DNA from: Micrococcus endophyticus
GTDB taxonomy: Bacteria > Actinomycetota > Actinomycetes > Actinomycetales > Micrococcaceae
NCBI RefSeq assembly: GCF_014205115.1
Contig: NZ_JACHMW010000001.1
Location: 558,001 to 622,000 of the forward strand
Direction of reading: 5' to 3'
DNA length: 64,000 nucleotides
The number at the start of each line of letters is the position of its first letter. The stretch's first letter is position 1. The notes beneath the pieces are model-generated. The model ran no database searches. It was not told the origin of the DNA and saw nothing but the letters and a program-made list of their open reading frames with translations. Below are positions 1 to 64,000 of this stretch, piece after piece. Position numbers and translations under genes: made by a program.

Positions 1-560
1 TCCGCCATCACGCCGTCGAGCTCCAGGGAGCCGACCTCGAAGTTCGGGACGAGGACCCCGTCGTGCACCATGGCCCCGCCGATGCCGGTGCCCAGGGTGA
101 TCACGAGCACCAGCCCGGACACGCCGCGGCCGGCGCCGTAGCGGGCCTCGGCGAGGCCCGCGGCGTCGGCGTCGTTGACCACGCGGACGGGGCGGCGCAG
201 GTGCTCCTCGAAGGCGGCCTTGAGGTCCGTGCCGATCCACGAGGGGTCGATGTTGTTCGCGGACAGGCAGACCCCGTCCTTGACGATCGAGGGGAAGCAC
301 ACGCCCAGCGGCGCGGTCGGCGCCGGGGCCTTGTCCCGCGCGTCGAGCTCGGCGGTGATGGCCGCGAGCGTCGCGGCCACCGGCTCGGCCATGGCCGGCT
401 GGGGGGTCGGGATCCGGAAGCGGTCCCCGCGCAGGGTCCCCGACTTCGGCCCGGAGCCTAGGCGGACGAGGCCGCCCTTCATGCCGGTGCCGCCGACGTC
501 GATGCCGATCGTCGTGGGGTGCTTGGAGGAGCGCTGGGCGGTGGTGGTGTGCGTCGTCAC
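1..560 (-). CDS. ppgK: Polyphosphate glucokinase (ROK family), 3' part outside window
   Basis: This gene runs off the left edge, so only the N-terminal ~186 residues are visible. The product phosphorylates glucose to glucose-6-phosphate in the cytosol using polyphosphate (and usually ATP) as donor. The N-terminus carries the ROK phosphate-binding signature GIDVGGTGMKGGLV at about residues 18–31, and the glucose-binding stretch NDADAAGLAEARYGAG followed by LGTGIGGA is typical of actinobacterial PpgK. The GTG start at 560 fits a leaderless mRNA: a TAAGCT hexamer ends 7 bp upstream. It is transcribed in the same direction as map but has its own promoter. A plain ROK glucokinase is the alternative; the polyphosphate-type assignment rests on the overall motif pattern and on ppgK lying near the sigA region in other actinobacteria. 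Confidence 0.85.
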   Translation of the reverse strand, partial: MTTHTTTAQRSSKHPTTIGIDVGGTGMKGGLVRLGSGPKSGTLRGDRFRIPTPQPAMAEPVAATLAAITAELDARDKAPAPTAPLGVCFPSIVKDGVCLSANNIDPSWIGTDLKAAFEEHLRRPVRVVNDADAAGLAEARYGAGRGVSGLVLVITLGTGIGGAMVHDGVLVPNFEVGSLELDGVMA

Positions 561-567
561 GGCCCCC

Positions 568-573
568 AGCTTA
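568..573 (-). promoter_or_regulatory. -10 element of ppgK (leaderless)
   Basis: TAAGCT on the minus strand fits the TAnnnT -10 consensus and ends 7 bp before the GTG start at 560. This spacing places the transcription start at or next to the start codon. No clear -35 box is visible. Confidence 0.5.
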
Positions 574-581
574 GTGCCACC

Positions 582-1526
582 TCAGGGCAGTGTGAGGATC
601 TCGGCCCCGTCGTCCGTAACCACGAGCGTGTGCTCGAACTGCGCGGTGCGCCGACGGTCGCGGGTCACCACGGTCCAGCCGTCGTCCCACTGGTCCCAGT
701 CGATCGTGCCGAGGGTGAGCATCGGCTCGATGGTGAACACCATGCCGGGCTCGAGCAGGCGGTCGTGGGCCGGGGCCGCGTCGTAGTGGGGGATCACGAG
801 GCCGGAGTGGAAGTCCACGCCCACGCCGTGGCCGATGAAGTCACGCACCACGCCGTAGCCAAAGCGCTTGGCGTAGGACTCGATGGCGCGGCCGATCACG
901 TTGACCTGACGGCCGGGCTTCACGGCGCGGATGCCGCGGCGCAGGGCCTCCTCGGTGCGCTCGACGAGCAGACGGGACTCTTCGTCCACGTCGCCGACCA
1001 GGTAGGTGCGGTTGTGGTCGCCGTGGACGCCGTCCAGGTACGCGGTGATGTCCAGGTTGACGATGTCCCCGTCCTCCAGGACGGTGCCGTCCGGGATGCC
1101 GTGGCAGATGACCTCGTTGATCGAGGTGCAGATGGACCGCGGGAAGCCGCGGTAGCCGAGGCACGAGGGGTAGGCGCCGTGCTCGACCAGGTAGGCGTGG
1201 GCGATCCGGTCCAGCTCGTCCGTGGTCACGCCGGGGCGGATGTAGGCGGCGGTGTGCTCCATGGCGCGGGCGGCCAGGCGGCCCGCGGCCCGGATCCGCT
1301 CGATCCCGGCTGCGTCGTAGACGTCCGAGGCGTTGCCCTCGTCCGCGGTCGCCCGGCCCACGTACTCCGGGCGGGGGATCGAGGCCGGTACAGGCGGGGC
1401 CGGCGAGGGCGCTCCCGGGGTCAGCGTCCCGACGGGCGCCAGCGACCCCGGCTGCGGTGCGGCCGGCCCCTCGGGGCGGGGGCCGTTGTGGCTGGACGGG
1501 GACGCGGTGCTCTGGCGGTGGGACAT
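582..1526 (-). CDS. map: Methionine aminopeptidase, type I
   Basis: The 314-residue cytosolic enzyme removes the initiator methionine from nascent proteins. All five metal ligands of the pita-bread fold are visible: Asp in NLDIT, Asp in GDHNRT, His in GHGVG, Glu in FTIEPM and Glu in QFEHTLVV. The first ~50 residues are a Pro/Ser/Ala-rich extension ahead of the catalytic domain, comparable to the extended actinobacterial MetAP1c enzymes, whose linker has been proposed to contact the ribosome. The ATG at 1526 is preceded at 7 bp by TAGGCT, so the mRNA is probably leaderless. It is divergent from the SPOR-like gene, with the two -10 elements only 10 bp apart. I see no missing catalytic residue. 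Confidence 0.95.
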
Positions 1527-1533
1527 GTCCGCC

Positions 1534-1539
1534 AGCCTA
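1534..1539 (-). promoter_or_regulatory. -10 element of map (leaderless)
   Basis: TAGGCT on the minus strand ends 7 bp before the map ATG. It lies almost back to back with the -10 of the divergent SPOR-like gene. Confidence 0.5.
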
Positions 1540-1549
1540 TCGGCCCCAC

Positions 1550-1555
1550 TACTGT
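1550..1555 (+). promoter_or_regulatory. -10 element of the SPOR-like gene (leaderless)
   Basis: TACTGT ends 7 bp before the ATG at 1563 and fits TAnnnT. The short divergent intergenic space leaves room for both promoters only if both mRNAs lack leaders. Confidence 0.5.
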
Positions 1556-1562
1556 GGCCCGC

Positions 1563-1775
1563 ATGAGCGAGAAGAGCGAGTACTGGTACAACGTCCGCAC
1601 CCAGCAGGTGGAGGAGGGCGCGCAGTCGGACTGGTCCCAGCTGCTGGGCCCGTTCGGCACCCGCGAGGAGGCGCAGGGCGCGATGTCCCGCGTGCAGGCG
1701 AACAACGAGGCCGCCGACGCCGCCGATGAGCGCGACGACAACTGGGACAACAACCCCCTCAACGACGCGGACTGA
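1563..1775 (+). CDS. Small SPOR-domain-like protein
   Basis: This 70-residue acidic protein contains [13 protein letters not shown] followed by [15 protein letters not shown], the pattern of small actinobacterial proteins annotated as SPOR-domain proteins, in which a residue run resembling the V-x-x-GPF-x-x-x-EA part of a SPOR fold binds a partner surface. There is no signal peptide and no membrane segment, so a role in cell-wall glycan binding is uncertain. The tail is rich in Asn and Asp. It is divergent from map, a neighbour it commonly has in this family. The start is supported by the -10 hexamer 7 bp upstream. Function is otherwise unknown. Confidence 0.75.
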
Positions 1776-1793
1776 CCCCCGCCGTCCACGCCG

Positions 1794-1838
1794 CGGCCGC
1801 CCGGCCCGACCCCCCGCGGGGATCGGAGCGGGCGGCCG
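1794..1838. terminator. Nested GC hairpin between convergent genes
   Basis: Perfect 10-bp arms (CGGCCGCCCG and its complement) enclose a loop with an inner CCCC/GGGG stem. It lies 19 bp after the SPOR-like gene and 46 bp after panB, so it may terminate both. There is no T-tract on either side. A second weaker hairpin (GTCGTCC/GGACGAC, 1858–1876) follows. Confidence 0.45.
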
Positions 1839-1884
1839 TCGTCGTGCCGGGCCGCGCGTCGTCCCCGGCGGACGACCCGGCGGC

Positions 1885-2751
1885 TCAGGCCTCGAAGCCG
1901 TGCTCCGGGGCCGGGAAGGCGCCGTCGAGCACGTCGCGGCGGTAGGCGCGCACGCCCTCGCCGATCACCTCGTGCAGGCGGGCGTACTGCCGCACGAAGC
2001 GGGGGGTGCGTCCCTCGCGCAGGCCGAGCATGTCCTGCCACACGAGCACCTGGCCCGTGGTGCCGGGGCCGGCGCCGATGCCCACGGTGGGCACCCGCAG
2101 CGCGGCGTCGACGGCGGCGGCGACGTCCGAGGGCACCATCTCCATCAGGACGGCGAACGCCCCGGCCGCCTCGAGGGCGCGGGCGGAGGCGGTCATCGCC
2201 TCGACGGCGCCCTCGCCGCGGCCCTGCACCCGGTAGCCGCCGAGCACGTGCTCGGACTGCGGGGTGAAGCCGATGTGGGCCATGACCGCGACGCCGGCGG
2301 CCGTCATCGCGGCCACGTGCTCGGCGAAGCGCTCGTCGCCCTCCACCTTGACGGCGTGCGCGCCGGACTCCTTCACGAGGCGCACGGCCGACTCGACGGC
2401 CTGCCGGGGGGAGGCCTCGTAGGAGCCGAAGGGCAGGTCCGCGACCACGAGGGCCCGCTCGGCACCGCGCACCACGGCCTGGGTGAACAGGATCATCTGG
2501 TCCAGGGTGACCGGGAGCGTGGAGGAGTGGCCGAGCACCGTGTTGCCCACGGAGTCGCCCACGAGCAGCACCTCGACGCCGGCCTCGTCGAACAGCGCGG
2601 CCGTCATCGCGTCGTACACGGTGAGCATCGCGAAGCGGCGGCCCTCGTCCTTGGCCCGCTGCAGGTGGACCGTGCGGTAGCGGGACGGGGCGGGCGGGCC
2701 GTAGGGGGCGGCGACGTCGTCGTTCTTCCGGGGGGAATCGGGAGCGGACAT
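1885..2751 (-). CDS. panB: 3-methyl-2-oxobutanoate hydroxymethyltransferase
   Basis: The 288-residue enzyme transfers a hydroxymethyl group from 5,10-methylene-THF to alpha-ketoisovalerate, giving ketopantoate, the first committed step to pantothenate and CoA. Family motifs are clear: [10 protein letters not shown] near the start, [15 protein letters not shown] with the Mg-binding Asp, [26 protein letters not shown] and the catalytic Glu region [10 protein letters not shown]. Length matches the family after a ~27-residue N-terminal extension. The ATG at 2751 sits 7 bp from a TAGACT hexamer, so the mRNA is probably leaderless. It is divergent from glnA2. No other pan gene is in the window. Confidence 0.95.
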
Positions 2752-2758
2752 GGCCCGG

Positions 2759-2764
2759 AGTCTA
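2759..2764 (-). promoter_or_regulatory. -10 element of panB (leaderless)
   Basis: TAGACT on the minus strand ends 7 bp before the panB ATG and is only 12 bp from the divergent glnA2 -10 element. Confidence 0.5.
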
Positions 2765-2776
2765 CGCGGCGCGTTC

Positions 2777-2782
2777 TAGAGT
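2777..2782 (+). promoter_or_regulatory. -10 element of glnA2 (leaderless)
   Basis: TAGAGT ends 6 bp before the glnA2 ATG at 2789. The glnA2–glnE mRNA would therefore have little or no 5' leader. Confidence 0.5.
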
Positions 2783-2788
2783 GGCCGC

Positions 2789-4129
2789 ATGGATCGACAG
2801 CAGGACTACGTGCTCCGCACCATCGAGGACCGGGACGTGAGGTTCGTGCGCCTGTGGTTCACGGACGTCGTCGGGACGCTGAAGTCGGTGGCGCTGTCCC
2901 CGGCCGAGGTGGAGAACGCGTTCGCCGAGGGGCTGGGCTTCGACGGCTCCTCGATCGACGGCTACACCCGCATCTCCGAGTCGGACATGCTGCTGCAGCC
3001 GGACCCGGCCACCTTCCAGATCCTGCCCTGGCGCGGGGACAGCGGGCAGAGTTCGCGCATGTTCTGCGACGTCCTCACCCCGGACGGGCGCCCCGCCCCG
3101 GCCGACCCCCGCCACGTGCTGCGCCGCGTGCTGGAGAAGGCCTCGGACATGGGCTTCTCCTGCTTCATGCACCCGGAGATCGAGTTCTACCTGCTCACGA
3201 GCGACCAGCCCGGCCCCGACGGCCGGCCCGTGCCGGTGGACCGCGCCGGCTACTTCGACAACGTGCCCGGCTCCGACGCCGCCGACTTCCGCCGCGACGC
3301 CGTGACGCTGCTGGAGAGCATGGGCATCTCCGTGGAGTTCAGCCACCACGAGAACGGCCCGGGCCAGAACGAGATCGACCTGCGCGCCGCCGACGCGCTG
3401 ACCACCGCGGACAACGTGATGACGTTCCGCACCGTGGTCAAGGAGGTGGCCGCAGCCCAGGGCACCTACGCCACCTTCATGCCCAAGCCGTTCTCCGAGC
3501 ACCCCGGCTCGGGCATGCACACCCACATCTCCCTCTTCGAGGGCGACTCCAACGCCTTCTACGACCCCGCAGACGAGTTCCGGCTCTCCGTGACGGGCCG
3601 CCGGTTCATCGCCGGCCTGCTGCGCCACTCCGTGGAGATCAGCGCCGTCACCCACCAGTTCGTCAACTCCTACAAGCGCCTGTGGGGCGGCGGCGAGGCG
3701 CCCTCGTACGTCTCCTGGGGACACAACAACCGCTCCGCGCTCGTGCGCGTGCCCCTGTACAAGCCGGACAAGGCCGGCTCCGCCCGCATCGAGTACCGCG
3801 GCATCGACGCCTCGGCCAACCCGTACCTGGCCTACGCGCTGCTGCTGGCCGCCGGCCTGAAGGGCATCGAGGAGGGCTACGAGCTGCCCGAGTCCGCCGC
3901 CGAGGACGTCAGCGCGCTCACCACCCACGAGCGCCGGGTCCTCGGCCACGACCCGCTGCCCGGCACCCTGCACGACGCCCTGCGCGCCGCCGAGGAGTCC
4001 GAGTTCGTCGCCTCCGTGCTGGGCGAGCACGTCTTCGACGCCCTGCTGCGCAACAAGCGCCAGGAGTGGGACGACTACCGGGTGGAGGTCACGCCGTACG
4101 AGCTGCGGCGCTACCTCTCCGGCCTCTGA
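2789..4129 (+). CDS. glnA2: Glutamine synthetase-like ligase, GlnA2 type
   Basis: The 446-residue type I glutamine synthetase fold has a beta-grasp N-domain with LGFDGSSIDGY at about residues 50–60 and the catalytic domain with HPEIEFYLL, the ammonia/glutamate-binding segment ENGPGQNEIDLR, the ATP-binding KPFSEHPGSGMHTHISL and the Arg-rich NNRSALVRVP and RIEYRGIDASANPYLA motifs. It would condense glutamate and ammonia, although GlnA2 paralogues in actinobacteria are usually minor isoenzymes. It is shorter than GlnA1 and lies 10 bp upstream of glnE, as in other actinobacteria. The position of the regulatory Tyr reads EGYELP rather than DLYELP, so whether GlnE modifies it is unclear. Start choice is supported by the -10 hexamer just upstream. 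Confidence 0.9.
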   Translation: MDRQQDYVLRTIEDRDVRFVRLWFTDVVGTLKSVALSPAEVENAFAEGLGFDGSSIDGYTRISESDMLLQPDPATFQILPWRGDSGQSSRMFCDVLTPDGRPAPADPRHVLRRVLEKASDMGFSCFMHPEIEFYLLTSDQPGPDGRPVPVDRAGYFDNVPGSDAADFRRDAVTLLESMGISVEFSHHENGPGQNEIDLRAADALTTADNVMTFRTVVKEVAAAQGTYATFMPKPFSEHPGSGMHTHISLFEGDSNAFYDPADEFRLSVTGRRFIAGLLRHSVEISAVTHQFVNSYKRLWGGGEAPSYVSWGHNNRSALVRVPLYKPDKAGSARIEYRGIDASANPYLAYALLLAAGLKGIEEGYELPESAAEDVSALTTHERRVLGHDPLPGTLHDALRAAEESEFVASVLGEHVFDALLRNKRQEWDDYRVEVTPYELRRYLSGL

Positions 4130-4139
4130 GGCGCCGGCC

Positions 4140-7100
4140 GTGTCCGCCCTGCCAGAGGCGGCGACCGCCGACGCCCCGGACCGCCGCGCCCTCGCGCAGG
4201 CGGGGGTCGCCGACGCCCGCCGCGTCCAGTCGCTGCTCGCCTCCCCGGAGTTCGAGGGGGCCGACGTCGCCCCCCTCGTGGAGCGGCTCGGCCACGCCGC
4301 CGACCCGGACCGCGCCCTGCTGCTCTGGGTGCGCCTCGCCGAGCGCGAGCCCCGCGTCCACCGCGCCCTGCGGGACCCGGAGACCACCGCGCGCCTGCTG
4401 CGCCTGCTCGGCGCCTCCGAGGCGCTCGGCGAGTTCCTCATCCGCCGTCCCGAGCACCTCGACCTCGTCCTCGAGCCCGAGTCCGCCGCCGCGACCGCCC
4501 CGGCGCTCGCCCAGCCGGACCCCGCGGACGGCGAGGAGTGGGCCGACGAGCCCGCGGCCCTGCGCCGCCTGCTCCTGGAGGCGGTGGAGGCCGACCCCGA
4601 CGCCGACCGGCCCCGCGCCGGGCTGACCGGCACGGACGCCGCCGTCGCCCTGCGCCGCGCCTACCGACGCCAGCTCGCCGCGATCGCCCTGCGCGACCTC
4701 GACTCCGCGGATCCCGCCGCCGTCATGCCCTCCGTCGGCCGCTGGCTCGCCGACCTGGCCGGAGCCGCCGTGGACGCCGCGCTCGCGGTCTCGCGGGCCA
4801 CGCTCGCCGAGCGCGAGGGCCCCGCGGTGGACCGCGTGGACCTGGCCGTGATCGGCATGGGCAAGTGCGGCGCCCGGGAGCTGAACTACATCTCCGACGT
4901 CGACGTGGTCTTCGTCCACGAGCTCCTCGACCCCGGCCCGGACGCCGCCGGGGAGGCCGGTGCGGACGGGGCCGACGGGGAGGCGTCCGACGCCGTCGAC
5001 GGCACGCGCGCCGCGGTGCTGGCCGCCGAGCTCGCCGCCGGCATAGGCCGCGTCATCCAGGCCGCCGCCCCCGAGCCCGGCCTCTGGGAGGTGGACGCCA
5101 ACCTGCGCCCCGAGGGCAAGGACGGCGCCCTCAGCCGCACCCTGGACTCCCACACCGAGTACTACCGCCGCTGGGCCCACGGCTGGGAGTTCCAGGCGCT
5201 GCTCAAGGCCCGCTCCATCGCCGGCTCCGCCGACCTGGGCGCCCGCTACCTCGAGCGGATCTGGCCCCGGGTCTGGGAGTCCTCGGCGCGCGAGGGCTTC
5301 GTGGACTCGGTGCGGGCCATGCGCTCGCGGGTGCTGGAGACCATCGCCCCGGCCGAGCGGGAGCGGCAGATCAAGCTCGGCTCCGGCGGGCTGCGGGACG
5401 TGGAGTTCACCGCGCAGCTGCTCCAGCTCGTGCACGGGCGCGCGGACGAGTCGATCCGCGTCCGCGGCACCCTGGACGCCGTGCGGGCGCTGCACGAGGC
5501 CTCCTACATCAGCACCCGGGACGCGGCCGCCTTCGACGAGCACTACCGGTGGCTGCGCACGCTCGAGCACCGCATCCAGCTCGTGCACCTGCGACGCACC
5601 CACCTGATGCCGGTCAAGGACGAGGCCCTCCGCATCGTCGCCCGCTCGCTGCGCGGCTCCCAGGAGACCGGGCCGGCCACCGGCGAGGACCTGCAGGCCG
5701 CGTTCACGCGGGTCCGCCGGGCCGTGCGGGGCCTGCACGAGACGGTGTTCTACCGGCCGCTGCTGTCCACCACCGCCGCCCTGTCCGACGACGAGGTGCG
5801 CCTGTCCGCCGAGGCGGTGCGCGAGCGCCTCGCGGCCCTGGGCTACCGCGACCCGAAGGGGGCGCTGCGGCACATCGAGGCGCTCACCCAGGGCGTCTCC
5901 CGCCGGGCCGCGATCCAGCGCCAGCTGCTGCCGGCCATGCTCGGCTGGTTCGCGGAGGGCGCGGACCCCGACGGCGGCCTGCTCGCCTTCCGCCGGCTGT
6001 CCGAGTCCCTGGGCGGCACGTCCTGGTACCTGCGGATGCTGCGCGACTCCTCCGACGCCGCCCGGCGGCTCTGCCTCGTGCTCGCCGCCTCGCGGTTCGT
6101 CGGGGACCTGCTGGAGCACTCGCCCGAGGCCGTGGCATGGGTGGGCGACGACCGCGAGCTCGAGCCGCGCGGCACCGTCCAGCTGTGGCGCCAGGCCGAC
6201 GCCCGCCTGGACCGGCGCATTGAGGCGCAGGAGGCCCCGGCCGCCGTCCGCCACGTGCGGCAGGTGCGCCGCAGCGAGACCCTGCGCGTGGCCCTGGCGG
6301 ACATCTCGGGGCTGCTGGACCTCGAGGCCGTCACCGGGGCCCTGTCGGACATCGACCAGATCACCGTGGTCGGCGCCCTGCGCGTGGCCTCGCGCGCCGT
6401 CGTCGGGGACGCCGACCCGCTCACCGACGTGCTCGTGGTGGCCATGGGCCGCCAGGGCGGCCGGGAGATCACCTACGGCTCGGACCTCGACGCCCTGTTC
6501 GTGCACCGGCCACGCCCCGGCGTCGACGAGGGGCGGGCGCGCGAGCAGGCCGAGGAGGTCGTGCGGACGCTGATGTCCCTGCTGCACCGCCCCGCGACCC
6601 CGCCGCTGCCCGGCGAGCGGCCGCTCGAGGTGGACGCCGACCTGCGCCCCGAGGGACGCCAGGGGCCGCTCGTGCGCACCCTGGACTCGTACCGGGAGTA
6701 CTACGGGCGCTGGGCGGAGGTGTGGGAGCGCCAGGCGCTGCTGCGCGCCCGGCCCCTGGCCGGCGACGACGACCTCGCCACCGACTTCCGGCGGTGGGCC
6801 GACGGGGTCCGCTACGCCGGGGACCTGACCACCGCAGACGCGCGGGAGATCCGGCGCATCAAGGCCCGTGTGGAGGCCGAGCGCCTGCCCCGCGGCGCGG
6901 ACCCCTCCCGGCACGTCAAGCTCGGCCGCGGCGGGCTCTCGGACGTGGAGTGGCTGGTGCAGTCCCTGCAGCTGCGCCACGCGGGCGAGGTCGAGGACCT
7001 GCGGGTCACCGGCACGCTGCCGGCCCTGCGGGCGATCGCCCGGCACGGGCTGCTGCCCGAGGCCGAGGTCGCCGTGCTGGAGGAGGCGTGGCTGCTGGCG

Positions 7101-7292
7101 AGCCGGATCCGCGCGGCCGTGCTGCTGTGGACCGGGAAGGTCGGGGACGTGCTGCCCACCAACATGCGCGACCTCGAGGCCATCGCCCGGCTCAGCGGCG
7201 TCGGGACCGCCGGAGGCGAGCTGGAGGAGCGCTACTTGCGCGTCACGCGGCTGGCACGGCAGGTGTTCGAGGCCCGCTTCTACGGGCTCTGA
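4140..7292 (+). CDS. glnE: Glutamine synthetase adenylyltransferase / deadenylase
   Basis: The 1050-residue bifunctional enzyme adds AMP to, or removes it from, the regulatory Tyr of type I glutamine synthetase in response to nitrogen status. Two nucleotidyltransferase domains are visible: [18 protein letters not shown] at about residue 238 and [20 protein letters not shown] at about residue 766, each with the paired Asp that bind metal. Both are followed by VDANLRPEG / [12 protein letters not shown] and by [12 protein letters not shown] / [12 protein letters not shown] motifs typical of GlnE. It starts with GTG 10 bp after glnA2 and must be co-transcribed. Its best target by motif is the GlnA1 encoded 1.3 kb downstream, which carries the DLYELP site. 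Confidence 0.95.
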
Positions 7293-7330
7293 GCCCCGAC
7301 GCCGGCCCGCGCGCGGCGGGGCACCGCGGA

Positions 7331-7361
7331 CGGCCGCGGGGCCGCCGGGAGGCCCCGGCCG
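7331..7361. terminator. GC hairpin between glnE and the LLM gene
   Basis: Arms of about 11 bp (CGGCC…GGGGCC against GGCCCCGGCCG) pair with a 2-nt bulge 38 bp after the glnE stop and right next to the convergent gene's stop. There is no T-tract, so this is a weak call. Confidence 0.35.
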
Positions 7362-7364
7362 GGC

Positions 7365-8369
7365 TCAGGCCCGGACGACGTGCTCGCCGAGCAGCTCCAG
7401 GGTGCGCCGACGCACGCCGGCGTCCTGGGCCGCCGTCGTGATGATCAGCTCGTCGGCCTGGACCTTCGCGGCGAAGTCCCGCAGCCAGGTCGCGGTCTCC
7501 TCGCCGGTGCCCACGGCGGTGCACTCGAGCATGGTGAGCACCTGCTGGCCGGCGGGGGAGTGCAGCAGCATCTCCACCTCGTCGTCGCTCAGCGTGCGGC
7601 CCCGGCCGAGCATCATGCGGATCCGGGCGCGGCGGGCGGCCTCCCACTCCCGGTCGGCCTCCTCCCGCGTGTCCGCGGCGATCACGTTGGCCGCCGCGAT
7701 GAAGTGCGGCTCGGCCAGCGCCTCGGAGGGCTCGAAGTGCTCGCGGTACAGGCGGGCCGCGTGCTCGAGCATCTGCGGGGCGAAGTGGCTGGCGAACGCG
7801 TAGCCCAGGCCCAGCTGGGCGGCCAGCTGGGCGCCGAACGCGGAGGAGCCGAGGATGTAGAGCGGCACGTCGGTGCCCTTGCCCGGGTACGCCTCGATGC
7901 CGGGGATGCGCGTGCGGCCCGTCAGGTAGCCCTGCAGCTCCAGGACGTCCTGCGGGAAGCGCTCGGCGGCCGAGGGGTCTCGGCGCAGCGCCTGCAGGGT
8001 GCGCTGGTCCGTGCCGGGGGCGCGGCCCACGCCCAGGTCGATGCGGCCGGGGTGCAGCTCGGCCAGGGTGCCGAACTGCTCGGCGATGACCAGCGGCGAG
8101 TGGTTGGGCAGCATGACCCCGCCGGACCCGAGCCGGATCGACTCGGTGTGCGCCGCCACATGCGCGATGAGCACGGACGTGGCCGAGGAGGCGATGGCCG
8201 GCATGTTGTGGTGCTCGGCGTACCAGACCCGGCGGAAGCCGGCCCGCTCCGCCGCCTGCGCCTGCTCGACGGACTCGGCGACGGCCTCGGCCACGCTCGC
8301 GCCGTCGCGGACGGTGGCCAGGTCCAGCAGGGACAGCGGCAGGTCGGTGGGGGCGCGGTGCTCGGTCAT
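7365..8369 (-). CDS. LLM-class flavin-dependent oxidoreductase
   Basis: The 334-residue protein belongs to the luciferase-like TIM-barrel family that uses reduced flavin (FMN or F420) to oxidise small substrates. Visible family blocks are [22 protein letters not shown] near residue 45, [25 protein letters not shown] and [17 protein letters not shown], typical of the MsnO8/luxA-like subgroup. The in-frame region extends upstream to 8489, but the ATG at 8369 is preceded by AGGAGG at optimal spacing, so I place the start there. The substrate cannot be deduced. It is a single gene between convergent glnE and upstream glnA1. A GGAAT box 61 bp upstream hints at stress-sigma control but is weak. Confidence 0.88.
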
Positions 8370-8478
8370 GGTCCTCCTCGTGGGGCGCGGGCGTCTCTCC
8401 CCGGGTCCAGCGCGGGTCCGGGCCCCGATATTCCGGGCGCGCGGTCCGGCGTGGCCCCGGCATGCCCCCGGAACGCCG

Positions 8479-8516
8479 ACGGCCGGCACCCTCCCGCAGG
8501 GGAGGACGCCGGCCGT
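8479..8516 (-). terminator. Hairpin terminator downstream of glnA1
   Basis: Arms ACGGCCGGC and GCCGGCCGT pair around an inner CTCCC/GGGAG stem with a 3-by-3 internal mismatch, 53 bp past the glnA1 stop. It separates glnA1 from the LLM gene transcribed in the same direction. Confidence 0.5.
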
Positions 8517-8568
8517 GGGCGGTCGGGCGCCGTGCGGACCGGGGGTCCGCGGCGCCCGGTCCGGCGGA

Positions 8569-9993
8569 TCAGACCGAGTAGTACAGCTCGAACTCGTAGG
8601 GGTTCGGGCGCGCGGCCAGCGGGGCGATCTCCATCTCGCGCTTGTACGCGATCCAGGTCTCGATCAGCTCCTCGGTGAACACGTCGCCGGCCAGGAGGAA
8701 CTCGTGGTCCTCCTCGAGGGCGTTCAGGGCCTCGTCCAGGGTGGCGGGTGCCTTCTGGATGTCGGCGGCCTCCTCGGCCGGCAGCTCGTAGAGGTCCTTG
8801 TCGATCGGCTCGGCCGGCTCGATGCGGTTGCGGATGCCGTCCAGGCCGGCCATCAGCTGCGCGGCGAACGCGAGGTACGGGTTGCCCGAGGCGTCCGGGG
8901 CGCGGAACTCGATGCGCTTGGCCTTCGGGTTGGGGCCGGTGATCGGGATGCGGATGCCCGCCGAGCGGTTGCCCTGCGAGTAGACCATGTTCACGGGGGC
9001 CTCGAAGCCCGGCACCAGGCGGCGGTAGGAGTTCACCGTGGGGTTGGTGAACGCCAGGACCGCGGAGGCGTGCTTCAGCAGGCCGCCGATGTACCAGCGG
9101 GCGGTGTCCGAGAGGTTCGCGTAGCCCTTCTCGTCGAAGAACAGCGGCTCGCCGCCGTTCCACAGGGACTGGTGGCAGTGCATGCCGGAGCCGTTGTCGC
9201 CGAAGACGGGCTTGGGCATGAAGGTGGCCGTCTTGCCGAACTGCTCGGCGACGTTCTTGACGACGTACTTGAACTTCTGCAGGTCGTCCGCCGAGTGGGT
9301 CAGCGTGTTGAAGCGGTAGTTGATCTCCGCCTGGCCCGCGGCGGCCACCTCGTGGTGGGAGCGCTCGACCTCGAGGCCGACCTCGGCCAGGACCGCGCAG
9401 ATCTCGTCGCGCAGGTCGGCCTGCTTGTCCGTGGGGGAGACGGGGAAGTAGCCGCCCTTGAGGCTGGTCTTGTGGCTCAGGTTGCCGCCCTCGTCCTCGC
9501 GGGAGGCGTTCCACCAGGCCTCGTCCGAGTCCACGGCGTAGAACGAGCCGCGGGGGGAGGACTCGTAGCGGACGTCCTCGAAGATGAAAAACTCGGCCTC
9601 GGGGGCGAAGAACGCCGTGTCCGCGATGCCGGAGGAGCTCAGGTAGGCCTCCGCGCGCTGGGCCACGCCGCGCGGGTCGCGCAGGTAGGGCTCGCCGGTG
9701 CGGGGGTTCACGATGGAGAAGTTCATCGTGAGGGTCTTGCGGACGCGGAAGGGGTCCACGAAGGCCGTCGCGACGTCCGGAATGAGCTGCATGTCGGACT
9801 CGGCGATGCCGGCGAAGCCCCGGATGGAGGAGCCGTCGAACAGCTGGCCCGTGGTGAAGAAGTCCTCGTCGACCGTGGACGCGGGCACGTTGAAGTGGTG
9901 CTGCATGCCGGGGAGGTCGGTGAAGCGGATGTCGACGAACTCGATCCCCTCTTCCTTGATGTACGCGAGGACGTCCGCGGGGGAGGTGAACAT
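8569..9993 (-). CDS. glnA: Glutamine synthetase, type I
   Basis: This 474-residue enzyme is the main dodecameric glutamine synthetase, which makes glutamine from glutamate, ammonia and ATP in the cytosol. It shows [22 protein letters not shown], the glutamate-binding Glu in [37 protein letters not shown] and [15 protein letters not shown]. The adenylylation site is intact: DLYELP, with Tyr at about residue 402, making it the probable substrate of GlnE. I start at the ATG at 9993, which follows AGGAG by 8 bp, rather than 42 bp further upstream, because the conserved N-terminus ([15 protein letters not shown]) begins there. A TAGGGT -10 hexamer lies about 70 bp upstream. Confidence 0.97.
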
Positions 9994-10062
9994 GGTGCGC
10001 TCCTGTGGTCGTGACGATGGTGGCATGTCCGGCACGGCGGCGCTGGCGTGGCGGGTGTCACC

Positions 10063-10068
10063 ACCCTA
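10063..10068 (-). promoter_or_regulatory. -10 element of glnA
   Basis: TAGGGT on the minus strand predicts a transcription start near 10056 and a leader of about 60 nt with a good AGGAG ribosome-binding site. No matching -35 box is evident. Confidence 0.45.
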
Positions 10069-10132
10069 CTTGCCCGGCGGCCCCCGTGGGCGTCGGTGAC
10101 GCCCCACGGCGAGCCTCGCGGTTCCGCGCCGG

Positions 10133-10138
10133 TAGGCT
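10133..10138 (+). promoter_or_regulatory. -10 element of the RDD gene (leaderless)
   Basis: TAGGCT ends 6 bp before the GTG start at 10145, fitting the leaderless pattern seen repeatedly in this window. Confidence 0.5.
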
Positions 10139-10144
10139 GGGCCG

Positions 10145-10645
10145 GTGGCACGCAGAGCACCCGACCCCGCGCAAGAGCCCGAACCGACCCGCCGTGACGA
10201 GCCGCTGATCACCCGGCGCGACCTCGCCGGCTGGGTGGACGGTCCGGGCGGCGGCCTGGCCGGCGGCCGCTGGCCGGGGGACCTCCTGGGCCTGCCGGAG
10301 CACGGCCCCACCTCGATGGCCACCGCGGCCCGCCGCGCCGTCGCCCTCGTGATCGACTGGTTCCTGGCCCTGGGCGTGTCCTGGCTGCTCTTCGACTCCG
10401 ACGCGATCGCCACCCTGATGGTCTTCGCGACGATGCACATCCTCGGCATCACCCTGCTGGCCACCACCGTGGGCAAGGCCGTGTGCCGCACCCAGGTGGT
10501 GCGCCTCGGCGGCCGGACCGCCCCCGTGCACCGCGTGGTGGTGCGCACGGCGCTGCTGTGCCTCGTGCTGCCGGCCGTCGTCGTCGGCCCGGACGGCCGC
10601 GGCATGCACGACAAGGTCGCCGGCACCGTCGAGATCCGCATGTGA
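10145..10645 (+). CDS. RDD-family membrane protein
   Basis: The 166-residue protein has a polar, charged N-terminus of about 55 residues followed by an RDD domain: ARRAVALVIDWFLALGVSWLLF holds the conserved Arg and Asp in the first membrane helix, the second helix is TLMVFATMHILGITLL, and the third lies in VVRTALLCLVLPAVVV before the family C-terminal motif HDKVAGT. RDD proteins are inner-membrane proteins of mostly unknown function; some have been linked to ion transport. It is a single gene divergent from glnA. The GTG start is supported by the -10 hexamer 6 bp upstream. Confidence 0.85.
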   Translation: MARRAPDPAQEPEPTRRDEPLITRRDLAGWVDGPGGGLAGGRWPGDLLGLPEHGPTSMATAARRAVALVIDWFLALGVSWLLFDSDAIATLMVFATMHILGITLLATTVGKAVCRTQVVRLGGRTAPVHRVVVRTALLCLVLPAVVVGPDGRGMHDKVAGTVEIRM

Positions 10646-10689
10646 GCACACCGGCCCGCGCCAGACGGCGCCGGGCCTGACGCGATGAA

Positions 10690-10727
10690 GGGGGCCGCCC
10701 CGCCGAGGATTCGGCGGGGCGGCCCCC
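10690..10727. terminator. Strong hairpin between the RDD and DUF4191 genes
   Basis: A perfect 17-bp GC-rich stem with a GGAT loop is followed by TTT on the plus strand. It lies 44 bp after the RDD stop and 22 bp after the convergent DUF4191 stop, so it can serve both directions. Confidence 0.8.
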
Positions 10728-10749
10728 TTTCGCGCGGGTGCGGCGGCGC

Positions 10750-11562
10750 TCAGCGGCCGCGCATGGCGCGCCGGCTCGGGCGGGCCTTCATGGGGTCCAC
10801 ACCCTTGGGGATGGGCAGGCGGTTGACGTTGAGCGCGTTCACGCGCTTGTCCACGGCCTGCACCTCCTGGGCGGTGAGCGCCTTCTTCATGGACTTCAGG
10901 GTGCGCGGCAGCTCGTGCAGCGGGACCTGGCCCTGGCCGTTGCCGGCCTCCACCACGGTCACGGGCACGCCCGGCAGGAAGCGGCGCATGGCCTTCTCCT
11001 CCTTGCCCACGAGCGCGGCGATGCGGTTCGAGGGGCCCTCGGTGACGAGCACGACGCCGGGACGGCCCACGGCGCGGTAGACCACGTCCTGGGTCTTGGG
11101 GTTCACGGCCACGGGCTGCTCGGGCACGATCCAGCCGCGGCCCAGTGTGGACAGCGCGGCGCCGGCGGCGCCCGGGCGGCCCTCGAGCTGGGCGAAGCCG
11201 GCGCGGCGGGCCTTGCGGTTGAGGATCACGACGGCGGCCAGCACGCCGAACGGGATGGCGATCAGCAGCCAGGTGATCCAGTTGTTGAGCAGCAGGCCGA
11301 TGACGAGGCCGAGGACGAGCACGCCCACGAACGCCAGCAGCATCCACAGGCCGACCTTCGGGTCGTTCGCCTTGGTCATGGCGTACGCCTGCTTGAGCTG
11401 GGCGATGATGCCGGGGCCCCGGTTGGCACGCTTGTCCCGACGCTGGGCGCGGGTCTCCTCCTTGACGCGACGGCGGCGGTCGCGCTGCATGGCCTTGACC
11501 TGCTTGAGGTCGGCCGAGGTGGAGCCGGAGGAGGACGCGGGGGGCTGGCTGTTCTTCGTCAT
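10750..11562 (-). CDS. DUF4191 membrane protein
   Basis: The 270-residue protein has a basic N-terminal region with KQVKAMQRDRRRRVKEETR (coiled-coil-like), two membrane helices at about residues 77–125 (LWMLLAFVGVLVLGLVIGLL and WLLIAIPFGVLAAVVIL), and a cytosolic C-terminal domain with GRGWIVPEQPVAVNPKTQDVVYR and RPGVVLVTEG. This matches DUF4191, a conserved actinobacterial family of unknown function found next to lipA. The reading frame is open further upstream, but the ATG at 11562 starts the conserved protein and lies 10 bp from a TAGACT hexamer. It sits 26 bp downstream of lipA in the same direction. The link with lipoylation is positional only. Confidence 0.88.
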   Translation of the reverse strand: MTKNSQPPASSSGSTSADLKQVKAMQRDRRRRVKEETRAQRRDKRANRGPGIIAQLKQAYAMTKANDPKVGLWMLLAFVGVLVLGLVIGLLLNNWITWLLIAIPFGVLAAVVILNRKARRAGFAQLEGRPGAAGAALSTLGRGWIVPEQPVAVNPKTQDVVYRAVGRPGVVLVTEGPSNRIAALVGKEEKAMRRFLPGVPVTVVEAGNGQGQVPLHELPRTLKSMKKALTAQEVQAVDKRVNALNVNRLPIPKGVDPMKARPSRRAMRGR

Positions 11563-11572
11563 GACGGGGTCC

Positions 11573-11578
11573 AGTCTA
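11573..11578 (-). promoter_or_regulatory. -10 element of the DUF4191 gene
   Basis: TAGACT on the minus strand ends 10 bp before the ATG at 11562, so DUF4191 may be transcribed from its own promoter in addition to read-through from lipB–lipA. Confidence 0.4.
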
Positions 11579-11588
11579 GTCGGGCGGC

Positions 11589-12596
11589 TCAGGACATCTG
11601 GGCGACGACGGCGGAGGCCTCCTGGCGGGCCGTCTTCTCCCCGGCCAGGTGCGCCAGGTTCTCCGGCAGGGTCCGGCCGAGTCGCTGCATGGCCTGCGCG
11701 TAGAGCTTGCCCGCGCGGTACGACGAGCGCACCAGCGGGCCCGCCATGACGCCCTGGAAGCCGATCTCCTCGGCGCGCTGGGACCACTGGACGAACTCCT
11801 GCGGCTTCACCCAGCGGTCGATGGGGTGGTGCAGCTTCGAGGGCCGGACGTACTGCGTGATGGTGATGATGTCGCAGCCGGCCTCGTGCAGGTCCACCAG
11901 GGCCTGGTCGATCTCGTGGTCCTCCTCGCCCATGCCCAGGATGAGGTTGGACTTAGTGACGAGCCCGTCGGCCTTGGCCATCGTGAGCACCTTGAGGGAC
12001 TTCTCGTACGTGAAGGCCGGGCGGATGCGCTTGAAGATGCGCGGCACCGTCTCCAGGTTGTGCGCGAACACCTCGGGCCGCGCGTCGAACACCTGCTGGA
12101 CGAGCTCCGGCACCGCGCCGAAGTCAGGGGGCAGGATCTCCACGCCCGTGCCGGGGTTGAGCGCGTGGATGCGGCGGATGGTCTCCGCGTAGAGCCAGGC
12201 CGCGCCGTCCTTCTGGTCGTCGCGGGCGACGCCCGTGACGGTGGCGTACCGCAGGTCCATCTCGCGGATGTTCTCGGCAACCTTCTGCGGCTCCTCCATG
12301 TCCAGGGGACGCGGCTTGCCGGAGGTGATGTCGCAGAAGTCACACCGGCGGGTGCAGATGTCGCCGCCGATGAGGAACGTGGCCTCGCGGTCCTCCCAGC
12401 ACTCGAAGATGTTGGGGCAGCCGGCCTCCTCGCACACGGTGTGCAGGCCGGAGGACTTGACCTTGTTCTTCAGGCCGATGTACTCGGGGCCCATGTGGAC
12501 CTTGGCCTTGATCCACTCGGGCTTGCGCTCGACGGGCACCTCGGCGTTGCGCGCCTCCACGCGCAGCAGGCGGCGTCCTTCGGGGGCGAGGCTCAT
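11589..12596 (-). CDS. lipA: Lipoyl synthase (radical SAM)
   Basis: The 335-residue radical-SAM enzyme inserts two sulfurs into the octanoyl chain on E2 and H proteins to form lipoate. Both [4Fe-4S] clusters are encoded: the radical-SAM cluster in CTRRCDFC and the auxiliary cluster in [12 protein letters not shown]; the C-terminal Ser motif RSSYRAG is also present. Its ATG at 12596 overlaps the lipB stop (ATGA), so the two are translationally coupled. The substrate proteins are encoded nearby: SucB with two lipoyl domains lies 3 kb away. The open frame continues far upstream inside lipB in a different frame; that extension is not real. Confidence 0.97.
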
Positions 12597-13294
12597 GCGG
12601 GGATTCCTTCCGTGGGGGTGACGGCGATGTACGCGGGCCCGAGCTCGTCCAGATGACGGGTGAGCACGGGCACGACGTCGGCCGGGGTGATGGTCCGGCC
12701 CGTCTCGACCGACAGGGTGGTGGTGGCGGCGTCCGTGATGCCGCACGCGATGATCCCCTCGTAGGGGGCCAGGGAGTTGGAGCAGTTCAGGGCGAAGCCG
12801 TGCATCGAGACGCCGTCGTGGATGGACAGGCCGATGGCGCCGACCTTGCGGTCCGGGCGGGCCGCGCCGTCGTCGTCCCGGTCCGCGAGGACCCAGATCC
12901 CCGCCCGCCCGTCCACGCGGACGGCCGTGACGCCGAACTCGGCGGCGGTGCGGATCAGCAGCTCCTCGAGGAACCACACGTAGTCCTTGACGTGGGCGCG
13001 GTCGCGCAGCCGGACCACGGGGTAGCCGACCAGCTGGCCCGGCCCGTGCCACGTGATCTTGCCGCCGCGGTCCACGTCCACGACGGGGGCGCCGTCCGTG
13101 GGGCGCTCGGCGTCCTCGGTACGGCGACCGGCCGTGTAGACGGCCTCGTGCTCCAGGAGGAGGAACTCGCCGTCGGAGCGGCCGGCGACGACGTCCGCGT
13201 GCAGGGCGCGTTGGGCGTCCCAGGCGGCGTGGTAGTCCACCAGGTCGGGCGCCAGGCCGAGCACGCGCAGGGGCGGCAGAAGGGTCTCGGGCAT
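12593..13294 (-). CDS. lipB: Octanoyl-ACP:protein N-octanoyltransferase
   Basis: The 233-residue cytosolic enzyme moves octanoate from acyl carrier protein to the lipoyl-domain lysine, the step before LipA. Signature residues are visible: [30 protein letters not shown], the catalytic Lys in KVGAIG and the catalytic Cys in IIACGI. Two starts are possible: ATG at 13294, or GTG at 13303 with a GAGG 6 bp upstream. I prefer the ATG because a TACAGT hexamer ends 7 bp before it and overlaps the GTG, pointing to a leaderless mRNA. It is followed without gap by lipA. The divergent neighbour is the kinase-like gene. Confidence 0.95.
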
Positions 13295-13301
13295 GACGTC
13301 C

Positions 13302-13307
13302 ACTGTA
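13302..13307 (-). promoter_or_regulatory. -10 element of lipB–lipA (leaderless)
   Basis: TACAGT on the minus strand ends 7 bp before the ATG at 13294, which favours that start over the GTG at 13303 lying inside the hexamer. Confidence 0.45.
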
Positions 13308-13402
13308 GTCCTCGGGCCCGGACCTGTGGACAACCGCCGTGACGCCCGGGGACATGCGGCACCCTGGGATGGAACGGACGGCGCGGCGGAGAGGGGAGCC
13401 GG

Positions 13403-15088
13403 ATGCGGGACTGGGACGAGGCGGACGACGGCGCGGTGGGACGCGTCGGCGGCGGGCCGGAGACGGAACCGGAGAGGACGTCGGAGCTGGGCACGGCTGC
13501 GCCGCGCGCCCCGGGCTGGGCACCCGTCCGGCTGCTCGGCGCGGGCGCCCAGGCGGAGGTCTGGCTCGTCGAGGACGGCCGGGGCGTCCGGGCCGCCCTG
13601 AAGGTGCCCCGTGCCGGCGCGGCGCCGGACGCCTTGGCGGCGGAGGCGCAGGCCGGACGGGTCGCGCATCCCCATCTGCTGCGCGTGCTCGGCGTGGTGG
13701 AGACGGACCGGGGCCTCGGAGTCCTCACCGAGCACCGCGCGGCCGGCACGCTGCAGGACATGGTGCAGCGGGTCGGCCCCCTGAGCCCCGGGCAGGCCGT
13801 CACCGTGCTCGTCCCGATCGCGCAGGCACTCGCGTGCCTCCACCGCGAGGGGGTGGTGCATGGCGACGTGTCCCCGGCGAACGTCCTGTTCGGCGTCGAC
13901 GGCAGCCCGGCCCTCGCCGACCTCGGCGTCGCCCGCGTGGTCGGCGGGGCGTCGGGGGCCGGGGCGACGCCGGGCTTCGCGGCCCCCGAGGCGCTCGCCG
14001 CGGTGCAGGGGGCCGGGGCGGAACCGGAGGCGTCGCCCGCGGTGGGAGCGCCGAGCGACGTCCACGCGTGGGCCGCCCTGGGCTGGTACGCGCTCACCGG
14101 TCGCGCGCCGGGGGCCGCCGGGCATCGGGCGCCGCTGCCCGTCCTGGTTCCCGAAGCATCCCCCGAGCTCGCGCTGCTGCTCGATGCGGCGCTCTCCCCG
14201 GACCCGGCGGCGCGGCCGAGCGCGGAGGAGGCCGCCGCCGCCGTGTATGCGACGGCCCGGCCCGAGCCGGTCCCGCTCGGAGAGGCCGCCCCCGCCGAGG
14301 TGGCGCACCTGCTGCCCACGGTGCTGCCGGGCTCCGGGCCCACGCGGCGACGCCGACGACGCGCGGGTCCGGGACGGCGCGCGCTCGTGGGACGACGTGG
14401 GGCGGCGCCACGCCGGGGCGTCCTCCTGGCCGCAGGGCTGGCCACCGCGCTGGCCGTGGGCGGTGGCACCGCCGGGCTGTGGTGGCCGGCGGCTCCGGGC
14501 TCGGCAGCGGAGGGGGCGCCGGCGGAGGGGGCGCCGGAGCCGGCGGGCACGGAGCCGACCGGCACCCCGGTGGACGCGGCGCGCCCGGCGGACGGGACGC
14601 CGGAGAGCGGGACGCCGGCGCGGGCGACGGACACGGGCGCCCCCGGCGAGGACGCCGCCGGGGCGGACGCCGTCGACGTGGGCGAGGCGCTGGCCGCGGT
14701 CGGCCAAGCCCGGACGGCCGCGCTCACCGACCCGGAGCCCGCGCGACTGGACGCCTACGCCGTGCCCGGGGGACCGGCGTGGGAGAACGACCGGGATCTG
14801 CTGCGCCGGCTGACGGACGAGGGCTTCGCCTTCTCCGGCCTCGAGGTGACGGTGGAGCAGGCCGGACCCGCCCGGCGGGCCGGGGACGACGCGCTGCGTG
14901 TCGACGCCGTGCTCCGGACGTCGGCCCACACCGTGCTGGACCGCGCGGGACGGGTGGCGGCGCATCGGGAGGCGACGGCCGAGGAGGTCGTGCTGGTCCT
15001 GCGCAGCGGCCACGGAGAGGACCCCGAGGCGCGCGACGGCGGCGCGGCGGGTCGGACGTGGCGGGTCGAGACCGTCGATCCGCGCTGA
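13403..15088 (+). CDS. Membrane-anchored Ser/Thr-kinase-like protein with atypical catalytic loop
   Basis: The 561-residue protein starts with a ~40-residue acidic tail, then a kinase-like domain (about 40–285), an Arg-rich stop-transfer stretch, one membrane helix near 360–382 ([20 protein letters not shown]), a Pro/Ala/Gly-rich linker and a ~150-residue extracytoplasmic domain with no family I recognise. The glycine loop [11 protein letters not shown] and the ATP-binding Lys67 in AALKVPR are present, as are Asp155 and Asn160. The catalytic loop, however, reads HGDVSPAN instead of HRDLKPEN: the Arg and Lys are replaced, and the metal motif is DLG rather than DFG. HGD resembles aminoglycoside-phosphotransferase-type kinases. 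It may be a weak kinase or a pseudokinase sensor. A GAGGGGAG ribosome-binding site precedes the ATG. It stands alone, divergent from lipB. Confidence 0.8.
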
Positions 15089-15136
15089 CCCCGAGCTCGG
15101 ATCCAGCGCCGGAGGCCGGCGGTCCCGACGGGGGGA

Positions 15137-15177
15137 CGCCGCGGGCCCCGGGGAAAAGCTCCCCGGGGCCCGCGGCG
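15137..15177. terminator. Strong hairpin between the kinase-like gene and the small membrane-protein gene
   Basis: A perfect 18-bp stem (arms 15137–15154 and 15160–15177) encloses a 5-nt loop, 48 bp after the kinase-like stop and 27 bp after the convergent gene's stop. There is no T-tract, but stability is very high. Confidence 0.7.
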
Positions 15178-15204
15178 TGGTGCGGCGTCAGCCGCCTGGG
15201 CTGA

Positions 15205-15549
15205 TCACTGCCAGAGGACGGCGACCAGGATGTTCACCAGGCCCAGACCGCCCACCGCGTGGGCCAGGCCCGTGGGCACGACCTCCCCGCGGTTGGACTT
15301 GCGGCGGCCGATCAGGGCGGCCACGAAGACGATGACGCCGATCAGGAACTTGACGCCCAGCTTCATGTGGTTCGGCTCCCCGCTCATGGCGAGGCCGAAA
15401 AGCACCACGCCGGAGACGATCATGCCCACGGAGCCCCACCACTGCGAGGTGGTGACGGTCGGGTTGCGGAAGTGCGCGAACCAACCGCCCACGATCGCTG
15501 CGGCGGACACGATGTGCACGGCCACCAGGATGCTGTGCAGGATATCCAC
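15205..15549 (-). CDS. Small four-helix membrane protein, unknown function
   Basis: The 114-residue protein is almost entirely hydrophobic, with four predicted membrane helices: ILVAVHIVSAAAIVGGWF, VGMIVSGVVLFGLAM, LGVKFLIGVIVFVAALIG and AVGGLGLVNILVAVLW. Short loops contain RRKSNRGEV. I recognise no named domain; similar small integral membrane proteins follow sucB in other Micrococcaceae, as far as I recall. The GTG at 15549 is preceded by GGGAGAAGGA. It begins 18 bp after the sucB stop on the same strand and so is very probably co-transcribed with it. The His in the first helix could bind a cofactor, but this is speculation. Confidence 0.8.
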   Translation of the reverse strand: MDILHSILVAVHIVSAAAIVGGWFAHFRNPTVTTSQWWGSVGMIVSGVVLFGLAMSGEPNHMKLGVKFLIGVIVFVAALIGRRKSNRGEVVPTGLAHAVGGLGLVNILVAVLWQ

Positions 15550-15567
15550 AGTCCTTCTCCCTTTCCG

Positions 15568-17424
15568 TCAGAGACCCAGCTCGTTGGCGAACTCGCCGCC
15601 CTCGAGACGCTGACGCAGCGTCGTCAGGAAGCGGCCCGCGTCGGCCCCGTCCACCAGGCGGTGGTCGTAGGTCAGGGACAGGTACATCATGTGGCGGATG
15701 GCGATCGAGTCGTTGCCGTCCGCGTCGGTCACCACCATGGGACGCTTCACGATCGCACCGGTGCCCAGGATCGCGACCTGCGGCTGGTTGATGATCGGCG
15801 TGTCGAACAGCGCGCCCACGGAGCCGATGTTCGTGATCGAGAACGTGCCGCCCGAGAGCTCGTCCGGCGAGATCTTGTTCGTGCGGGTGCGCTCGGCCAC
15901 GTCGGCGATCTTCTGGGCGAGGCCCGTCAGGTTCAGGGAGCCGGCGTCCTTGATGACGGGCACCAGCAGTCCCTTCTCCGTGTCCACGGCGATCGCGATG
16001 TCCTCGGACGCGTGGTAAGTGATCTCCTTGTTGTCCTCGGAGAACGACGCGTTCAGCTTGGGGTGCTGCTTGAGGGCCTCGGCGACCGCCTTGGTGATGA
16101 ACGGCAGGTACGTCAGGTTCACGCCGGCCTGCTGCTGGAAGGAGGCCTTCGCCTTCTTGCGCAGCTGCACGATGCGGGTGACGTCCACCTCGTGCACCTG
16201 GGTCAGCTGGGTGGACAGGTCGAGGGACTCGCGCATGCGCTGGGCGATGACCTGGCGGATGCGCGGCGCCTTCTCCACCTCGCCGCGGACCGAGGGGTCC
16301 ACGGAGGAGGCGACGGCCGGGGCCGAGGACGCGGCGGCGGCCTGCTCCTTCGAGCCCTGCTCCTGCGCGGGGGCGGACTCGGTGGAGCCGGCCTGCTGGG
16401 CCAGCGCGGCGGCGAGCACGTCCTGCTTGCGGATGCGGCCGCCGACGCCGGTGCCGCGGACCGTGGAGAGGTCCACGTCGTTCTGGTGGGCCAGGCGGCG
16501 CACCAGCGGGGTCACGTAGCCCTGGCCGGGCGAGGTGGCCTCGGGAGCGTCGGCCGCAGCGGCCTTCTCCTGCTCGGCGGACTCCTCGCGGGATGCGTTC
16601 TCGGAGGCGGAGGCCTCGGGGGCCTTCTCCTCCTTCTCCTCGCCGGCGTCCTGGGCCGCCTCCTCGGTCTCCTCGCCGGTCTCGGCCTCGGTGGCCTTGT
16701 CCTCGATCTCCTCGGCGGAGGCCTCGTCCGGGGCGGAGTCGTCGGAGGAGTCCGAGGAGCCGCCGGCGGAACCGGAGCCCACCAGGGCGAGCACGGCACC
16801 GACCTCGACGGTCTCGTCCTCCTCGGCGCGGATCTCCAGCAGGGTGCCGGCCACGGGGGAGGGGATCTCGGTGTCGACCTTGTCGGTGGAGACCTCGAGC
16901 AGCGGCTCGTCGACCTCGACCTCGTCGCCCACGGCCTTGAGCCAGCGGGTGACGGTGCCCTCGGTGACGGACTCGCCCAGCGCGGGCAGGGTCACCTCGG
17001 AGGCGTCGCCGCCGGACGCGCCGCCGGAGGACTTCTCCTCGGAGTCCTGCGTGGAGGAGCGCTCCTCGGGGGCGGGCTCGCCCTCGGGCTCCTGCTGCTC
17101 CTCGTCCTCCTGGGCCTCCTCGGCCGCGGGCTCCTCGGACTCCTCGGCCTGCGCGTCGTCGTCGGACTCGGAGGAGCCGCCGCCGTCGCCGTCGCCGATG
17201 GTCGCCAGCGGGGCGCCGACCTCCACGGTCTCGTCCTCCTCGGCCAGGATCTCCTGGAGCACGCCGGCCACCGGGGAGGGGATCTCGGTGTCCACCTTGT
17301 CGGTGGAGACCTCCACCAGGGGCTCGTCGACGGCGACCTCGTCGCCGACGGCCTTGAGCCAGCGGGTCACGGTGCCCTCGGTGACGGACTCACCGAGTGC
17401 GGGCAGGTTCACGGTTTCGGACAT
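15568..17424 (-). CDS. sucB: Dihydrolipoamide acyltransferase E2 (2-oxoglutarate dehydrogenase complex)
   Basis: The 618-residue E2 forms the core of 2-oxoacid dehydrogenase complexes. It has two lipoyl domains (about 1–76 and 125–205), each with the modified Lys in the motif STDKVDTEI, joined by Glu/Ala-rich linkers; a peripheral subunit-binding domain ([22 protein letters not shown]); and a C-terminal catalytic domain ending with [14 protein letters not shown], which holds the catalytic His and Asp. The ATG at 17424 is chosen because AGGAGA precedes it and it begins the lipoyl domain; an upstream ATG at 17442 would overlap this site. It lies 109 bp after lpdA in the same direction. In actinobacteria such an E2 can be shared by pyruvate and 2-oxoglutarate dehydrogenases, so the exact substrate is open. 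Confidence 0.93.
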
Positions 17425-17533
17425 GGGACCGTCTCTCCTCACGGGGGTGGCGCGGCGGCGGTGCGGCCGCCGCGCCGGGGGTGGGTGTGATGGGGACCGA
17501 CGGACGGCCCCCGGATGTGTCGGGCGGGTCGGC

Positions 17534-18913
17534 TCAGCCGTGCAGCGGGTGGCCGAACAGGGCCATCGCGGCCTCGCCGAGCGCCTCGTTCTGCGTCGGG
17601 TGGGCGTGCACGAACTGGGCGACGTCTTCCGGATAGGCCTCCCAGTTCACGATGAGCTGCGCCTCGCCGATCTGCTCGCCGATGCGCTTGCCGATGCCGT
17701 GGACGCCCACGATCGGGCCGTTCTTCTGGCGCACCATCTTGATGATGCCGCCGGTGCCCAGGATCGAGGACTTGCCGTTGCCGGCGAGGTTGTACTCGAC
17801 GACCTCGACGTTGTCCTTGCCGAACTTCTCCTCGGCCTTGGGCTGGGTGTAGCCCACGGACATGATCTCCGGCTCGGTGAAGGTGACCTTGGGGATGTTG
17901 ATGTCCTCGACCACCATCGGGGAGTTCCCGGCGATCTCCTCGGCCACGAAGATGCCCTGCTGGTAGCCGCGGTGGGCCAGCTGCAGGCCGGGGACGATGT
18001 CGCCCACGGCGTAGATGCTGCCAACGCCGGTGTGCAGGCGCTCGTCGGTGATCACGAAGCCGCGATCCATCGTGATGCCCTGCTCCTCGTAGCCGAGGCC
18101 CTCGGTGTTCGGGCCGCGGCCCACGGCGACGAGGCAGACCTCGGCCTCGAACTCCTTGCCGTCCGCCAGGGTCACCTTAACGCCCGAGTCGGTCTCCTCG
18201 ACCTTGTCGAAGAAGGTGCCCAGGTTGGTCTTGATGCCCTTCTTCTTGAACTCGCGGGCGAGCACCTTGATGATCGCCGGGTCCTCGTTGGGGACCAGGG
18301 TCTCCAGGCCCTCGATGATGGTGACCTCGACGCCGAAGGAGTTCCACAGGGAGGCGAACTCGGAGCCGATGACGCCGCCGCCGAGCACGATGGCCGACTT
18401 CGGGGTGTAGTCCAGCTCGAGGGCCTCGGTGGAGGTCATGATCTTCTTCGAGATCGGCAGGCCCATGGTCTTGGCCACGGAGCCGGAGGCGAGCACGATG
18501 TTCTCGGCCTTGTAGCGGGTGCCGTCGACCTCGACCTCGTTCTTCGAGACGAGCTTGCCCTCGCCCTCGATGACCTGGACCTTGCGCATCTTCAGCAGGC
18601 CGGTCAGGCCCTTGTGCTTGCCGGCGACGATGCCGTCCTTGTAGTCGCGCACCTTGGCCATGTCCACGGACTCGAGGGTCGCGTTGACGCCGAACTTGGC
18701 GGAGTTGCGGGTCTCGTCGGCCACCTCGGCGGCGTGGAGGTAGGCCTTGGTGGGGATGCAGCCCCAGTGCAGGCAGGTGCCGCCGAGCTTGGACTTCTCC
18801 ACGAGGGCCACGGACTTGCCGTATTGCACGGAACGCAGGGCTGCGGCGTACCCGGCGGAGCCACCGCCGAGGACGAGGACGTCGAATTCCTGAGCGGTTG
18901 CCGAATCGGCCAC
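17534..18913 (-). CDS. lpdA: Dihydrolipoyl dehydrogenase (E3)
   Basis: The 459-residue FAD enzyme reoxidises dihydrolipoyl groups on E2 with NAD+. The N-terminal FAD motif is [12 protein letters not shown], the redox disulfide is [13 protein letters not shown], the NAD-binding motif is [12 protein letters not shown], and the C-terminal dimer domain holds the catalytic His-Glu in [12 protein letters not shown]. The GTG at 18913 is preceded by AAGGAG 7 bp upstream, so I reject the 17-residue longer form. It heads the lpdA–sucB–membrane-protein operon and acts with SucB encoded next to it. The leader may be about 105 nt long if the TAAGGT at 19026–19031 is the -10 element. Confidence 0.97.
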
Positions 18914-18973
18914 GGTGTTGCTCCTTGATGCTGGGTTCGATGGAACGTGGTGCTGCTGCTTCACCGTCGCCCC

Positions 18974-19000
18974 GGTCGGCCGGCGGCGGGCCGGCCGACC
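18974..19000 (-). terminator. Hairpin downstream of pepA, in the lpdA leader region
   Basis: Perfect 10-bp arms (GGTCGGCCGG and complement) surround a 7-nt loop, 29 bp after the pepA stop. It may terminate pepA. If lpdA starts transcription upstream of it, the same hairpin would lie in the lpdA leader. Confidence 0.5.
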
Positions 19001-19028
19001 TCTCGGGCGACGGACATCGGGGACAACC

Positions 19029-20561
19029 TTACCGGCCGCGCCCCTCGATGAGACCCATCAGGGTCCGCACCATCACGCCGGTCGCGTCCTGCGGGGTGTA
19101 GCCGTGGGCGGCCGACTCGTTGAAGGACGGGCCGGCGATGTCGAGGTGGGCCCACGGGGTGCGGGGGGCGTCCTCCTCGCCGGTGCGGCCGGCGTCGACG
19201 AACTCACGGAGGAAGGCCGCGGCGGTCATCATGCCGCCGAAGCGGTCGCCCATGTTGGAGATGTCTGCGACCCGGGAGTTCAGGGACGCGCGCTGGTTCT
19301 CCGGGATGGGCATGGCCCAGGCCAGCTCGCCCACGCGGTCGGCGGCCTCGACGACCTCGGTGCGCAGGGCGTCGTCGCCCATCACGCCGGTGTAGCGGGT
19401 GCCCAGGGCGACCATCTGCGCGCCGGTGAGGGTGGCGACGTCGAGCACGGCGTCCGGGCGCTCGTCCGTGGCGGCGACGAGGGCGTCGGCCATGACCACG
19501 CGGCCCTCGGCGTCGGTGTTCATGATCTCCACCGTCTTGCCGCCATACATGGTGACGACGTCGGACGGGCGGATCGCGGTGTCCGAGGGCATGTTCTCGG
19601 CCAGCGCCAGCCAGCCGGTCACCTTGACCGGCACGTCGAGGGCGGCGGCGGCGCGGACCACGGCGAACACGGTGGCCGCGCCGGCCATGTCCGACTTCAT
19701 GGTCATCATCGAGGCCGCCGGCTTCAGCGAGATGCCGCCGGTGTCGAAGGTGATGCCCTTGCCCACCAGGGCGATGTGCGCCTTCGCCTCCGCCGGGGCG
19801 TGCTCGATGCGCACGAGGCGCGGCGGGCGGGAGGAGCCCTGGCCGATGGCCAGGATGCCGCCGAAGCCCTCGGCGGTCAGGCGCTCCTCGTCCCAGACGT
19901 CCACGCTCACGGAGGAGCCGGAGAGGTCCTGCGCAACGGCGTCGGCGAAGGTGCCGGGGTACAGGTGGGAGGGGGCGGTGTTCACGAGGTCGCGCACGGC
20001 GCAGACGGCGTCGCCCAGCACGGCGGCCCGGCGCAGGGCCGCCTCGGCCTCCTCGGCGCCGAGGGCGGTGACGAACTCGAGGCCGCGGACCGGCCGGGAC
20101 TTCTCCGCCTCCTCACGGGCCTTCTCGGACTTCAGGGCGGTGAACGCGTAGGCGCCCATCGACGCGCCCTCGGCCACGGCGGAGAGCCGCTGCGCGGTGT
20201 CGGCGGGCAGGGCCAGGGCGACGGCGTCCGTGCCGGCCAGGGAGCGCACGGCCGCGCCGGCCGCGCGGCGCAGGGCCTCGTCCGAGACCTCTCCGTCGTC
20301 GTCGAGCGGGCCCACGCCCACGAGGACGAGCATCGGCACCGGCGAGCCGCCCAGGCCGGGCAGGCGGTGCACCTCGTCCTGGGCGCCGCGCACGCCGAGC
20401 AGGTCGAAGGAGGCCTCGAGGGCGGAGGCGGCCGGGGCGTCCAGGGCGTCCGTCAGCAGCACGGGGCCGTCCGGGCCGGTCCCCACCCCTACCACGAGGG
20501 CCGAGGCGCTCACGTCCTCCAGGGTGCGGGCGGTCAGGGTCGGGCGGTCCAGGGTGATCAC
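19029..20561 (-). CDS. pepA: Leucyl aminopeptidase (M17)
   Basis: The 510-residue cytosolic metallopeptidase releases N-terminal residues from peptides. The catalytic domain shows VGKGITFDTGGISLKPA with a metal-binding Lys and Asp, SDMAGAATVF, and the family signature NTDAEGRVVMAD carrying the catalytic Arg and metal ligands. The N-terminal domain is less conserved, as usual. Length fits the family. The ATG at 20561 follows a short leader; a TAGGAT -10 hexamer lies about 77 bp upstream. It is divergent from the PAC2 gene and upstream of lpdA in the same direction, but a hairpin separates the two. Confidence 0.95.
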   Translation of the reverse strand: MITLDRPTLTARTLEDVSASALVVGVGTGPDGPVLLTDALDAPAASALEASFDLLGVRGAQDEVHRLPGLGGSPVPMLVLVGVGPLDDDGEVSDEALRRAAGAAVRSLAGTDAVALALPADTAQRLSAVAEGASMGAYAFTALKSEKAREEAEKSRPVRGLEFVTALGAEEAEAALRRAAVLGDAVCAVRDLVNTAPSHLYPGTFADAVAQDLSGSSVSVDVWDEERLTAEGFGGILAIGQGSSRPPRLVRIEHAPAEAKAHIALVGKGITFDTGGISLKPAASMMTMKSDMAGAATVFAVVRAAAALDVPVKVTGWLALAENMPSDTAIRPSDVVTMYGGKTVEIMNTDAEGRVVMADALVAATDERPDAVLDVATLTGAQMVALGTRYTGVMGDDALRTEVVEAADRVGELAWAMPIPENQRASLNSRVADISNMGDRFGGMMTAAAFLREFVDAGRTGEEDAPRTPWAHLDIAGPSFNESAAHGYTPQDATGVMVRTLMGLIEGRGR

Positions 20562-20637
20562 GGACGGGCCTCTCTTCCGGGGGTCTCGGGAATGCGCCCG
20601 GCGGGGTGGGCCGGGCCGTCCCGCGTCATCCTAGCCA

Positions 20638-20643
20638 CCGGCC
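20638..20643 (-). promoter_or_regulatory. -10 element of pepA
   Basis: TAGGAT on the minus strand fits TAnnnT and would give a pepA leader of about 70 nt. It lies 30 bp from the GGAAT box of the divergent PAC2 promoter. Confidence 0.4.
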
Positions 20644-20672
20644 TCGCGCCGCGGTCCAGGGCGCGCGGGCGC

Positions 20673-20699
20673 GGAATAGGCGGACCCGGCCCCGTGGTT
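20673..20699 (+). promoter_or_regulatory. SigR/SigH-type promoter upstream of the PAC2 gene
   Basis: GGAAT at 20673–20677 and GTT at 20697–20699 are 19 bp apart. The ECF-type oxidative-stress consensus is GGAAT-N18/19-GTT. The implied leader before the GTG at 20795 is about 90 nt. Confidence 0.4.
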
Positions 20700-20794
20700 G
20701 ACTGACGAGACAGGACGCGGGACGCGCCGCTGCGTCGCCCTCGCGGGGCCGCAGGCCCCCGCGGGGACAGGACCACGGACGAAGGGGACCCGAC

Positions 20795-21751
20795 GTGCAG
20801 GACGCCGCTCCGATCTACACGCGACACGACGCCGAGGCCGTGCCGCCGGGGCTCGCCCTGCTCGTCACCCTCACCGGGCACATGGACGCGGGCCGCGTCA
20901 GCCGCCAGGTGCGCACCGCCCTGCGCGAGCACCTGGAGCACCGCACCGTGGCCTCCTTCGACGTGGACTCCATGTTCGACTACCGCGCCCGCCGCCCCCG
21001 CATGCGCTTCGACCGGGACCGCTACCGTGACCTGCGGCTGCCCACCCTGGAGGTGCAGCTCGTGGAGGACCTGATCGGCCACCCGTTCCTGCTCCTGGCC
21101 GGGCCCGAGCCCGACTTCCGCTGGCAGGCCGTCGTCGAGGCCGTGTTGGGCCTCGCCGAGGAGTGGCAGGTGGACTCCCTGACCTTCCTCGACGCCGCGC
21201 CGCTGCCCGTGCCCCACACCCGGCGGATCGGCGTGACCACGCACGGCACCCGGGCCGAGGCCGTCGAGGGCCTGTCCACGTGGAGCCCGGAGGCGGAGAT
21301 CGTCTCGGGGCTGCTCCAGATGCTCGAGCTGCGCGCGGACGAGGCCGGGATCCCGACGGCCGGCTACACGGTGCACGTGCCGCACTACGTGGCCGAGGCG
21401 TCCTTCCCGCAGGCCGCGGTCGCCGCCCTCGAGTACGCCGGCGCGGCCATGGGGCTCATGCTGCCCTCGGACGACCTGCGGGACGCCTCCCGCGAGATCG
21501 AGGCCGAGCTGGAGCGGCAGGTCTCCGGCTCGGAGGAGGTCCAGCAGATGATCGCCGGGCTGGAGCGCAACTTCGACCAGAACGCCGAGGACCAGGAGCG
21601 CTCCCTCCTGGAGACGGAGGAGGGCCTGCCCGACGGCGACGAGCTCGCCTCCGCCGTGGAGGCGTACCTCGCCGGCCGGGCCGGCCCGGACGGGTCCGCT
21701 CCTGCACAGGAGGACGGACCGCCCCGCCCGTCCACCGACGACGAGCGCTGA
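20795..21751 (+). CDS. PAC2-family (proteasome assembly chaperone-like) protein
   Basis: The 318-residue protein matches the PAC2 family: an N-terminal LALLVTLTGHMDAGRVSRQV, then FDVDSMFDYRARRPRMRFD, VEDLIGHPFLLLAGPEPDFRW and HVPHYVAEASFPQAAVAALEYAG. The C-terminal ~100 residues are charged and probably helical. The eukaryotic relatives chaperone proteasome assembly, but the bacterial role is unknown, and no proteasome genes are in the window. The GTG at 20795 is preceded by AAGGGGA. It lies 36 bp upstream of the DUF4192 gene, and the pair precedes sigA on the same strand. A stress-type promoter element is upstream. Confidence 0.88.
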   Translation: MQDAAPIYTRHDAEAVPPGLALLVTLTGHMDAGRVSRQVRTALREHLEHRTVASFDVDSMFDYRARRPRMRFDRDRYRDLRLPTLEVQLVEDLIGHPFLLLAGPEPDFRWQAVVEAVLGLAEEWQVDSLTFLDAAPLPVPHTRRIGVTTHGTRAEAVEGLSTWSPEAEIVSGLLQMLELRADEAGIPTAGYTVHVPHYVAEASFPQAAVAALEYAGAAMGLMLPSDDLRDASREIEAELERQVSGSEEVQQMIAGLERNFDQNAEDQERSLLETEEGLPDGDELASAVEAYLAGRAGPDGSAPAQEDGPPRPSTDDER

Positions 21752-21787
21752 CCCGCCGCGGACGGCCCGGGCCGCCAGGGTGGCGGC

Positions 21788-22912
21788 ATGGAACCCGCCG
21801 CCTCCCTTGACGTCCCCGTCCTCCCCGCCCGCGGCCCGGAGGACCTCCTCGCCTACGCCGGCCACGCCCTGGGCCGGCTGCCGGCCGGCAGCCTGCTGCT
21901 CATCACCCTCGCCGCGGGGCGCCTGCGCGCCGTGGTCCGCGTCGACCTGCCCGAGCCCTCCGCCGCGCCCGCCCCGCCCGATCCGGCGGAGGCGGTCGAG
22001 TGGGCCCGCGCGGTGGCCGGGGTCTGCCGCCGCGATGCCGAGGCCGACGCCGTCCTGGCCCTCGCCCTGCCCGCCGGGCCGGCGCCCGGGCTCGACGCCC
22101 CGTCCTGCGCCGCCGCGCTGACGGCGGCCCTGGCGGTGGCGGGCCGGCCCCTGGCCGGGGCCTGGACCACCGCCGGAGGCCGCGCCCGCCCGTGGAGCGG
22201 CCGGGACCGCGGGCAGGACCACGACGTCGACCCGCGCAGCGCCCCGCTGTCCCTGCACCTGATGGCCCGGGGCTCGGTGTGGGACCGCGCGGCCGCGCCC
22301 GAGCCGGTCCCGCGGGCGGGGCCCGTGCCGCGCGGTCGGCGCGCCGCGTCGTGGCGGGCGCCGGCGGCGGACGACGACGCGGCGCGCCGGGTGTGGCTCT
22401 CGCAGTGGGAGTCCGTCCTGGCGCGGGAGCGGGGCGCGGCCCGGCCCGTGACCGCCGAGGGGACCGCCCCGGTGTCCGGGACGGAGGAGCACCCGTCCGC
22501 GGATGCCGCGGTCCTGGGTGCGCCCCTGACCCTCCCCTCTTGGCGCGATGCGCTCGTGCTCCACGCCGCCGTGCGCCCCGGCGACCCGCCGCCGGAGCCC
22601 GCCGAGCGCGAGCGATTCCTCATAGCCGGCTCCGAGCAGGCCCCGCCCTGGGAGCGGCTCGACCGGCTGCGCGCGGGCCTGCGCCGCCTCGTGCCGGCCG
22701 CCCCGCCGCCGGCGGCCGCCCAGGCGCTGGCCCTGGCCGGCTGGGTGGGCTGGGCGCGCGGCCAGGGCTCGGACGCGGCGGCCCACCTGGCGGCCGCGGC
22801 CGAGCTGGCGCCGGACGACCCGTTCGTCACGCTGATGCGCCGCGTCGTCGACACGGGGTGCGTGGCCGGCTGGGCGGCGCACCCGGACACCGCGTGGCGG
22901 CCCGGGGCGTAG
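21788..22912 (+). CDS. DUF4192-domain protein
   Basis: The 374-residue Ala/Arg/Pro-rich protein begins with the DUF4192 pattern DLLAYAGHALGRLPAGSLLLITLAAGRLRAVVRVDLP and contains the later blocks RVWLSQWESVL, LPSWRDALVLHAA and a C-terminal ALALAGWVGWARGQGSDAAAHLAAAAELAPDDP, which resembles a TPR-like helical repeat. DUF4192 proteins are found in actinobacteria next to the main sigma factor; their function is not known. No catalytic motif or membrane segment is visible. It follows the PAC2 gene by 36 bp and precedes sigA by about 220 bp, where a new promoter lies. Confidence 0.85.
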   Translation: MEPAASLDVPVLPARGPEDLLAYAGHALGRLPAGSLLLITLAAGRLRAVVRVDLPEPSAAPAPPDPAEAVEWARAVAGVCRRDAEADAVLALALPAGPAPGLDAPSCAAALTAALAVAGRPLAGAWTTAGGRARPWSGRDRGQDHDVDPRSAPLSLHLMARGSVWDRAAAPEPVPRAGPVPRGRRAASWRAPAADDDAARRVWLSQWESVLARERGAARPVTAEGTAPVSGTEEHPSADAAVLGAPLTLPSWRDALVLHAAVRPGDPPPEPAERERFLIAGSEQAPPWERLDRLRAGLRRLVPAAPPPAAAQALALAGWVGWARGQGSDAAAHLAAAAELAPDDPFVTLMRRVVDTGCVAGWAAHPDTAWRPGA

Positions 22913-22978
22913 GCCGCGCGTGAGAGGATGGTCCGGCTCCATGTCGGCGGGCACTCCCGGGCCCGTTCCCGGGGAGGC

Positions 22979-23004
22979 GGAATAGATCCCGCACCGCCGG
23001 TGTT
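22979..23004 (+). promoter_or_regulatory. SigR/SigH-type promoter upstream of sigA
   Basis: GGAAT at 22979–22983 and GTT at 23002–23004 are separated by exactly 18 bp, the consensus of thiol-oxidative-stress ECF sigma factors. The sigA leader would be about 125 nt. In Streptomyces the homologous gene hrdB has such a SigR-dependent promoter. Confidence 0.55.
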
Positions 23005-23135
23005 GGACACGCACGGACCCTGCAGTCTGCGGGCCCGGACGGCCGACGCCGTCCGAGGCCGGGACTTGACAGGGTCACGCGTATATGGACTGCACGGCTC
23101 CGCGGACGACCGCGGACCAGACGGAAAGGCCTCGA

Positions 23136-24737
23136 GTGACCACGTCGACGACCAACGGTGCGCAGGACGCCCCGGAGACCACCGACTCCGGCGCCGCCAC
23201 CACGCGCTCCCGCTCCACGGCCGCGAAGAAGACGACCGCGGCGAAGAGCACCACGGCCAAGGGCACCGCCGCGCGCAAGACCGCCTCCTCCACGACGGCC
23301 GCCAAGTCGACCGCGAAGTCGGCCGCGGCCAAGGGCGCCGCCACCAAGGCGGCCGCCAAGACTGCCGCGGCAGACGGCGAGGCCCCCGCGAAGACCACCA
23401 CCCGCCGGACCGCTGCGTCGAAGACGACCGCCGCCAAGTCGACCGCGACCAAGCCGGCCGCCAAGACGACCGCCCGGAAGAAGGCCGCGCCCGCCGCGAC
23501 CGCCAAGGGCAAGAAGGCGACCGCGTCCGCCGCCGCCCAGGCAGAGCAGGACGAGGAGCTGGCGGACGCCGTCGAGCGCACCGACGCCGCCGACGCCGTG
23601 GACGCGGACGTGGCCGACCTCGTCGACGGCGAGGCCAAGGCCGCCACGGAGGACTCGGACGACGAGGACGCCGACGGCTCGGACGCCCCCGACGCCCCGG
23701 CCATGGACCAGGAGGCCGTGACCGGCACCAAGGCCGGCTCCGGCCAGGCCGTGGCCCAGACCAAGGGCGCGTTCGTCGTGGACGACTCCGAGGACGACGC
23801 CCCGGTCCAGCAGGTCGTGGTGGCCGGCGCCACCGCCGACCCGGTGAAGGACTACCTCAAGCAGATCGGCAAGGTCGCCCTGCTCAACGCGGAGCAGGAG
23901 GTGGACCTCGCCATGCGCATCGAGGCCGGCCTCTACGCCGAGCACGTGGTGCAGGCCGAGGCCTCCGACGACTACCGCGAGCGCCGCGACATCCAGCTGA
24001 TCATCGCGGACGGCCGCAAGGCCAAGAACCACCTGCTCGAGGCCAACCTGCGCCTGGTGGTCTCGCTGGCCAAGCGCTATACCGGCCGCGGCATGCTGTT
24101 CCTGGACCTGATCCAGGAGGGCAACCTCGGCCTCATCCGCGCCGTGGAGAAGTTCGACTACACCAAGGGCTTCAAGTTCTCCACCTACGCCACGTGGTGG
24201 ATCCGACAGGCCATCACCCGTGCCATGGCGGACCAGGCACGCACCATCCGCATCCCCGTGCACATGGTGGAGGTCATCAACAAGCTCGCCCGCGTGCAGC
24301 GCCAGATGCTTCAGGACCTCGGCCGCGAGCCCACCCCGGAGGAGCTGGCCAAGGAGCTGGACATGACCCCGGAGAAGGTCGTGGAGGTGCAGAAGTACGG
24401 CCGCGAGCCGATCTCGCTGCACACCCCGCTCGGCGAGGACGGCGACTCCGAGTTCGGCGACCTCATCGAGGACTCCGAGGCCGTAGTCCCCGCGGACGCC
24501 GTGTCCTTCACGCTCCTGCAGGAGCAGCTGCACTCCGTCCTGGACACGCTCTCGGAGCGCGAGGCCGGCGTGGTCGCGATGCGCTTCGGTCTCACCGACG
24601 GCCAGCCCAAGACCCTGGACGAGATCGGCAAGGTCTACGGCGTGACGCGCGAGCGCATCCGCCAGATCGAGTCCAAGACCATGTCCAAGCTGCGCCACCC
24701 GTCCCGCTCGCAGGTGCTCCGGGACTACCTGGACTGA
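23136..24737 (+). CDS. sigA: Primary RNA polymerase sigma factor (RpoD/HrdB type)
   Basis: This 533-residue protein is the housekeeping sigma factor. After a Thr-rich start comes a ~130-residue Lys/Ala/Thr-rich stretch with repeated KSTA/KTTA units, then an acidic stretch, then region 1.2 ([20 protein letters not shown]), region 2 ([40 protein letters not shown]), region 3 and region 4 with the -35 helix-turn-helix [20 protein letters not shown]. The frame is open from an ATG at 23085, but the GTG at 23136 has GGAAAGG 7 bp upstream and gives the usual MTTSTT-like start. A GGAAT-N18-GTT element lies 132 bp upstream and a TTGACA at 23066–23071. A terminator follows. Confidence 0.95.
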
Positions 24738-24752
24738 GCCGAGGCGGCATGA

Positions 24753-24788
24753 CGAAGGGCCGGACCCCCGCGAGGGTCCGGCCCTTCG
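24753..24788 (+). terminator. Terminator of sigA
   Basis: A perfect 15-bp stem (CGAAGGGCCGGACCC and its complement) with a 6-nt loop begins 15 bp after the sigA stop. It separates sigA from the convergent DUF7455 gene. Confidence 0.75.
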
Positions 24789-24831
24789 GCTGTGCGGGGC
24801 GCCTCGCCGGCGCGCGAGGCGTGCGCCGCGG

Positions 24832-25041
24832 TCAGGCGCCGGCGGTCAGGCGGTCGGTCTCGTCCTGCCAGTGAGCGGCCTGGGGACGCAGCGCGTCCTC
24901 CACGGCGCGGGCGTGGTGGCCGCAGAACTGGAGGGCGCCGCCGGAGGGCAGCACCGCGCGGACGTAGGCCTGGGCTCCGCAGCGGTCGCAGCGGTCGGAA
25001 CGGGTGAGGGCGGCCGGCTCGGCCACGGCGGTGATGGACAT
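24832..25041 (-). CDS. Small Cys/His-containing protein (DUF7455)
   Basis: The 69-residue protein has the pattern CDRCGAQAYVRAVLPSGGALQFCGHH, in which CxxC and CxxH pairs could form a single zinc site. This fits the small DUF7455 family of actinobacteria, of unknown function. In Streptomyces a similar small gene lies between hrdB and parE, and here too it sits between sigA and parE. The ATG at 25041 is preceded by GAGGA. It is transcribed opposite to both neighbours and has about 260 bp of upstream sequence shared with parE. Confidence 0.85.
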   Translation of the reverse strand: MSITAVAEPAALTRSDRCDRCGAQAYVRAVLPSGGALQFCGHHARAVEDALRPQAAHWQDETDRLTAGA

Positions 25042-25262
25042 GGAGTCCTCCTCAGGTCTCTCGGGTCCGGAGGGCGGCGTCGCCGTGGGGGCGGGCCGGT
25101 CCTCCTCTTGTCCCATGGAACAGCAAGGATGGCAGGGAACTTCCCGCCCTGTCCGCACCCGGGAGCGTGTTTCGCCAGCCGCGTACGCGCCGGCCCTCGG
25201 CCGCCGCGCCGGGCCACGGGCCGGGACCCCCGCCGCGGCCCTGTCGCGTCCGGGGCGCGGAG

Positions 25263-25268
25263 TACGCT
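25263..25268 (+). promoter_or_regulatory. -10 element of parE
   Basis: TACGCT fits TAnnnT and predicts a leader of about 25–30 nt containing the GAAAGG ribosome-binding site of the GTG at 25303. Confidence 0.4.
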
Positions 25269-25302
25269 GGACGGGCCGTCGTCGTCCACCGAAAGGCCCC
25301 CC

Positions 25303-27408
25303 GTGCCCGCGAACTCCGAGTACAACGCCCGCCACCTCTCCGTCCTGGAGGGGCTCGAGGCCGTGCGCAAGCGGCCGGGCATGTACATCGGCTCCACCGA
25401 CTCCCGCGGCCTCATGCACTGCCTCTGGGAGATCATCGACAACTCGGTGGACGAGGCGCTGGCCGGCTACGGCCAGTCGATCGAGATCACGCTCCACCCG
25501 GACGGCTCCGTGGAGGTCGAGGACAGCGGGCGCGGCATCCCCGTGGACGTGGAGCCGCGCACCGGCCTGTCCGGCGTCGAGGTGGTCTTCACCAAGCTGC
25601 ACGCCGGCGGCAAGTTCGGCGGCGGCTCCTACGCGGCCTCCGGCGGCCTGCACGGCGTGGGCGCCTCCGTGGTCAACGCGCTCTCCTCCCGCCTGGACGT
25701 GCAGGTGCTGCGCGGCGGCAAGGTGCATCAGATGTCCTTCCGCCGCGGCGAGCCCGGCCGCTTCCAGGACGGCTCGCGCCCGTCCCCGGACGCCCCCTTC
25801 GAGCCGTCCACGGACGCCTCGCCGCTGGACGTCGTCGGCAAGGCCAAGCGCGGTCAGACCGGCACCCGCGTGCGGTACTGGGCGGACGAGCAGATCTTCA
25901 TCAAGGACGCCGCGTTCTCCGCGGACGACCTGCACGCCCGCGCGCGGCAGACCGCGTACCTGATCCCCGGGCTGCGCATCACCGTCAAGGACCTGCGCCG
26001 CCGGCCGGGCACCCCCGGGGCGGAGGGACCGGTGGAGGAGGTCTTCCAGTACGACGGCGGCATCTCCGAGTTCGTGGAGCACCTCACCCCCGCCACGCCG
26101 GTCACGGACGTGTGGCGGATCCAGGGGTCCGGATCGTTCAAGGAGCGTGTCCCTGTGCTCGGCGAGGACGGGCGCACCGCCATGCAGGACGTGCAGCGCA
26201 CGTGCGAGGTCGACCTCGCGCTGCGGTGGGACGTCGGCTACGACACCGTGTTCCGCTCGTTCGTGAACATCATCGCCACCCCCAAGGGCGGCACCCACCA
26301 GTCCGGGTTCGAGGCCGCGCTGCTCAAGGCGTTCCGCACCCAGGTCGAGTCCAACGCCCGCCGCCTGAAGGCCGGTTCGGACAAGGTGGAGAAGGACGAC
26401 GTGCTGGCCGGCATGACGGCGGTGCTCACCGTCCGGCTCGCCGAGCCCCAGTTCGAGGGCCAGACGAAGGAGATCCTCGGCACCTCCGCCGTGCGCCGCA
26501 TCGTGGCGCAGGTCGTGGAGAAGGAGCTGACTGCCCGCCTCACCGCCACGGCGCGCGCCCAGAAGCAGCAGGTGCACGTCCTGCTGGAGAAGGTCGTCGC
26601 CGAGATGAAGTCGCGCATCTCGGCCCGCACGCACAAGGAGAACCAGCGCCGCAAGAACGCGCTGGAGACCTCCACCATGCCCGCCAAGCTGGCCGACTGC
26701 CGCAGCAACGACGTCGCCTCCTCCGAGCTGTTCATCGTGGAGGGCGACTCCGCGCTGGGCACCGCCAAGCTGGCCCGCTCCTCGGACTTCCAGGCGCTGT
26801 TGCCCATCCGCGGCAAGATCCTCAACGTCCAGAAGGCCTCCGTCTCGGACATCCTGGCCAACGCCGAGTGCGCGGCCCTGATCCAGGTGGTCGGCGGCGG
26901 CGCCGGGCGCAGCTTCGACCTGGACGCCGCCCGCTACGGCAAGGTGGTGCTGATGACGGACGCGGACGTGGACGGCGCCCACATCCGCACCCTTCTGCTG
27001 ACCCTGTTCTTCCGCTACATGCGCCCCATGGTGGAGGCCGGCCGCGTGTTCGCCGCCGTGCCCCCGCTGCACCGGATCGAGGCCGTGACCAAGGGCGTGA
27101 AGGAGCGCGAGGTCATCTACACGTACTCCGAGCAGGAGCTTTACGCCACGCTCGCCCGGCTGGAGAAGGAGGGGCGGTCCTACAAGGAGCCCATCCAGCG
27201 CTACAAGGGCCTGGGCGAGATGGACGCGGACCAGCTGGCGGAGACCACCATGGACCCCCGGCACCGCACCCTGCGCCGCGTGAACATCGCCGAGGTGGAG
27301 GCGGCCGAGCGGGTGTTCGACCTGCTCATGGGCTCCTCCGTGGCCCCGCGCAAGGACTTCATCGTCTCCCACGCGGACGAGCTGGACCGCGAGCGGATCG
27401 ACGCCTGA
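25303..27408 (+). CDS. parE: Type IIA topoisomerase ATPase subunit (ParE/GyrB)
   Basis: The 701-residue subunit supplies the ATPase and TOPRIM domains of a topoisomerase IV-like enzyme that decatenates chromosomes. GHKL motifs are EIIDNSVDEALAG, EDSGRGIPVD and GLHGVGASVVNALS; the TOPRIM motifs are ELFIVEGDSA and MTDADVDGAHI, with the C-terminal IQRYKGLGEMD. It lacks the long insert seen in some GyrB proteins. The GTG at 25303 follows AAAGG and gives the conserved N-terminus. The gyrB of actinobacteria is normally near oriC with recF and gyrA, so this copy next to sigA is the parE type; its partner subunit is encoded 13.5 kb away on the other strand. Confidence 0.92.
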   Translation: MPANSEYNARHLSVLEGLEAVRKRPGMYIGSTDSRGLMHCLWEIIDNSVDEALAGYGQSIEITLHPDGSVEVEDSGRGIPVDVEPRTGLSGVEVVFTKLHAGGKFGGGSYAASGGLHGVGASVVNALSSRLDVQVLRGGKVHQMSFRRGEPGRFQDGSRPSPDAPFEPSTDASPLDVVGKAKRGQTGTRVRYWADEQIFIKDAAFSADDLHARARQTAYLIPGLRITVKDLRRRPGTPGAEGPVEEVFQYDGGISEFVEHLTPATPVTDVWRIQGSGSFKERVPVLGEDGRTAMQDVQRTCEVDLALRWDVGYDTVFRSFVNIIATPKGGTHQSGFEAALLKAFRTQVESNARRLKAGSDKVEKDDVLAGMTAVLTVRLAEPQFEGQTKEILGTSAVRRIVAQVVEKELTARLTATARAQKQQVHVLLEKVVAEMKSRISARTHKENQRRKNALETSTMPAKLADCRSNDVASSELFIVEGDSALGTAKLARSSDFQALLPIRGKILNVQKASVSDILANAECAALIQVVGGGAGRSFDLDAARYGKVVLMTDADVDGAHIRTLLLTLFFRYMRPMVEAGRVFAAVPPLHRIEAVTKGVKEREVIYTYSEQELYATLARLEKEGRSYKEPIQRYKGLGEMDADQLAETTMDPRHRTLRRVNIAEVEAAERVFDLLMGSSVAPRKDFIVSHADELDRERIDA

Positions 27409-27417
27409 ACCGACCCG

Positions 27418-27506
27418 CTTTCGTGCGGGAAACGGGAGGCATCCCGGACGTTTTCGTGCGGGAAACGGGAGGCTTCCCGGGCGTTTTCGTGTGGGAAAAG
27501 GGAGGC
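27418..27506 (+). repeat. Tandem array of three 33-bp repeats
   Basis: Three units with a 33-bp period start at 27418, 27451 and 27484. Each has the core TTTCGTGCGGGAAACGGGAG, with the third copy diverged (TTTCGTGTGGGAAAAGGGAG). The array lies in the 3' untranslated region of parE, before a hairpin. Two further copies occur in inverted orientation at 27856–27921. Confidence 0.9.
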
Positions 27507-27507
27507 T

Positions 27508-27529
27508 CGGGCCCTCACCCCAGGGCCCG
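27508..27529 (+). terminator. Hairpin downstream of parE and the repeat array
   Basis: Arms CGGGCCCT and AGGGCCCG pair with a 6-nt loop, 100 bp after the parE stop and 30 bp before the next start codon. Confidence 0.5.
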
Positions 27530-27558
27530 GTCCTCAGCCGCTGTGAGAGCCTGACGGC

Positions 27559-27963
27559 ATGCCTTCACACAGGAATGCACGAGACGCCCCGATGACACGG
27601 AGGGCGTGGCGGCTGCGCATCGTCCTGGCGTCGACGGCCTTCGGGGCGCTGGTCGTCCTGCTGACCGTCGGGCTGTCCGTGGTGCCGGCGTGGGTCATCG
27701 GGGCCCTGCCGGACCCAGCACTGCAGTATCCCGCGGCGGCCGTGCTGGCGGCCGCGGTGGCGTCGGCCGTGCACGGCGTGCTCTCCCTCACCACGACGCC
27801 GACGCCCCAGCCCGTTCCCGACGTCGTCCGGCCCGGACCGTCGACCGGCTGGCGGGAAGGCTCCCGTTTCCCGCACGAAAGCACCCCGGAAGGCTCCCGT
27901 TTCCCGCACGAAAGCGTGGGGGCGGCGGGGGAGGGGACGGGCCGGAGTCAGCGGGCGCGGTAG
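27559..27963 (+). CDS. Small membrane protein with repeat-encoded C-terminus, unknown
   Basis: This 134-residue reading frame has two hydrophobic segments ([22 protein letters not shown] and [19 protein letters not shown]), so it would be a small two-helix membrane protein. Its last ~40 residues come from two inverted copies of the 33-bp repeat and read as 11-residue units containing GSRFPHES. I recognise no family. The start may be the ATG at 27559 or the one at 27592; neither has a strong ribosome-binding site. It overlaps the end of convergent oleD by 16 bp. Composition of the membrane part looks like a real protein; whether the repeat-encoded tail is functional is doubtful. Confidence 0.5.
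   Translation: MPSHRNARDAPMTRRAWRLRIVLASTAFGALVVLLTVGLSVVPAWVIGALPDPALQYPAAAVLAAAVASAVHGVLSLTTTPTPQPVPDVVRPGPSTGWREGSRFPHESTPEGSRFPHESVGAAGEGTGRSQRAR
27856..27921 (-). repeat. Two inverted copies of the 33-bp repeat
   Basis: Units start at 27856 and 27889 with the same 33-bp period; read on the minus strand they contain the core TTTCGTGCGGGAAACGGGAG. They are opposite in orientation to the array at 27418–27506 and lie within the 3' end of the small membrane-protein gene. Confidence 0.9.
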
Positions 27964-29021
27964 TACGCCGCGAGGCGGTGTAGGCCCTCGTCGATGCTCA
28001 CGGACGGGGTCCAGTCGAGCACTTCGCGGGTGCGGCGCTGGTCGAACCAGTGGGCGGTGGAGAGCTGCTCGGCGAGGAACTCGGTGAGCGGGGGCTCGCC
28101 GTCGTCGGAGCCGACGCCGCGCGATCGCAGGCCGAACAGGTCCCGCTCCCAGGCGCGCTCGATCAGGGCCCCGGCCCGGCGGGCGAGGCCGGCGGGCACG
28201 TGGCGCTCGGGCTCCTCGGCGCCGCCGGCGAGGGCGATCTGGCGGACCAGCTCGCCCACGGGGCGCGGCTCGCCGTTGGTCACCACGAGTGCCTCGCCGT
28301 GGTGGTGGTCGGCCGCGGACACGGCGGCCACCACGGCCTCGACGGCGTTGCCCGTGTAGAGCGTGTCGATCAGCGGCGCGCCGGTGCCCAGCACGGGCAT
28401 CCGCCCGGCGCGCGCCCGCTGCACGATGCGGTCGGTGAGCTGCATGTCCCCGGGGCCCCACATCAGGTGGGGGCGCAGCACCATCACGCGGAAGTCGTCC
28501 CGGTTCGCGGCCAGGGCGAGCCGCTCGCCCGCCGCCTTCGTGCGCGCGTACGGTCCGCGCGCGTGCTCGGGGCTGGCGGGGCCGGCGCCCTCGCCCACGA
28601 TCGAGTCGCCCGCGTGGGCCACCGAGGGGGAGGAGATGTGCACGAACCGGCGCACCCCGTGCCGCTGGGCGGCGTGCAGCAGGATGCGGGTGCCCTCCAC
28701 GTTCACGGCCTCGAACTCGTGCTCGGGACCGGAGACGGAGACCTTCGCGGCCACGTGCACCACGGTGTCCACCCCGGCCACGGCGCGCTCGACGGCGGCC
28801 GGGTCGGTGACCGAGCCCTGCACGTCGCGGGCGCCCGCCACGCCGGAGGGCCGGCGCTGCAGCGTCACGACGTCGTTGCCCGCGTCCGCGAGCACCCGGG
28901 CGACGCCGGCGCCGAGCAGGCCCGAGGCCCCGGTCACCAGGACGCGCCGGCTCTCAAGGCGCTCCACGAGCTCGGGCATGCCCGCCTCGTCGAGGCCGAC
29001 GTCGTAGCCGAACCCGCTCAC
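27948..29021 (-). CDS. oleD: OleD: NAD(P)-dependent 2-alkyl-3-ketoacid reductase
   Basis: The 357-residue short-chain-dehydrogenase-fold enzyme reduces the beta-keto acid made by OleA to the beta-hydroxy acid. The nucleotide motif TGASGLLG is at residues 30–37, and the catalytic Tyr158/Lys162 lie in YARTKAAG with the Ser in HISSPSV. The GTG start at 29021 overlaps the oleBC stop (GTGA), so the genes are translationally coupled. An alternative ATG lies 14 codons downstream (MPELVERL). The order oleA–oleBC–oleD is the olefin cluster described for Micrococcus luteus, in which long-chain olefins are made by head-to-head condensation of fatty acyl-CoA. The 3' end overlaps the small convergent gene by 16 bp. 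Confidence 0.93.
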   Translation of the reverse strand: MSGFGYDVGLDEAGMPELVERLESRRVLVTGASGLLGAGVARVLADAGNDVVTLQRRPSGVAGARDVQGSVTDPAAVERAVAGVDTVVHVAAKVSVSGPEHEFEAVNVEGTRILLHAAQRHGVRRFVHISSPSVAHAGDSIVGEGAGPASPEHARGPYARTKAAGERLALAANRDDFRVMVLRPHLMWGPGDMQLTDRIVQRARAGRMPVLGTGAPLIDTLYTGNAVEAVVAAVSAADHHHGEALVVTNGEPRPVGELVRQIALAGGAEEPERHVPAGLARRAGALIERAWERDLFGLRSRGVGSDDGEPPLTEFLAEQLSTAHWFDQRRTREVLDWTPSVSIDEGLHRLAAYYRAR

Positions 29022-31957
29022 AGCGCGCCTGCCCGTCCGCCGGCCAGCACGCCCTCGGCCCAGCGGGCCACGCGGGCCCGGTCGATCTTCGAGTTGTGCC
29101 GGATGTCGGTGGGGATCTCGTCGGCCACCAGAACGGCGGCCACGGGCAGCGGCTCGAGCGCCGCGCGCACGGCGGAGGCCAGGGCGGTGGGGGCCAGGCC
29201 CTGCTTGGGTCGCCCGTCCCGGTGCTGCCCGGCGCGGCGCGCCGGCCGGGTGGCCGGGACCGCGGCCTCCACCACCACGACGACGGCCTGGGTGCCCCGC
29301 GGGCCCACACCCACCACGGCGCTGCGCCGGACGGGGCCGAGCGCGTCCACGGTCTTCTCGGGGCCGCCGGGGCCGAGCGGCCCCTCGGGGGTGGTGATGA
29401 CATGCTGCAGCCGGCCCTCGAGCCAGACGCGCCCCTCGGCGTCGAAGTGGCCGATGTCCGCGGTGCGGTGCCAGACGCGGCCGTCGCGGCGCCACAGGCC
29501 GTCCCGCTTGCTCTGCTGGTCGGTGTGCCAGAGCGCGTCGTACCGGTCCTTCAGGTGCGGGGCGCTCACCACGATCTCGCCGAGCACGCCGTGGCCCTGG
29601 GCGGGGTCGAGGATGAGGTCCTCGGCGGTGCCGTCCTCGAGCAGCGGGGCGATGGCCAGGGACACCGTGGGCAGGGCGGTGCCCACGCACACGCCCTCGT
29701 CGTCGGCGCCGCGCAGCCGCTGCACGGTCTCGCCGTCGATGTCCGTGAGCAGCAGGCCCTCGGTCATGCCCCACGGCGTGTGGACCTCCGCGTTGGGCAT
29801 GAGGTCCCGGACCTGTCGCATCAACTGGGGGTGCACGGGCGCGCCGGCGGAGAGCACGAGGCGCACCGCGTCCAGGGCGTCCCGACGCGCGGCGTCGAGG
29901 CCGTCGGCGGTGGCGACCACGTTGGCCAGCGCGGCGGGGGAGGCGAAGAGCACGGTGGACTGGCCGGCGATCGCGGCGTCCGCCAGGCTCCGCGCGGTCA
30001 GCGTGGCCGGCTTGGTGACGTCCATGTCCGGGGACACGGAGGCGGCGCCGAGGGCCGGGCCGAGCAGCGCGAAGGGCGCGAACCCGGCCAGGAGCGAGCC
30101 GCCGGGCCGGATGCCCAGGGTCCGGGAGATCATCGTCACGAGGCGGCCCAGGCGCTCGTGCGTGTAGACGACGCCCTTGGCCGGCCCCGTGGAGCCGGAG
30201 GTGAACAGGACGGCGGCGTCCGCGGCGAGGGCGGGCTCGGGCAGCGGGCTCCCGTGCTCGTCCACGGGCTCGCCGACGGCCGGGTCCCGATGCCGCTCGA
30301 TCATGGCGTAGATCGAGTCCGAGACGTCGAGCAGCCGCTTCTGGGCTGCGCCGGGCTCGGTGACGGAGATCCGGGTGCCGGGCCAGGACTGGGCGCGGGC
30401 CAGGGTGAGGCCGGGGGTGCGCCCGATGATCCAGCGCGGCCGGGCGGACTTCATGGCACGGGTCATGCCGGCGATGCCGAGGCCCTGGTCGGCCACCACG
30501 GCCACGCCGCCCACGCGCAGCACCGCGTAGAGCGCGGCGGAGAGGTCGCGGCCCGGGGGCACGAGCATGGCGACGCGGTCGCCCGGGCGCATGCCGGCGG
30601 CCCACAGGCCGGTGGCGATCGCCGAGACGGTCTCGTGGAGCTCGCCCCAGCTCACGGCCACGGGGCGGCGGGCACCGCCCACGAGGGACCGGCCGGTCTG
30701 CGCGCCGGCCATGTCCACGAGGGCGGTGTACTCGCGGTGCTCGGAGCCGGGGGCGCCCCAGTCGCGCAGGTGGTCCCACAGGCGGGCGACGTCGTCGCCG
30801 GCGGGCGCGGCGTGCTCGCCCAGGTCCACGTGGAGCCCGTCCTCGTCCGCCGGGGACGCAGCCGACGCGTGCGGCACGGGCCCGGGCAGGCCCGAGCCGG
30901 GGTCGTCCAGCTGCCCGGCGCGCAGCAGCTGGGCCCACTGCAGCAGGGGGGCGGTGACGTCGCGGTCGTCGACCAGCAGGTGGCCGGCTTCCTCGTAGCG
31001 GTGCACGCGCGCCTGGGGCAGGCGGTCGCGCAGGTCGTCGAGGTAGCGGTCCAGGAACACGGGGTCGTCGGCGCCCCACAGGATGAGCGCGGGCGTGCCG
31101 GCCCGGCCGAGCGCGGAGACGCCCTCCCACACGCGCCGCAGCTCGGCGTGGCTGCCGTGCGAGGGCTCGGCGGGGATGTCCGCCACGAAGCCGCCGACGC
31201 CGCCGCGGCGGTCCGCGGTCTCGTAGGGCAGGTGGTAGGCGGCGCGCACGTCCGAGGCCAGGGCGGGCTTGGCCAGGGAGGTGGTCACGGAGATGAACGC
31301 GTCCGTCAGGACGGTGGAGGCGGGCAGCACGGGCCCGGCCAGGGCGGCCTGCAGGGGCGCCGGGATGGGCGCGCCCTCCGGGTGGTGCACCGCCGTGTTG
31401 AGGGTGGCCACGCCGTCCACGAGCTGCGGGTTGCGGCCCGCCCAGCCGAGGGAGACGACGCCGCCCCAGTCGTGGCCGAGGGTGATCAGCGGGTGTCCGG
31501 TCGCCGCGAGGTCCCGCAGGCCGAGCGTCTCCAGCAGGGCGTCGAGGTCGTCGATGCGCGCGCCGAGGGAGCGGTAGGTGTCGCCGTCACGGCCCATCGA
31601 GGCGGCGGCGGGGTGGCCCGGGTGGGCGAGGCGCTCGGAGAAGCCCATGTCCAGCTGGTCCGGGGCCACCACGCGCCACGCGGCCATGCCGCGCCGGGCG
31701 CGGCGGACGGTCTCGACGAGCAGGGAGCGCCACAGCCAGGACCAGGTGGGGTTGCCGTGCACCGCCACGATGGTGCCCACGATCTCGGCGCCGGCGGCCG
31801 CGAGCACGGGGCCCGTGTCCGCCACGTGCAGGGTGCGCACCGTCCCCTCCGGGTCCGCGGCCGAGCGGATCTCCACGAGGCGGGACCACGCCGGGTCCCA
31901 GCCGGGCAGGCGGTCGGCGGGGGGCAGGACGGCGGGGGCGGCGGGGATCTGCGGCAT
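29018..31957 (-). CDS. oleBC: OleBC fusion: beta-lactone decarboxylase + beta-lactone synthetase
   Basis: The 979-residue fusion performs the last two steps of head-to-head olefin synthesis. Residues 1–345 are the OleB alpha/beta-hydrolase, which decarboxylates the beta-lactone to the cis-olefin: HGNPTW forms the oxyanion region, Asp163 in HDWGG is the nucleophile (as in haloalkane dehalogenases) and His326 is in EEAGHLL. Residues ~380–979 are OleC, an AMP-forming ANL-family enzyme that cyclises the beta-hydroxy acid; it has LFTSGSTGPAKGVVYTH at 584–600, TPWGMTEG and the hinge region RTADIGHFD. An AGAGGAG site precedes the ATG. It starts 22 bp after oleA and overlaps oleD. The fusion is typical of Micrococcus-type clusters. 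Confidence 0.95.
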   Translation of the reverse strand: MPQIPAAPAVLPPADRLPGWDPAWSRLVEIRSAADPEGTVRTLHVADTGPVLAAAGAEIVGTIVAVHGNPTWSWLWRSLLVETVRRARRGMAAWRVVAPDQLDMGFSERLAHPGHPAAASMGRDGDTYRSLGARIDDLDALLETLGLRDLAATGHPLITLGHDWGGVVSLGWAGRNPQLVDGVATLNTAVHHPEGAPIPAPLQAALAGPVLPASTVLTDAFISVTTSLAKPALASDVRAAYHLPYETADRRGGVGGFVADIPAEPSHGSHAELRRVWEGVSALGRAGTPALILWGADDPVFLDRYLDDLRDRLPQARVHRYEEAGHLLVDDRDVTAPLLQWAQLLRAGQLDDPGSGLPGPVPHASAASPADEDGLHVDLGEHAAPAGDDVARLWDHLRDWGAPGSEHREYTALVDMAGAQTGRSLVGGARRPVAVSWGELHETVSAIATGLWAAGMRPGDRVAMLVPPGRDLSAALYAVLRVGGVAVVADQGLGIAGMTRAMKSARPRWIIGRTPGLTLARAQSWPGTRISVTEPGAAQKRLLDVSDSIYAMIERHRDPAVGEPVDEHGSPLPEPALAADAAVLFTSGSTGPAKGVVYTHERLGRLVTMISRTLGIRPGGSLLAGFAPFALLGPALGAASVSPDMDVTKPATLTARSLADAAIAGQSTVLFASPAALANVVATADGLDAARRDALDAVRLVLSAGAPVHPQLMRQVRDLMPNAEVHTPWGMTEGLLLTDIDGETVQRLRGADDEGVCVGTALPTVSLAIAPLLEDGTAEDLILDPAQGHGVLGEIVVSAPHLKDRYDALWHTDQQSKRDGLWRRDGRVWHRTADIGHFDAEGRVWLEGRLQHVITTPEGPLGPGGPEKTVDALGPVRRSAVVGVGPRGTQAVVVVVEAAVPATRPARRAGQHRDGRPKQGLAPTALASAVRAALEPLPVAAVLVADEIPTDIRHNSKIDRARVARWAEGVLAGGRAGAL

Positions 31958-31979
31958 GGGTCTCCTCTGGTCCTTCAGT

Positions 31980-33044
31980 TCACCACTGGATCTCGAGCAT
32001 GGCGGTGTTCAGGCCCGAGCCCACGCCCAGGCACACCACCGTGTCCCCGGCGGACAGCTCGTCCATCTCCCGCACGAGGGTGATGGGCAGCGAGGCCGGC
32101 CCGACGTTGCCCAGCACGGGGAACGTCGTCGGGATCCGGTCCAGGGGCAGGCCGGCGGACTCGGAGATCGCGTTGGTGTGGAGCTGGGAGACCTGGTGGG
32201 TGATGAACCGGTCCGCGTCCTTCCACGCCCACTCGGCGGGGGTGTCGTTCCACGCGTCCATGACGAGCTCGAGGCCGTCGTTGAGCAGGGCGGTGGAGTC
32301 CGTGTACATGCCGCGGTGGTCGCCGACGCACAGGTCGTGGTGGTCGGTGCCGGCGCGGGTGATGCCGCGGACGATCCGGTGGGCGTCCGGGTGGTCCTCG
32401 ATGGAGCCGACGACGGCGGCCGCGGCACCGCAGCCCAGGGTGAGGGAGGCGAACTGCTCCATGAAGTTGCCGCGGTTCGTGGTGGAGGCGTGCAGGTTCT
32501 CCACGGTGGCGTCCTGGACCTTGGAGGCGTCCTCGCTGGCGACGACCACGGCGTAGTCCACCTGGCCCGCGTCCACGAGGGTGGAGGCCATCATCAGGCC
32601 GTTGACGAAGCCGAGGCAGGCGTTGGTGATGTCGAAGTTCGTGGCCGAGGTGGGCAGGCCCATCATGTGGTGGATCCGCACGGCCACGGAGGGCTCGAGG
32701 GTCGCCCGGGTCACCGAGGTGTTGATGAGCAGCCCGACGCGCTCGGGACCGATCCCGGCGGCGGCGAGGGCGGCGGTGCCGGCCTGCGCGGCGGCCTCCT
32801 GGAAGTCCTGGGAGGCGTCCCAGTTGCGCCGGGCGCGCACGCCCGCGACGCGCTGCAGCAGGTGGGGCGGGAGCTTGAGCCGCCGGAGCACGTCCGCCAG
32901 CCGCTCGTCGAGGTCGTCCGAGGTCACCTCGAGGGGCGCCTCGACCTCGGTGACCGCCAGGAGGGCGGCGCGGGAGTACTCGTAGCTGGCGTTGCCGGAC
33001 ACGTTCGTCACCAGGACCAATCTGCGGGAGGACGGGGGACTCAC
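31980..33044 (-). CDS. oleA: OleA: thiolase-fold acyl-CoA condensing enzyme
   Basis: The 354-residue thiolase-superfamily enzyme joins two fatty acyl-CoA chains by non-decarboxylative Claisen condensation to give a 2-alkyl-3-keto acid. The nucleophile Cys143 is in ITNACLGF, the catalytic base Glu117 in TLEPSV, and the His283/Asn313 pair in ITHQVSQ and VLGNVG, all closely matching the numbering known for Xanthomonas OleA. A KAS III (FabH) assignment is less likely because of Glu117 and the ole context. The GTG at 33044 lies inside a perfect palindrome, and a TAGAGT -10 element is 21 bp upstream. It is the first gene of the oleA–oleBC–oleD operon. Confidence 0.93.
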   Translation of the reverse strand: MSPPSSRRLVLVTNVSGNASYEYSRAALLAVTEVEAPLEVTSDDLDERLADVLRRLKLPPHLLQRVAGVRARRNWDASQDFQEAAAQAGTAALAAAGIGPERVGLLINTSVTRATLEPSVAVRIHHMMGLPTSATNFDITNACLGFVNGLMMASTLVDAGQVDYAVVVASEDASKVQDATVENLHASTTNRGNFMEQFASLTLGCGAAAAVVGSIEDHPDAHRIVRGITRAGTDHHDLCVGDHRGMYTDSTALLNDGLELVMDAWNDTPAEWAWKDADRFITHQVSQLHTNAISESAGLPLDRIPTTFPVLGNVGPASLPITLVREMDELSAGDTVVCLGVGSGLNTAMLEIQW

Positions 33045-33055
33045 CCCGGGGTGAG
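33040..33055. promoter_or_regulatory. Perfect 16-bp palindrome over the oleA start
   Basis: CTCACCCCGGGGTGAG contains the GTG start codon and lies between the -10 element and the coding region. It could be an operator, or could mask the start codon in the mRNA as a hairpin or by pairing between transcripts. Confidence 0.45.
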
Positions 33056-33065
33056 GCGAGATGTC

Positions 33066-33071
33066 ACTCTA
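33066..33071 (-). promoter_or_regulatory. -10 element of the ole operon
   Basis: TAGAGT on the minus strand ends 21 bp before the oleA GTG and predicts a leader of about 15 nt. The palindrome lies directly downstream. No -35 box is apparent. Confidence 0.4.
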
Positions 33072-33143
33072 TCGGAGCGGTGCGGACGCCCGCCCGGGAT
33101 GGGTGTCGCTCGGCCCGGGGCGAACACGCCCGGGGGCGCCGGC

Positions 33144-34118
33144 TCAGGGCAGGCCGAGCAGGGCGGCCGCGGTGGCCGCCGGCAGGGCGAGGGAGGCCGC
33201 CGCCACGAGCGCCGCCGCCGCGGCGGGCAGGGGCGCCGGCCGGGTGAGCAGCCGCGCGGCCCGGTCTCCGAGGCCCGCGGAGGTCGGCCCGGTCGCGTCG
33301 GCCTGGCCGGCCGGACCGGCGTCGGGGCCCGGGGCGGCCTGCGCGAGGGCCCGGACGAGCACGTCTGCCGGGGCACGGCGCAGGGCGGCGTCGTCGGCGA
33401 GCATCTCGGTCACCTGGACCACGGCCAGGCGCGCGGTCTCGGCGGTGGGCAGCCACGCGCACGCCCGCGCCCACGCGGCGAAGGCCAGGCGCAGCAGGCC
33501 GTGGTGCTGGTCGAGGTGGGCCCGCTCGTGGGCCACGACGGCGTCCAGCTCCTCCGGCGACAGGCGCGCCAGCAGGCCGCTCGAGACGACGGTGAGGGCC
33601 TCCCCTCCGCGCGGGGAGCCGGGCACGCAGTAGGCCAGCGGGTCGTCGACGGGCAGCTCGCGGGCCCCGCGCGCCCCGCCGGGCCACCGGCCCGCGTCGG
33701 CGGGGCCCGTGGCCACGAGCTCGACGGCGTCCCGGTGGCGGGCCCGGGCCCGCAGGGTGCGGACGGCGGTCACGGCCGTGGTGAGCAGCAGGTGCACCGC
33801 GATCCCGGCCCCGGCGCCCACCGCCATCAGGTGCAGGCCGACGGGCAGGCCGGTGGGCCGCGGCGCGGCGGCGGCGTCGCCGGCCAGGTGCGCGGCCAGC
33901 CGGGGCGCCGCCGCCACGAGGCCCTCGCCCCACGGCAGCAGGCCCCACACGAGGGGCGCGCCCAGCAGGGCGAGTCCGCCGGCGAGGGCGACGGCCTGCC
34001 AGGCGAGGGCGGCGAGCACGGGGGAGCGGGCCGGCCACGCGGCGCGCCCGAGCAGCACGGGCACGGGTCCGGCCAGGGCCACGGCGACGACGGCGAGCAG
34101 CAAGACGGGGACGGACAC
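33144..34118 (-). CDS. M56-family membrane metalloprotease (BlaR1/MecR1-like)
   Basis: The 324-residue membrane protein has hydrophobic helices at the N-terminus (VPVLLLAVVAVALAGPVPVLL, LAALAWQAVALAGGLALL), a third near 100–118, the zinc-protease motif VVAHERAHLDQHH (HExxH) in the cytosolic loop, and a C-terminal helix. It is the gluzincin core of BlaR1/MecR1 without the penicillin-binding sensor domain, so the signal it senses is unknown. Such proteases typically inactivate the adjacent BlaI-type repressor. Its gene begins 18 bp after blaI in the same direction. The nearby operator and the cydABDC genes suggest a respiratory or redox signal rather than beta-lactams. Confidence 0.9.
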   Translation of the reverse strand: MSVPVLLLAVVAVALAGPVPVLLGRAAWPARSPVLAALAWQAVALAGGLALLGAPLVWGLLPWGEGLVAAAPRLAAHLAGDAAAAPRPTGLPVGLHLMAVGAGAGIAVHLLLTTAVTAVRTLRARARHRDAVELVATGPADAGRWPGGARGARELPVDDPLAYCVPGSPRGGEALTVVSSGLLARLSPEELDAVVAHERAHLDQHHGLLRLAFAAWARACAWLPTAETARLAVVQVTEMLADDAALRRAPADVLVRALAQAAPGPDAGPAGQADATGPTSAGLGDRAARLLTRPAPLPAAAAALVAAASLALPAATAAALLGLP

Positions 34119-34136
34119 GGTGCCTCGGCGTCCGGG

Positions 34137-34481
34137 TCAGTCCAGCAGGCGGCGCAGGGCGGCGGAGTCGGTCTCCGAGATGCCGCCCACGAAGGCGGCC
34201 AGGACGGTCTCCCGGTCCGGGGCGGAGCCGAGGAGGTCCCGCAGCAGCTCCGCCGTGTGGGCCTCCCGGGTCACGGCGGCGCGGAAGCGGCGGGGGCGGC
34301 CACCCTCGGCGGGGCGCACGCGGCCCTTGGCCGCCAGCCGGGTGAGGGCCGTGTGGACGGTGGTCAGGGCGGGCGGGGCGCCCTTGCGGTGCAGGAGGGT
34401 GCGGACCTCGGCGGCCGTGAGGCCCTCGGCGTGGTCCCAGAGGAGGTCCATCACGGCGCCTTCGAGGCGGGCGCGGGTCAT
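34137..34481 (-). CDS. blaI: BlaI/MecI/CopY-family repressor
   Basis: The 114-residue dimeric winged-helix repressor starts with LEGAVMDLLWDHAEGLTAAEVRTLL, followed by the recognition helix region PPALTTVHTALTRLAAKGRV, the wing and a C-terminal dimerisation helix; this matches BlaI/MecI in both length and pattern. The ATG at 34481 is preceded by AAGGAGG. It is divergent from cydA and co-directional with the M56 protease, its likely inactivator. A 21-bp palindrome with TACA/TGTA half-sites, typical for this family, lies 79 bp upstream in the shared intergenic region. No beta-lactamase gene is nearby. Confidence 0.92.
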   Translation of the reverse strand: MTRARLEGAVMDLLWDHAEGLTAAEVRTLLHRKGAPPALTTVHTALTRLAAKGRVRPAEGGRPRRFRAAVTREAHTAELLRDLLGSAPDRETVLAAFVGGISETDSAALRRLLD

Positions 34482-34516
34482 GGGTCCTCCTTCGTCTCAC
34501 CGGTGCGTGCCCCCCG

Positions 34517-34522
34517 ATCCTA
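34517..34522 (-). promoter_or_regulatory. -10 element of blaI
   Basis: TAGGAT on the minus strand lies 36 bp upstream of the blaI ATG and 38 bp from the BlaI-type palindrome, so repressor bound there could affect both divergent promoters. Confidence 0.4.
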
Positions 34523-34559
34523 GGCCAGGGGCGCCGGCGAGGCCCGTCGCCGTCGGTCG

Positions 34560-34580
34560 TTTTCTACAACGTGTAGAAAA
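34560..34580. promoter_or_regulatory. BlaI-type operator in the blaI–cydA intergenic region
   Basis: Arms TTTTCTACA and TGTAGAAAA are perfect inverted repeats separated by 3 bp. TACA/TGTA half-sites are the hallmark of BlaI/MecI boxes. The site ends 6 bp before the cydA -10 hexamer, so binding would block cydA transcription. Confidence 0.8.
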
Positions 34581-34586
34581 AGTGGC

Positions 34587-34592
34587 TAGGGT
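34587..34592 (+). promoter_or_regulatory. -10 element of cydABDC
   Basis: TAGGGT lies just downstream of the BlaI-type palindrome, which would occupy the -35 region. The implied leader is about 50 nt before the cydA GTG. Confidence 0.5.
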
Positions 34593-34648
34593 GGACGGGA
34601 CCCTCCGGTCCGTCCCCGCCGGAGCCCGCCTCGTCTCAGGAGCCGTCC

Positions 34649-36229
34649 GTGGATCCCCTCGACCTCGCCCGGTGGCAGTTCGGCATCACGACCGTCTACC
34701 ACTTCCTCATGGTGCCCCTGACCATCGGCCTCGGCCTGGTGGTCGCCGTCATGCAGACCCTCTGGGTGCGCACCGGCCGGGAGCAGTACCTGCGCATGAC
34801 GAAGTTCTGGGGCAAGCTCTTCCTGATCAACTTCATCATGGGCGTGGCCACGGGCATCGTGCAGGAGTTCCAGTTCGGCATGGCCTGGTCCGAGTACTCC
34901 CGGTTCGTGGGCGACGTCTTCGGGGCCCCGCTGGCCCTGGAGGCGCTCATCGCCTTCTTCCTGGAGTCCGTGTTCCTGGGCGTGTGGATCTTCGGCTGGG
35001 GCCGGGTGCCCCGCCGCCTGCACCTGGCGGCCATCTGGTGCGCCGTGATCGGGGCCCACCTGTCCGCGTACTTCATCATGACCGCGAATGCCTTCATGCA
35101 GCATCCGGTGGGCTACGAGGTGGTCGACGGGCGGCCCGTGCTGAACGACATCGGTGCGGTGCTGGCCAACCCCATCGTCCTCACGCACTTCCCCCACACC
35201 ATCGCCGGCTCCTGGGCCGTCGCCGGAGGCTTCCTGCTCGGCATCTCCTGGTACCACCTGTGGAAGCGCCGGCGGGACGGGATCGACACCGTGGACGAGC
35301 ACGGGCGCGTCGTCGTCGGCACCACGGGCTCCAAGGCCCGCGACCGCCTGGACCACCGCGTGTGGATCACGTCCCTGCGCGCCGGCGCCGCGGTGGCGAT
35401 CGTCGGCTTCCTCGGCACCGCCTTCACCGGGCACGCCCAGGCGCAGCAGATGATCGAGTTCCAGCCCACGAAGATGGCCTCCGCCGAGGCCGCGTGCCAC
35501 GACGGCACCGCCTTCTCCGTCCTCACCCTGGGCGACCTGGGCGCGGGCGACCGCACCACCTGCACCGACGTCACCACGGTGATCGAGCTGCCCGGGCTGC
35601 TCTCCTACCTCGCCTACGAGGACTTCACCACCCCCGTGCCCGGCCTGAACTCCCTGCTGCCGGACTTCGAGGAGCGCTACGGCACGCACCTGCCGGACGA
35701 CCCGCTGTACGGCGAGCGCGCCGGAGCGCCCATCGACTACCAGCCGCTCATGGAGGTCACCTACTGGGGGTTCCGCCTCATGATCACCTTCGGCGGCCTC
35801 GGCGCGCTGGCCGGGGCGCTCACCCTCTGGATGACCCGCCGCGGCACGGTCCCCGACTCGCGGGGCTGGACGGCCACCGCCGTCGCCTCCATCGGCGCCC
35901 CCTTTGCGGCGAACGTGGCCGGCTGGGTGTTCACCGAGATGGGCCGGCAGCCCTTCGTGGTCTACCCGAACCCCGCCATGGGCGTCGACGAGGTGTACAT
36001 GTTCACGGCCGCCGCGGTCTCCCCGGGCGTGAGCGCCCAGGAGGTGCTCGCCTCCCTGATCGTGCTCGTGGGGATCTACGCCGTGCTGCTCGTCGTCGAG
36101 GTGGTGCTGATGGTGCGCTACGTGCGCGGCGGCGTGCCCGCCGGCATGCCGGAGCTCACGGCGGACGAGCACCGGGACCCCGACGAGGACCGCCACGACC
36201 GCGACGACGTGCTCGCGTTCGCCTACTGA
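34649..36229 (+). CDS. cydA: Cytochrome bd ubiquinol/menaquinol oxidase subunit I
   Basis: The 526-residue membrane subunit carries the haems of cytochrome bd, which oxidises quinol and reduces oxygen at high affinity. The N-terminus RWQFGITTVYHFLMVPLTIGL has the haem ligand His18; GIVQEFQFGMAWSEYSRFVGDVFGAPLALEAL and FFLESVFLGVWIFGW carry the conserved Gln and Glu residues of the proton path; QPTKMASAEA marks the quinol loop. About nine membrane helices are visible. The GTG at 34649 is preceded by AGGAG at 7 bp. It is the first gene of cydA–cydB–cydDC and is probably repressed by BlaI through the upstream palindrome. Confidence 0.97.
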   Translation: MDPLDLARWQFGITTVYHFLMVPLTIGLGLVVAVMQTLWVRTGREQYLRMTKFWGKLFLINFIMGVATGIVQEFQFGMAWSEYSRFVGDVFGAPLALEALIAFFLESVFLGVWIFGWGRVPRRLHLAAIWCAVIGAHLSAYFIMTANAFMQHPVGYEVVDGRPVLNDIGAVLANPIVLTHFPHTIAGSWAVAGGFLLGISWYHLWKRRRDGIDTVDEHGRVVVGTTGSKARDRLDHRVWITSLRAGAAVAIVGFLGTAFTGHAQAQQMIEFQPTKMASAEAACHDGTAFSVLTLGDLGAGDRTTCTDVTTVIELPGLLSYLAYEDFTTPVPGLNSLLPDFEERYGTHLPDDPLYGERAGAPIDYQPLMEVTYWGFRLMITFGGLGALAGALTLWMTRRGTVPDSRGWTATAVASIGAPFAANVAGWVFTEMGRQPFVVYPNPAMGVDEVYMFTAAAVSPGVSAQEVLASLIVLVGIYAVLLVVEVVLMVRYVRGGVPAGMPELTADEHRDPDEDRHDRDDVLAFAY

Positions 36230-36257
36230 CCCCCGCAGCTGAGAGGACCGAACGAGA

Positions 36258-37280
36258 ATGGCCGAGGCCCTGCCCGTCTTCTGGTACGTGATCATCGCCG
36301 TGCTCTGGCTCGGCTACCTGGCCCTGGAGGGGTTCGACCTCGGCGCGGGCATGCTCATGCAGGCCTGGGCCCGCGACGAGCGGCGCCGCCGGGTGCTGCT
36401 GAACGTGATCGGCCCCGTGTGGGAGGGCAACGAGGTCTGGCTCATCACGGCGATCGGCGCGATGTTCGCGGCGTTCCCGTTCTGGTACGCCTCCCTGCTC
36501 TCCACGCTGTACCTGCCCATGCTGCTGCTCCTGCTCGCCCTGATCCTGCGGGCGGTCTCCATCGAGTACCGCGGCAAGGCGCGCACGGACCGCACGCGGG
36601 CGGTGTGGACCTGGTGCCTGGCCCTGGGCTCCTTCACGGCCGCCTTCGTCGTGGGCGCCTTCCTGGCCCTGACCACCACCGGGCTGCCCATCGACGCGAA
36701 CGGCGACCGCGTGGGCGGGCCCTTCGCGTGGCTCAACGGCTGGGCCGTGCTGGGTGGGCTGGCCGTGGTCGGCTTCTCCATCGCCCAGGCGTGGGCGTTC
36801 ATCGGGCTCAAGACCGACGGCGCCCCGCGGCAGGCGGCCGCCCGCTTCCTCTCGCGCTGGACCCCGGTGGCCCTCGTCCCGCTGCTCGTGTGGGCCGGCG
36901 CCGTCCTGCTGCGTGGCGACCGCCCCTGGACGTGGGCGCTGCTGGCCGCCGGCGTCGCGGCCGCGGCCGGGTCCGTCGTGGCCGCCCGCCGAGGCCGGGA
37001 GGGCCTCGCCCTGGCCGGCCTGACGCTGTTCCTCGTGGCGGCCTGGAGCGCCGTCATGATCGTCCAGTTCCCCGTGCTGCAGCCCTCCACCGTGGACCCG
37101 GCCTTCGACCTCACCGCCGAGATCGCGGCCTCCGGCCCGTACACGCTGGGCATCATGGCCGTCATCAGCCTCGTCTTCGTGCCGATCGTGCTGGCCTACT
37201 CCGCGTGGTCCTACTGGGTGTTCCGCCGTCGCGTGCGCGAGACCCACATCCCCGAGCCCCACGCCGTGGAGCCGGTGTGA
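36258..37280 (+). CDS. cydB: Cytochrome bd oxidase subunit II
   Basis: The 340-residue membrane subunit pairs with CydA. Family features are the N-terminal FWYVIIAVLWLGYLALEGFDLGAGML with the conserved Asp, followed by GPVWEGNEVWLITA and about eight membrane helices, with the C-terminal YSAWSYWVFRRRV. Its length is somewhat shorter than the ~380 residues of E. coli CydB but usual for actinobacteria. A GAGAGGACC site lies upstream of the ATG. It begins 28 bp after cydA and its stop overlaps the GTG start of cydDC (GTGA), so all three are one operon. Confidence 0.97.
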   Translation: MAEALPVFWYVIIAVLWLGYLALEGFDLGAGMLMQAWARDERRRRVLLNVIGPVWEGNEVWLITAIGAMFAAFPFWYASLLSTLYLPMLLLLLALILRAVSIEYRGKARTDRTRAVWTWCLALGSFTAAFVVGAFLALTTTGLPIDANGDRVGGPFAWLNGWAVLGGLAVVGFSIAQAWAFIGLKTDGAPRQAAARFLSRWTPVALVPLLVWAGAVLLRGDRPWTWALLAAGVAAAAGSVVAARRGREGLALAGLTLFLVAAWSAVMIVQFPVLQPSTVDPAFDLTAEIAASGPYTLGIMAVISLVFVPIVLAYSAWSYWVFRRRVRETHIPEPHAVEPV

Positions 37281-40200
37281 CCGACGACGGCGCGCCCCGT
37301 GGGCCAGGCCGCAAGCACGACGACGGCCCCCGGCGCCGCCGCGGCCCCGACCTGAGCCCGGCCGCGCGCCGCGCCGTCGCGGCGATGCTCGGGCTCGCCG
37401 CGCTGCGGGCCGCGGGCTGGATCCTGCTCGCCGAGTCGCTCGCCCGCCTGCTGACCCGCATGGCCGACACGCTCGACCCCGAGGGCACGGCCCAGCTCGT
37501 CGAGATGCTCTTCCTCCCGCCCGCGCCCGTCGGGCCGGTCGGTGCGGCGTCGTCGTTCGCCGGGGCCCTCGCGCTCGGCGCCGCCGGCGTGGGGCTGCGC
37601 GCCCTGGCCGACGCCGGCCAGCGGGTGTGGGGCCGCCGCGCCGCGCTCGGCGTGCAGGTGGGCGTGCGCCGCGACCTCGTGGCCCACCGCCTGGCCTCCG
37701 CGGACGGCTCGCGCCCCCGCTCGGGCGCGGACGCCGTGCTGGTCACCCACGGCCTGCAGGGCCTGGACGACTACTACACCGAGGTCCTGCCGGCCCTGGC
37801 CTCCGCCGCCGTCGTGCCCCCGGTCCTCGGCGCCTGGATCCTCACCCGGGACCCGCTCTCCGCCCTCGTGGTGCTGCTGACCGTCCCGCTCGTGCCGTTC
37901 TTCATGGTCCTCATCGGCCGGCACACCCAGGAGCGGATCGACGCCGCCCAGGACGGGCTGGACCGCCTCTCCGGCCACCTCGTGGAGCTCGCCCGCGGAC
38001 TGCCCGTGCTCGTGGGGCTGCGCCGGGCCGGCGTCCAGCGCCGCGCCCTCGAGCGGGCCTCGCAGCGGTACCACGCCGCCACCCTGGGCACCCTGCGCAC
38101 CGCGTTCGTCTCCGGCATGGCGCTCGAGCTGATCGCCTCGCTCTCCGTGGCCGTGATGGCCGTGTTCATCGGCCTGCGCCTCGTCTACGGGCAGATGGAC
38201 CTCGGTGCCGGGCTCGTGGTCCTCGTCCTGGCCGCCGAGGTGTACCTGCCCCTGCGTGACGTCGGCAGCGCGTACCACGCCTCCGAGGACGGCCGCGAGG
38301 CCGAGGGCCGGGCCCGCGCCGCCGCGCGGGCGCCCGTGCCCGGGGCGGCCCGGGACGCGCTCGCGGACCCCACCGCCGCACCGGCGCGCGCGGCCGGCCC
38401 CGCGGCGGCCCCGCCCGGCGCGGTGGTCCTCGAGGACGTCGGCGTGGCCTTCGGGGACCGGCCCGTCCTGCAGGGCGTGGACCTGCGCGCGGCGCCGGGC
38501 ACGCTCACCGTGCTCGGCTCGGCCTCCGGCACCGGCAAGTCCACCCTCCTGCACCTGCTCGCGGGACTGCTGCGCACCACGGACGCCCGCGTGCAGGGGA
38601 GGGTGAGCGGCGTGGACCCGGACCGCACCGTGTGGGTCGGCCAGCATCCGCGCCTGCTCGAGCCCACGGTGGGCGAGGAGCTCGACGCCGCGGCCGGCCG
38701 GGCGCTTGCGGACTCCGAGCGCGCCGCCGTGCTCGCCGCCGTCGCCCTGGACGGCGCGGCGCACCGGCGGCCCGTGGAGCTCAGCCCCGGCGAGCTGCGG
38801 CGCGTCGCCCTGGCCCGGGCGCTGGCGCGGCTGAGCAACGCCGGCGCGGACCGGCGCCCCTGGCTCGTCCTCCTGGACGAGCCCACCGCCCACCTGGACG
38901 ACGCCGCTGCGGCCGCCGTGCGCGCCGGCGTCGTCGCGCTCGCCCGCGCGGGCGTGCCCGGCCTGGCCCTGCCGCCGTGCACTGTGGTGGCCGCCTCCCA
39001 CGACCCGGCGCTGCAGCGCACCGCGGACGCCCTCGTCGACGCGCAGGGCACGCCCCTGGCCCCGGCCGGGGCCGCGGTCGGCGGCGCCGCGGATCCCGAG
39101 GCCGCCGCGGCCGGCGGCGCCGCGGATCCCGAGGCCGCCACGACGGCCGCCGTCGCCCTGCCGGCCGCGGTCGCCTCGCCGGTCGAGGCGGAGCCCGTCC
39201 CCGCCTCCGCGACCTCCACCGCGCCGTCCCCGGCGGCTGCGCGCCGTGCCCGGACGCGCGCCGCCCTGCGGATCCTGCCGTGGCGCTCGGGCCGGCTGTG
39301 GGCCGGCGTCGCGTGGGCCACGGGGACGCACCTGTCCGCGGCGCTGCTCGCGGGGCTCTCGGGCTGGCTCATCGTCACCGCGGCGGGGCGGCCGCCCGTG
39401 CTGTACCTGCTCTCCGTGATCGTGCTGGTCCGCGCCTTCGGCCTGTCCCGCGCGGTGCTCCGCTACCTGGACCGGCTGGCCACCCACGACGCCGTCCTCG
39501 GCTGGGCCTCCCGGCTGCGGCTGTGGCTGTGGGACGCCCTGGGTCGCCGGCCCGCCCTGTGGGGGCGCCTGAGCCGCGCCGACGGGGCGCTGTCCGTGCT
39601 CGTCGCGGACGTGGACGCCCTGCGGGACGCCGCGCCGCGCGTGATGGTGCCCGTGCCGGCGGCCGTGCTCGCGTGGCTCGTGAGCGCCGGGGCCGTGGCC
39701 CTGCTGGCCCCGGAGCTGGCCGTGGCCGCCCTCGTGCCCGGCGCCCTGGGGCTCGTGGCGATCCCCGTCGTCGTCGCGGCGCTCGACCGGCGCCAGACCC
39801 AGGCGGCCGTGCGCCACCGCGCTGGGATGCTGGACCGGGTCGCGGCCGTGCTCGCCGCCGCCCCGGACCTGCATGGCCTCGGCCGGGCCCGGGCGGCCGC
39901 CGACCGGCTCGCGGAGGCGGACGCCGCCCTGCAGGCGCCCCAGCGCCGGGCGGCGTGGGCCGCGGGCGCCGGCCGGGCGCTGGCGGTCCTCGTCTCCGGG
40001 GGCACCGCGCTGGCCGTGGCCCTGACGGCCACCCAGACCGGCACCGCCGCGGCCGTCGCCGCCTTAGCGGTGCTGCTCGTCCTGTCCTGGGCGGAGCCCT
40101 ACGGGGCCCTCGCCCAGTCCGCCCAGGAGCTGGGCACCCTGGCGTCCCAGGCGCGCGCCGCGGCCGACCTGCTGGGCGAGGACGAGCCCGGCACCGCGGT

Positions 40201-41005
40201 CCCGGACGCAGCGGACCCGGGCCGGGCCTCGGCCACGCCCGACCCGACGTCCGCCTCGATGTCCGCCGACTCGGAGCCGGCGGCGCCCGTGCGCGTCACG
40301 GGCCTGGTCCTGCGCGGCGCGGCCGTCCGCTTCGAGGGCGCGGACGCGCCGCTCTGGAGCGGCGTCGACCTGCGCGTCGAGCCGGGGCAGACCGCCGTCG
40401 TCACCGGTCCCTCCGGCGCGGGCAAGTCCACCCTGCTGGCCGTGCTGCTGGGGTTCCAGCCGCTGGCCGAGGGCGCCTACCTGCTGCGCACCGAGTCGGA
40501 CGGGCGCCGCGTCGAGGCACCCGCGGACGCGGCGGCGCTGGCGCGCGTGGCGTGGACGCCGCAGGACGCGCTCCTGTTCGACTCCAGCCTGCGCGGCAAC
40601 CTGGCGCTCGCCCGGGATCCCGAGGACGCCCCGGACGACGCGGAGCTCACCGCGGTGCTCGAGCGCGTCGGCCTCGGCCCCTGGCTGGCCGCGGCCCCGG
40701 AGGGACTGGACACGCCCGTGGGCGCCGGCGGCCGCGTGCTCTCGGGAGGCCAGCGCCAGCGCCTGGCCGTGGCGCGCGCCCTCGTGGCCCGGGCCGACGT
40801 CGTGCTCCTGGACGAGCCCACCGCGCACGTGGGCCAGGACGAGGCCCTGGCCCTGATGGCGGACCTGCGCGCGGCCCTGGCCGGGCGGATCGCCGTGGTG
40901 GTCACCCACGACGAACGCCTGGCCGCGGAGGCCGACGTGCGGCTGCGCCTGGGCGTCAGTCCGCCGAGACCGTCACGGGGTCGTCCGCGACCGGCAGCGC
41001 GCTGA
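37277..41005 (+). CDS. cydDC: CydDC fusion: heterodimer-type ABC exporter for cytochrome bd assembly
   Basis: The 1242-residue protein joins both halves of CydDC in one chain. Each half has a six-helix membrane domain and an ATPase domain: the first Walker A is [10 protein letters not shown] at about 414, with signature [15 protein letters not shown] and Walker [13 protein letters not shown]; the second Walker A is GPSGAGKST at about 1044, with [15 protein letters not shown] and [12 protein letters not shown]. CydDC is needed for cytochrome bd maturation and has been reported to export thiols and, more recently, to transport haem. The fused form is common in actinobacteria. The linker at about 595–665 is Ala/Glu-rich and contains a duplicated GGAADPEAA unit. 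It is translationally coupled to cydB, and its 3' end overlaps convergent parC by 50 bp. Confidence 0.95.
39080..39139 (+). repeat. Duplicated 27-bp segment in the cydDC linker
   Basis: An identical 27-bp segment occurs at 39080–39106 and 39113–39139 with a 33-bp period. It encodes the repeated GGAADPEAA unit between the two transporter halves and is a site where linker length could vary. Confidence 0.85.
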
Positions 41006-43559
41006 GCAGCTCGGGGGAGGCCCCGGCGCCGACGGCCTCGATGCGCTGGTCCACGGGCACGCCCGAGCCGTCGCGGCGCCCGTACTCGACCGGCAGCGCC
41101 CGGGCCACGCCGGCCTTCGAGGCGGCCAGCGCGGGGCCGGCGCCCACCCAGCCGAGCACGAGGGACGTCTCGCCCTTGAGCAGCCGGTGCGCGCGCACGC
41201 CGCCGGTGCCGCGCCCCTTGGCCGGGTACTCGCCCAGGGGCGTGACCTTCACGGAGCCGCCGGCGGAGCCGAGCAGATCGCCCTCGCCGTCCGTCACCGT
41301 CACCACGACGGCGGGGCGCGGGTGGGCGGCCGCGTCGTCGCCGGAGCCGGTGAGGGAGGCGGCGGGGGCCACGCCGAAGGTGAGGACCGCGTCGTCGGCG
41401 GCCACCCGCAGGCCGGCCACGCCGCCGGCGGCCGGACCCTGGGGGCGGACCGCGGACGCGGCGTAGCGCAGCAGCTGCCCGGCGCGGGTGAGGAAGACCA
41501 ACTGGTCCTCGTCGTCCACGGCTGGGGCGGCGCCGACCACCGCGTCGCCGTCCTTGAGGGCGATCGCCTCCGCCACCTCGCGGTTCAACGGCCACTCGGG
41601 GCGCACCCGCTTGACCACGCCCTGGGCGGTGCCGAGGGCGATCACGGCGTCCAGGGGCACGAGCGCCACGAGGCTCTCGCCCTTGCCGAGGGGCACCAGC
41701 TCCTTGGCGGGGACGGACCCGGTCATCGCCGGGGCCGCGGAGGGCTCGGGCGCGGCGGGCAGGTCCACGGCCTGGATCCGGTGCAGCGCGCCCGTGGAGG
41801 TGAGGGCGCCGATCTCACCGCGGGCCGTCGTCGCCACCACGGAGGCGAAGGCGTCGTGCTTGCGGCGCCGCCCCTGCGAGGCGATCGGGGTGCGGTCGGC
41901 GGTGCGCAGCAGGCGCCCGGAGGTGGTGAGCACGGCCCAGCAGGCGGTGTCCGGGACCATGAGGTCCGCCCCGGCCTGGGCGGCCCCGGCGGGGGTGGGC
42001 CCGCCGGCGGTCGAGGCGGCGGGGGCGGCCACGGTCTCGGCCTCGAGCAGGACGGTGCGGCGGTCGTCGCCGAACTCGTCGGCCACGGCCTGCAGCTCGG
42101 CGGAGACCACCTCGCGCAGGCGCGCCTCCGAGCCGAGGATCGCCTCGAGCTCGGCGATGGCGGCCTGCAGCTCGTCCCGCTCGGCCTCGAGCTCGATCCG
42201 GGAGAACTTCGTGAGCTGGCGCAGGCGCAGCTCGAGGATGTGGTCCGCCTGCACCTGGGTGAGGTCGAAGACCCCCATCAGCCGGGTGCGCGCGGCGGCC
42301 GTGTCGTCCGAGGAGCGGATGATCTCGATGACCTCGTCGATGTCCACGAGGGCGAGCAGCAGGCCCTCCACGAGGTGGAGGCGGTCCTGGCGGCGCTGCA
42401 GCCGGTGGGCGGTGCGGCGGCGGACCACGTCGAGGCGGTGGTCCACGTAGACGCGCAGCAGCGGCAGCAGGCCCAGGGTCTGCGGCTGGCCGTCCACGAG
42501 GGCGACGTTGTTGATGCCGAAGGTCTCCTCGAGCGGCGTGTGCCGGTAGAGGGCGGCGAGCACGGCCTGCGGGTTGAAGCCCGACTTCAGCTCGATCTGC
42601 AGGCGCAGCCCGTTCTTGCGGTCCGTGAGGTCCACGACGTCGGCGATGCCGCTGAGCTTCTTCGCGTCGACGCCGGCCTTGATCCGCTCGATGACCTTCT
42701 CCGGACCCACGGCGTACGGCAGCTCGGTGACCACGAGCCCGGTCCGGCGCGCCGAGACCTGCTCCACGGCGACGGCGGCGCGCATCCGGAAGGTGCCCCG
42801 GCCGGTGGCGTAGGCGTCGCGCACCCCGTCCAGCCCCACGATCCGGCCGCCCGAGGGCAGGTCGGGGCCCGGGATGTGCGCCATGATCGCCTCGAGGTCG
42901 GCCTCGGGGTCGGCGAGCAGGTGGCGGGCGGCCGCCACCACCTCGCGCAGGTTGTGCGGGGCCATGTTCGTGGCCATGCCGACGGCGATGCCCGTGGTGC
43001 CGTTGACCAGCAGGTTCGGGTACGCGGCGGGCAGGACGGCGGGCTGCTGGAACTGGTTGTCGTAGTTGGGGACGAAGTCCACCGTGTCCTCGTCGAGGTC
43101 CGCGGTGAGCGCCAGGGCGGCCGGCGCCATGCGGGCCTCCGTGTAGCGCGGGGCCGCGGGGCCGTCGTCGAGCGAGCCGAAGTTGCCGTGCCCGTCCACC
43201 ACGGGCAGGCGCAGGGAGAACGGCTGGGCCAGGCGGACCATCGCGTCGTAGATCGCGGCGTCGCCGTGGGGGTGCAGCTTGCCCATCACCTCGCCCACCA
43301 CGCGGGCGGACTTCACGTGGCCGCGGTCCGGGCGCAGCCCCATCCGGGACATCATGTAGAGGATGCGCCGCTGCACCGGCTTGAGCCCGTCGCGGGCGTC
43401 CGGCAGGGCGCGGGAGTAGATCACCGAGTAGGCGTACTCGAGGAACGAGGCCTCCATCTCCTCGGAGACGTCGACGTCGACGATGTTCTCCTGCTCCAGC
43501 GGGAGCGGGCGCGCGACGTCCTGCTCGGAGGGGCGGGAACGGGAAGAACGGGACATCAT
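40956..43559 (-). CDS. parC: Type IIA topoisomerase subunit A (ParC/GyrA)
   Basis: The 867-residue DNA-cleaving subunit has the active-site Tyr in [10 protein letters not shown], the conserved [12 protein letters not shown] and the helix-turn-helix [21 protein letters not shown]; the position matching GyrA Ser83 is Ala. The C-terminal third is a beta-pinwheel with degenerate repeats ([40 protein letters not shown]), but no full GyrA box QRRGGKG is seen, which fits ParC better than GyrA. The first of two adjacent ATGs (43559) is chosen; the frame is open a little further. Its partner ParE is encoded 13.5 kb away. The 3' end overlaps cydDC by 50 bp, and the 5' end faces the GNAT fusion gene with 49 bp between. 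Confidence 0.92.
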
Positions 43560-43595
43560 GGTGCTCGGGGAGTCCTCACGGCGTCGGGGATTGTC

Positions 43596-43601
43596 TAGGG
43601 T
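43596..43601 (+). promoter_or_regulatory. -10 element of the GNAT fusion gene (leaderless)
   Basis: TAGGGT ends 7 bp before the ATG at 43609. On the opposite strand the overlapping GACAAT at 43590–43595 could be the parC -10 element. Confidence 0.55.
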
Positions 43602-43608
43602 GAATCCT

Positions 43609-46338
43609 ATGGGTGACACCGAACCGGTCCGCGACTATCCGAGCCACTGGGAGGCCGACGTCGTCCTCCGCGACGGCGCCACGGCGCGTCTGCGCCCCAT
43701 CACCCCGGAGGACGCGGACGAGCTGAAGCGCATGCACGCCGGGCAGTCCGAGACCTCGATCTACCTGCGCTACTTCACCTACAAGTCCGAGCTCAGCGCC
43801 AAGGACCTGGACCGGTTCACGCACGTGGACCACAAGGACCGGGTGGCGTTCGTGATCACGCGCGGCGGCCGCCTGCTCGGCGTGGGCCGGTACGACCGCT
43901 ACGGGGACTCCGACGCCGCCGAGGTCGCGTTCAACATCTCCGACGCCGCGCAGGGCCGCGGCCTGGGCTCCATCCTCATGGAGCACCTGGCGGTCGCCGC
44001 CCGCGAGCACGGCATCCGGCGGTTCACCGCGGAGGTGCTGCCGGAGAACCGCAAGATGCTCTCCGTGTTCCAGGAGTCCGGCTTCGAGGTCACCCGGCGC
44101 TTCGAGGACGGCGTCGTGGCCGTCGAGTTCCCCATCGACCCCACCGCCCGCTGGCGCGCCGTGGTCGAGTCCCGCGAGCACCGCGCCGAGGCCCGCAGCG
44201 TCGCCGAGCTCGTGGCTCCGGAGTCCGTGGCCGTCGTCGGCGCCTCCCGCGACCCCCAGGCCGTCGGCTCCATGGTGCTGCGCCACATCCTCGAGGGCGG
44301 GTTCACCGGCCCCGTGCACGCCGTGAACCGCGCCGCCGGCGAGGTGCAGGGCCTCACCGCCCACGCCTCGCTCGCCGAGATCGGCGAGGAGGTCGAGCTC
44401 GTGGTGGTCGCGGTCCCCGTGGACCAGGTGGAGGCGCTCGTCCCCGAGGCCGCCGCCGCCGGCGCCGCCGGACTGCTGGTCCTCACCTCCGGCTACGCCG
44501 ACGCCGGCGCGGAGGGCCTCGAGGCCCAGCGCCGGCTCGTCTCCCTCGCCCGCGCCCACGGCATGCGCGTGATCGGTCCCGCCTCGGCCGGGCTCGTCCG
44601 CACCGACCCCGCCGTGCGGCTCAACGCCTCGCCCTACCCGGGCCTGGCCCAGCGCGGTCCCGTCGGCCTGTTCAGCCAGTCCGGCGCCGTGGGCGCCATG
44701 GTCTCCGCCGGCGCCAAGCGCCGCGGGGTGGGCGTGTCCACCTCGATCAGCGCCGGCAACCGCGCCGACGTCTCCGGCAACGACGCCATGCAGTTCTTCG
44801 AGGCCGACCCGCACACCGCCGCCGTCGGCGTCTACCTCGAGTCCTTCGGCAACCCGCGCAAGTTCACCCGCATCACCCGGCGCCTGTCCCGCACCAAGCC
44901 CGTCGTGGTGGTCCGCTCCGACGTCACCGGCCGGTTCCTGCCCCCCGGGCACGAGACCCGCACCACCCAGGCCCCCGAGGGCGCCGTGGACTCGATGCTG
45001 GACCAGACCGGCGTGCTCGAGGTCCACACCCACGAGGCCATGCTCGACCTGCTCATGGCCGTGGCCAGCCAGCCCCTGCCCACCGGCCGCCGCGTGGTGC
45101 TCGTGGCCGACTCCCTCGCCGTGGACCGGCTCGCCCGGGACGCCGCCGCCGAGGCCGGCCTCGACGTCGTCGCCACGGTGGGCCTGGCCGGCAGCGAACA
45201 GGGCGTGGCACCGCCCGCCGAGACCCTCGTCGCCTCGGTCCGCGAGGCCGTCGCCCACGAGCAGGCCGACGCCGTCGTGGTGGTGGGCCGCCTGGGCCTG
45301 CACCAGGAGGACGACGACCCCGAGACCGTGGCCCGCGCCCTGGCCGAGGCCACGGCCGGCGCGCGGATGCCCGTGCTCGTCTGCCTCACCGACGTCGTCT
45401 CCCCGCGCTACGCCGGGGCCACCCTCGGCGCCTCGGGCCCCGTGGCCGACGACGCCGAGCCCGGCTCCTTGCAGCCCGGCGTGCCCTTCTACCCCTCGCC
45501 CCAGCAGGCCATGAGCGTGCTCGGCGCGCTCGCGGACTATGTCCGGTGGCGCGGGGAGGACGCCGGCGAGCCGCTCGAGCCGGCCGACGTGCGCCTGCAC
45601 GCCGCCGAGGACCTGGTGGAGGCGGCCGCCGCGCGCGCCGAGGGCACCGAGCTGGTGCGTCTGAGCCCGGCCGAGACCGAGGAGCTCCTCGGGCACTACG
45701 GGATCGCCGTGCTGCCCTCGGCCCGCTTCGAGACGGCGGACGAGGCCGTGGCCGCCGCCGAGAGGCTCGGCTTCCCGGTGGCCGTCAAGGCCGTGGACCC
45801 GCACCTGCGCCACCGGCTGGACCTGGGCGGCGTGCGGCTGAACGTGGTGGACGCCGACTCGCTGCGGCGCAACGTGGAGCAGATGCGGCGCGTCCTTGCG
45901 CCCTTCGGGGTCACCGAGCTCGAGGTCCAGGCCATGGCCCCGGCCGGGCAGGCCTGCATGGTCACGGCGCTGGAGGACCCGCTGCTGGGCCCCGTGGTGT
46001 CCTTCGGCATCGCCGGCGACGCGACCGACCTGCTGGGGGACTGGGTGCACCGGGTGCCCCCGCTGACAGACCGCGACGTCGCCCGCATGGTCCGCGCCCC
46101 GCGCGCGGCGGCCAAGCTGGAGGGCGGCGGCGGGGTGCCCGCTGTGGACCTCGCCGCCCTCGAGGACCTCGTGGGCCGGGTCAGCGTCCTCAAGGACGAC
46201 CTGCCCCAGGTGGCCCGGCTGCGCTTCTCGCCCGTGCTCGCCTCCCCGGAGGGCGTCACCGTCCTCCAGGCCGAGGTGGACGTGGCGAACGCCGCCGGCC
46301 GCACCGACTCCGCCCGCCGCGCCCTGCGCGGCAGCTGA
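43609..46338 (+). CDS. GNAT acetyltransferase fused to ADP-forming acyl-CoA synthetase-like domains
   Basis: The 909-residue protein has an N-terminal GNAT domain (about 20–185, acetyl-CoA motif [17 protein letters not shown]), a CoA-binding Rossmann domain starting at [18 protein letters not shown], a succinyl-CoA-ligase-like domain ([13 protein letters not shown]) and a C-terminal ATP-grasp domain ([40 protein letters not shown]). Such proteins (Pat/PatZ type) acetylate lysines of target enzymes such as acetyl-CoA synthetase. The segment aligning with the phosphohistidine SHTGA reads TRTTQA, so the synthetase half has probably lost activity and serves as a sensor. The GNAT domain is N-terminal, opposite to E. 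coli PatZ. It is a single gene with its own leaderless promoter. Confidence 0.9.
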
Positions 46339-46381
46339 GCGGGCCGTCCCCAGGCACCGGTCGCCCGGCGCGGGCGGCCCG

Positions 46382-46387
46382 TAGCAT
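46382..46387 (+). promoter_or_regulatory. -10 element of the DUF5998 gene (leaderless)
   Basis: TAGCAT ends 7 bp before the ATG at 46395 and overlaps the in-frame ATG at 46386, which makes the second ATG the better start. Confidence 0.5.
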
Positions 46388-46394
46388 GGAGCCC

Positions 46395-47063
46395 ATGAGC
46401 CCGTTCCGCAGGAGTCACGAGTCCGGCCGTCCCGAGCACCGCCCCGGCGCCCCGGCGTCGGGGGAGCACCGGCACGAGGCCCGCACGCTGGAGGGCGCCG
46501 GCGGGCTCGGCGCCTCGCTCGCGCGCGCCGGCTTCTACCCGGAGCTGGTGGCGCACGCGATCGCCGTCGAGCTGGGGGAGCGCACCCCGGACGCGCACCT
46601 GGTCCACGTGGACACGCACTTCGACTACGAGGAGATCCACCGGCACATCACCGTGCTCGTGCTCGCCCAGGACGCGCTGCTGGCCGTCCACCTGGACGAC
46701 CACGCCGCGGACGCCGCCGGCCAGGCCGTGCTCGCGCAGGTCTCCACCGAGATGGTCCCGGTGCGGGCCCTGGGCTCGGTGGTGCTCACCACCGGCCACG
46801 CCGACCCGGCCCGCTTCAGCCCCGCGGACCCCGTGGCGGAGATGACCCTCGGCCTGATCTGGGCCGGCGGCCAGCGCCTTGACCTGCAGCCCGCGGGCTG
46901 CGCGGACCCGCAGTGCGACCTCGACCACGGCTACACCGGCACCGCCACCCGCGAGGACCTCGTGATCCGCGTCGCCGCGGACGCCGACGGGCAGGGCGCC
47001 GTGGACGGCGCGCTCGCCTTCGCCCGTGCCCTGCGCCGGGCCCACCTGGCGGCCACCGCGTGA
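46395..47063 (+). CDS. DUF5998 family protein
   Basis: The 222-residue soluble protein matches the actinobacterial DUF5998 family: LEGAGGLGASLARAGFYPELVAHAIAVELG, VDTHFDYEEIHRHITVLVL, TTGHADPARFSP and the Cys-containing CADPQCDLDHGYTG before a C-terminal FARALRRAH. The two Cys and the nearby His/Asp residues could bind a metal, but this is inference. No function is known. Its stop overlaps the GTG start of the phosphodiesterase gene (GTGA), so the two are translationally coupled; they probably act in the same process. The start at 46395 is preferred because the upstream ATG lies within the -10 element. Confidence 0.88.
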   Translation: MSPFRRSHESGRPEHRPGAPASGEHRHEARTLEGAGGLGASLARAGFYPELVAHAIAVELGERTPDAHLVHVDTHFDYEEIHRHITVLVLAQDALLAVHLDDHAADAAGQAVLAQVSTEMVPVRALGSVVLTTGHADPARFSPADPVAEMTLGLIWAGGQRLDLQPAGCADPQCDLDHGYTGTATREDLVIRVAADADGQGAVDGALAFARALRRAHLAATA

Positions 47064-48241
47064 GCGGACCCGCCGTCCCCGTCGGCGTCGTGCCCCCGGA
47101 GCGGGCGCTGCGCTCGGTCCTGACCTCCGCGGCCGCCGCGCTCGGCGTCCCCGGCTGCGAGAACGCGCTGGGGGTGCCCGCGAGCCGCCGCGTCGTCGTC
47201 GCCCTCGTGGACGGGCTCGGCCGATCCGTGCTCAAGCGCTTCGGCGGGCACGCGCCCACGCTGCGCGCGGCGATGGCCGACAGCGGCCGGGTGCTGCAGG
47301 CCGCCGTGCCCACCACCACCGCCGCGTCGCTGACGAGCCTGGGCACCGGTCTGGACGTCGGCGAGCACGGGGTGGCCGGCTACGACGTGCTCGACCCTGA
47401 GCGGGACGCCGTGGTCAACCAGCTCGGCGGCTGGGACGAGGCCACGGACCCCGTGGCCTGGCAGCCGCGGCCCACCGTGTTCGAGCGGGCCGGGGCGGCC
47501 GGCGTGGACGCCGTGACCGTCTCCCTGCCGGCGTTCGAGCACTCCGGGCTCACCCGGGCGGGGCTGCGCGGCGGGCGGTTCGTGGCCGGCCGCGGCCTGC
47601 TGGCCCGCGCGCAGGCGGCCGAGCGGGTGCTCAAGGACGCCCGCGAGCCCACCCTCGTGTACTTCTACGTCAACGAGCTGGACAAGGCGGGGCACCGGGA
47701 CGGCGTCGGCTCGGACCGCTGGCTGCACGCGCTGGAGGAGATCGACGGCGCCCTGCGCCGCCTGGTGGACCGCGTCCCCGCCGGCACCGTGGTGCTCGCC
47801 ACCGGCGACCACGGGATGGTGGACGTGCCGCCGACGCGGCGCGTGGACTACGCGGCCGCCGACGAGTCCGGCGCGCTCGCCGACCCCGCCCTGCTCGAGG
47901 GGATCGCGCACACGGCGGGGGAGCCGCGCCTCGTGCAGCTGCACTTCCGGCCCGACGCCGACGCCGACGTGCGCGCGCGGGTGCGGAGGGCCTGGGAGGA
48001 CCGCTTCGGCGCCCACGCGTGGGTGCTCACCCGCGACGAGGCCGTGGCGGCCGGCTGGTTCGGGACCGTGGTGGAGGAGCGGGTGTGCGGGCGCATCGGC
48101 GAGCTGCTCGTCGCGGTGCACGGCGACCTCGCGCTCTACGACGGCCGCCGCGTGGCCCCGCACGCCTTCGAGATGGTGGGCCAGCACGGCTCGCCCACCC
48201 GCGCCGAGCGCGAGGTCCCGCTGCTCACCTGGCGGCGCTGA
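47060..48241 (+). CDS. Alkaline-phosphatase-superfamily phosphodiesterase / nucleotide pyrophosphatase
   Basis: The 393-residue protein has the metal-binding sites of type I phosphodiesterases: VVALVDGLGRSVL (first Asp), the Thr nucleophile in VPTTTAASLTSLGTG, ELDKAGHRDG, ATGDHGMVD and the last His in MVGQHGSP. No signal peptide is seen, so it appears cytosolic. The family hydrolyses phosphodiester or pyrophosphate bonds in nucleotides and related molecules; the substrate cannot be named. Its GTG start at 47060 overlaps the stop of the DUF5998 gene. A strong hairpin follows, then the convergent sepH. Confidence 0.9.
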   Translation: MSGPAVPVGVVPPERALRSVLTSAAAALGVPGCENALGVPASRRVVVALVDGLGRSVLKRFGGHAPTLRAAMADSGRVLQAAVPTTTAASLTSLGTGLDVGEHGVAGYDVLDPERDAVVNQLGGWDEATDPVAWQPRPTVFERAGAAGVDAVTVSLPAFEHSGLTRAGLRGGRFVAGRGLLARAQAAERVLKDAREPTLVYFYVNELDKAGHRDGVGSDRWLHALEEIDGALRRLVDRVPAGTVVLATGDHGMVDVPPTRRVDYAAADESGALADPALLEGIAHTAGEPRLVQLHFRPDADADVRARVRRAWEDRFGAHAWVLTRDEAVAAGWFGTVVEERVCGRIGELLVAVHGDLALYDGRRVAPHAFEMVGQHGSPTRAEREVPLLTWRR

Positions 48242-48298
48242 GCCGCGGGATCCGGCGCCTCCGGCAGCGGGGATGCGGCGGCGACCTGCGGGGACGGC

Positions 48299-48331
48299 GA
48301 CGGCCCGCGACCGGATCGGTCGCGGGCCGTC
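48299..48331. terminator. Hairpin between the phosphodiesterase gene and sepH
   Basis: A perfect 15-bp stem (GACGGCCCGCGACCG and complement) with a GAT loop lies 57 bp after one stop and 14 bp after the convergent one, so it may act in both directions. Confidence 0.75.
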
Positions 48332-48345
48332 TGCGCGGCGGCTGC

Positions 48346-49950
48346 TCAGTCGCCCTTGCGGCCGAACACGATCTCGTCCCAGCTCGGCACGGACGCCCGG
48401 CGCGCCGCGGAGCGGGCGCGGGGCCGCGGGGTCACCACGGGCATCGCCGGACGATCGCGGGCCGCGGGCGCCTCGGCCTTCCGGGCCTCCTCGTCGTCCG
48501 CGTCCTCCGCCGCGTCCGAGGGGGTGTCGGCGGGGACGTCGTCGTCGGCGGCGTCGGTCGGAGCGGCCTCGGAGGCGTCGGCTACCTCGGCCGCGGGGTC
48601 CGCGGTCGTCTCCGGCGTCTCGTCCGCCCGGTCGACGACGGCCTGGACCTCGGCGGGGGTCGCGGCATCGGCGCCGACACCGGCCGGGCGCTCGTGCGGG
48701 GAATCCTCTCCGGAGCCGGCCTCGTCCGCTGCGGCTCGGCGGCCCTCCGCGTCCACGGGGGCGAGGCGGCGCGGGGCGTCGTCCTCGCGGGCCTGGCGGT
48801 CGGCGTGCTCGCGGGCGATCAGGTGGGCCAGGGCGTCGTCGGACTCCACGTCCGCGCCCACGCGCTGGCCGCGGCGCACCCGCAGGATCTCCAGCAGGTC
48901 GGCGTCCCGGTCCGTCCTCGCGGAGGCGGCGCCCGCCGGGGTGACGGACTCCGGCGCGTCGGCCGCGACCTCGGCATCCACGGACTCCAGCGGGGCGTCG
49001 GCGGGGGCGCCGGCCTCGGCGCGGGAGAACACGTCCCAGGCCTCGGCCTCGGAGAGGACGCGGGCCCACGCGTTCCGGGGCTCCAGGTGGCGGCCGGCCG
49101 GGCGGAAGGACCACAGGGCGGGCGGCTGCTCGCGCGTGGGCAGGCCGGTCAGCCCCGCCACGGAGAAGCGGGCGGCCACGGTCCAGCCGCCCTGCTCGCC
49201 GCGCCAGGCGTCCCACTCCAGGGAGGAGCCGTCCACGCCGATCTCGGCGAGGCGGTGGCCGGCGAGGAGGCCGAGGGTGCTGGGCCCGCCGTCCTCGACG
49301 ACGTCGGAGTAGAGGTCCGGGCCGCCGACCCAGACCTCCACGGCCTGGGCCTGCTGGGCCATCCAGCCGCGCTCGGCCAGCACCGGGTAGCCGTAGGTGC
49401 GGATGCGGGAGAACGCGTTGCCGCTCTCCCGGGCCACCTGCTCCACCGAGGCGCCGGCGCGGATGCGCTGCTGGATCTCGCGGGGGGAGAGGGGTTCCGC
49501 CTCCTGGGTGGCGGCGGCCTTCACGGACTCCTGGTCCGTGAGCGCGGCGGGGGAGGCGGCAGCGGGGGCCGTGTCGTCGTCCTCGGCGTCGGCCGCGGGC
49601 TGCGGGGTCTGCGTCGGGGCCGGCTCGGGGTCGATGCGCGGGGTCAGGGACAGCTCCTCGTCCGGACGGGTGGGGCCGGGGGCGTCCTCGCTCTGGCCGG
49701 CCGCGTCATCGTCGTCCGACGGTTCCTCGCCCCCGGGCGAGTCCTCCTCGGCGGCCTCGTCCATCTCCGCCAGGTCGTACCAGGAGGAGGATGCGGGGGC
49801 GGCGTCGTCGTCGCCCGCCCGCTCGGCGTCCTCGAGCACGAGGCGGCGCAGGTAGGGGGTCAGGGGGAGCGCGTGCTCGGCGCCGTCGGGATCCAGCAGG
49901 CGCAGGGCGTCGCCGTCCTCGGTGGGTCCGGTCAGTCGCAGCTCTGCCAT
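48346..49950 (-). CDS. sepH: Septation protein SepH (DUF3071)
   Basis: The 534-residue protein has the SepH N-terminal domain: MAELRLTGPTEDGDALRLLDPDGAEHALPL, then a helix-turn-helix-like segment PLSPREIQQRIRAGASVEQVARESGNAFSRIRTY and QAQAVEVWVGG. The rest is a long, acidic Ala/Asp/Glu-rich disordered tail with a basic C-terminus. SepH is an actinobacterial cell-division protein that binds FtsZ and promotes filament assembly in Streptomyces and mycobacteria. The ATG at 49950 has GGAGGG about 9 bp upstream; a GTG at 49968 is less likely. It is single and divergent from the DUF4193 gene. A TAGGAT -10 hexamer is about 70 bp upstream. Confidence 0.9.
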   Translation of the reverse strand: MAELRLTGPTEDGDALRLLDPDGAEHALPLTPYLRRLVLEDAERAGDDDAAPASSSWYDLAEMDEAAEEDSPGGEEPSDDDDAAGQSEDAPGPTRPDEELSLTPRIDPEPAPTQTPQPAADAEDDDTAPAAASPAALTDQESVKAAATQEAEPLSPREIQQRIRAGASVEQVARESGNAFSRIRTYGYPVLAERGWMAQQAQAVEVWVGGPDLYSDVVEDGGPSTLGLLAGHRLAEIGVDGSSLEWDAWRGEQGGWTVAARFSVAGLTGLPTREQPPALWSFRPAGRHLEPRNAWARVLSEAEAWDVFSRAEAGAPADAPLESVDAEVAADAPESVTPAGAASARTDRDADLLEILRVRRGQRVGADVESDDALAHLIAREHADRQAREDDAPRRLAPVDAEGRRAAADEAGSGEDSPHERPAGVGADAATPAEVQAVVDRADETPETTADPAAEVADASEAAPTDAADDDVPADTPSDAAEDADDEEARKAEAPAARDRPAMPVVTPRPRARSAARRASVPSWDEIVFGRKGD

Positions 49951-50017
49951 GGCGGTGGTCCCTCCCACGTCGTGTTCTCGTCACCGGGCGCGCGGCCGCC
50001 CGGCCGGGCATTCCCCG

Positions 50018-50023
50018 ATCCTA
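50018..50023 (-). promoter_or_regulatory. -10 element of sepH
   Basis: TAGGAT on the minus strand predicts a transcription start near 50011 and a leader of about 60 nt. The rest of the 293-bp gap to DUF4193 is GC-rich, with one further promoter at 50105–50133. Confidence 0.4.
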
Positions 50024-50104
50024 GCGGCCGGGCCGCGCGGCGGACCCCGACCGGCGCCCGCCGGGACCCGCGCGTCCGCCGTCGGCGAGACGGCCCGTCA
50101 TCAT

Positions 50105-50133
50105 TTGGCAGGGCGGAGGTCATGGTGCACAAT
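50105..50133 (+). promoter_or_regulatory. Promoter of the DUF4193 gene
   Basis: TTGGCA and CACAAT are separated by 17 bp, the best -35/-10 pair in the window for the housekeeping sigma factor. The leader would be about 105 nt. A strong promoter suggests high expression. Confidence 0.5.
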
Positions 50134-50243
50134 CTACGCGCAACGGCGCAGGCCGGTCCCGTGTGCTCCGGCCACGGGCCAGTCCCGCCACTGCCCGGCA
50201 CCGGTCCCGGTGCCGTCCCCCACCAGCGGAGCGTGAGAACCCC

Positions 50244-50543
50244 ATGGCCACCGACTACGACGCCCCTCGGAAGAACGAGGAAGAGCTGAGCCAGAACTCC
50301 ATCGAGGAGCTGAAGGCGCGGCGCACGGACACGCAGTCCGCCGTGGTGGACGAGGACGAGACCGAGGCGGCGGAGGGCTTCGAGCTGCCCGGCGCGGACC
50401 TCTCCGGCGAGGAGCTCTTGGTGCGGGTGCTGCCCGCACAGTCGGACGAGTTCACCTGCGCCTCGTGCTTCCTGGTCCGCCACCGCTCGCAGGCCGCCCG
50501 CGAGAAGAACGGCATGACCTACTGCACCGACTGCGAGGGCTGA
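50244..50543 (+). CDS. DUF4193 zinc-ribbon-like protein
   Basis: The 99-residue acidic protein begins MATDYDAPRKNEEELSQNS, typical of DUF4193, and ends with two CxxC pairs, CASCFLVRHRSQ and CTDCEG, that most likely bind one zinc. This is a conserved actinobacterial protein (Rv2699c in M. tuberculosis) of unknown function. The ATG at 50244 is set by the conserved N-terminus; the ribosome-binding site (GGAGCGTGAG) is moderate. It is convergent with the DUF3093 gene, 19 bp away. The strong promoter upstream fits the abundance of such small proteins, although expression is not shown here. Confidence 0.92.
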   Translation: MATDYDAPRKNEEELSQNSIEELKARRTDTQSAVVDEDETEAAEGFELPGADLSGEELLVRVLPAQSDEFTCASCFLVRHRSQAAREKNGMTYCTDCEG

Positions 50544-50562
50544 GCCCGGCGCAGCCTCCCGG

Positions 50563-51105
50563 TCAGCGGTCCTCGTCCGCCGTGTCCTCCTGGACCATGG
50601 TGCCGCCGAGGGCCGCGACCAGCTCCTCGGGGCGCCGCGTGCTGGTGAGCCAGTAGGGCGTGCGGTCCCGCTCGTCCGTCAGCTGGATGCGGACCACGGG
50701 GGAGATCCAGCCGCGGACCACCACGAAGGCCAGGCCGTGCAGCAGGGGGCCGCGCTGCCGGCGGGCGTCCTCGCCGCGGTGGCCGGTGACCTCGCCGACG
50801 TGCCGGCGCTCGATCGAGGCCCGGCCCACCTGCAGCGTGCGCTCGCGCACCACGATGCGCGGCGTCGTCGTCAGCAGCAGGAGCGCCTCGAGGCCGAAGA
50901 AGACGACGGCCGCGGCCACCCCGACCCACAGGTCGATCGGCGCGAACACCAGGATCGTCAGCGACGCCAGCATCAGCGCCACCACCCACACGCCCGCCGA
51001 GGGCGTCAGCCGCTCCTCGAACAGGACCCGGTCCGACCCCTGGGCGGGGTCCTGGGGGCGGTCGACGGGCGCATCGGAGACGGGGTGCTGCTGGGGTTCA
51101 CGCAT
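50563..51105 (-). CDS. DUF3093 membrane protein
   Basis: The 180-residue protein has an N-terminal polar tail, a membrane hairpin at about 38–80 ([40 protein letters not shown]) and a C-terminal soluble domain with [24 protein letters not shown] and [17 protein letters not shown]. This is DUF3093, which resembles bacterial PH-like domains in arrangement and is the counterpart of Rv2698. Function is unknown. It lies between DUF4193 and dut on the opposite strand, the same order and relative direction as in M. tuberculosis. The ATG at 51105 has no strong ribosome-binding site. Confidence 0.88.
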
Positions 51106-51209
51106 GGATCCCAGCTTCCCACATCCCGGGCCCCACGACGGCGCGACGGCGCCGCGGACGGCGGCCGCGGCGCACCGCGCGCACCGCCCGTGGGGGCGCG
51201 GGGCTCGTG

Positions 51210-51215
51210 TAGGGT
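51210..51215 (+). promoter_or_regulatory. -10 element of the dut operon
   Basis: TAGGGT ends 8 bp before the GTG start of dut, so the four-gene dut operon probably starts with a leaderless or nearly leaderless mRNA. Confidence 0.5.
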
Positions 51216-51223
51216 CGGGCCTC

Positions 51224-51706
51224 GTGACCGACTCCGCCGAGCTGCCCGTGCCCCTGCACGCCCTGGACCCGGCCCTGGCGCCGCCCGCCTACGCCCAGCC
51301 CGGCGACGCGGGCGCCGACCTGCGCGCCGCCGTCGACGTGACGCTCGCCCCCGGCGAGCGGGCCCTCGTCCCCACCGGCGTGGCCCTGGCCATCCCGGAG
51401 GGCTTCGCCGGCTTCGTGCACCCCCGCTCGGGCCTGGCCGTGCGCCACGGCCTCAGCGTGGTCAACGCCCCCGGCACCATCGACGCGGGCTACCGCGGCG
51501 AGATCAAGGTGCCCCTGATCAACCTGGACCCGACCGACGCCGTCGAACTGCGCCGCGGCGACCGCATCGCCCAGCTGGTGATCCAGCCGGTGGTGCGGGC
51601 CCGCTTCGAGCCCGTCGACGCGCTGCCCGGCTCGGAGCGCGGCGCGGCCGGCTTCGGCTCGACCGGCGGGTTCGGCACCGAGAACGCCCCTGGGAGGACA
51701 TCGTGA
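51224..51706 (+). CDS. dut: dUTP diphosphatase
   Basis: The 160-residue trimeric enzyme hydrolyses dUTP to dUMP, keeping uracil out of DNA and supplying dTMP synthesis. All five motifs are visible: [29 protein letters not shown] with the catalytic Asp, [10 protein letters not shown] and the C-terminal [11 protein letters not shown] that closes over the substrate. The GTG at 51224 gives the conserved N-terminus and lies 8 bp from a TAGGGT hexamer. Its stop overlaps the start of the DUF3710 gene (GTGA), making it first in a chain dut–DUF3710–OB-fold–DUF3159 of overlapping genes. Confidence 0.96.
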
Positions 51707-52470
51707 TCTTCGGACGGAACCGCAAGGTGCGCCACGAGCAGGTGAGCCTGCCCGAGGAGCTGCTGGAGGAGCGCGACCACGAGGTCGCGGCCCTCCCCGA
51801 GGCCGCCGAGACCGGCCCGCACGACGTCGCCACCCGCCCCGACCCGGCCGGCGCCATCGACCTGGGCTCGTTGCGCGTGCGCGCGGTGCAGGGCATGAAG
51901 CTGCGCCTGGACGTGGAGGACTCCACCAAGCGCATCGTCGCGGCCACCATCACCCTGGGTCGCTCCGCGCTGCAGGTGCAGGCGTTCAGCGCCCCGCGCC
52001 GCGCGGGCCTGTGGGACGAGGTGCGCGAGGAGCTGCGCGACTCCCTGGACACCACCCCGAACGCGACCGTGCAGGAGCAGGCCGGCCGCTTCGGCACCGA
52101 GATCCTCACCCGCGTCCCCGCGGCCCTGCCGGACGGCTCGCCCGGCTGGAACGTCGTCCGGTTCGTGGGCGTGGACGGCCCGCGCTGGTTCGTGCGCGGC
52201 GCGTTCCAGGGCGAGGCAGCCTTCCAGCCCGACGCCGCCGCCCAGCTCGAGCAGGTGTTCTCCGACATCGTGGTGGTGCGCGGCGATGAGCCGATGCCCC
52301 CGCGCGAGCTGCTGCCCCTGCGCCCGCCGGCCAACGCCCGCCCTGTCCAGCGCCGCCGCCCCGGCGCCGCGCCCGACGCCGGCCGTGACGTGCTCGCGGA
52401 CACCGAGCGCGGCCCGCAGGAGGCCCCCGCTCTGCCCGAGCGCGGCCCGGAGATCACGGAGATCCGGTGA
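51703..52470 (+). CDS. DUF3710 protein
   Basis: The 255-residue protein begins [13 protein letters not shown] and contains [46 protein letters not shown] and [14 protein letters not shown], the DUF3710 pattern shared with Rv2696c. The conserved region is a mixed alpha/beta domain; the C-terminal 50 residues are Pro/Arg-rich. Function is unknown. The GTG at 51703 follows GGGAGGA and overlaps the dut stop, and its own stop overlaps the next GTG. The fixed order with dut and an OB-fold protein suggests a nucleic-acid-linked role, which is inference only. Confidence 0.9.
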
Positions 52471-52817
52471 GCCCCGCCGCCGGGGAGCGGGCCGACGCCG
52501 GCCCCGGCGACCTGATCGAGCGCCGAGGCGTCGTCGCCTCGGTGACCCTGCCGGGCGCCGACGACGCCACCGTCTTCCGCGCCACCCTGACCGACCGCCT
52601 GCCGGAGCCCGGCAGCGTCACGCCGACGGAGTCCCTCCAGCTGGTCTGGCACGGCCGACGCCGGGTGCCCGGGGTGATGCCCGGCCAGTGGCTGGCCGTG
52701 CGCGGGCGCCTGACGCGACCGGACGGCGTCCTCACCCTGCACAACCCCGCGTTCGACCTGATCGACGCACCCGAGGCCGCGCTGCGCGCGCGCCCGCCCC
52801 GAGAGGAGAGCCCGTGA
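52467..52817 (+). CDS. OB-fold nucleic-acid-binding-like protein
   Basis: The 116-residue protein has an OB-fold pattern: GVVASVTLPGADDATVFRATLTD for the first strands and MPGQWLAVRGRLTRPDGVLTLHNPAFDLI for the last, as in RecG-like wedge or tRNA anticodon OB domains. It corresponds to Rv2694c. It has no catalytic motif. The GTG at 52467 overlaps the DUF3710 stop and its stop overlaps the DUF3159 start, so synthesis of all three is coupled. Binding of DNA or RNA is plausible but unproven. Confidence 0.88.
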   Translation: MSPAAGERADAGPGDLIERRGVVASVTLPGADDATVFRATLTDRLPEPGSVTPTESLQLVWHGRRRVPGVMPGQWLAVRGRLTRPDGVLTLHNPAFDLIDAPEAALRARPPREESP

Positions 52818-53533
52818 CCGAGCCCCGCGGACCCGAGAGCCCCGCCCCGGACGTCGCCGGAGCGCTGCCGTCCCGGGCCCGCGTGGACGAGCAGGGCCGC
52901 CTGGACGCGCTGGCGAGCGTGGGCGGCTGGCGCGGCATCGTCGAGGCCTCCCTGCCCACACTCGTGTTCATGGCCGCCTACGTCGTCAGCCAGCAGGTCT
53001 GGCCCTCGGGCGTCGCGGCGGTCGCGGTGGCGCTCGTGCTCGGCGTCGTGCGCCTGGTCCAGCGGCAGTCGCCGGTGCAGGTGCTGGCCGGCCTGGCCGT
53101 CGTCGTGCTCTCCGTGGTGGTGGCCCTGACCACCGGGCAGGCCCGCGACTACTACCTGTGGGGCTTCGTGACGAACGCCGCCTACGGGCTGGCCTTCGCG
53201 CTCTCCGTGGCCGTCGGCTGGCCCGCCGCGGGCCTCGTGCTGGGGCTCGTCCGCGGCGAGGGCATGCACTGGCGCCGGAGCCCGCGCCGGCGCCGCGCCT
53301 ACGCGACGGCCACGTGGATCCTCGTAGCGGTCTTCGCGCTGCGCCTGGCCGTGCAGGTGCCGCTCTACCTCGCGGACGCGGTCACCGCCCTGGGCGTGGC
53401 CCGGCTGGTGATGGGCCTGCCGCTCTACGCCCTCGGGCTCTGGCTCGCCTGGTCGGTGAGCGCGCCGGCGCCGGGAGAGGACGACGGCCTGCGCCCGGCG
53501 GCGGAGGACGAGCCGGCCCCCGGGCGGGCCTGA
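52814..53533 (+). CDS. DUF3159 membrane protein
   Basis: The 239-residue protein has a polar N-terminus with GGWRGIVEASLPTLVFMAAYVV and six probable membrane helices, followed by an acidic C-terminal tail. DUF3159 (Rv2693c in M. tuberculosis) is a conserved actinobacterial family with no known function. The GTG at 52814 overlaps the stop of the OB-fold gene and is preceded by GAGAGGAGAG. Its last 109 bp overlap the convergent trkA gene at 53425–54198, an unusually long overlap; the C-terminal tail in this region (GEDDGLRPAAEDEPAPG) is low complexity. Confidence 0.88.
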   Translation: MTEPRGPESPAPDVAGALPSRARVDEQGRLDALASVGGWRGIVEASLPTLVFMAAYVVSQQVWPSGVAAVAVALVLGVVRLVQRQSPVQVLAGLAVVVLSVVVALTTGQARDYYLWGFVTNAAYGLAFALSVAVGWPAAGLVLGLVRGEGMHWRRSPRRRRAYATATWILVAVFALRLAVQVPLYLADAVTALGVARLVMGLPLYALGLWLAWSVSAPAPGEDDGLRPAAEDEPAPGRA

Positions 53534-54198
53534 GCGCGGTCCTCGCCGACCAACAGGCGGCGCAGGGCCGTCTCGGCCGCGGCCGCGGCCAGGAAGAACA
53601 GCTCGTCCCCGGCCTCGAGCACCTCGTCCGCCGTGGCGTGGCGTGGCGCGCCGTCGCGGACGACGGCCACGAGCGGGGCGTCCTGCGGCCACGAGACGGT
53701 GCCCACGCGGCGCCCGGCCAGCCAGTGCTCCGCCGGCACGCGGAACTCCGAGAGCGCCGTGCCGCCGGCCTCGAGCCTCAGCAGCCGCACGAGGTCGCCG
53801 GTCTCCACGGCCTCCTCGACGAGCGCCGTCATGATCGACGGCGTGGACACCGCGACGTCCACGCCCCAGGACTCGTCGAAGAGCCAGTCGTTGAGCGGGT
53901 TGTTCACGCGGGCCACGGTGCGGCCCACCCCGAACTCGGATCGGGCCAGCAGCGAGCACACGAGGTTGGCGCGGTCGTCGCCGGTGGCGGCCACGAGCAC
54001 GTCCGCCTCCATGGCGCCGCACCGCTCGAGGAGCGCGAGGTCGCACGCGTCCCCGAGCACGAGCTTCGCCCCGCCCACGTCCGCCTTGCGCGCGGCATCC
54101 GGGCGGATCTCGAAGACGACCACCTCGTGGCCGTGCGCGTGCAGCTCCCGGGCCACGGAGGCGCCCACGGCGCCGGCCCCGGCGATGACGGCCCTCAT
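53425..54198 (-). CDS. TrkA-like K+ uptake regulatory protein, second copy
   Basis: The 257-residue cytosolic protein has an N-terminal RCK/Rossmann domain starting MRAVIAGAGAVGASVARELHAHGHEVVVFE, with GDACDLALLERCG and ATGDDRANLVCSLLA, and a C-terminal RCK-C domain (EFRVPAEHWLAGRRVGTVSWP). It binds nucleotide and gates a potassium transporter. It corresponds to CeoC/TrkB of mycobacteria. Its ATG at 54198 overlaps the stop of the first trkA gene (ATGA). The last ~36 residues (Pro/Ala/Ser-rich) are encoded in the 109-bp overlap with DUF3159 and are probably not structured. Confidence 0.9.
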   Translation of the reverse strand: MRAVIAGAGAVGASVARELHAHGHEVVVFEIRPDAARKADVGGAKLVLGDACDLALLERCGAMEADVLVAATGDDRANLVCSLLARSEFGVGRTVARVNNPLNDWLFDESWGVDVAVSTPSIMTALVEEAVETGDLVRLLRLEAGGTALSEFRVPAEHWLAGRRVGTVSWPQDAPLVAVVRDGAPRHATADEVLEAGDELFFLAAAAAETALRRLLVGEDRAQARPGAGSSSAAGRRPSSSPGAGALTDQASQSPRA

Positions 54199-54902
54199 GC
54201 CCGTCCCTCCTCGTCCTCGTCCTCGGCGTCCCGGTCCGGTCGGACGGCCTCGCCCTGCAGGGCGGCCTCCACCTGGTCCCGGCGGTCCACGGGGTACACG
54301 GCGTGCAGCAGGTCGCCCTCCTGGAGCCGGTCGCCCGGCTGGGGGAGCAGCCCCTCGCCGCGCCGCGTGAGATACGCGATGCGCAGCCCGGCCCCGGACT
54401 CGACGTCCGTGAGGCGCCGGCCCCACCACGAGGGGTGGGGGACGAGCCCGGTGACGAGCAGCCGTCCCGAGGCGTCCCGGCGCTCGACGTCGGCGGTGCC
54501 GGCCGGCAGCAGGCGGTGCAGCACCTGGTCCGCCGTCCACTGGACGGAGGCGACCGTGGGGATCCCCAGGCGCTGGTACACCTTCGCCTGGTCGGCGTCG
54601 TAGATGCGGGCCACCACGTGCTCCACGTGGAAGGTCTCCCGGGCCACGCGCGCGGCGATGATGTTGGTGTTGTCCTCCGCCGTCACGGCCGCCAGGCCCT
54701 GGGCGCGGTCCACGCCCGCGGCCAGCAGGGCCGCGCGGTCGAAGCCGACGCCGGCCACGAGCTCGCCGGAGAAGCCGGGGACGAGCCCGTCCACGGTGCG
54801 CGGGTCGCGGTCCACAAGCGCCACGGAGTGCCCGGCCGCGTCGAGCGCGCAGGCCAGGCGGGTGCCCACCCGGCCGCCGCCGACGATCACGTAATGGGCC
54901 AT
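54195..54902 (-). CDS. trkA: TrkA-like K+ uptake regulatory protein, first copy
   Basis: The 235-residue protein has the Rossmann start MAHYVIVGGGRVGTRLACALDAAGHSVALVDRD, TAEDNTNIIAARVARETFHVEHVVARIYD and a C-terminal RCK-C domain with a charged tail. It corresponds to CeoB/TrkA of mycobacteria and should pair with the second TrkA-like protein encoded just downstream. CAGGAG precedes the ATG at 54902. No TrkH/TrkG membrane subunit is in the window; the divergent APC permease is the only transporter nearby and is a candidate partner. Confidence 0.92.
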   Translation of the reverse strand: MAHYVIVGGGRVGTRLACALDAAGHSVALVDRDPRTVDGLVPGFSGELVAGVGFDRAALLAAGVDRAQGLAAVTAEDNTNIIAARVARETFHVEHVVARIYDADQAKVYQRLGIPTVASVQWTADQVLHRLLPAGTADVERRDASGRLLVTGLVPHPSWWGRRLTDVESGAGLRIAYLTRRGEGLLPQPGDRLQEGDLLHAVYPVDRRDQVEAALQGEAVRPDRDAEDEDEEGRA

Positions 54903-55036
54903 GCCCGCTCCTGCCTCTCGTGCCGAATGCCGCGCGTCGGGGAGCCGGCGCGCGGGCACCATCCTCGCACCCGGCGGCCCCGCCGGGGAGCATCCCGCCC
55001 CGTGGGACGGGAGGCCGGGCGGGGCCCGGCGCGGAG

Positions 55037-55042
55037 TACCGT
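55037..55042 (+). promoter_or_regulatory. -10 element of the APC permease gene (leaderless)
   Basis: TACCGT ends 6 bp before the GTG start at 55049. The stretch GCGGAGTAC before it resembles those before the parE and dxs -10 elements. Confidence 0.45.
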
Positions 55043-55048
55043 GGTCCG

Positions 55049-57022
55049 GTGGCCACGCTGTCCTCCCTCCTGCGCCGCGGCCTGCTCGGCCGCCCCGTGG
55101 CGTCGCACGACGTCGCCGAGCCCCGGATGAGCCGGTGGCAGGCCCTGCCGGTGACGTCCTCGAACGCCCTGTCCTCGCTGGCCTACGCGCCGGACGAGAT
55201 CGTGCTCACCCTCGTGGCGGCGGGCACCGCGGCGCTCGCGCTCGGCCCGCTGGTGGGCTGGGGCGTCGTCGTGGTCATGCTGCTGATCGTGGCGTCCTTC
55301 CGGGCCGCCGTGGCGGCGGTGCCGCAGGGGGGCATCTACCAGATGGCCCGCACCAAGCTGGGCCCCCGCGCCGGCGTGGTGGCCTCGGCCGCCCTGCTGC
55401 TGGACTTCGTCTTCACGGCGGCCGTGTCCGTGGCCGCCTTCGCCCACTTCGCCGCTGCGCTGCTGCCGGGCCTGGGCCTGGAGAGCCGCGTGCTGGTGGC
55501 CTGCGCGGCCCTCGTGGGCGTGCTGCTGGCCTCGCTGCGCAGCGCGCGGCTCTCCCGCTGGGCCCTGCCCGTGCTGGTGAGCGCCTTCGTGGCGCTGACG
55601 GCGCTGCTCGTGGCGGCCGGCCTGTGGCAGGAGGGCCAGGGCCTGCTGGGCCGGGCGGCCACGTCCGGCTGGACCCAGGAGGGCGCCGGGATCGGCGGCA
55701 CGGTGGGCGCGGTCGCGACGGCGCTGCTCGCCCTGCGCGCGTTCAGCGCCGGCTCGGTGCTGCTCACCGGCGTCGAGGTGCCGGTCTCCAGCAGCTCCGC
55801 CATGGCCCGCCCCGCCGTGGCCACCGTGCGCTGGGTGCTCGCCGTCATGGCCCTGACCCTGGGCGCGCTGACGCTCGGCGTCATGCACCTGGCCCAGCGC
55901 ACCGGCGTCGTCGTCGCCCTGGACCCCGCCCGCCTGCGCGACGCGGCCGGCCGGCCGGTCGCCGAGGCCGACACTCCGGCGCCCGTCATCGCCCAGCTCG
56001 CGGACACCGTCTTCGGCCCGGGCAGCGTGCTGTCCCTGGCGACGATCGCGGCGACCGCCCTGCTGCTGCTCTTCGCCGCCCGCTCCGCGTTCCGCTCGTT
56101 CCCCGCCCTGGCCTCCCGGCTCGCGGAGGACGGCTACCTGCCGCGCCAGCTGCGCGTGCGCGGCGACCGGCTCGTGCACACGTGGGGCGTGCTCGCCCTC
56201 GGGGCGGCCGCCCTCGCGCTGGTGCTGCTGTTCCGCGCCCAGACCGCGCTGCTCGTGCAGCTCTACGTGATCGGCGTGCTGCTGGCCTTCACCCTGGCGC
56301 AGGCCGGGATGCTGCGCCTGTGGCGCCGCCGCCTGGCCCAGACCCCCGGCGCCCGGGCGCGGGCGGCCGTGCGCCTGCGGCTGACGATCACGGCCGTCGC
56401 GTGGGTGGTGACGGCGCTGGCCGGCGTGGTGGTGCTGGTCACCCGGTTCGCGCAGGGGGCGTGGGTGGCGCTGCTGGCGATCGTGCTCGGCTCCCTCGTG
56501 ATGGGCCGCATCCACCGGCACTACGAGGACGTGGGCCGCGAGCTCGCCCCCGACCCCGAGGACGACGCGCGGGCCCTGCCCTCCCGGGTGCACGTGGTGG
56601 TCGTGGTCAGCACCCTCAACCGGCCCGCGCTGCGGGCCCTCGCCTACGCCCGAGCCACGCGGCCCTCCTCGCTCGAGGCCGTGGTGGTCGACGCCGACCG
56701 GGCCGTCACCGAGGACGTGATCGACGCGTGGTCCCGCGCCGGGCTCCCGGTGCCCCTGACCGTCGTCGCCGCGCCCTACCGCGACACGGTGGTCCCGCTC
56801 GTGCGGCACCTGCGCGAGCGGCGCCGCCGCTCGCCGCGCGACCTGACCATGGTCTTCATCCCCGAGTACGTGGTGCGTCCCGGCTGGCGCACCCTGATGC
56901 ACAACCGGACCGCCACCCGGCAGAAGCGGCGCCTGCAGCGCGAGGCCGGCGTGATGATCGGCTCGGTCCCGTGGCAGATCCACGAGGGCCAGGGGGACGG
57001 CGATCGGTCCACGACGGTGTGA
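55049..57022 (+). CDS. APC-family permease, probable K+ transporter (KimA-like)
   Basis: The 657-residue protein has about twelve membrane helices in residues 30–470, with the APC-type first helix LPVTSSNALSSLAYAPDEIVLTL, then a ~185-residue cytosolic domain (RVHVVVVVSTLNRPALRALAYA, EAVVVDADRAVTEDVIDAWSRAG) that resembles a universal-stress-protein fold. This layout is that of KimA, the high-affinity potassium importer of Bacillus, rather than of plain amino-acid permeases. The adjacent divergent trkA pair supports a potassium role. The same order (permease next to two trkA genes) exists at Rv2690c–Rv2692. The GTG start is supported by the -10 element 6 bp upstream. Substrate is inferred, not proven. 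Confidence 0.88.
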   Translation: MATLSSLLRRGLLGRPVASHDVAEPRMSRWQALPVTSSNALSSLAYAPDEIVLTLVAAGTAALALGPLVGWGVVVVMLLIVASFRAAVAAVPQGGIYQMARTKLGPRAGVVASAALLLDFVFTAAVSVAAFAHFAAALLPGLGLESRVLVACAALVGVLLASLRSARLSRWALPVLVSAFVALTALLVAAGLWQEGQGLLGRAATSGWTQEGAGIGGTVGAVATALLALRAFSAGSVLLTGVEVPVSSSSAMARPAVATVRWVLAVMALTLGALTLGVMHLAQRTGVVVALDPARLRDAAGRPVAEADTPAPVIAQLADTVFGPGSVLSLATIAATALLLLFAARSAFRSFPALASRLAEDGYLPRQLRVRGDRLVHTWGVLALGAAALALVLLFRAQTALLVQLYVIGVLLAFTLAQAGMLRLWRRRLAQTPGARARAAVRLRLTITAVAWVVTALAGVVVLVTRFAQGAWVALLAIVLGSLVMGRIHRHYEDVGRELAPDPEDDARALPSRVHVVVVVSTLNRPALRALAYARATRPSSLEAVVVDADRAVTEDVIDAWSRAGLPVPLTVVAAPYRDTVVPLVRHLRERRRRSPRDLTMVFIPEYVVRPGWRTLMHNRTATRQKRRLQREAGVMIGSVPWQIHEGQGDGDRSTTV

Positions 57023-57164
57023 TCTTCAAGTGATCCAGCTGTGAGACGCGCCGACATCCGAGGCGACACGAGGGCACCTCGTCTGGGAGGATGGGGGAGA
57101 GGATCAGACCAGACGACGCGATGGGCAAGACCTGACGCGCGCTGAGATCCGAGAGGAGTCGGAA

Positions 57165-58637
57165 ATGGCAGTCATCGACACATCCACGGGCGTCACGGGC
57201 ATCGGGGGCACGATCGAGGTGGAGGTCGGGGCCATGGCCCACGGCGGCCACTGCGTCGCCCGCCACGAGGGCCGGGTCGTCTTCGTCCGCCACGCCGTCC
57301 CGGGCGAGAAGGTCCGCGTGGCCCTCACCGAGGCCGAGGAGGGCGCCCGCTTCTGGCGCGGGGACGTCGTCGAGGTGCTCCGGCCCTCCGAGTTCCGCCG
57401 CATCCACCAGTGGAAGCTCGCGGACATGCTGCGCGCCCACGCCTCCGGCCGTCCGCCGGTGGGCGGCGCCGAGTTCGGCCACATCGTGGTGCCCCATCAG
57501 CGCCGCCTCAAGGCCCAGGTCTTCCGGGACACCGTGCACCGCATCGCCGGCCTGACGGTCGAGCCCGAGGTCTGCTTCGCCGGCCCCGAGGACGAGCCCA
57601 CGGGCCAGCGCTGGCGCACCCGCAACGCGTTCACCGTCACGCCGCAGGGCCACATCGCCATGCACGCGTACCGCTCCGCCACCCTGCTGCCCGTGCGCAA
57701 CATGCCCCTGGGCGTGCCCGCGCTGGACGCCCTCGCCCTGTGGGACTGGGACTTCACCGGCGCCGCCCGCGTGGACGTCGCGACGCCGGCCTCCGGGTCC
57801 CGGCCGCTCGTGCTCGTCACCCCCACGCCGCAGACCCGCGCGGACGAGGCCAAGCTCGGCCGCCTGCGCACGCGCATCCGCCAGGCCGCCAACGCGTGCG
57901 GCGTGGACGTCTCCACCGGCCTGGCCCTGCCCGGCCCGAAGCGGCACTCCCCGGTCAAGGTGGAGCGCATCACCGGCAAGACCTGGGTCGAGGAGACCGT
58001 GGAGTCCGAGCGCGGCGGCACCAAGCGGTTCCGCGTCACGGGCGACGGCTTCTGGCAGGTCCACCGCCACGCCCCCGCCACCCTCGTGGACGCCGTCCTC
58101 GAGGACGCGCGGATCGAGCCCGGCCAGACCGTCGCGGACCTATACGGCGGCGCCGGCCTGTTCAGCGCCTACCTGGCCGACGCGGTCGGCCCCGAGGGTC
58201 GGGTCTTCTCCGTGGAGGCCGCCGGGCAGGCGTCCAAGGACGCGCGCCGCAACCTGCACGGCCAGCCGCAGGCCACCGTGCTCAACGGCCCCACGGACAA
58301 GGTCCTGGGCAGCTGGCTCAAGTACCCGGAGCGCACGGTCGCCGACGGCGGCCTCGAGGGCGCCTCGCTGGACACCGTCGTGCTGGACCCGCCCCGCGCG
58401 GGCGCCGGCCGCCGGGCGATCGAGCGCCTCCTCGCCCTGGAGCCCGGCCGCATCGTCTACGTCTCGTGCGACCCGGCGTCGTTCGCCCGGGACCTGGCCT
58501 GGCTGCGCGACGGCGGCTACGAGGTCGAGCGCGCCCGCGTGTTCGACCTGTACCCGGACACGCACCACCTCGAGTCGGTGACCGTGCTGGTCCCGGCCAC
58601 TCAGCTCGCCGCGGTCCCGGCCATCGTCGAGATCTGA
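57165..58637 (+). CDS. TRAM-domain RNA (uracil-5)-methyltransferase, TrmA/RlmD family
   Basis: The 490-residue enzyme has an N-terminal TRAM RNA-binding domain (IEVEVGAMAHGGHCVARHEGRVVFVRHAVPGEKVRV), a central domain and a SAM-binding methyltransferase domain with [32 protein letters not shown] and the catalytic Cys in RIVYVSCDPASFARDL. Members methylate uracil-5 in tRNA or 23S rRNA; the exact position cannot be told. I see no N-terminal four-Cys iron–sulfur site as in RlmD. It corresponds to Rv2689c and follows the APC permease as in M. tuberculosis. A GAGAGGAG site precedes the ATG. Confidence 0.93.
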   Translation: MAVIDTSTGVTGIGGTIEVEVGAMAHGGHCVARHEGRVVFVRHAVPGEKVRVALTEAEEGARFWRGDVVEVLRPSEFRRIHQWKLADMLRAHASGRPPVGGAEFGHIVVPHQRRLKAQVFRDTVHRIAGLTVEPEVCFAGPEDEPTGQRWRTRNAFTVTPQGHIAMHAYRSATLLPVRNMPLGVPALDALALWDWDFTGAARVDVATPASGSRPLVLVTPTPQTRADEAKLGRLRTRIRQAANACGVDVSTGLALPGPKRHSPVKVERITGKTWVEETVESERGGTKRFRVTGDGFWQVHRHAPATLVDAVLEDARIEPGQTVADLYGGAGLFSAYLADAVGPEGRVFSVEAAGQASKDARRNLHGQPQATVLNGPTDKVLGSWLKYPERTVADGGLEGASLDTVVLDPPRAGAGRRAIERLLALEPGRIVYVSCDPASFARDLAWLRDGGYEVERARVFDLYPDTHHLESVTVLVPATQLAAVPAIVEI

Positions 58638-58704
58638 CCCGCAGGGCGTGCGGCGGGATGCTCCCCGCCGCGCGCCATGCCGCCGTCACACGCGAGCGGC
58701 GCGG

Positions 58705-58710
58705 TACCCT
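58705..58710 (+). promoter_or_regulatory. Possible -10 element of acnA
   Basis: TACCCT fits TAnnnT and would give acnA a leader of about 125 nt that contains a run of nine C at 58787–58795. Confidence 0.3.
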
Positions 58711-58841
58711 GGGAGGCAGTGCGGCACCTGTGACGCAGACGACGCCCGTCCCGGACGGACCGTCGCCCGCGTAGGACGGGTGACCACCCCCCCCCACTGG
58801 ACGAACGCCCGGAGGAACCGGGCGGGAAGAGGAGTCCTCTC

Positions 58842-61544
<2,703 letters not shown>

Positions 61545-61574
61545 TCCACGGGACACCGCCCGCTCGCGGGCACC

Positions 61575-61624
61575 ACGACGGCGGCCCGTCGTCCTCCACG
61601 CGGAGGGCGGCGGGCCGCCGTCGT
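61575..61624 (+). terminator. Compound hairpin downstream of acnA
   Basis: A perfect 14-bp outer stem (ACGACGGCGGCCCG and complement) encloses an inner CCTCC/GGAGG stem, 30 bp after the acnA stop and about 90 bp before dxs. Confidence 0.6.
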
Positions 61625-61701
61625 CGTCGGGCCCGGGCGGGCGCGGTGCGGGGAGGCGCAGGCCACGTCCGCGCGTCCCGGCTCCGGGGGATGATGCGGA
61701 G

Positions 61702-61707
61702 TACTCT
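61702..61707 (+). promoter_or_regulatory. -10 element of dxs
   Basis: TACTCT ends 9 bp before the dxs ATG, leaving a leader of at most a few bases. It is preceded by GCGGAG, as at the parE and APC-permease promoters. Confidence 0.45.
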
Positions 61708-61716
61708 GGACGGACC

Positions 61717-63732
61717 ATGGAACATCTGCCCCCCACGAGCCCCGGCGCCCCGCTGCTGCCGCAGATCGCCTCCCCGGCCGACCTCGCGGACCTCTCTGAG
61801 GAGCAGCTCATCGCGCTGGCGGCGGAGATCCGCGAGTACCTCATCGCCCACGTCTCGAAGACGGGCGGCCACCTCGGGCCCAACCTGGGCGTCGTCGAGC
61901 TCACGCTCGCCGTGCACCGCGTGTTCGAGTCCCCGAAGGACGCGGTGCTCTTCGACACGGGCCACCAGTCCTACGTCCACAAACTGCTCACCGGGCGGCA
62001 GGACTTCACCACCCTGCGCCAGGAGGGCGGGCTCTCCGGCTACGGGGACCGCGCCGAGTCCGAGCACGACGTGGTGGAGTCCTCCCACGCCTCGAGCTCG
62101 CTGTCCTGGGCGGACGGCATCGCCCGCGCCTGGCACCAGACCGGCCAGGGCGACCGCACGGTGGTGGCCGTAATCGGCGACGGCGCCCTCACCGGCGGCA
62201 TGGCCTGGGAGGCCGTGAACAACATCGCCGCCGGCCGGGACCGCCGCGTGGTGATCGTGGTCAACGACAACGGCCGCTCCTACGCGCCCACCGTGGGCGG
62301 GATCGCCGACCACCTGGACGGGCTGCGCCGCGGGGTGCTGGACAAGGTCCGCACCCACCACCGCTACGAGCAGACCCTGGACTTCCTCAAGCGGCGCCTC
62401 CAGGAGGCCGGGACCGCGGGGGAAATGGTCTACCGCCCGCTGCACGCGGCGAAGAAGGGCCTCAAGGACCTGTGGGCCCCGCAGGGCCTCTTTGAGGACC
62501 TGGGCATGAAGTACATCGGACCCGTGGACGGCCACGACCTCGGCGAGCTCGAGGAGGCGCTGGAGGACGCGAATGCCTACGGCGGCCCGGTGATCGTGCA
62601 CGCGCTCACCGAGAAGGGCCACGGCTACGCCCCGGCCCGCGCCCACGAGGACGACCAGTTCCACGCCATCGGCGTGATCGACCCGTCCACGGGCGAGCCC
62701 GTCACCTCCTCCACGGCCCAGTCCTGGACCTCCGTGTTCGGCGAGGAGATGCTCGCCATCGCGGACGAGCGCCCGGACGTCGTCGCGATCACCGCCGCCA
62801 TGCGCAACCCCGTGGGCCTGGCGCCCATGGCCCTGGCGCACCCGGACCGCGTGTTCGACGTGGGCATCGCCGAGCAGCACGCCGTGGCCTCCGCCGCCGG
62901 AATGGCCTTCGGCGGGCTGCACCCGGTGGTGGCCGTCTACGCCACGTTCCTCAACCGCGCCTACGACCAGGTGCTCATGGACGTGGGCCTGCACCGCGCC
63001 GGCGTCACCTTCGTCCTGGACCGCGCCGGCGTGACCGGCCCGGACGGGCCCAGCCACCACGGCATGTGGGACCTGGCGCTGCTGCAGTCCGTGCCCGGGC
63101 TGCGGATCGCCGCCCCGCGCGACGCCGAGACGCTGCGCGAGGAGCTGCGCGAGGCCGTGGTCGTGGAGGACGCCCCCACCGTGGTGCGCTTCGCCAAGGG
63201 CTCCGTGGGCGAGCCGGTGCGCGCGATCGAGCGGCTCGCCGACGGCACGGACGTCCTGGCCCGCCGCGGCGAGGCCGGGGCCCGCGACGGCGCCGAGCGG
63301 GACGTGCTGATCGTGGCCGTGGGCGCGCTGGCCGAGCTGGGCCTGGACGTGGCCGAGCGGCTCGAGCGGCACGGGATCTCCTCCACCGTGGTCGACCCGC
63401 GCTGGGTGCTGCCCGTGGCCGAGTCCGTCATCGAGGCGGCCGCCCGCCACCGGATCGTCGTGTGCCTCGAGGACGGGGTGCGGGCCGGCGGCGTCGGCTC
63501 GCGGATCCGCCAGGAGATGCGCGCCGCCGGCGTGGACACCGCCCTCAACGAGGTCGGCCTGCCCGTCGAGTTCCTCGCCCACGGCAGCCGGGAGCAGGTC
63601 CTCGCCCGCGTCGGCCTCACCGCCCAGCGCGTCACCCAGGACACGGTCGCCCAGGTCCTGGGCGCCAAGGTCCCCTACGCCCGCCCCGTCCCGCAGGACG
63701 AGGCCGCCCGCCACCCGCAGGAGCACGCATGA
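61717..63732 (+). CDS. dxs: 1-deoxy-D-xylulose-5-phosphate synthase
   Basis: The 671-residue thiamine-diphosphate enzyme joins pyruvate and glyceraldehyde-3-phosphate, the entry step of the MEP isoprenoid pathway, which feeds menaquinone and carotenoids. The domains are visible in order: [16 protein letters not shown] and [14 protein letters not shown], the ThDP-binding [16 protein letters not shown], the transketolase domain with [35 protein letters not shown] and the C-terminal domain with [11 protein letters not shown]. The start at 61717 is chosen by the -10 element upstream and the conserved N-terminus. The stop overlaps the start of the next gene (ATGA). Confidence 0.97.
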
Positions 63733-64000
63733 GCATCGTGAGGCTGTACCGCGAGACCACGAACGAGGACGGCTCCCGGCTGTTCGAGTACCGGGAGGCG
63801 TGGGCCGATGTCGAGGGGGGCGAGTTCGTCGTCCACCACGGCCGCGTCGGCCACCCCGGCACCGTGGGGGAGCAGCCTCTCGCGGACGAGGCCGAGGGCG
63901 AGGAGCTGCTCGCCGCGTTCCTCGCCCAGGGCGCCGAGGAGGGCTTCGCCGAGGCGGACCCCGCCGGCTTCGCGCTCCTGCCCGTCGCCTACCGCCTGCG
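63729..64000 (+). CDS. WGR-like domain protein, 3' part outside window
   Basis: Only the first ~90 residues are visible. The sequence [19 protein letters not shown], then [17 protein letters not shown], resembles a WGR-type domain in which the W-G-R core is replaced by HHGRVG. WGR domains occur in some DNA-repair and poly-ADP-ribosylation-related proteins and in stand-alone bacterial proteins of unknown function. Its ATG overlaps the dxs stop (ATGA), so translation is coupled to dxs. No isoprenoid-related function is evident. The gene is cut by the right edge, so further domains cannot be excluded. Confidence 0.7.

Follow-up and report, generated by a model that had tools for sequence, protein, structure and literature searches.

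A BlaI repressor, a sensorless M56-like protease and a conserved dyad as a probable switch for cytochrome bd in Micrococcus and its relatives

In Micrococcus endophyticus, the divergent gap between the repressor gene blaI and the cytochrome bd gene cydA contains an inverted repeat that recurs upstream of cydA in related bacteria. At the level of sequence, comparison of genomes shows the site itself, its link to blaI, its persistence at cydA genes that have no adjacent blaI, and its further locations. We consider it probable that the BlaI–M56 protease pair, acting through this dyad, controls cytochrome bd, a backup oxidase of the respiratory chain, as a respiratory regulator, with derepression triggered by the protease; an on/off switch for cydA is its most likely role in Micrococcus and relatives. 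On this reading, a protein family named after penicillinase repression would gain an operator defined at the sequence level, with a predicted regulon that spans at least two families of actinobacteria. It also offers a reason for the retention of sensorless BlaR-like proteases that have no neighbouring beta-lactamase, a model for how BlaI is tied to respiration in mycobacteria, and a route to asking, in soil and skin bacteria, what the sensorless M56 protease senses.

Within the window (the whole stretch of 64,000 nucleotides that was analysed), blaI (34137..34481, minus strand) encodes a 114-amino-acid BlaI-family repressor that matches PF03965 at 64.5 bits (cut-off 22.6) and is the sole PF03965 protein that we found in the genome. 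It is the upstream member of a pair: 18 nucleotides separate it from the gene for a 324-amino-acid M56-like membrane zinc protease with four hydrophobic segments (33144..34118, minus strand), and the two genes probably form one operon. On the plus strand, cydA (34649..36229, GTG start; PF01654) and cydB (36258..37280; PF02322) encode subunits I and II of cytochrome bd, and are followed by a gene for a fused CydD-CydC exporter (37277..41005, plus strand), both halves of which exceed their NCBIfam cut-offs. The overlap between the genes suggests that cydAB and cydDC are co-transcribed. Further neighbours that we examined encode OleA-like and OleBC-like proteins and a gyrase/topoisomerase IV A subunit. 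In line with the initial annotation, no beta-lactamase is present among the examined neighbours (the ole, cydDC and gyrase/topoisomerase genes); among them, the divergent partner of blaI is cydA, and no beta-lactamase or resistant penicillin-binding protein offers itself as a target gene.

The putative BlaI operator, TTTTCTACA-ACG-TGTAGAAAA, is a strandless dyad at 34560..34580 in this divergent gap. The initial annotation had described a perfect 21-bp palindrome between blaI and cydA; its location and its perfect 9-nt arms (TTTTCTACA at 34560-34568 and TGTAGAAAA at 34572-34580) hold, but the 3-nt ACG centre is imperfect, and the dyad is not palindromic from end to end. The 6-bp distance that had been given between the dyad and the cydA -10 hexamer is correct: a candidate hexamer, TAGGGT (34587..34592, plus strand), begins after a 6-bp gap. 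This hexamer is weak, and a sigma-70 scan made no promoter call in 34450-34700. The cydA -35 region would be covered by the dyad. TCTACANNNTGTAGA occurs once in the window when up to two mismatches are allowed (8 of 100 shuffles contain at least one occurrence), and exact copies in the 2.71-Mb genome are limited to the single one at cydA. A near-match to the palindrome with one mismatch lies elsewhere in the genome, at G000:C1:832254. Rex is an unlikely owner of the dyad, because its half-site differs.

Taken alone, the dyad is merely suggestive and moderately improbable, since 63 of 5000 mononucleotide shuffles of the 167-bp intergenic gap reach a 9-nt arm (gap 0-8). These shuffles lend something to the explanation that the inverted repeat arose by chance, to which we nonetheless give almost no credence: across the family of the window genome, the exact relaxed motif is found at 97 of 102 cydA loci, none of 485 control windows drawn from those regions contains it at up to two mismatches, and the pattern is repeated in a second family.

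Within the window genome's family, the presence of the site accompanies that of BlaI. Where the genome encodes a BlaI homologue, TTCTACRNNNYGTAGAA lies upstream of cydA at all 99 family loci examined, 97 of them with an exact copy and two with one mismatch; it lies at none of the 28 cydA loci from family genomes without a BlaI homologue. Ninety-six cydA loci were chosen by us, at most 12 per genus, among the better-scoring matches listed (261 of 295 genomes matched), and this selection preceded inspection of their upstream DNA. In the genus itself, G000, G003 and G006 have both blaI and the site (with one changed base in G003), and G001, G004 and G005 have cydA and lack both the blaI–M56 pair and the palindrome. 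On a CydA tree, the site follows blaI in a mean of 4.5 of 5 supported independent pairs and never runs in the opposite direction (p 0.0625 with the test restricted to supported branches). This tree comprises 125 rows; excluded were L302, which comes from the G003 genome, any row shorter than 350 amino acids, and the majority of the 102 family loci, whose available CydA sequence spans about 100 residues.

In the second family, the site is present at 24 of 26 cydA loci with an adjacent blaI and at none of the four without blaI, that is, with none within 1.5 kb; the other two blaI-bearing loci lack the site at up to one mismatch. The palindrome that the initial annotation expected upstream of cydA in relatives keeping both loci is found there, at 99/99 loci in one family and 24/26 in the other. 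A different transcription factor might own the dyad and blaI be a mere passenger of the locus, an explanation to which the existence of several actinobacterial cydABDC regulators, such as SigC, HrrA and OxyR in Corynebacterium glutamicum (PMC7337898, in excerpt), gives some footing. We judge it highly improbable: in each of the two families the site goes with blaI, with none at the 28 and the 4 blaI-less loci, and it survives where blaI is not adjacent and precedes blaI itself in relatives.

The exact site is kept at each of 10 cydA loci (in 9 genomes) that have no blaI within 3.5 kb upstream and whose genomes encode a BlaI homologue elsewhere, which argues against blaI autoregulation as the sole purpose of the site. 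If the dyad were the autoregulatory operator of blaI-M56 alone, cydA would be no target and would lie near it merely by divergence. Self-regulation is frequent among BlaI-type repressors (PMC8457756, in excerpt), and at L164, L255, L267 and L293 the site stands ahead of a blaI that has no cydA beside it, both of which this explanation would accommodate. The ten cydA loci, the mere 6 bp between the dyad and the candidate cydA -10, and the presence in relatives of hemQ and hmp sites far from blaI all speak against it, and we regard it as quite improbable.

Away from cydA and blaI, 37 of the 59 sites examined in relatives, drawn from the matches listed and not a random sample, precede respiratory, heme or NO genes. 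Their targets are hemQ, hmp (flavohemoglobin), oxidase, succinate-dehydrogenase and other respiratory or heme genes, and a single site lies at the ATP-synthase operon (L280, in the genome G018, which belongs to another genus). No cell-wall gene is among the genes identified at the examined non-cydA sites. L261, L262 and L287 have no accepted gene nearby, and L214 and L260 are a single site that appears twice. In the Nesterenkonia group, three genomes contain 11, 12 and 16 exact sites, and the exact site is absent at L166 and L167 from genomes of that group. The window genome has one exact site alone, at cydA; the broader set of targets therefore belongs to its relatives. Given that the relatives carry the site ahead of genes for heme, flavohemoglobin, oxidase, succinate dehydrogenase and ATP synthase, we favour viewing the pair as a regulator of respiration over viewing it as a beta-lactam switch. 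These locations, at genes for heme, NO detoxification, oxidase and ATP synthase, lend sequence-level support to the respiratory module first suggested for this locus.

The protease beside blaI, which had been assigned to M56, is M56-like: HExxH is present, and PF05569 (M56) is matched at E<=0.01 by 21 of the 25 proteins in its alignment (best 1.1e-7). The window protein alone scores a weak 15.6 bits against a cut-off of 31, passes PF01435 (M48), and is encoded just outside the region originally described. Its zinc-site residues H197, E198, H201, E238 and D242 are invariant across the 25 aligned members, and the spacing of H197/H201/E238/D242 equals that of H201/H205/E242/D246 in BlaR1. A profile comparison finds BlaR1 chains weakly (E 0.28 and 0.59), and a search of solved structures with the protease alone returned an HtpX homologue as its sole match (E 0.13). 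For the BlaI family found here, the nearest solved structure is 2g9w (E 2.7e-25), which we take to be M. tuberculosis BlaI; phmmer matches of BlaI to pentatricopeptide chains, based on summed repeats, were discounted. A C-terminal phenylalanine in the region of BlaR1 cleavage is invariant in BlaI (16/16); this residue and the adjacent protease would both be compatible with proteolysis.

The absence of a penicillin-binding sensor, also part of the initial annotation, is borne out: Pfam reports no penicillin-binding or beta-lactamase domain in the 324-amino-acid protease. This bears on the possibility that BlaI controls cydA through the dyad, yet the stress that the protease senses is one of the envelope or cell wall, which would take in penicillins, with cytochrome bd serving as an antibiotic-tolerance response. 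Beta-lactam stress is tied to BlaI/BlaR homologues, and in M. tuberculosis amoxicillin-clavulanate induces blaI-blaR together with cydAB (PMC5473688, in the portions available). Against this stand the protease without a penicillin-binding domain, the lack of a beta-lactamase among the examined neighbours, and the other identified sites, which lie at respiratory and heme genes and at no cell-wall gene; we consider an envelope signal unlikely.

For the respiratory switch that we favour, a BlaI dimer on the 34560-34580 dyad would cover the -35 region and block the cydA promoter, repression being suggested by the position of the site and by the BlaI family; blaI-M56 would probably be repressed too, from the other side of the dyad. 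The M56 protease may respond to how the respiratory chain or the membrane is faring, and our guesses at the trigger include NO, a block at the heme-copper oxidase and over-reduction of the quinol pool. Once triggered, M56 would cleave and inactivate BlaI, by analogy with BlaR1 in Staphylococcus aureus, and loss of BlaI would derepress cydABDC. A broader proposal, which we put forward tentatively and rate somewhat short of an even prospect, is that BlaI and sensorless M56 form an old, widespread actinobacterial sensor of respiratory status. The protease would read the electron-transport chain within the membrane, cleavage of BlaI would free the genes of cytochrome bd along with those for heme, NO detoxification and oxidases, and beta-lactam systems would be a single specialised branch that gained a penicillin-binding domain.

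The BlaR1-BlaI and MecR1-MecI systems of S. aureus are likewise repressor-protease pairs with identical HExxH...E...D spacing, whereas the protease here has no penicillin-binding sensor and the target would be cytochrome bd instead of beta-lactamase or PBP2a. Like the putative operator here, BlaI and MecI operators are inverted repeats with TACA/TGTA half-sites. CopY/TcrY copper repressors share the superfamily fold with the window BlaI, which matches TIGR02698 weakly (22.2 bits, far under the cut-off of 121.95) and falls outside CopY/TcrY membership. The CopY metal site is Cys-based, and the window BlaI contains zero cysteines and thus cannot carry it.

In M. tuberculosis, the repressor BlaI (Rv1846c), of the same family, is similarly paired with a BlaR homologue (Rv1845c) devoid of an extracellular sensor. 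There, BlaI is reported to bind promoters of cytochrome bd and ATP synthase (Sala et al. 2009, cited in PMC5473688, in the portions available), and Rv1303, in the ATP-synthase operon, is under its repression (PMC12565901, in excerpt). By contrast, cydA here is divergent from blaI and its site is conserved across two families, and M. tuberculosis BlaI is also reported as a regulator of blaC. Among features of the mycobacterial type of regulon, the cydA site is present at 99/99 loci, the atp site in one genome (G018), and the exact site of the window genome at cydA alone. We recognised no BlaI–cydA connection outside mycobacteria among the full-text matches listed, and the available portions of PMC4301838, PMC4757040, PMC7924339, PMC8765290 and PMC10581053 give no operator sequence. 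SigC and HrrSA of C. glutamicum resemble the present pair in controlling cydABDC and in overlapping heme and oxidase targets, and differ from a repressor-protease pair in being an ECF sigma factor and a two-component system; the stimulus of SigC is speculated to be defective electron transfer at the aa3 oxidase (PMC7337898, in excerpt).

Class-wide, TWCTACANNNTGTAGWA has matches in 14 of 394 genomes, against 23, by our count, for the reversed control, so enrichment is absent at this scale. We inspected nine class-wide matches outside the window's family (L382 and L385–L392), leaving out second sites in G499 and G651. L382, L385 and L390 lie in unrelated context, and L388, L389 and L391 precede a gene for a Rieske-like protein, as judged by eye. 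L386, L387 and L392 adjoin blaI, and the last two of these also adjoin a CydA-family gene.

In the window, genes run in the order oleA, M56-like protease (33144–34118) and blaI (34137–34481) on the minus strand, then, after a 167-bp gap, cydA, cydB and a fused cydDC on the plus strand. The dyad TTTTCTACA-ACG-TGTAGAAAA (34560–34580) lies within this gap, and its presence between blaI and cydA is real. The initial annotation described it as a perfect 21-bp palindrome 6 bp from the cydA −10 hexamer; both arms are indeed perfect, whereas the 3-nt center is not, and TAGGGT, a candidate but weak −10 element, does start 6 bp beyond it, so that the dyad would cover the cydA −35 element. A sigma-70 promoter scan of the gap region called none. 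Shuffling the gap 5000 times gave arms reaching 9 nt in 63 cases, and the single sequence alone is not decisive against chance. The 15-mer core of the dyad has one exact occurrence in the genome (G000; 2.71 Mb, single contig), in which no PF03965 protein other than blaI was found. Adjoining the locus (29018–33044) are an OleA-like gene and a fused OleBC-like one that joins hydrolase and AMP-binding domains, names that we take from hydrocarbon (olefin) synthesis clusters.

The proposal that the BlaI/M56 pair controls cytochrome bd is well supported by comparison across the Micrococcaceae, where 251 of 295 genomes have a matching BlaI homologue and 261 a CydA match. The annotation had suggested looking for the palindrome upstream of cydA in relatives, and we examined 102 loci from 23 genera (96 fetched upstream regions plus six of the genus). 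An exact copy of TTCTACRNNNYGTAGAA stands no more than 250 bp from cydA in 97 of them, and two more have it with a single mismatch; the remaining three loci belong to Micrococcus lacking blaI. Control windows from the same regions contained none within two mismatches (0/485), nor did 25 cydA loci from genomes outside the 251 BlaI-matched ones (22 of genus g3, 3 of g6). The site is thus found at 99 of 99 cydA loci with a BlaI homologue in the genome vs 0 of 28 without (Fisher p 9e-29, kinship ignored). Exact TTCTACANNNTGTAGAA occurs in 148 of the 295 genomes, vs 13 for the reversed pattern (the latter counted by hand), and is absent from every g3 genome. From these sequence patterns, BlaI very probably regulates cydA through this dyad. 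Two genomes, G148 (L146, L147) and G273 (L079, L080), have two cydA loci each, with an exact operator site upstream of both copies.

In a CydA tree of 125 rows, blaI undergoes 8 state changes and the site 10. Among five supported independent pairs, the site follows blaI in 4.5 on average and the opposite never occurs (p 0.0625); counting unsupported branches gives eight pairs. In a second family, f4, probably Microbacteriaceae, CydA was matched in 114 of 150 genomes. Of 30 cydA loci taken, 26 have an adjacent blaI, 24 of these with a site within one mismatch, and the four without blaI have none within that limit. Five Microbacteriaceae or Microbacterium loci display the same arrangement. Among 80 named loci, 63 have an exact site together with M56 and divergent CydA, 2 show divergent CydA but no exact site, and 15, all titled Nesterenkonia, lack CydA beside blaI. 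An Arthrobacter-like blaI-M56/cydA locus on a contig titled Sporosarcina beigongshangi (L303) likely reflects mislabelling or contamination.

Within the genus, a clear blaI is present in 3 of 11 genomes (G000, G003 and G006; the G003 protein is 97% identical to that of the window) and cydA in six. The palindrome lies upstream of cydA in all three, with one base changed in G003. In G001, G004 and G005, which have cydA and no blaI match, the closest approach to the site upstream of cydA has five mismatches, and OleA is directly upstream of cydA. Because the loci examined in genera g2, g4, g16 and g21 have OleA, M56 and BlaI all upstream of cydA, we read these three Micrococcus cases as a putative joint loss of switch and operator. 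CydA goes unmatched in five of the 11 genomes (G002, G007–G010), and none of these has a convincing BlaI match either (the hits in G007 and G008 are marginal, E 8e-4 and 6e-4, with stops inside), which makes cytochrome bd appear dispensable in the genus.

In 89 of the 99 site-bearing loci, blaI is divergent from and adjacent to cydA. The strongest argument that cydA, besides blaI, would be a target of the site comes from the other ten loci (9 genomes), which have no blaI within 3.5 kb upstream of cydA and a BlaI homologue elsewhere in the genome (a weak match, E 3e-10 to 9e-9, in three g12 genomes), since all ten keep the exact site.

Two or three exact sites occur in 52 of 97 loci, most commonly at a spacing of 24 or 25 bp. 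In 15 of the 97 a TANNNT hexamer starts 7 or 8 bp past the first site, and in 11 past the last, counts that carry no formal control; in the window it begins 8 bp past the 17-mer. This arrangement would suit repression at the promoter, the likely mode of BlaI action on cydA.

The nearest solved structure to this BlaI family is 2g9w (E 2.7e-25), which we take to be M. tuberculosis BlaI. A Phe close to the C-terminus (aligned-row position 96, protein residue 97) is invariant (16/16) and falls, by position rather than alignment, in the region where BlaR1 is described as cutting S. aureus BlaI, between Asn101 and Phe102 (PMC9834060). The M56-like protease has four hydrophobic segments, and its H197, E198, H201, E238 and D242, invariant in 25 aligned members, have the zinc-site spacing given for BlaR1 (HEXXH at 201–205, E242, D246; PMC9834060). 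R286 is likewise invariant in the aligned members, as is Cys164 in all 25, part of a conserved AYC-x-P motif that precedes the zinc site; this Cys could be a redox-sensing residue. Release of BlaI by M56 cleavage is reasonably probable, and we consider the chances evenly balanced that the signal to the switch is respiratory.

One account puts BlaI of M. tuberculosis at the promoters for cytochrome bd and ATP synthase, and describes mycobacterial BlaR as lacking an extracellular sensor (PMC5473688, citing Sala et al. 2009). Others state that BlaI reduces Rv1303, part of the ATP-synthase operon, and binds to its promoter (PMC12565901), or name blaI as an atp operon regulator (PMC5874750). On these accounts, respiratory BlaI control has mycobacterial precedent. 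SigC and HrrA are the factors described at C. glutamicum cydABDC (PMC7337898), and no BlaI–cydA link outside mycobacteria appeared among the literature matches listed, from a full-text search that most subscription journals lie outside.

Beyond the cydA comparison, we inspected 80 sites from 71 loci of relatives, 77 of them with a candidate gene; setting aside 18 located at CydA, a CydA paralogue or blaI left 59. Of the 59, 37 lie upstream of a gene for respiration or for heme or NO metabolism: ChdC/HemQ (15), flavohemoglobin (11), TlpA-like thioredoxin (3), SdhC (2), and one each of ResB, UbiA/CtaB-like, COX2, SURF1, HemA/HemE and the ATP-synthase operon, the last called from AtpB (PF00119) two genes downstream of the site. 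Identities come from Pfam for representatives and BLAST to those for the rest, and many are orthologues and not independent. Other sites precede a SufR-like regulator with an ABC protein, universal stress protein, isocitrate lyase, CopD, glutathione peroxidase, a DsbA-like protein and genes without known function. In the window genome the exact site occurs at cydA only. Three Nesterenkonia-group genomes contain 11, 12 and 16 exact sites, and the reversed control motif gave none in all 12 genomes searched alike, which suggests a much enlarged BlaI regulon in this group. Its sites (L262–L276 in G236, L282–L291 in G022, L299–L301 in G227) precede hemQ-like, sdhC, ctaB-like, COX2, SURF1, TlpA-like and SufR-like/ABC genes and a second cydA type. 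In G022 (L164), blaI-M56 follows a gene that by eye is topoisomerase IV/gyrase A-like; one of this kind lies beyond cydDC in the window (40956–43619), as if Nesterenkonia had lost cydABDC from between them. In three genomes of another family, f24 (L388, L389, L391), a TACTACANNNTGTAGTA dyad lies directly upstream of a protein that by eye is Rieske-like.
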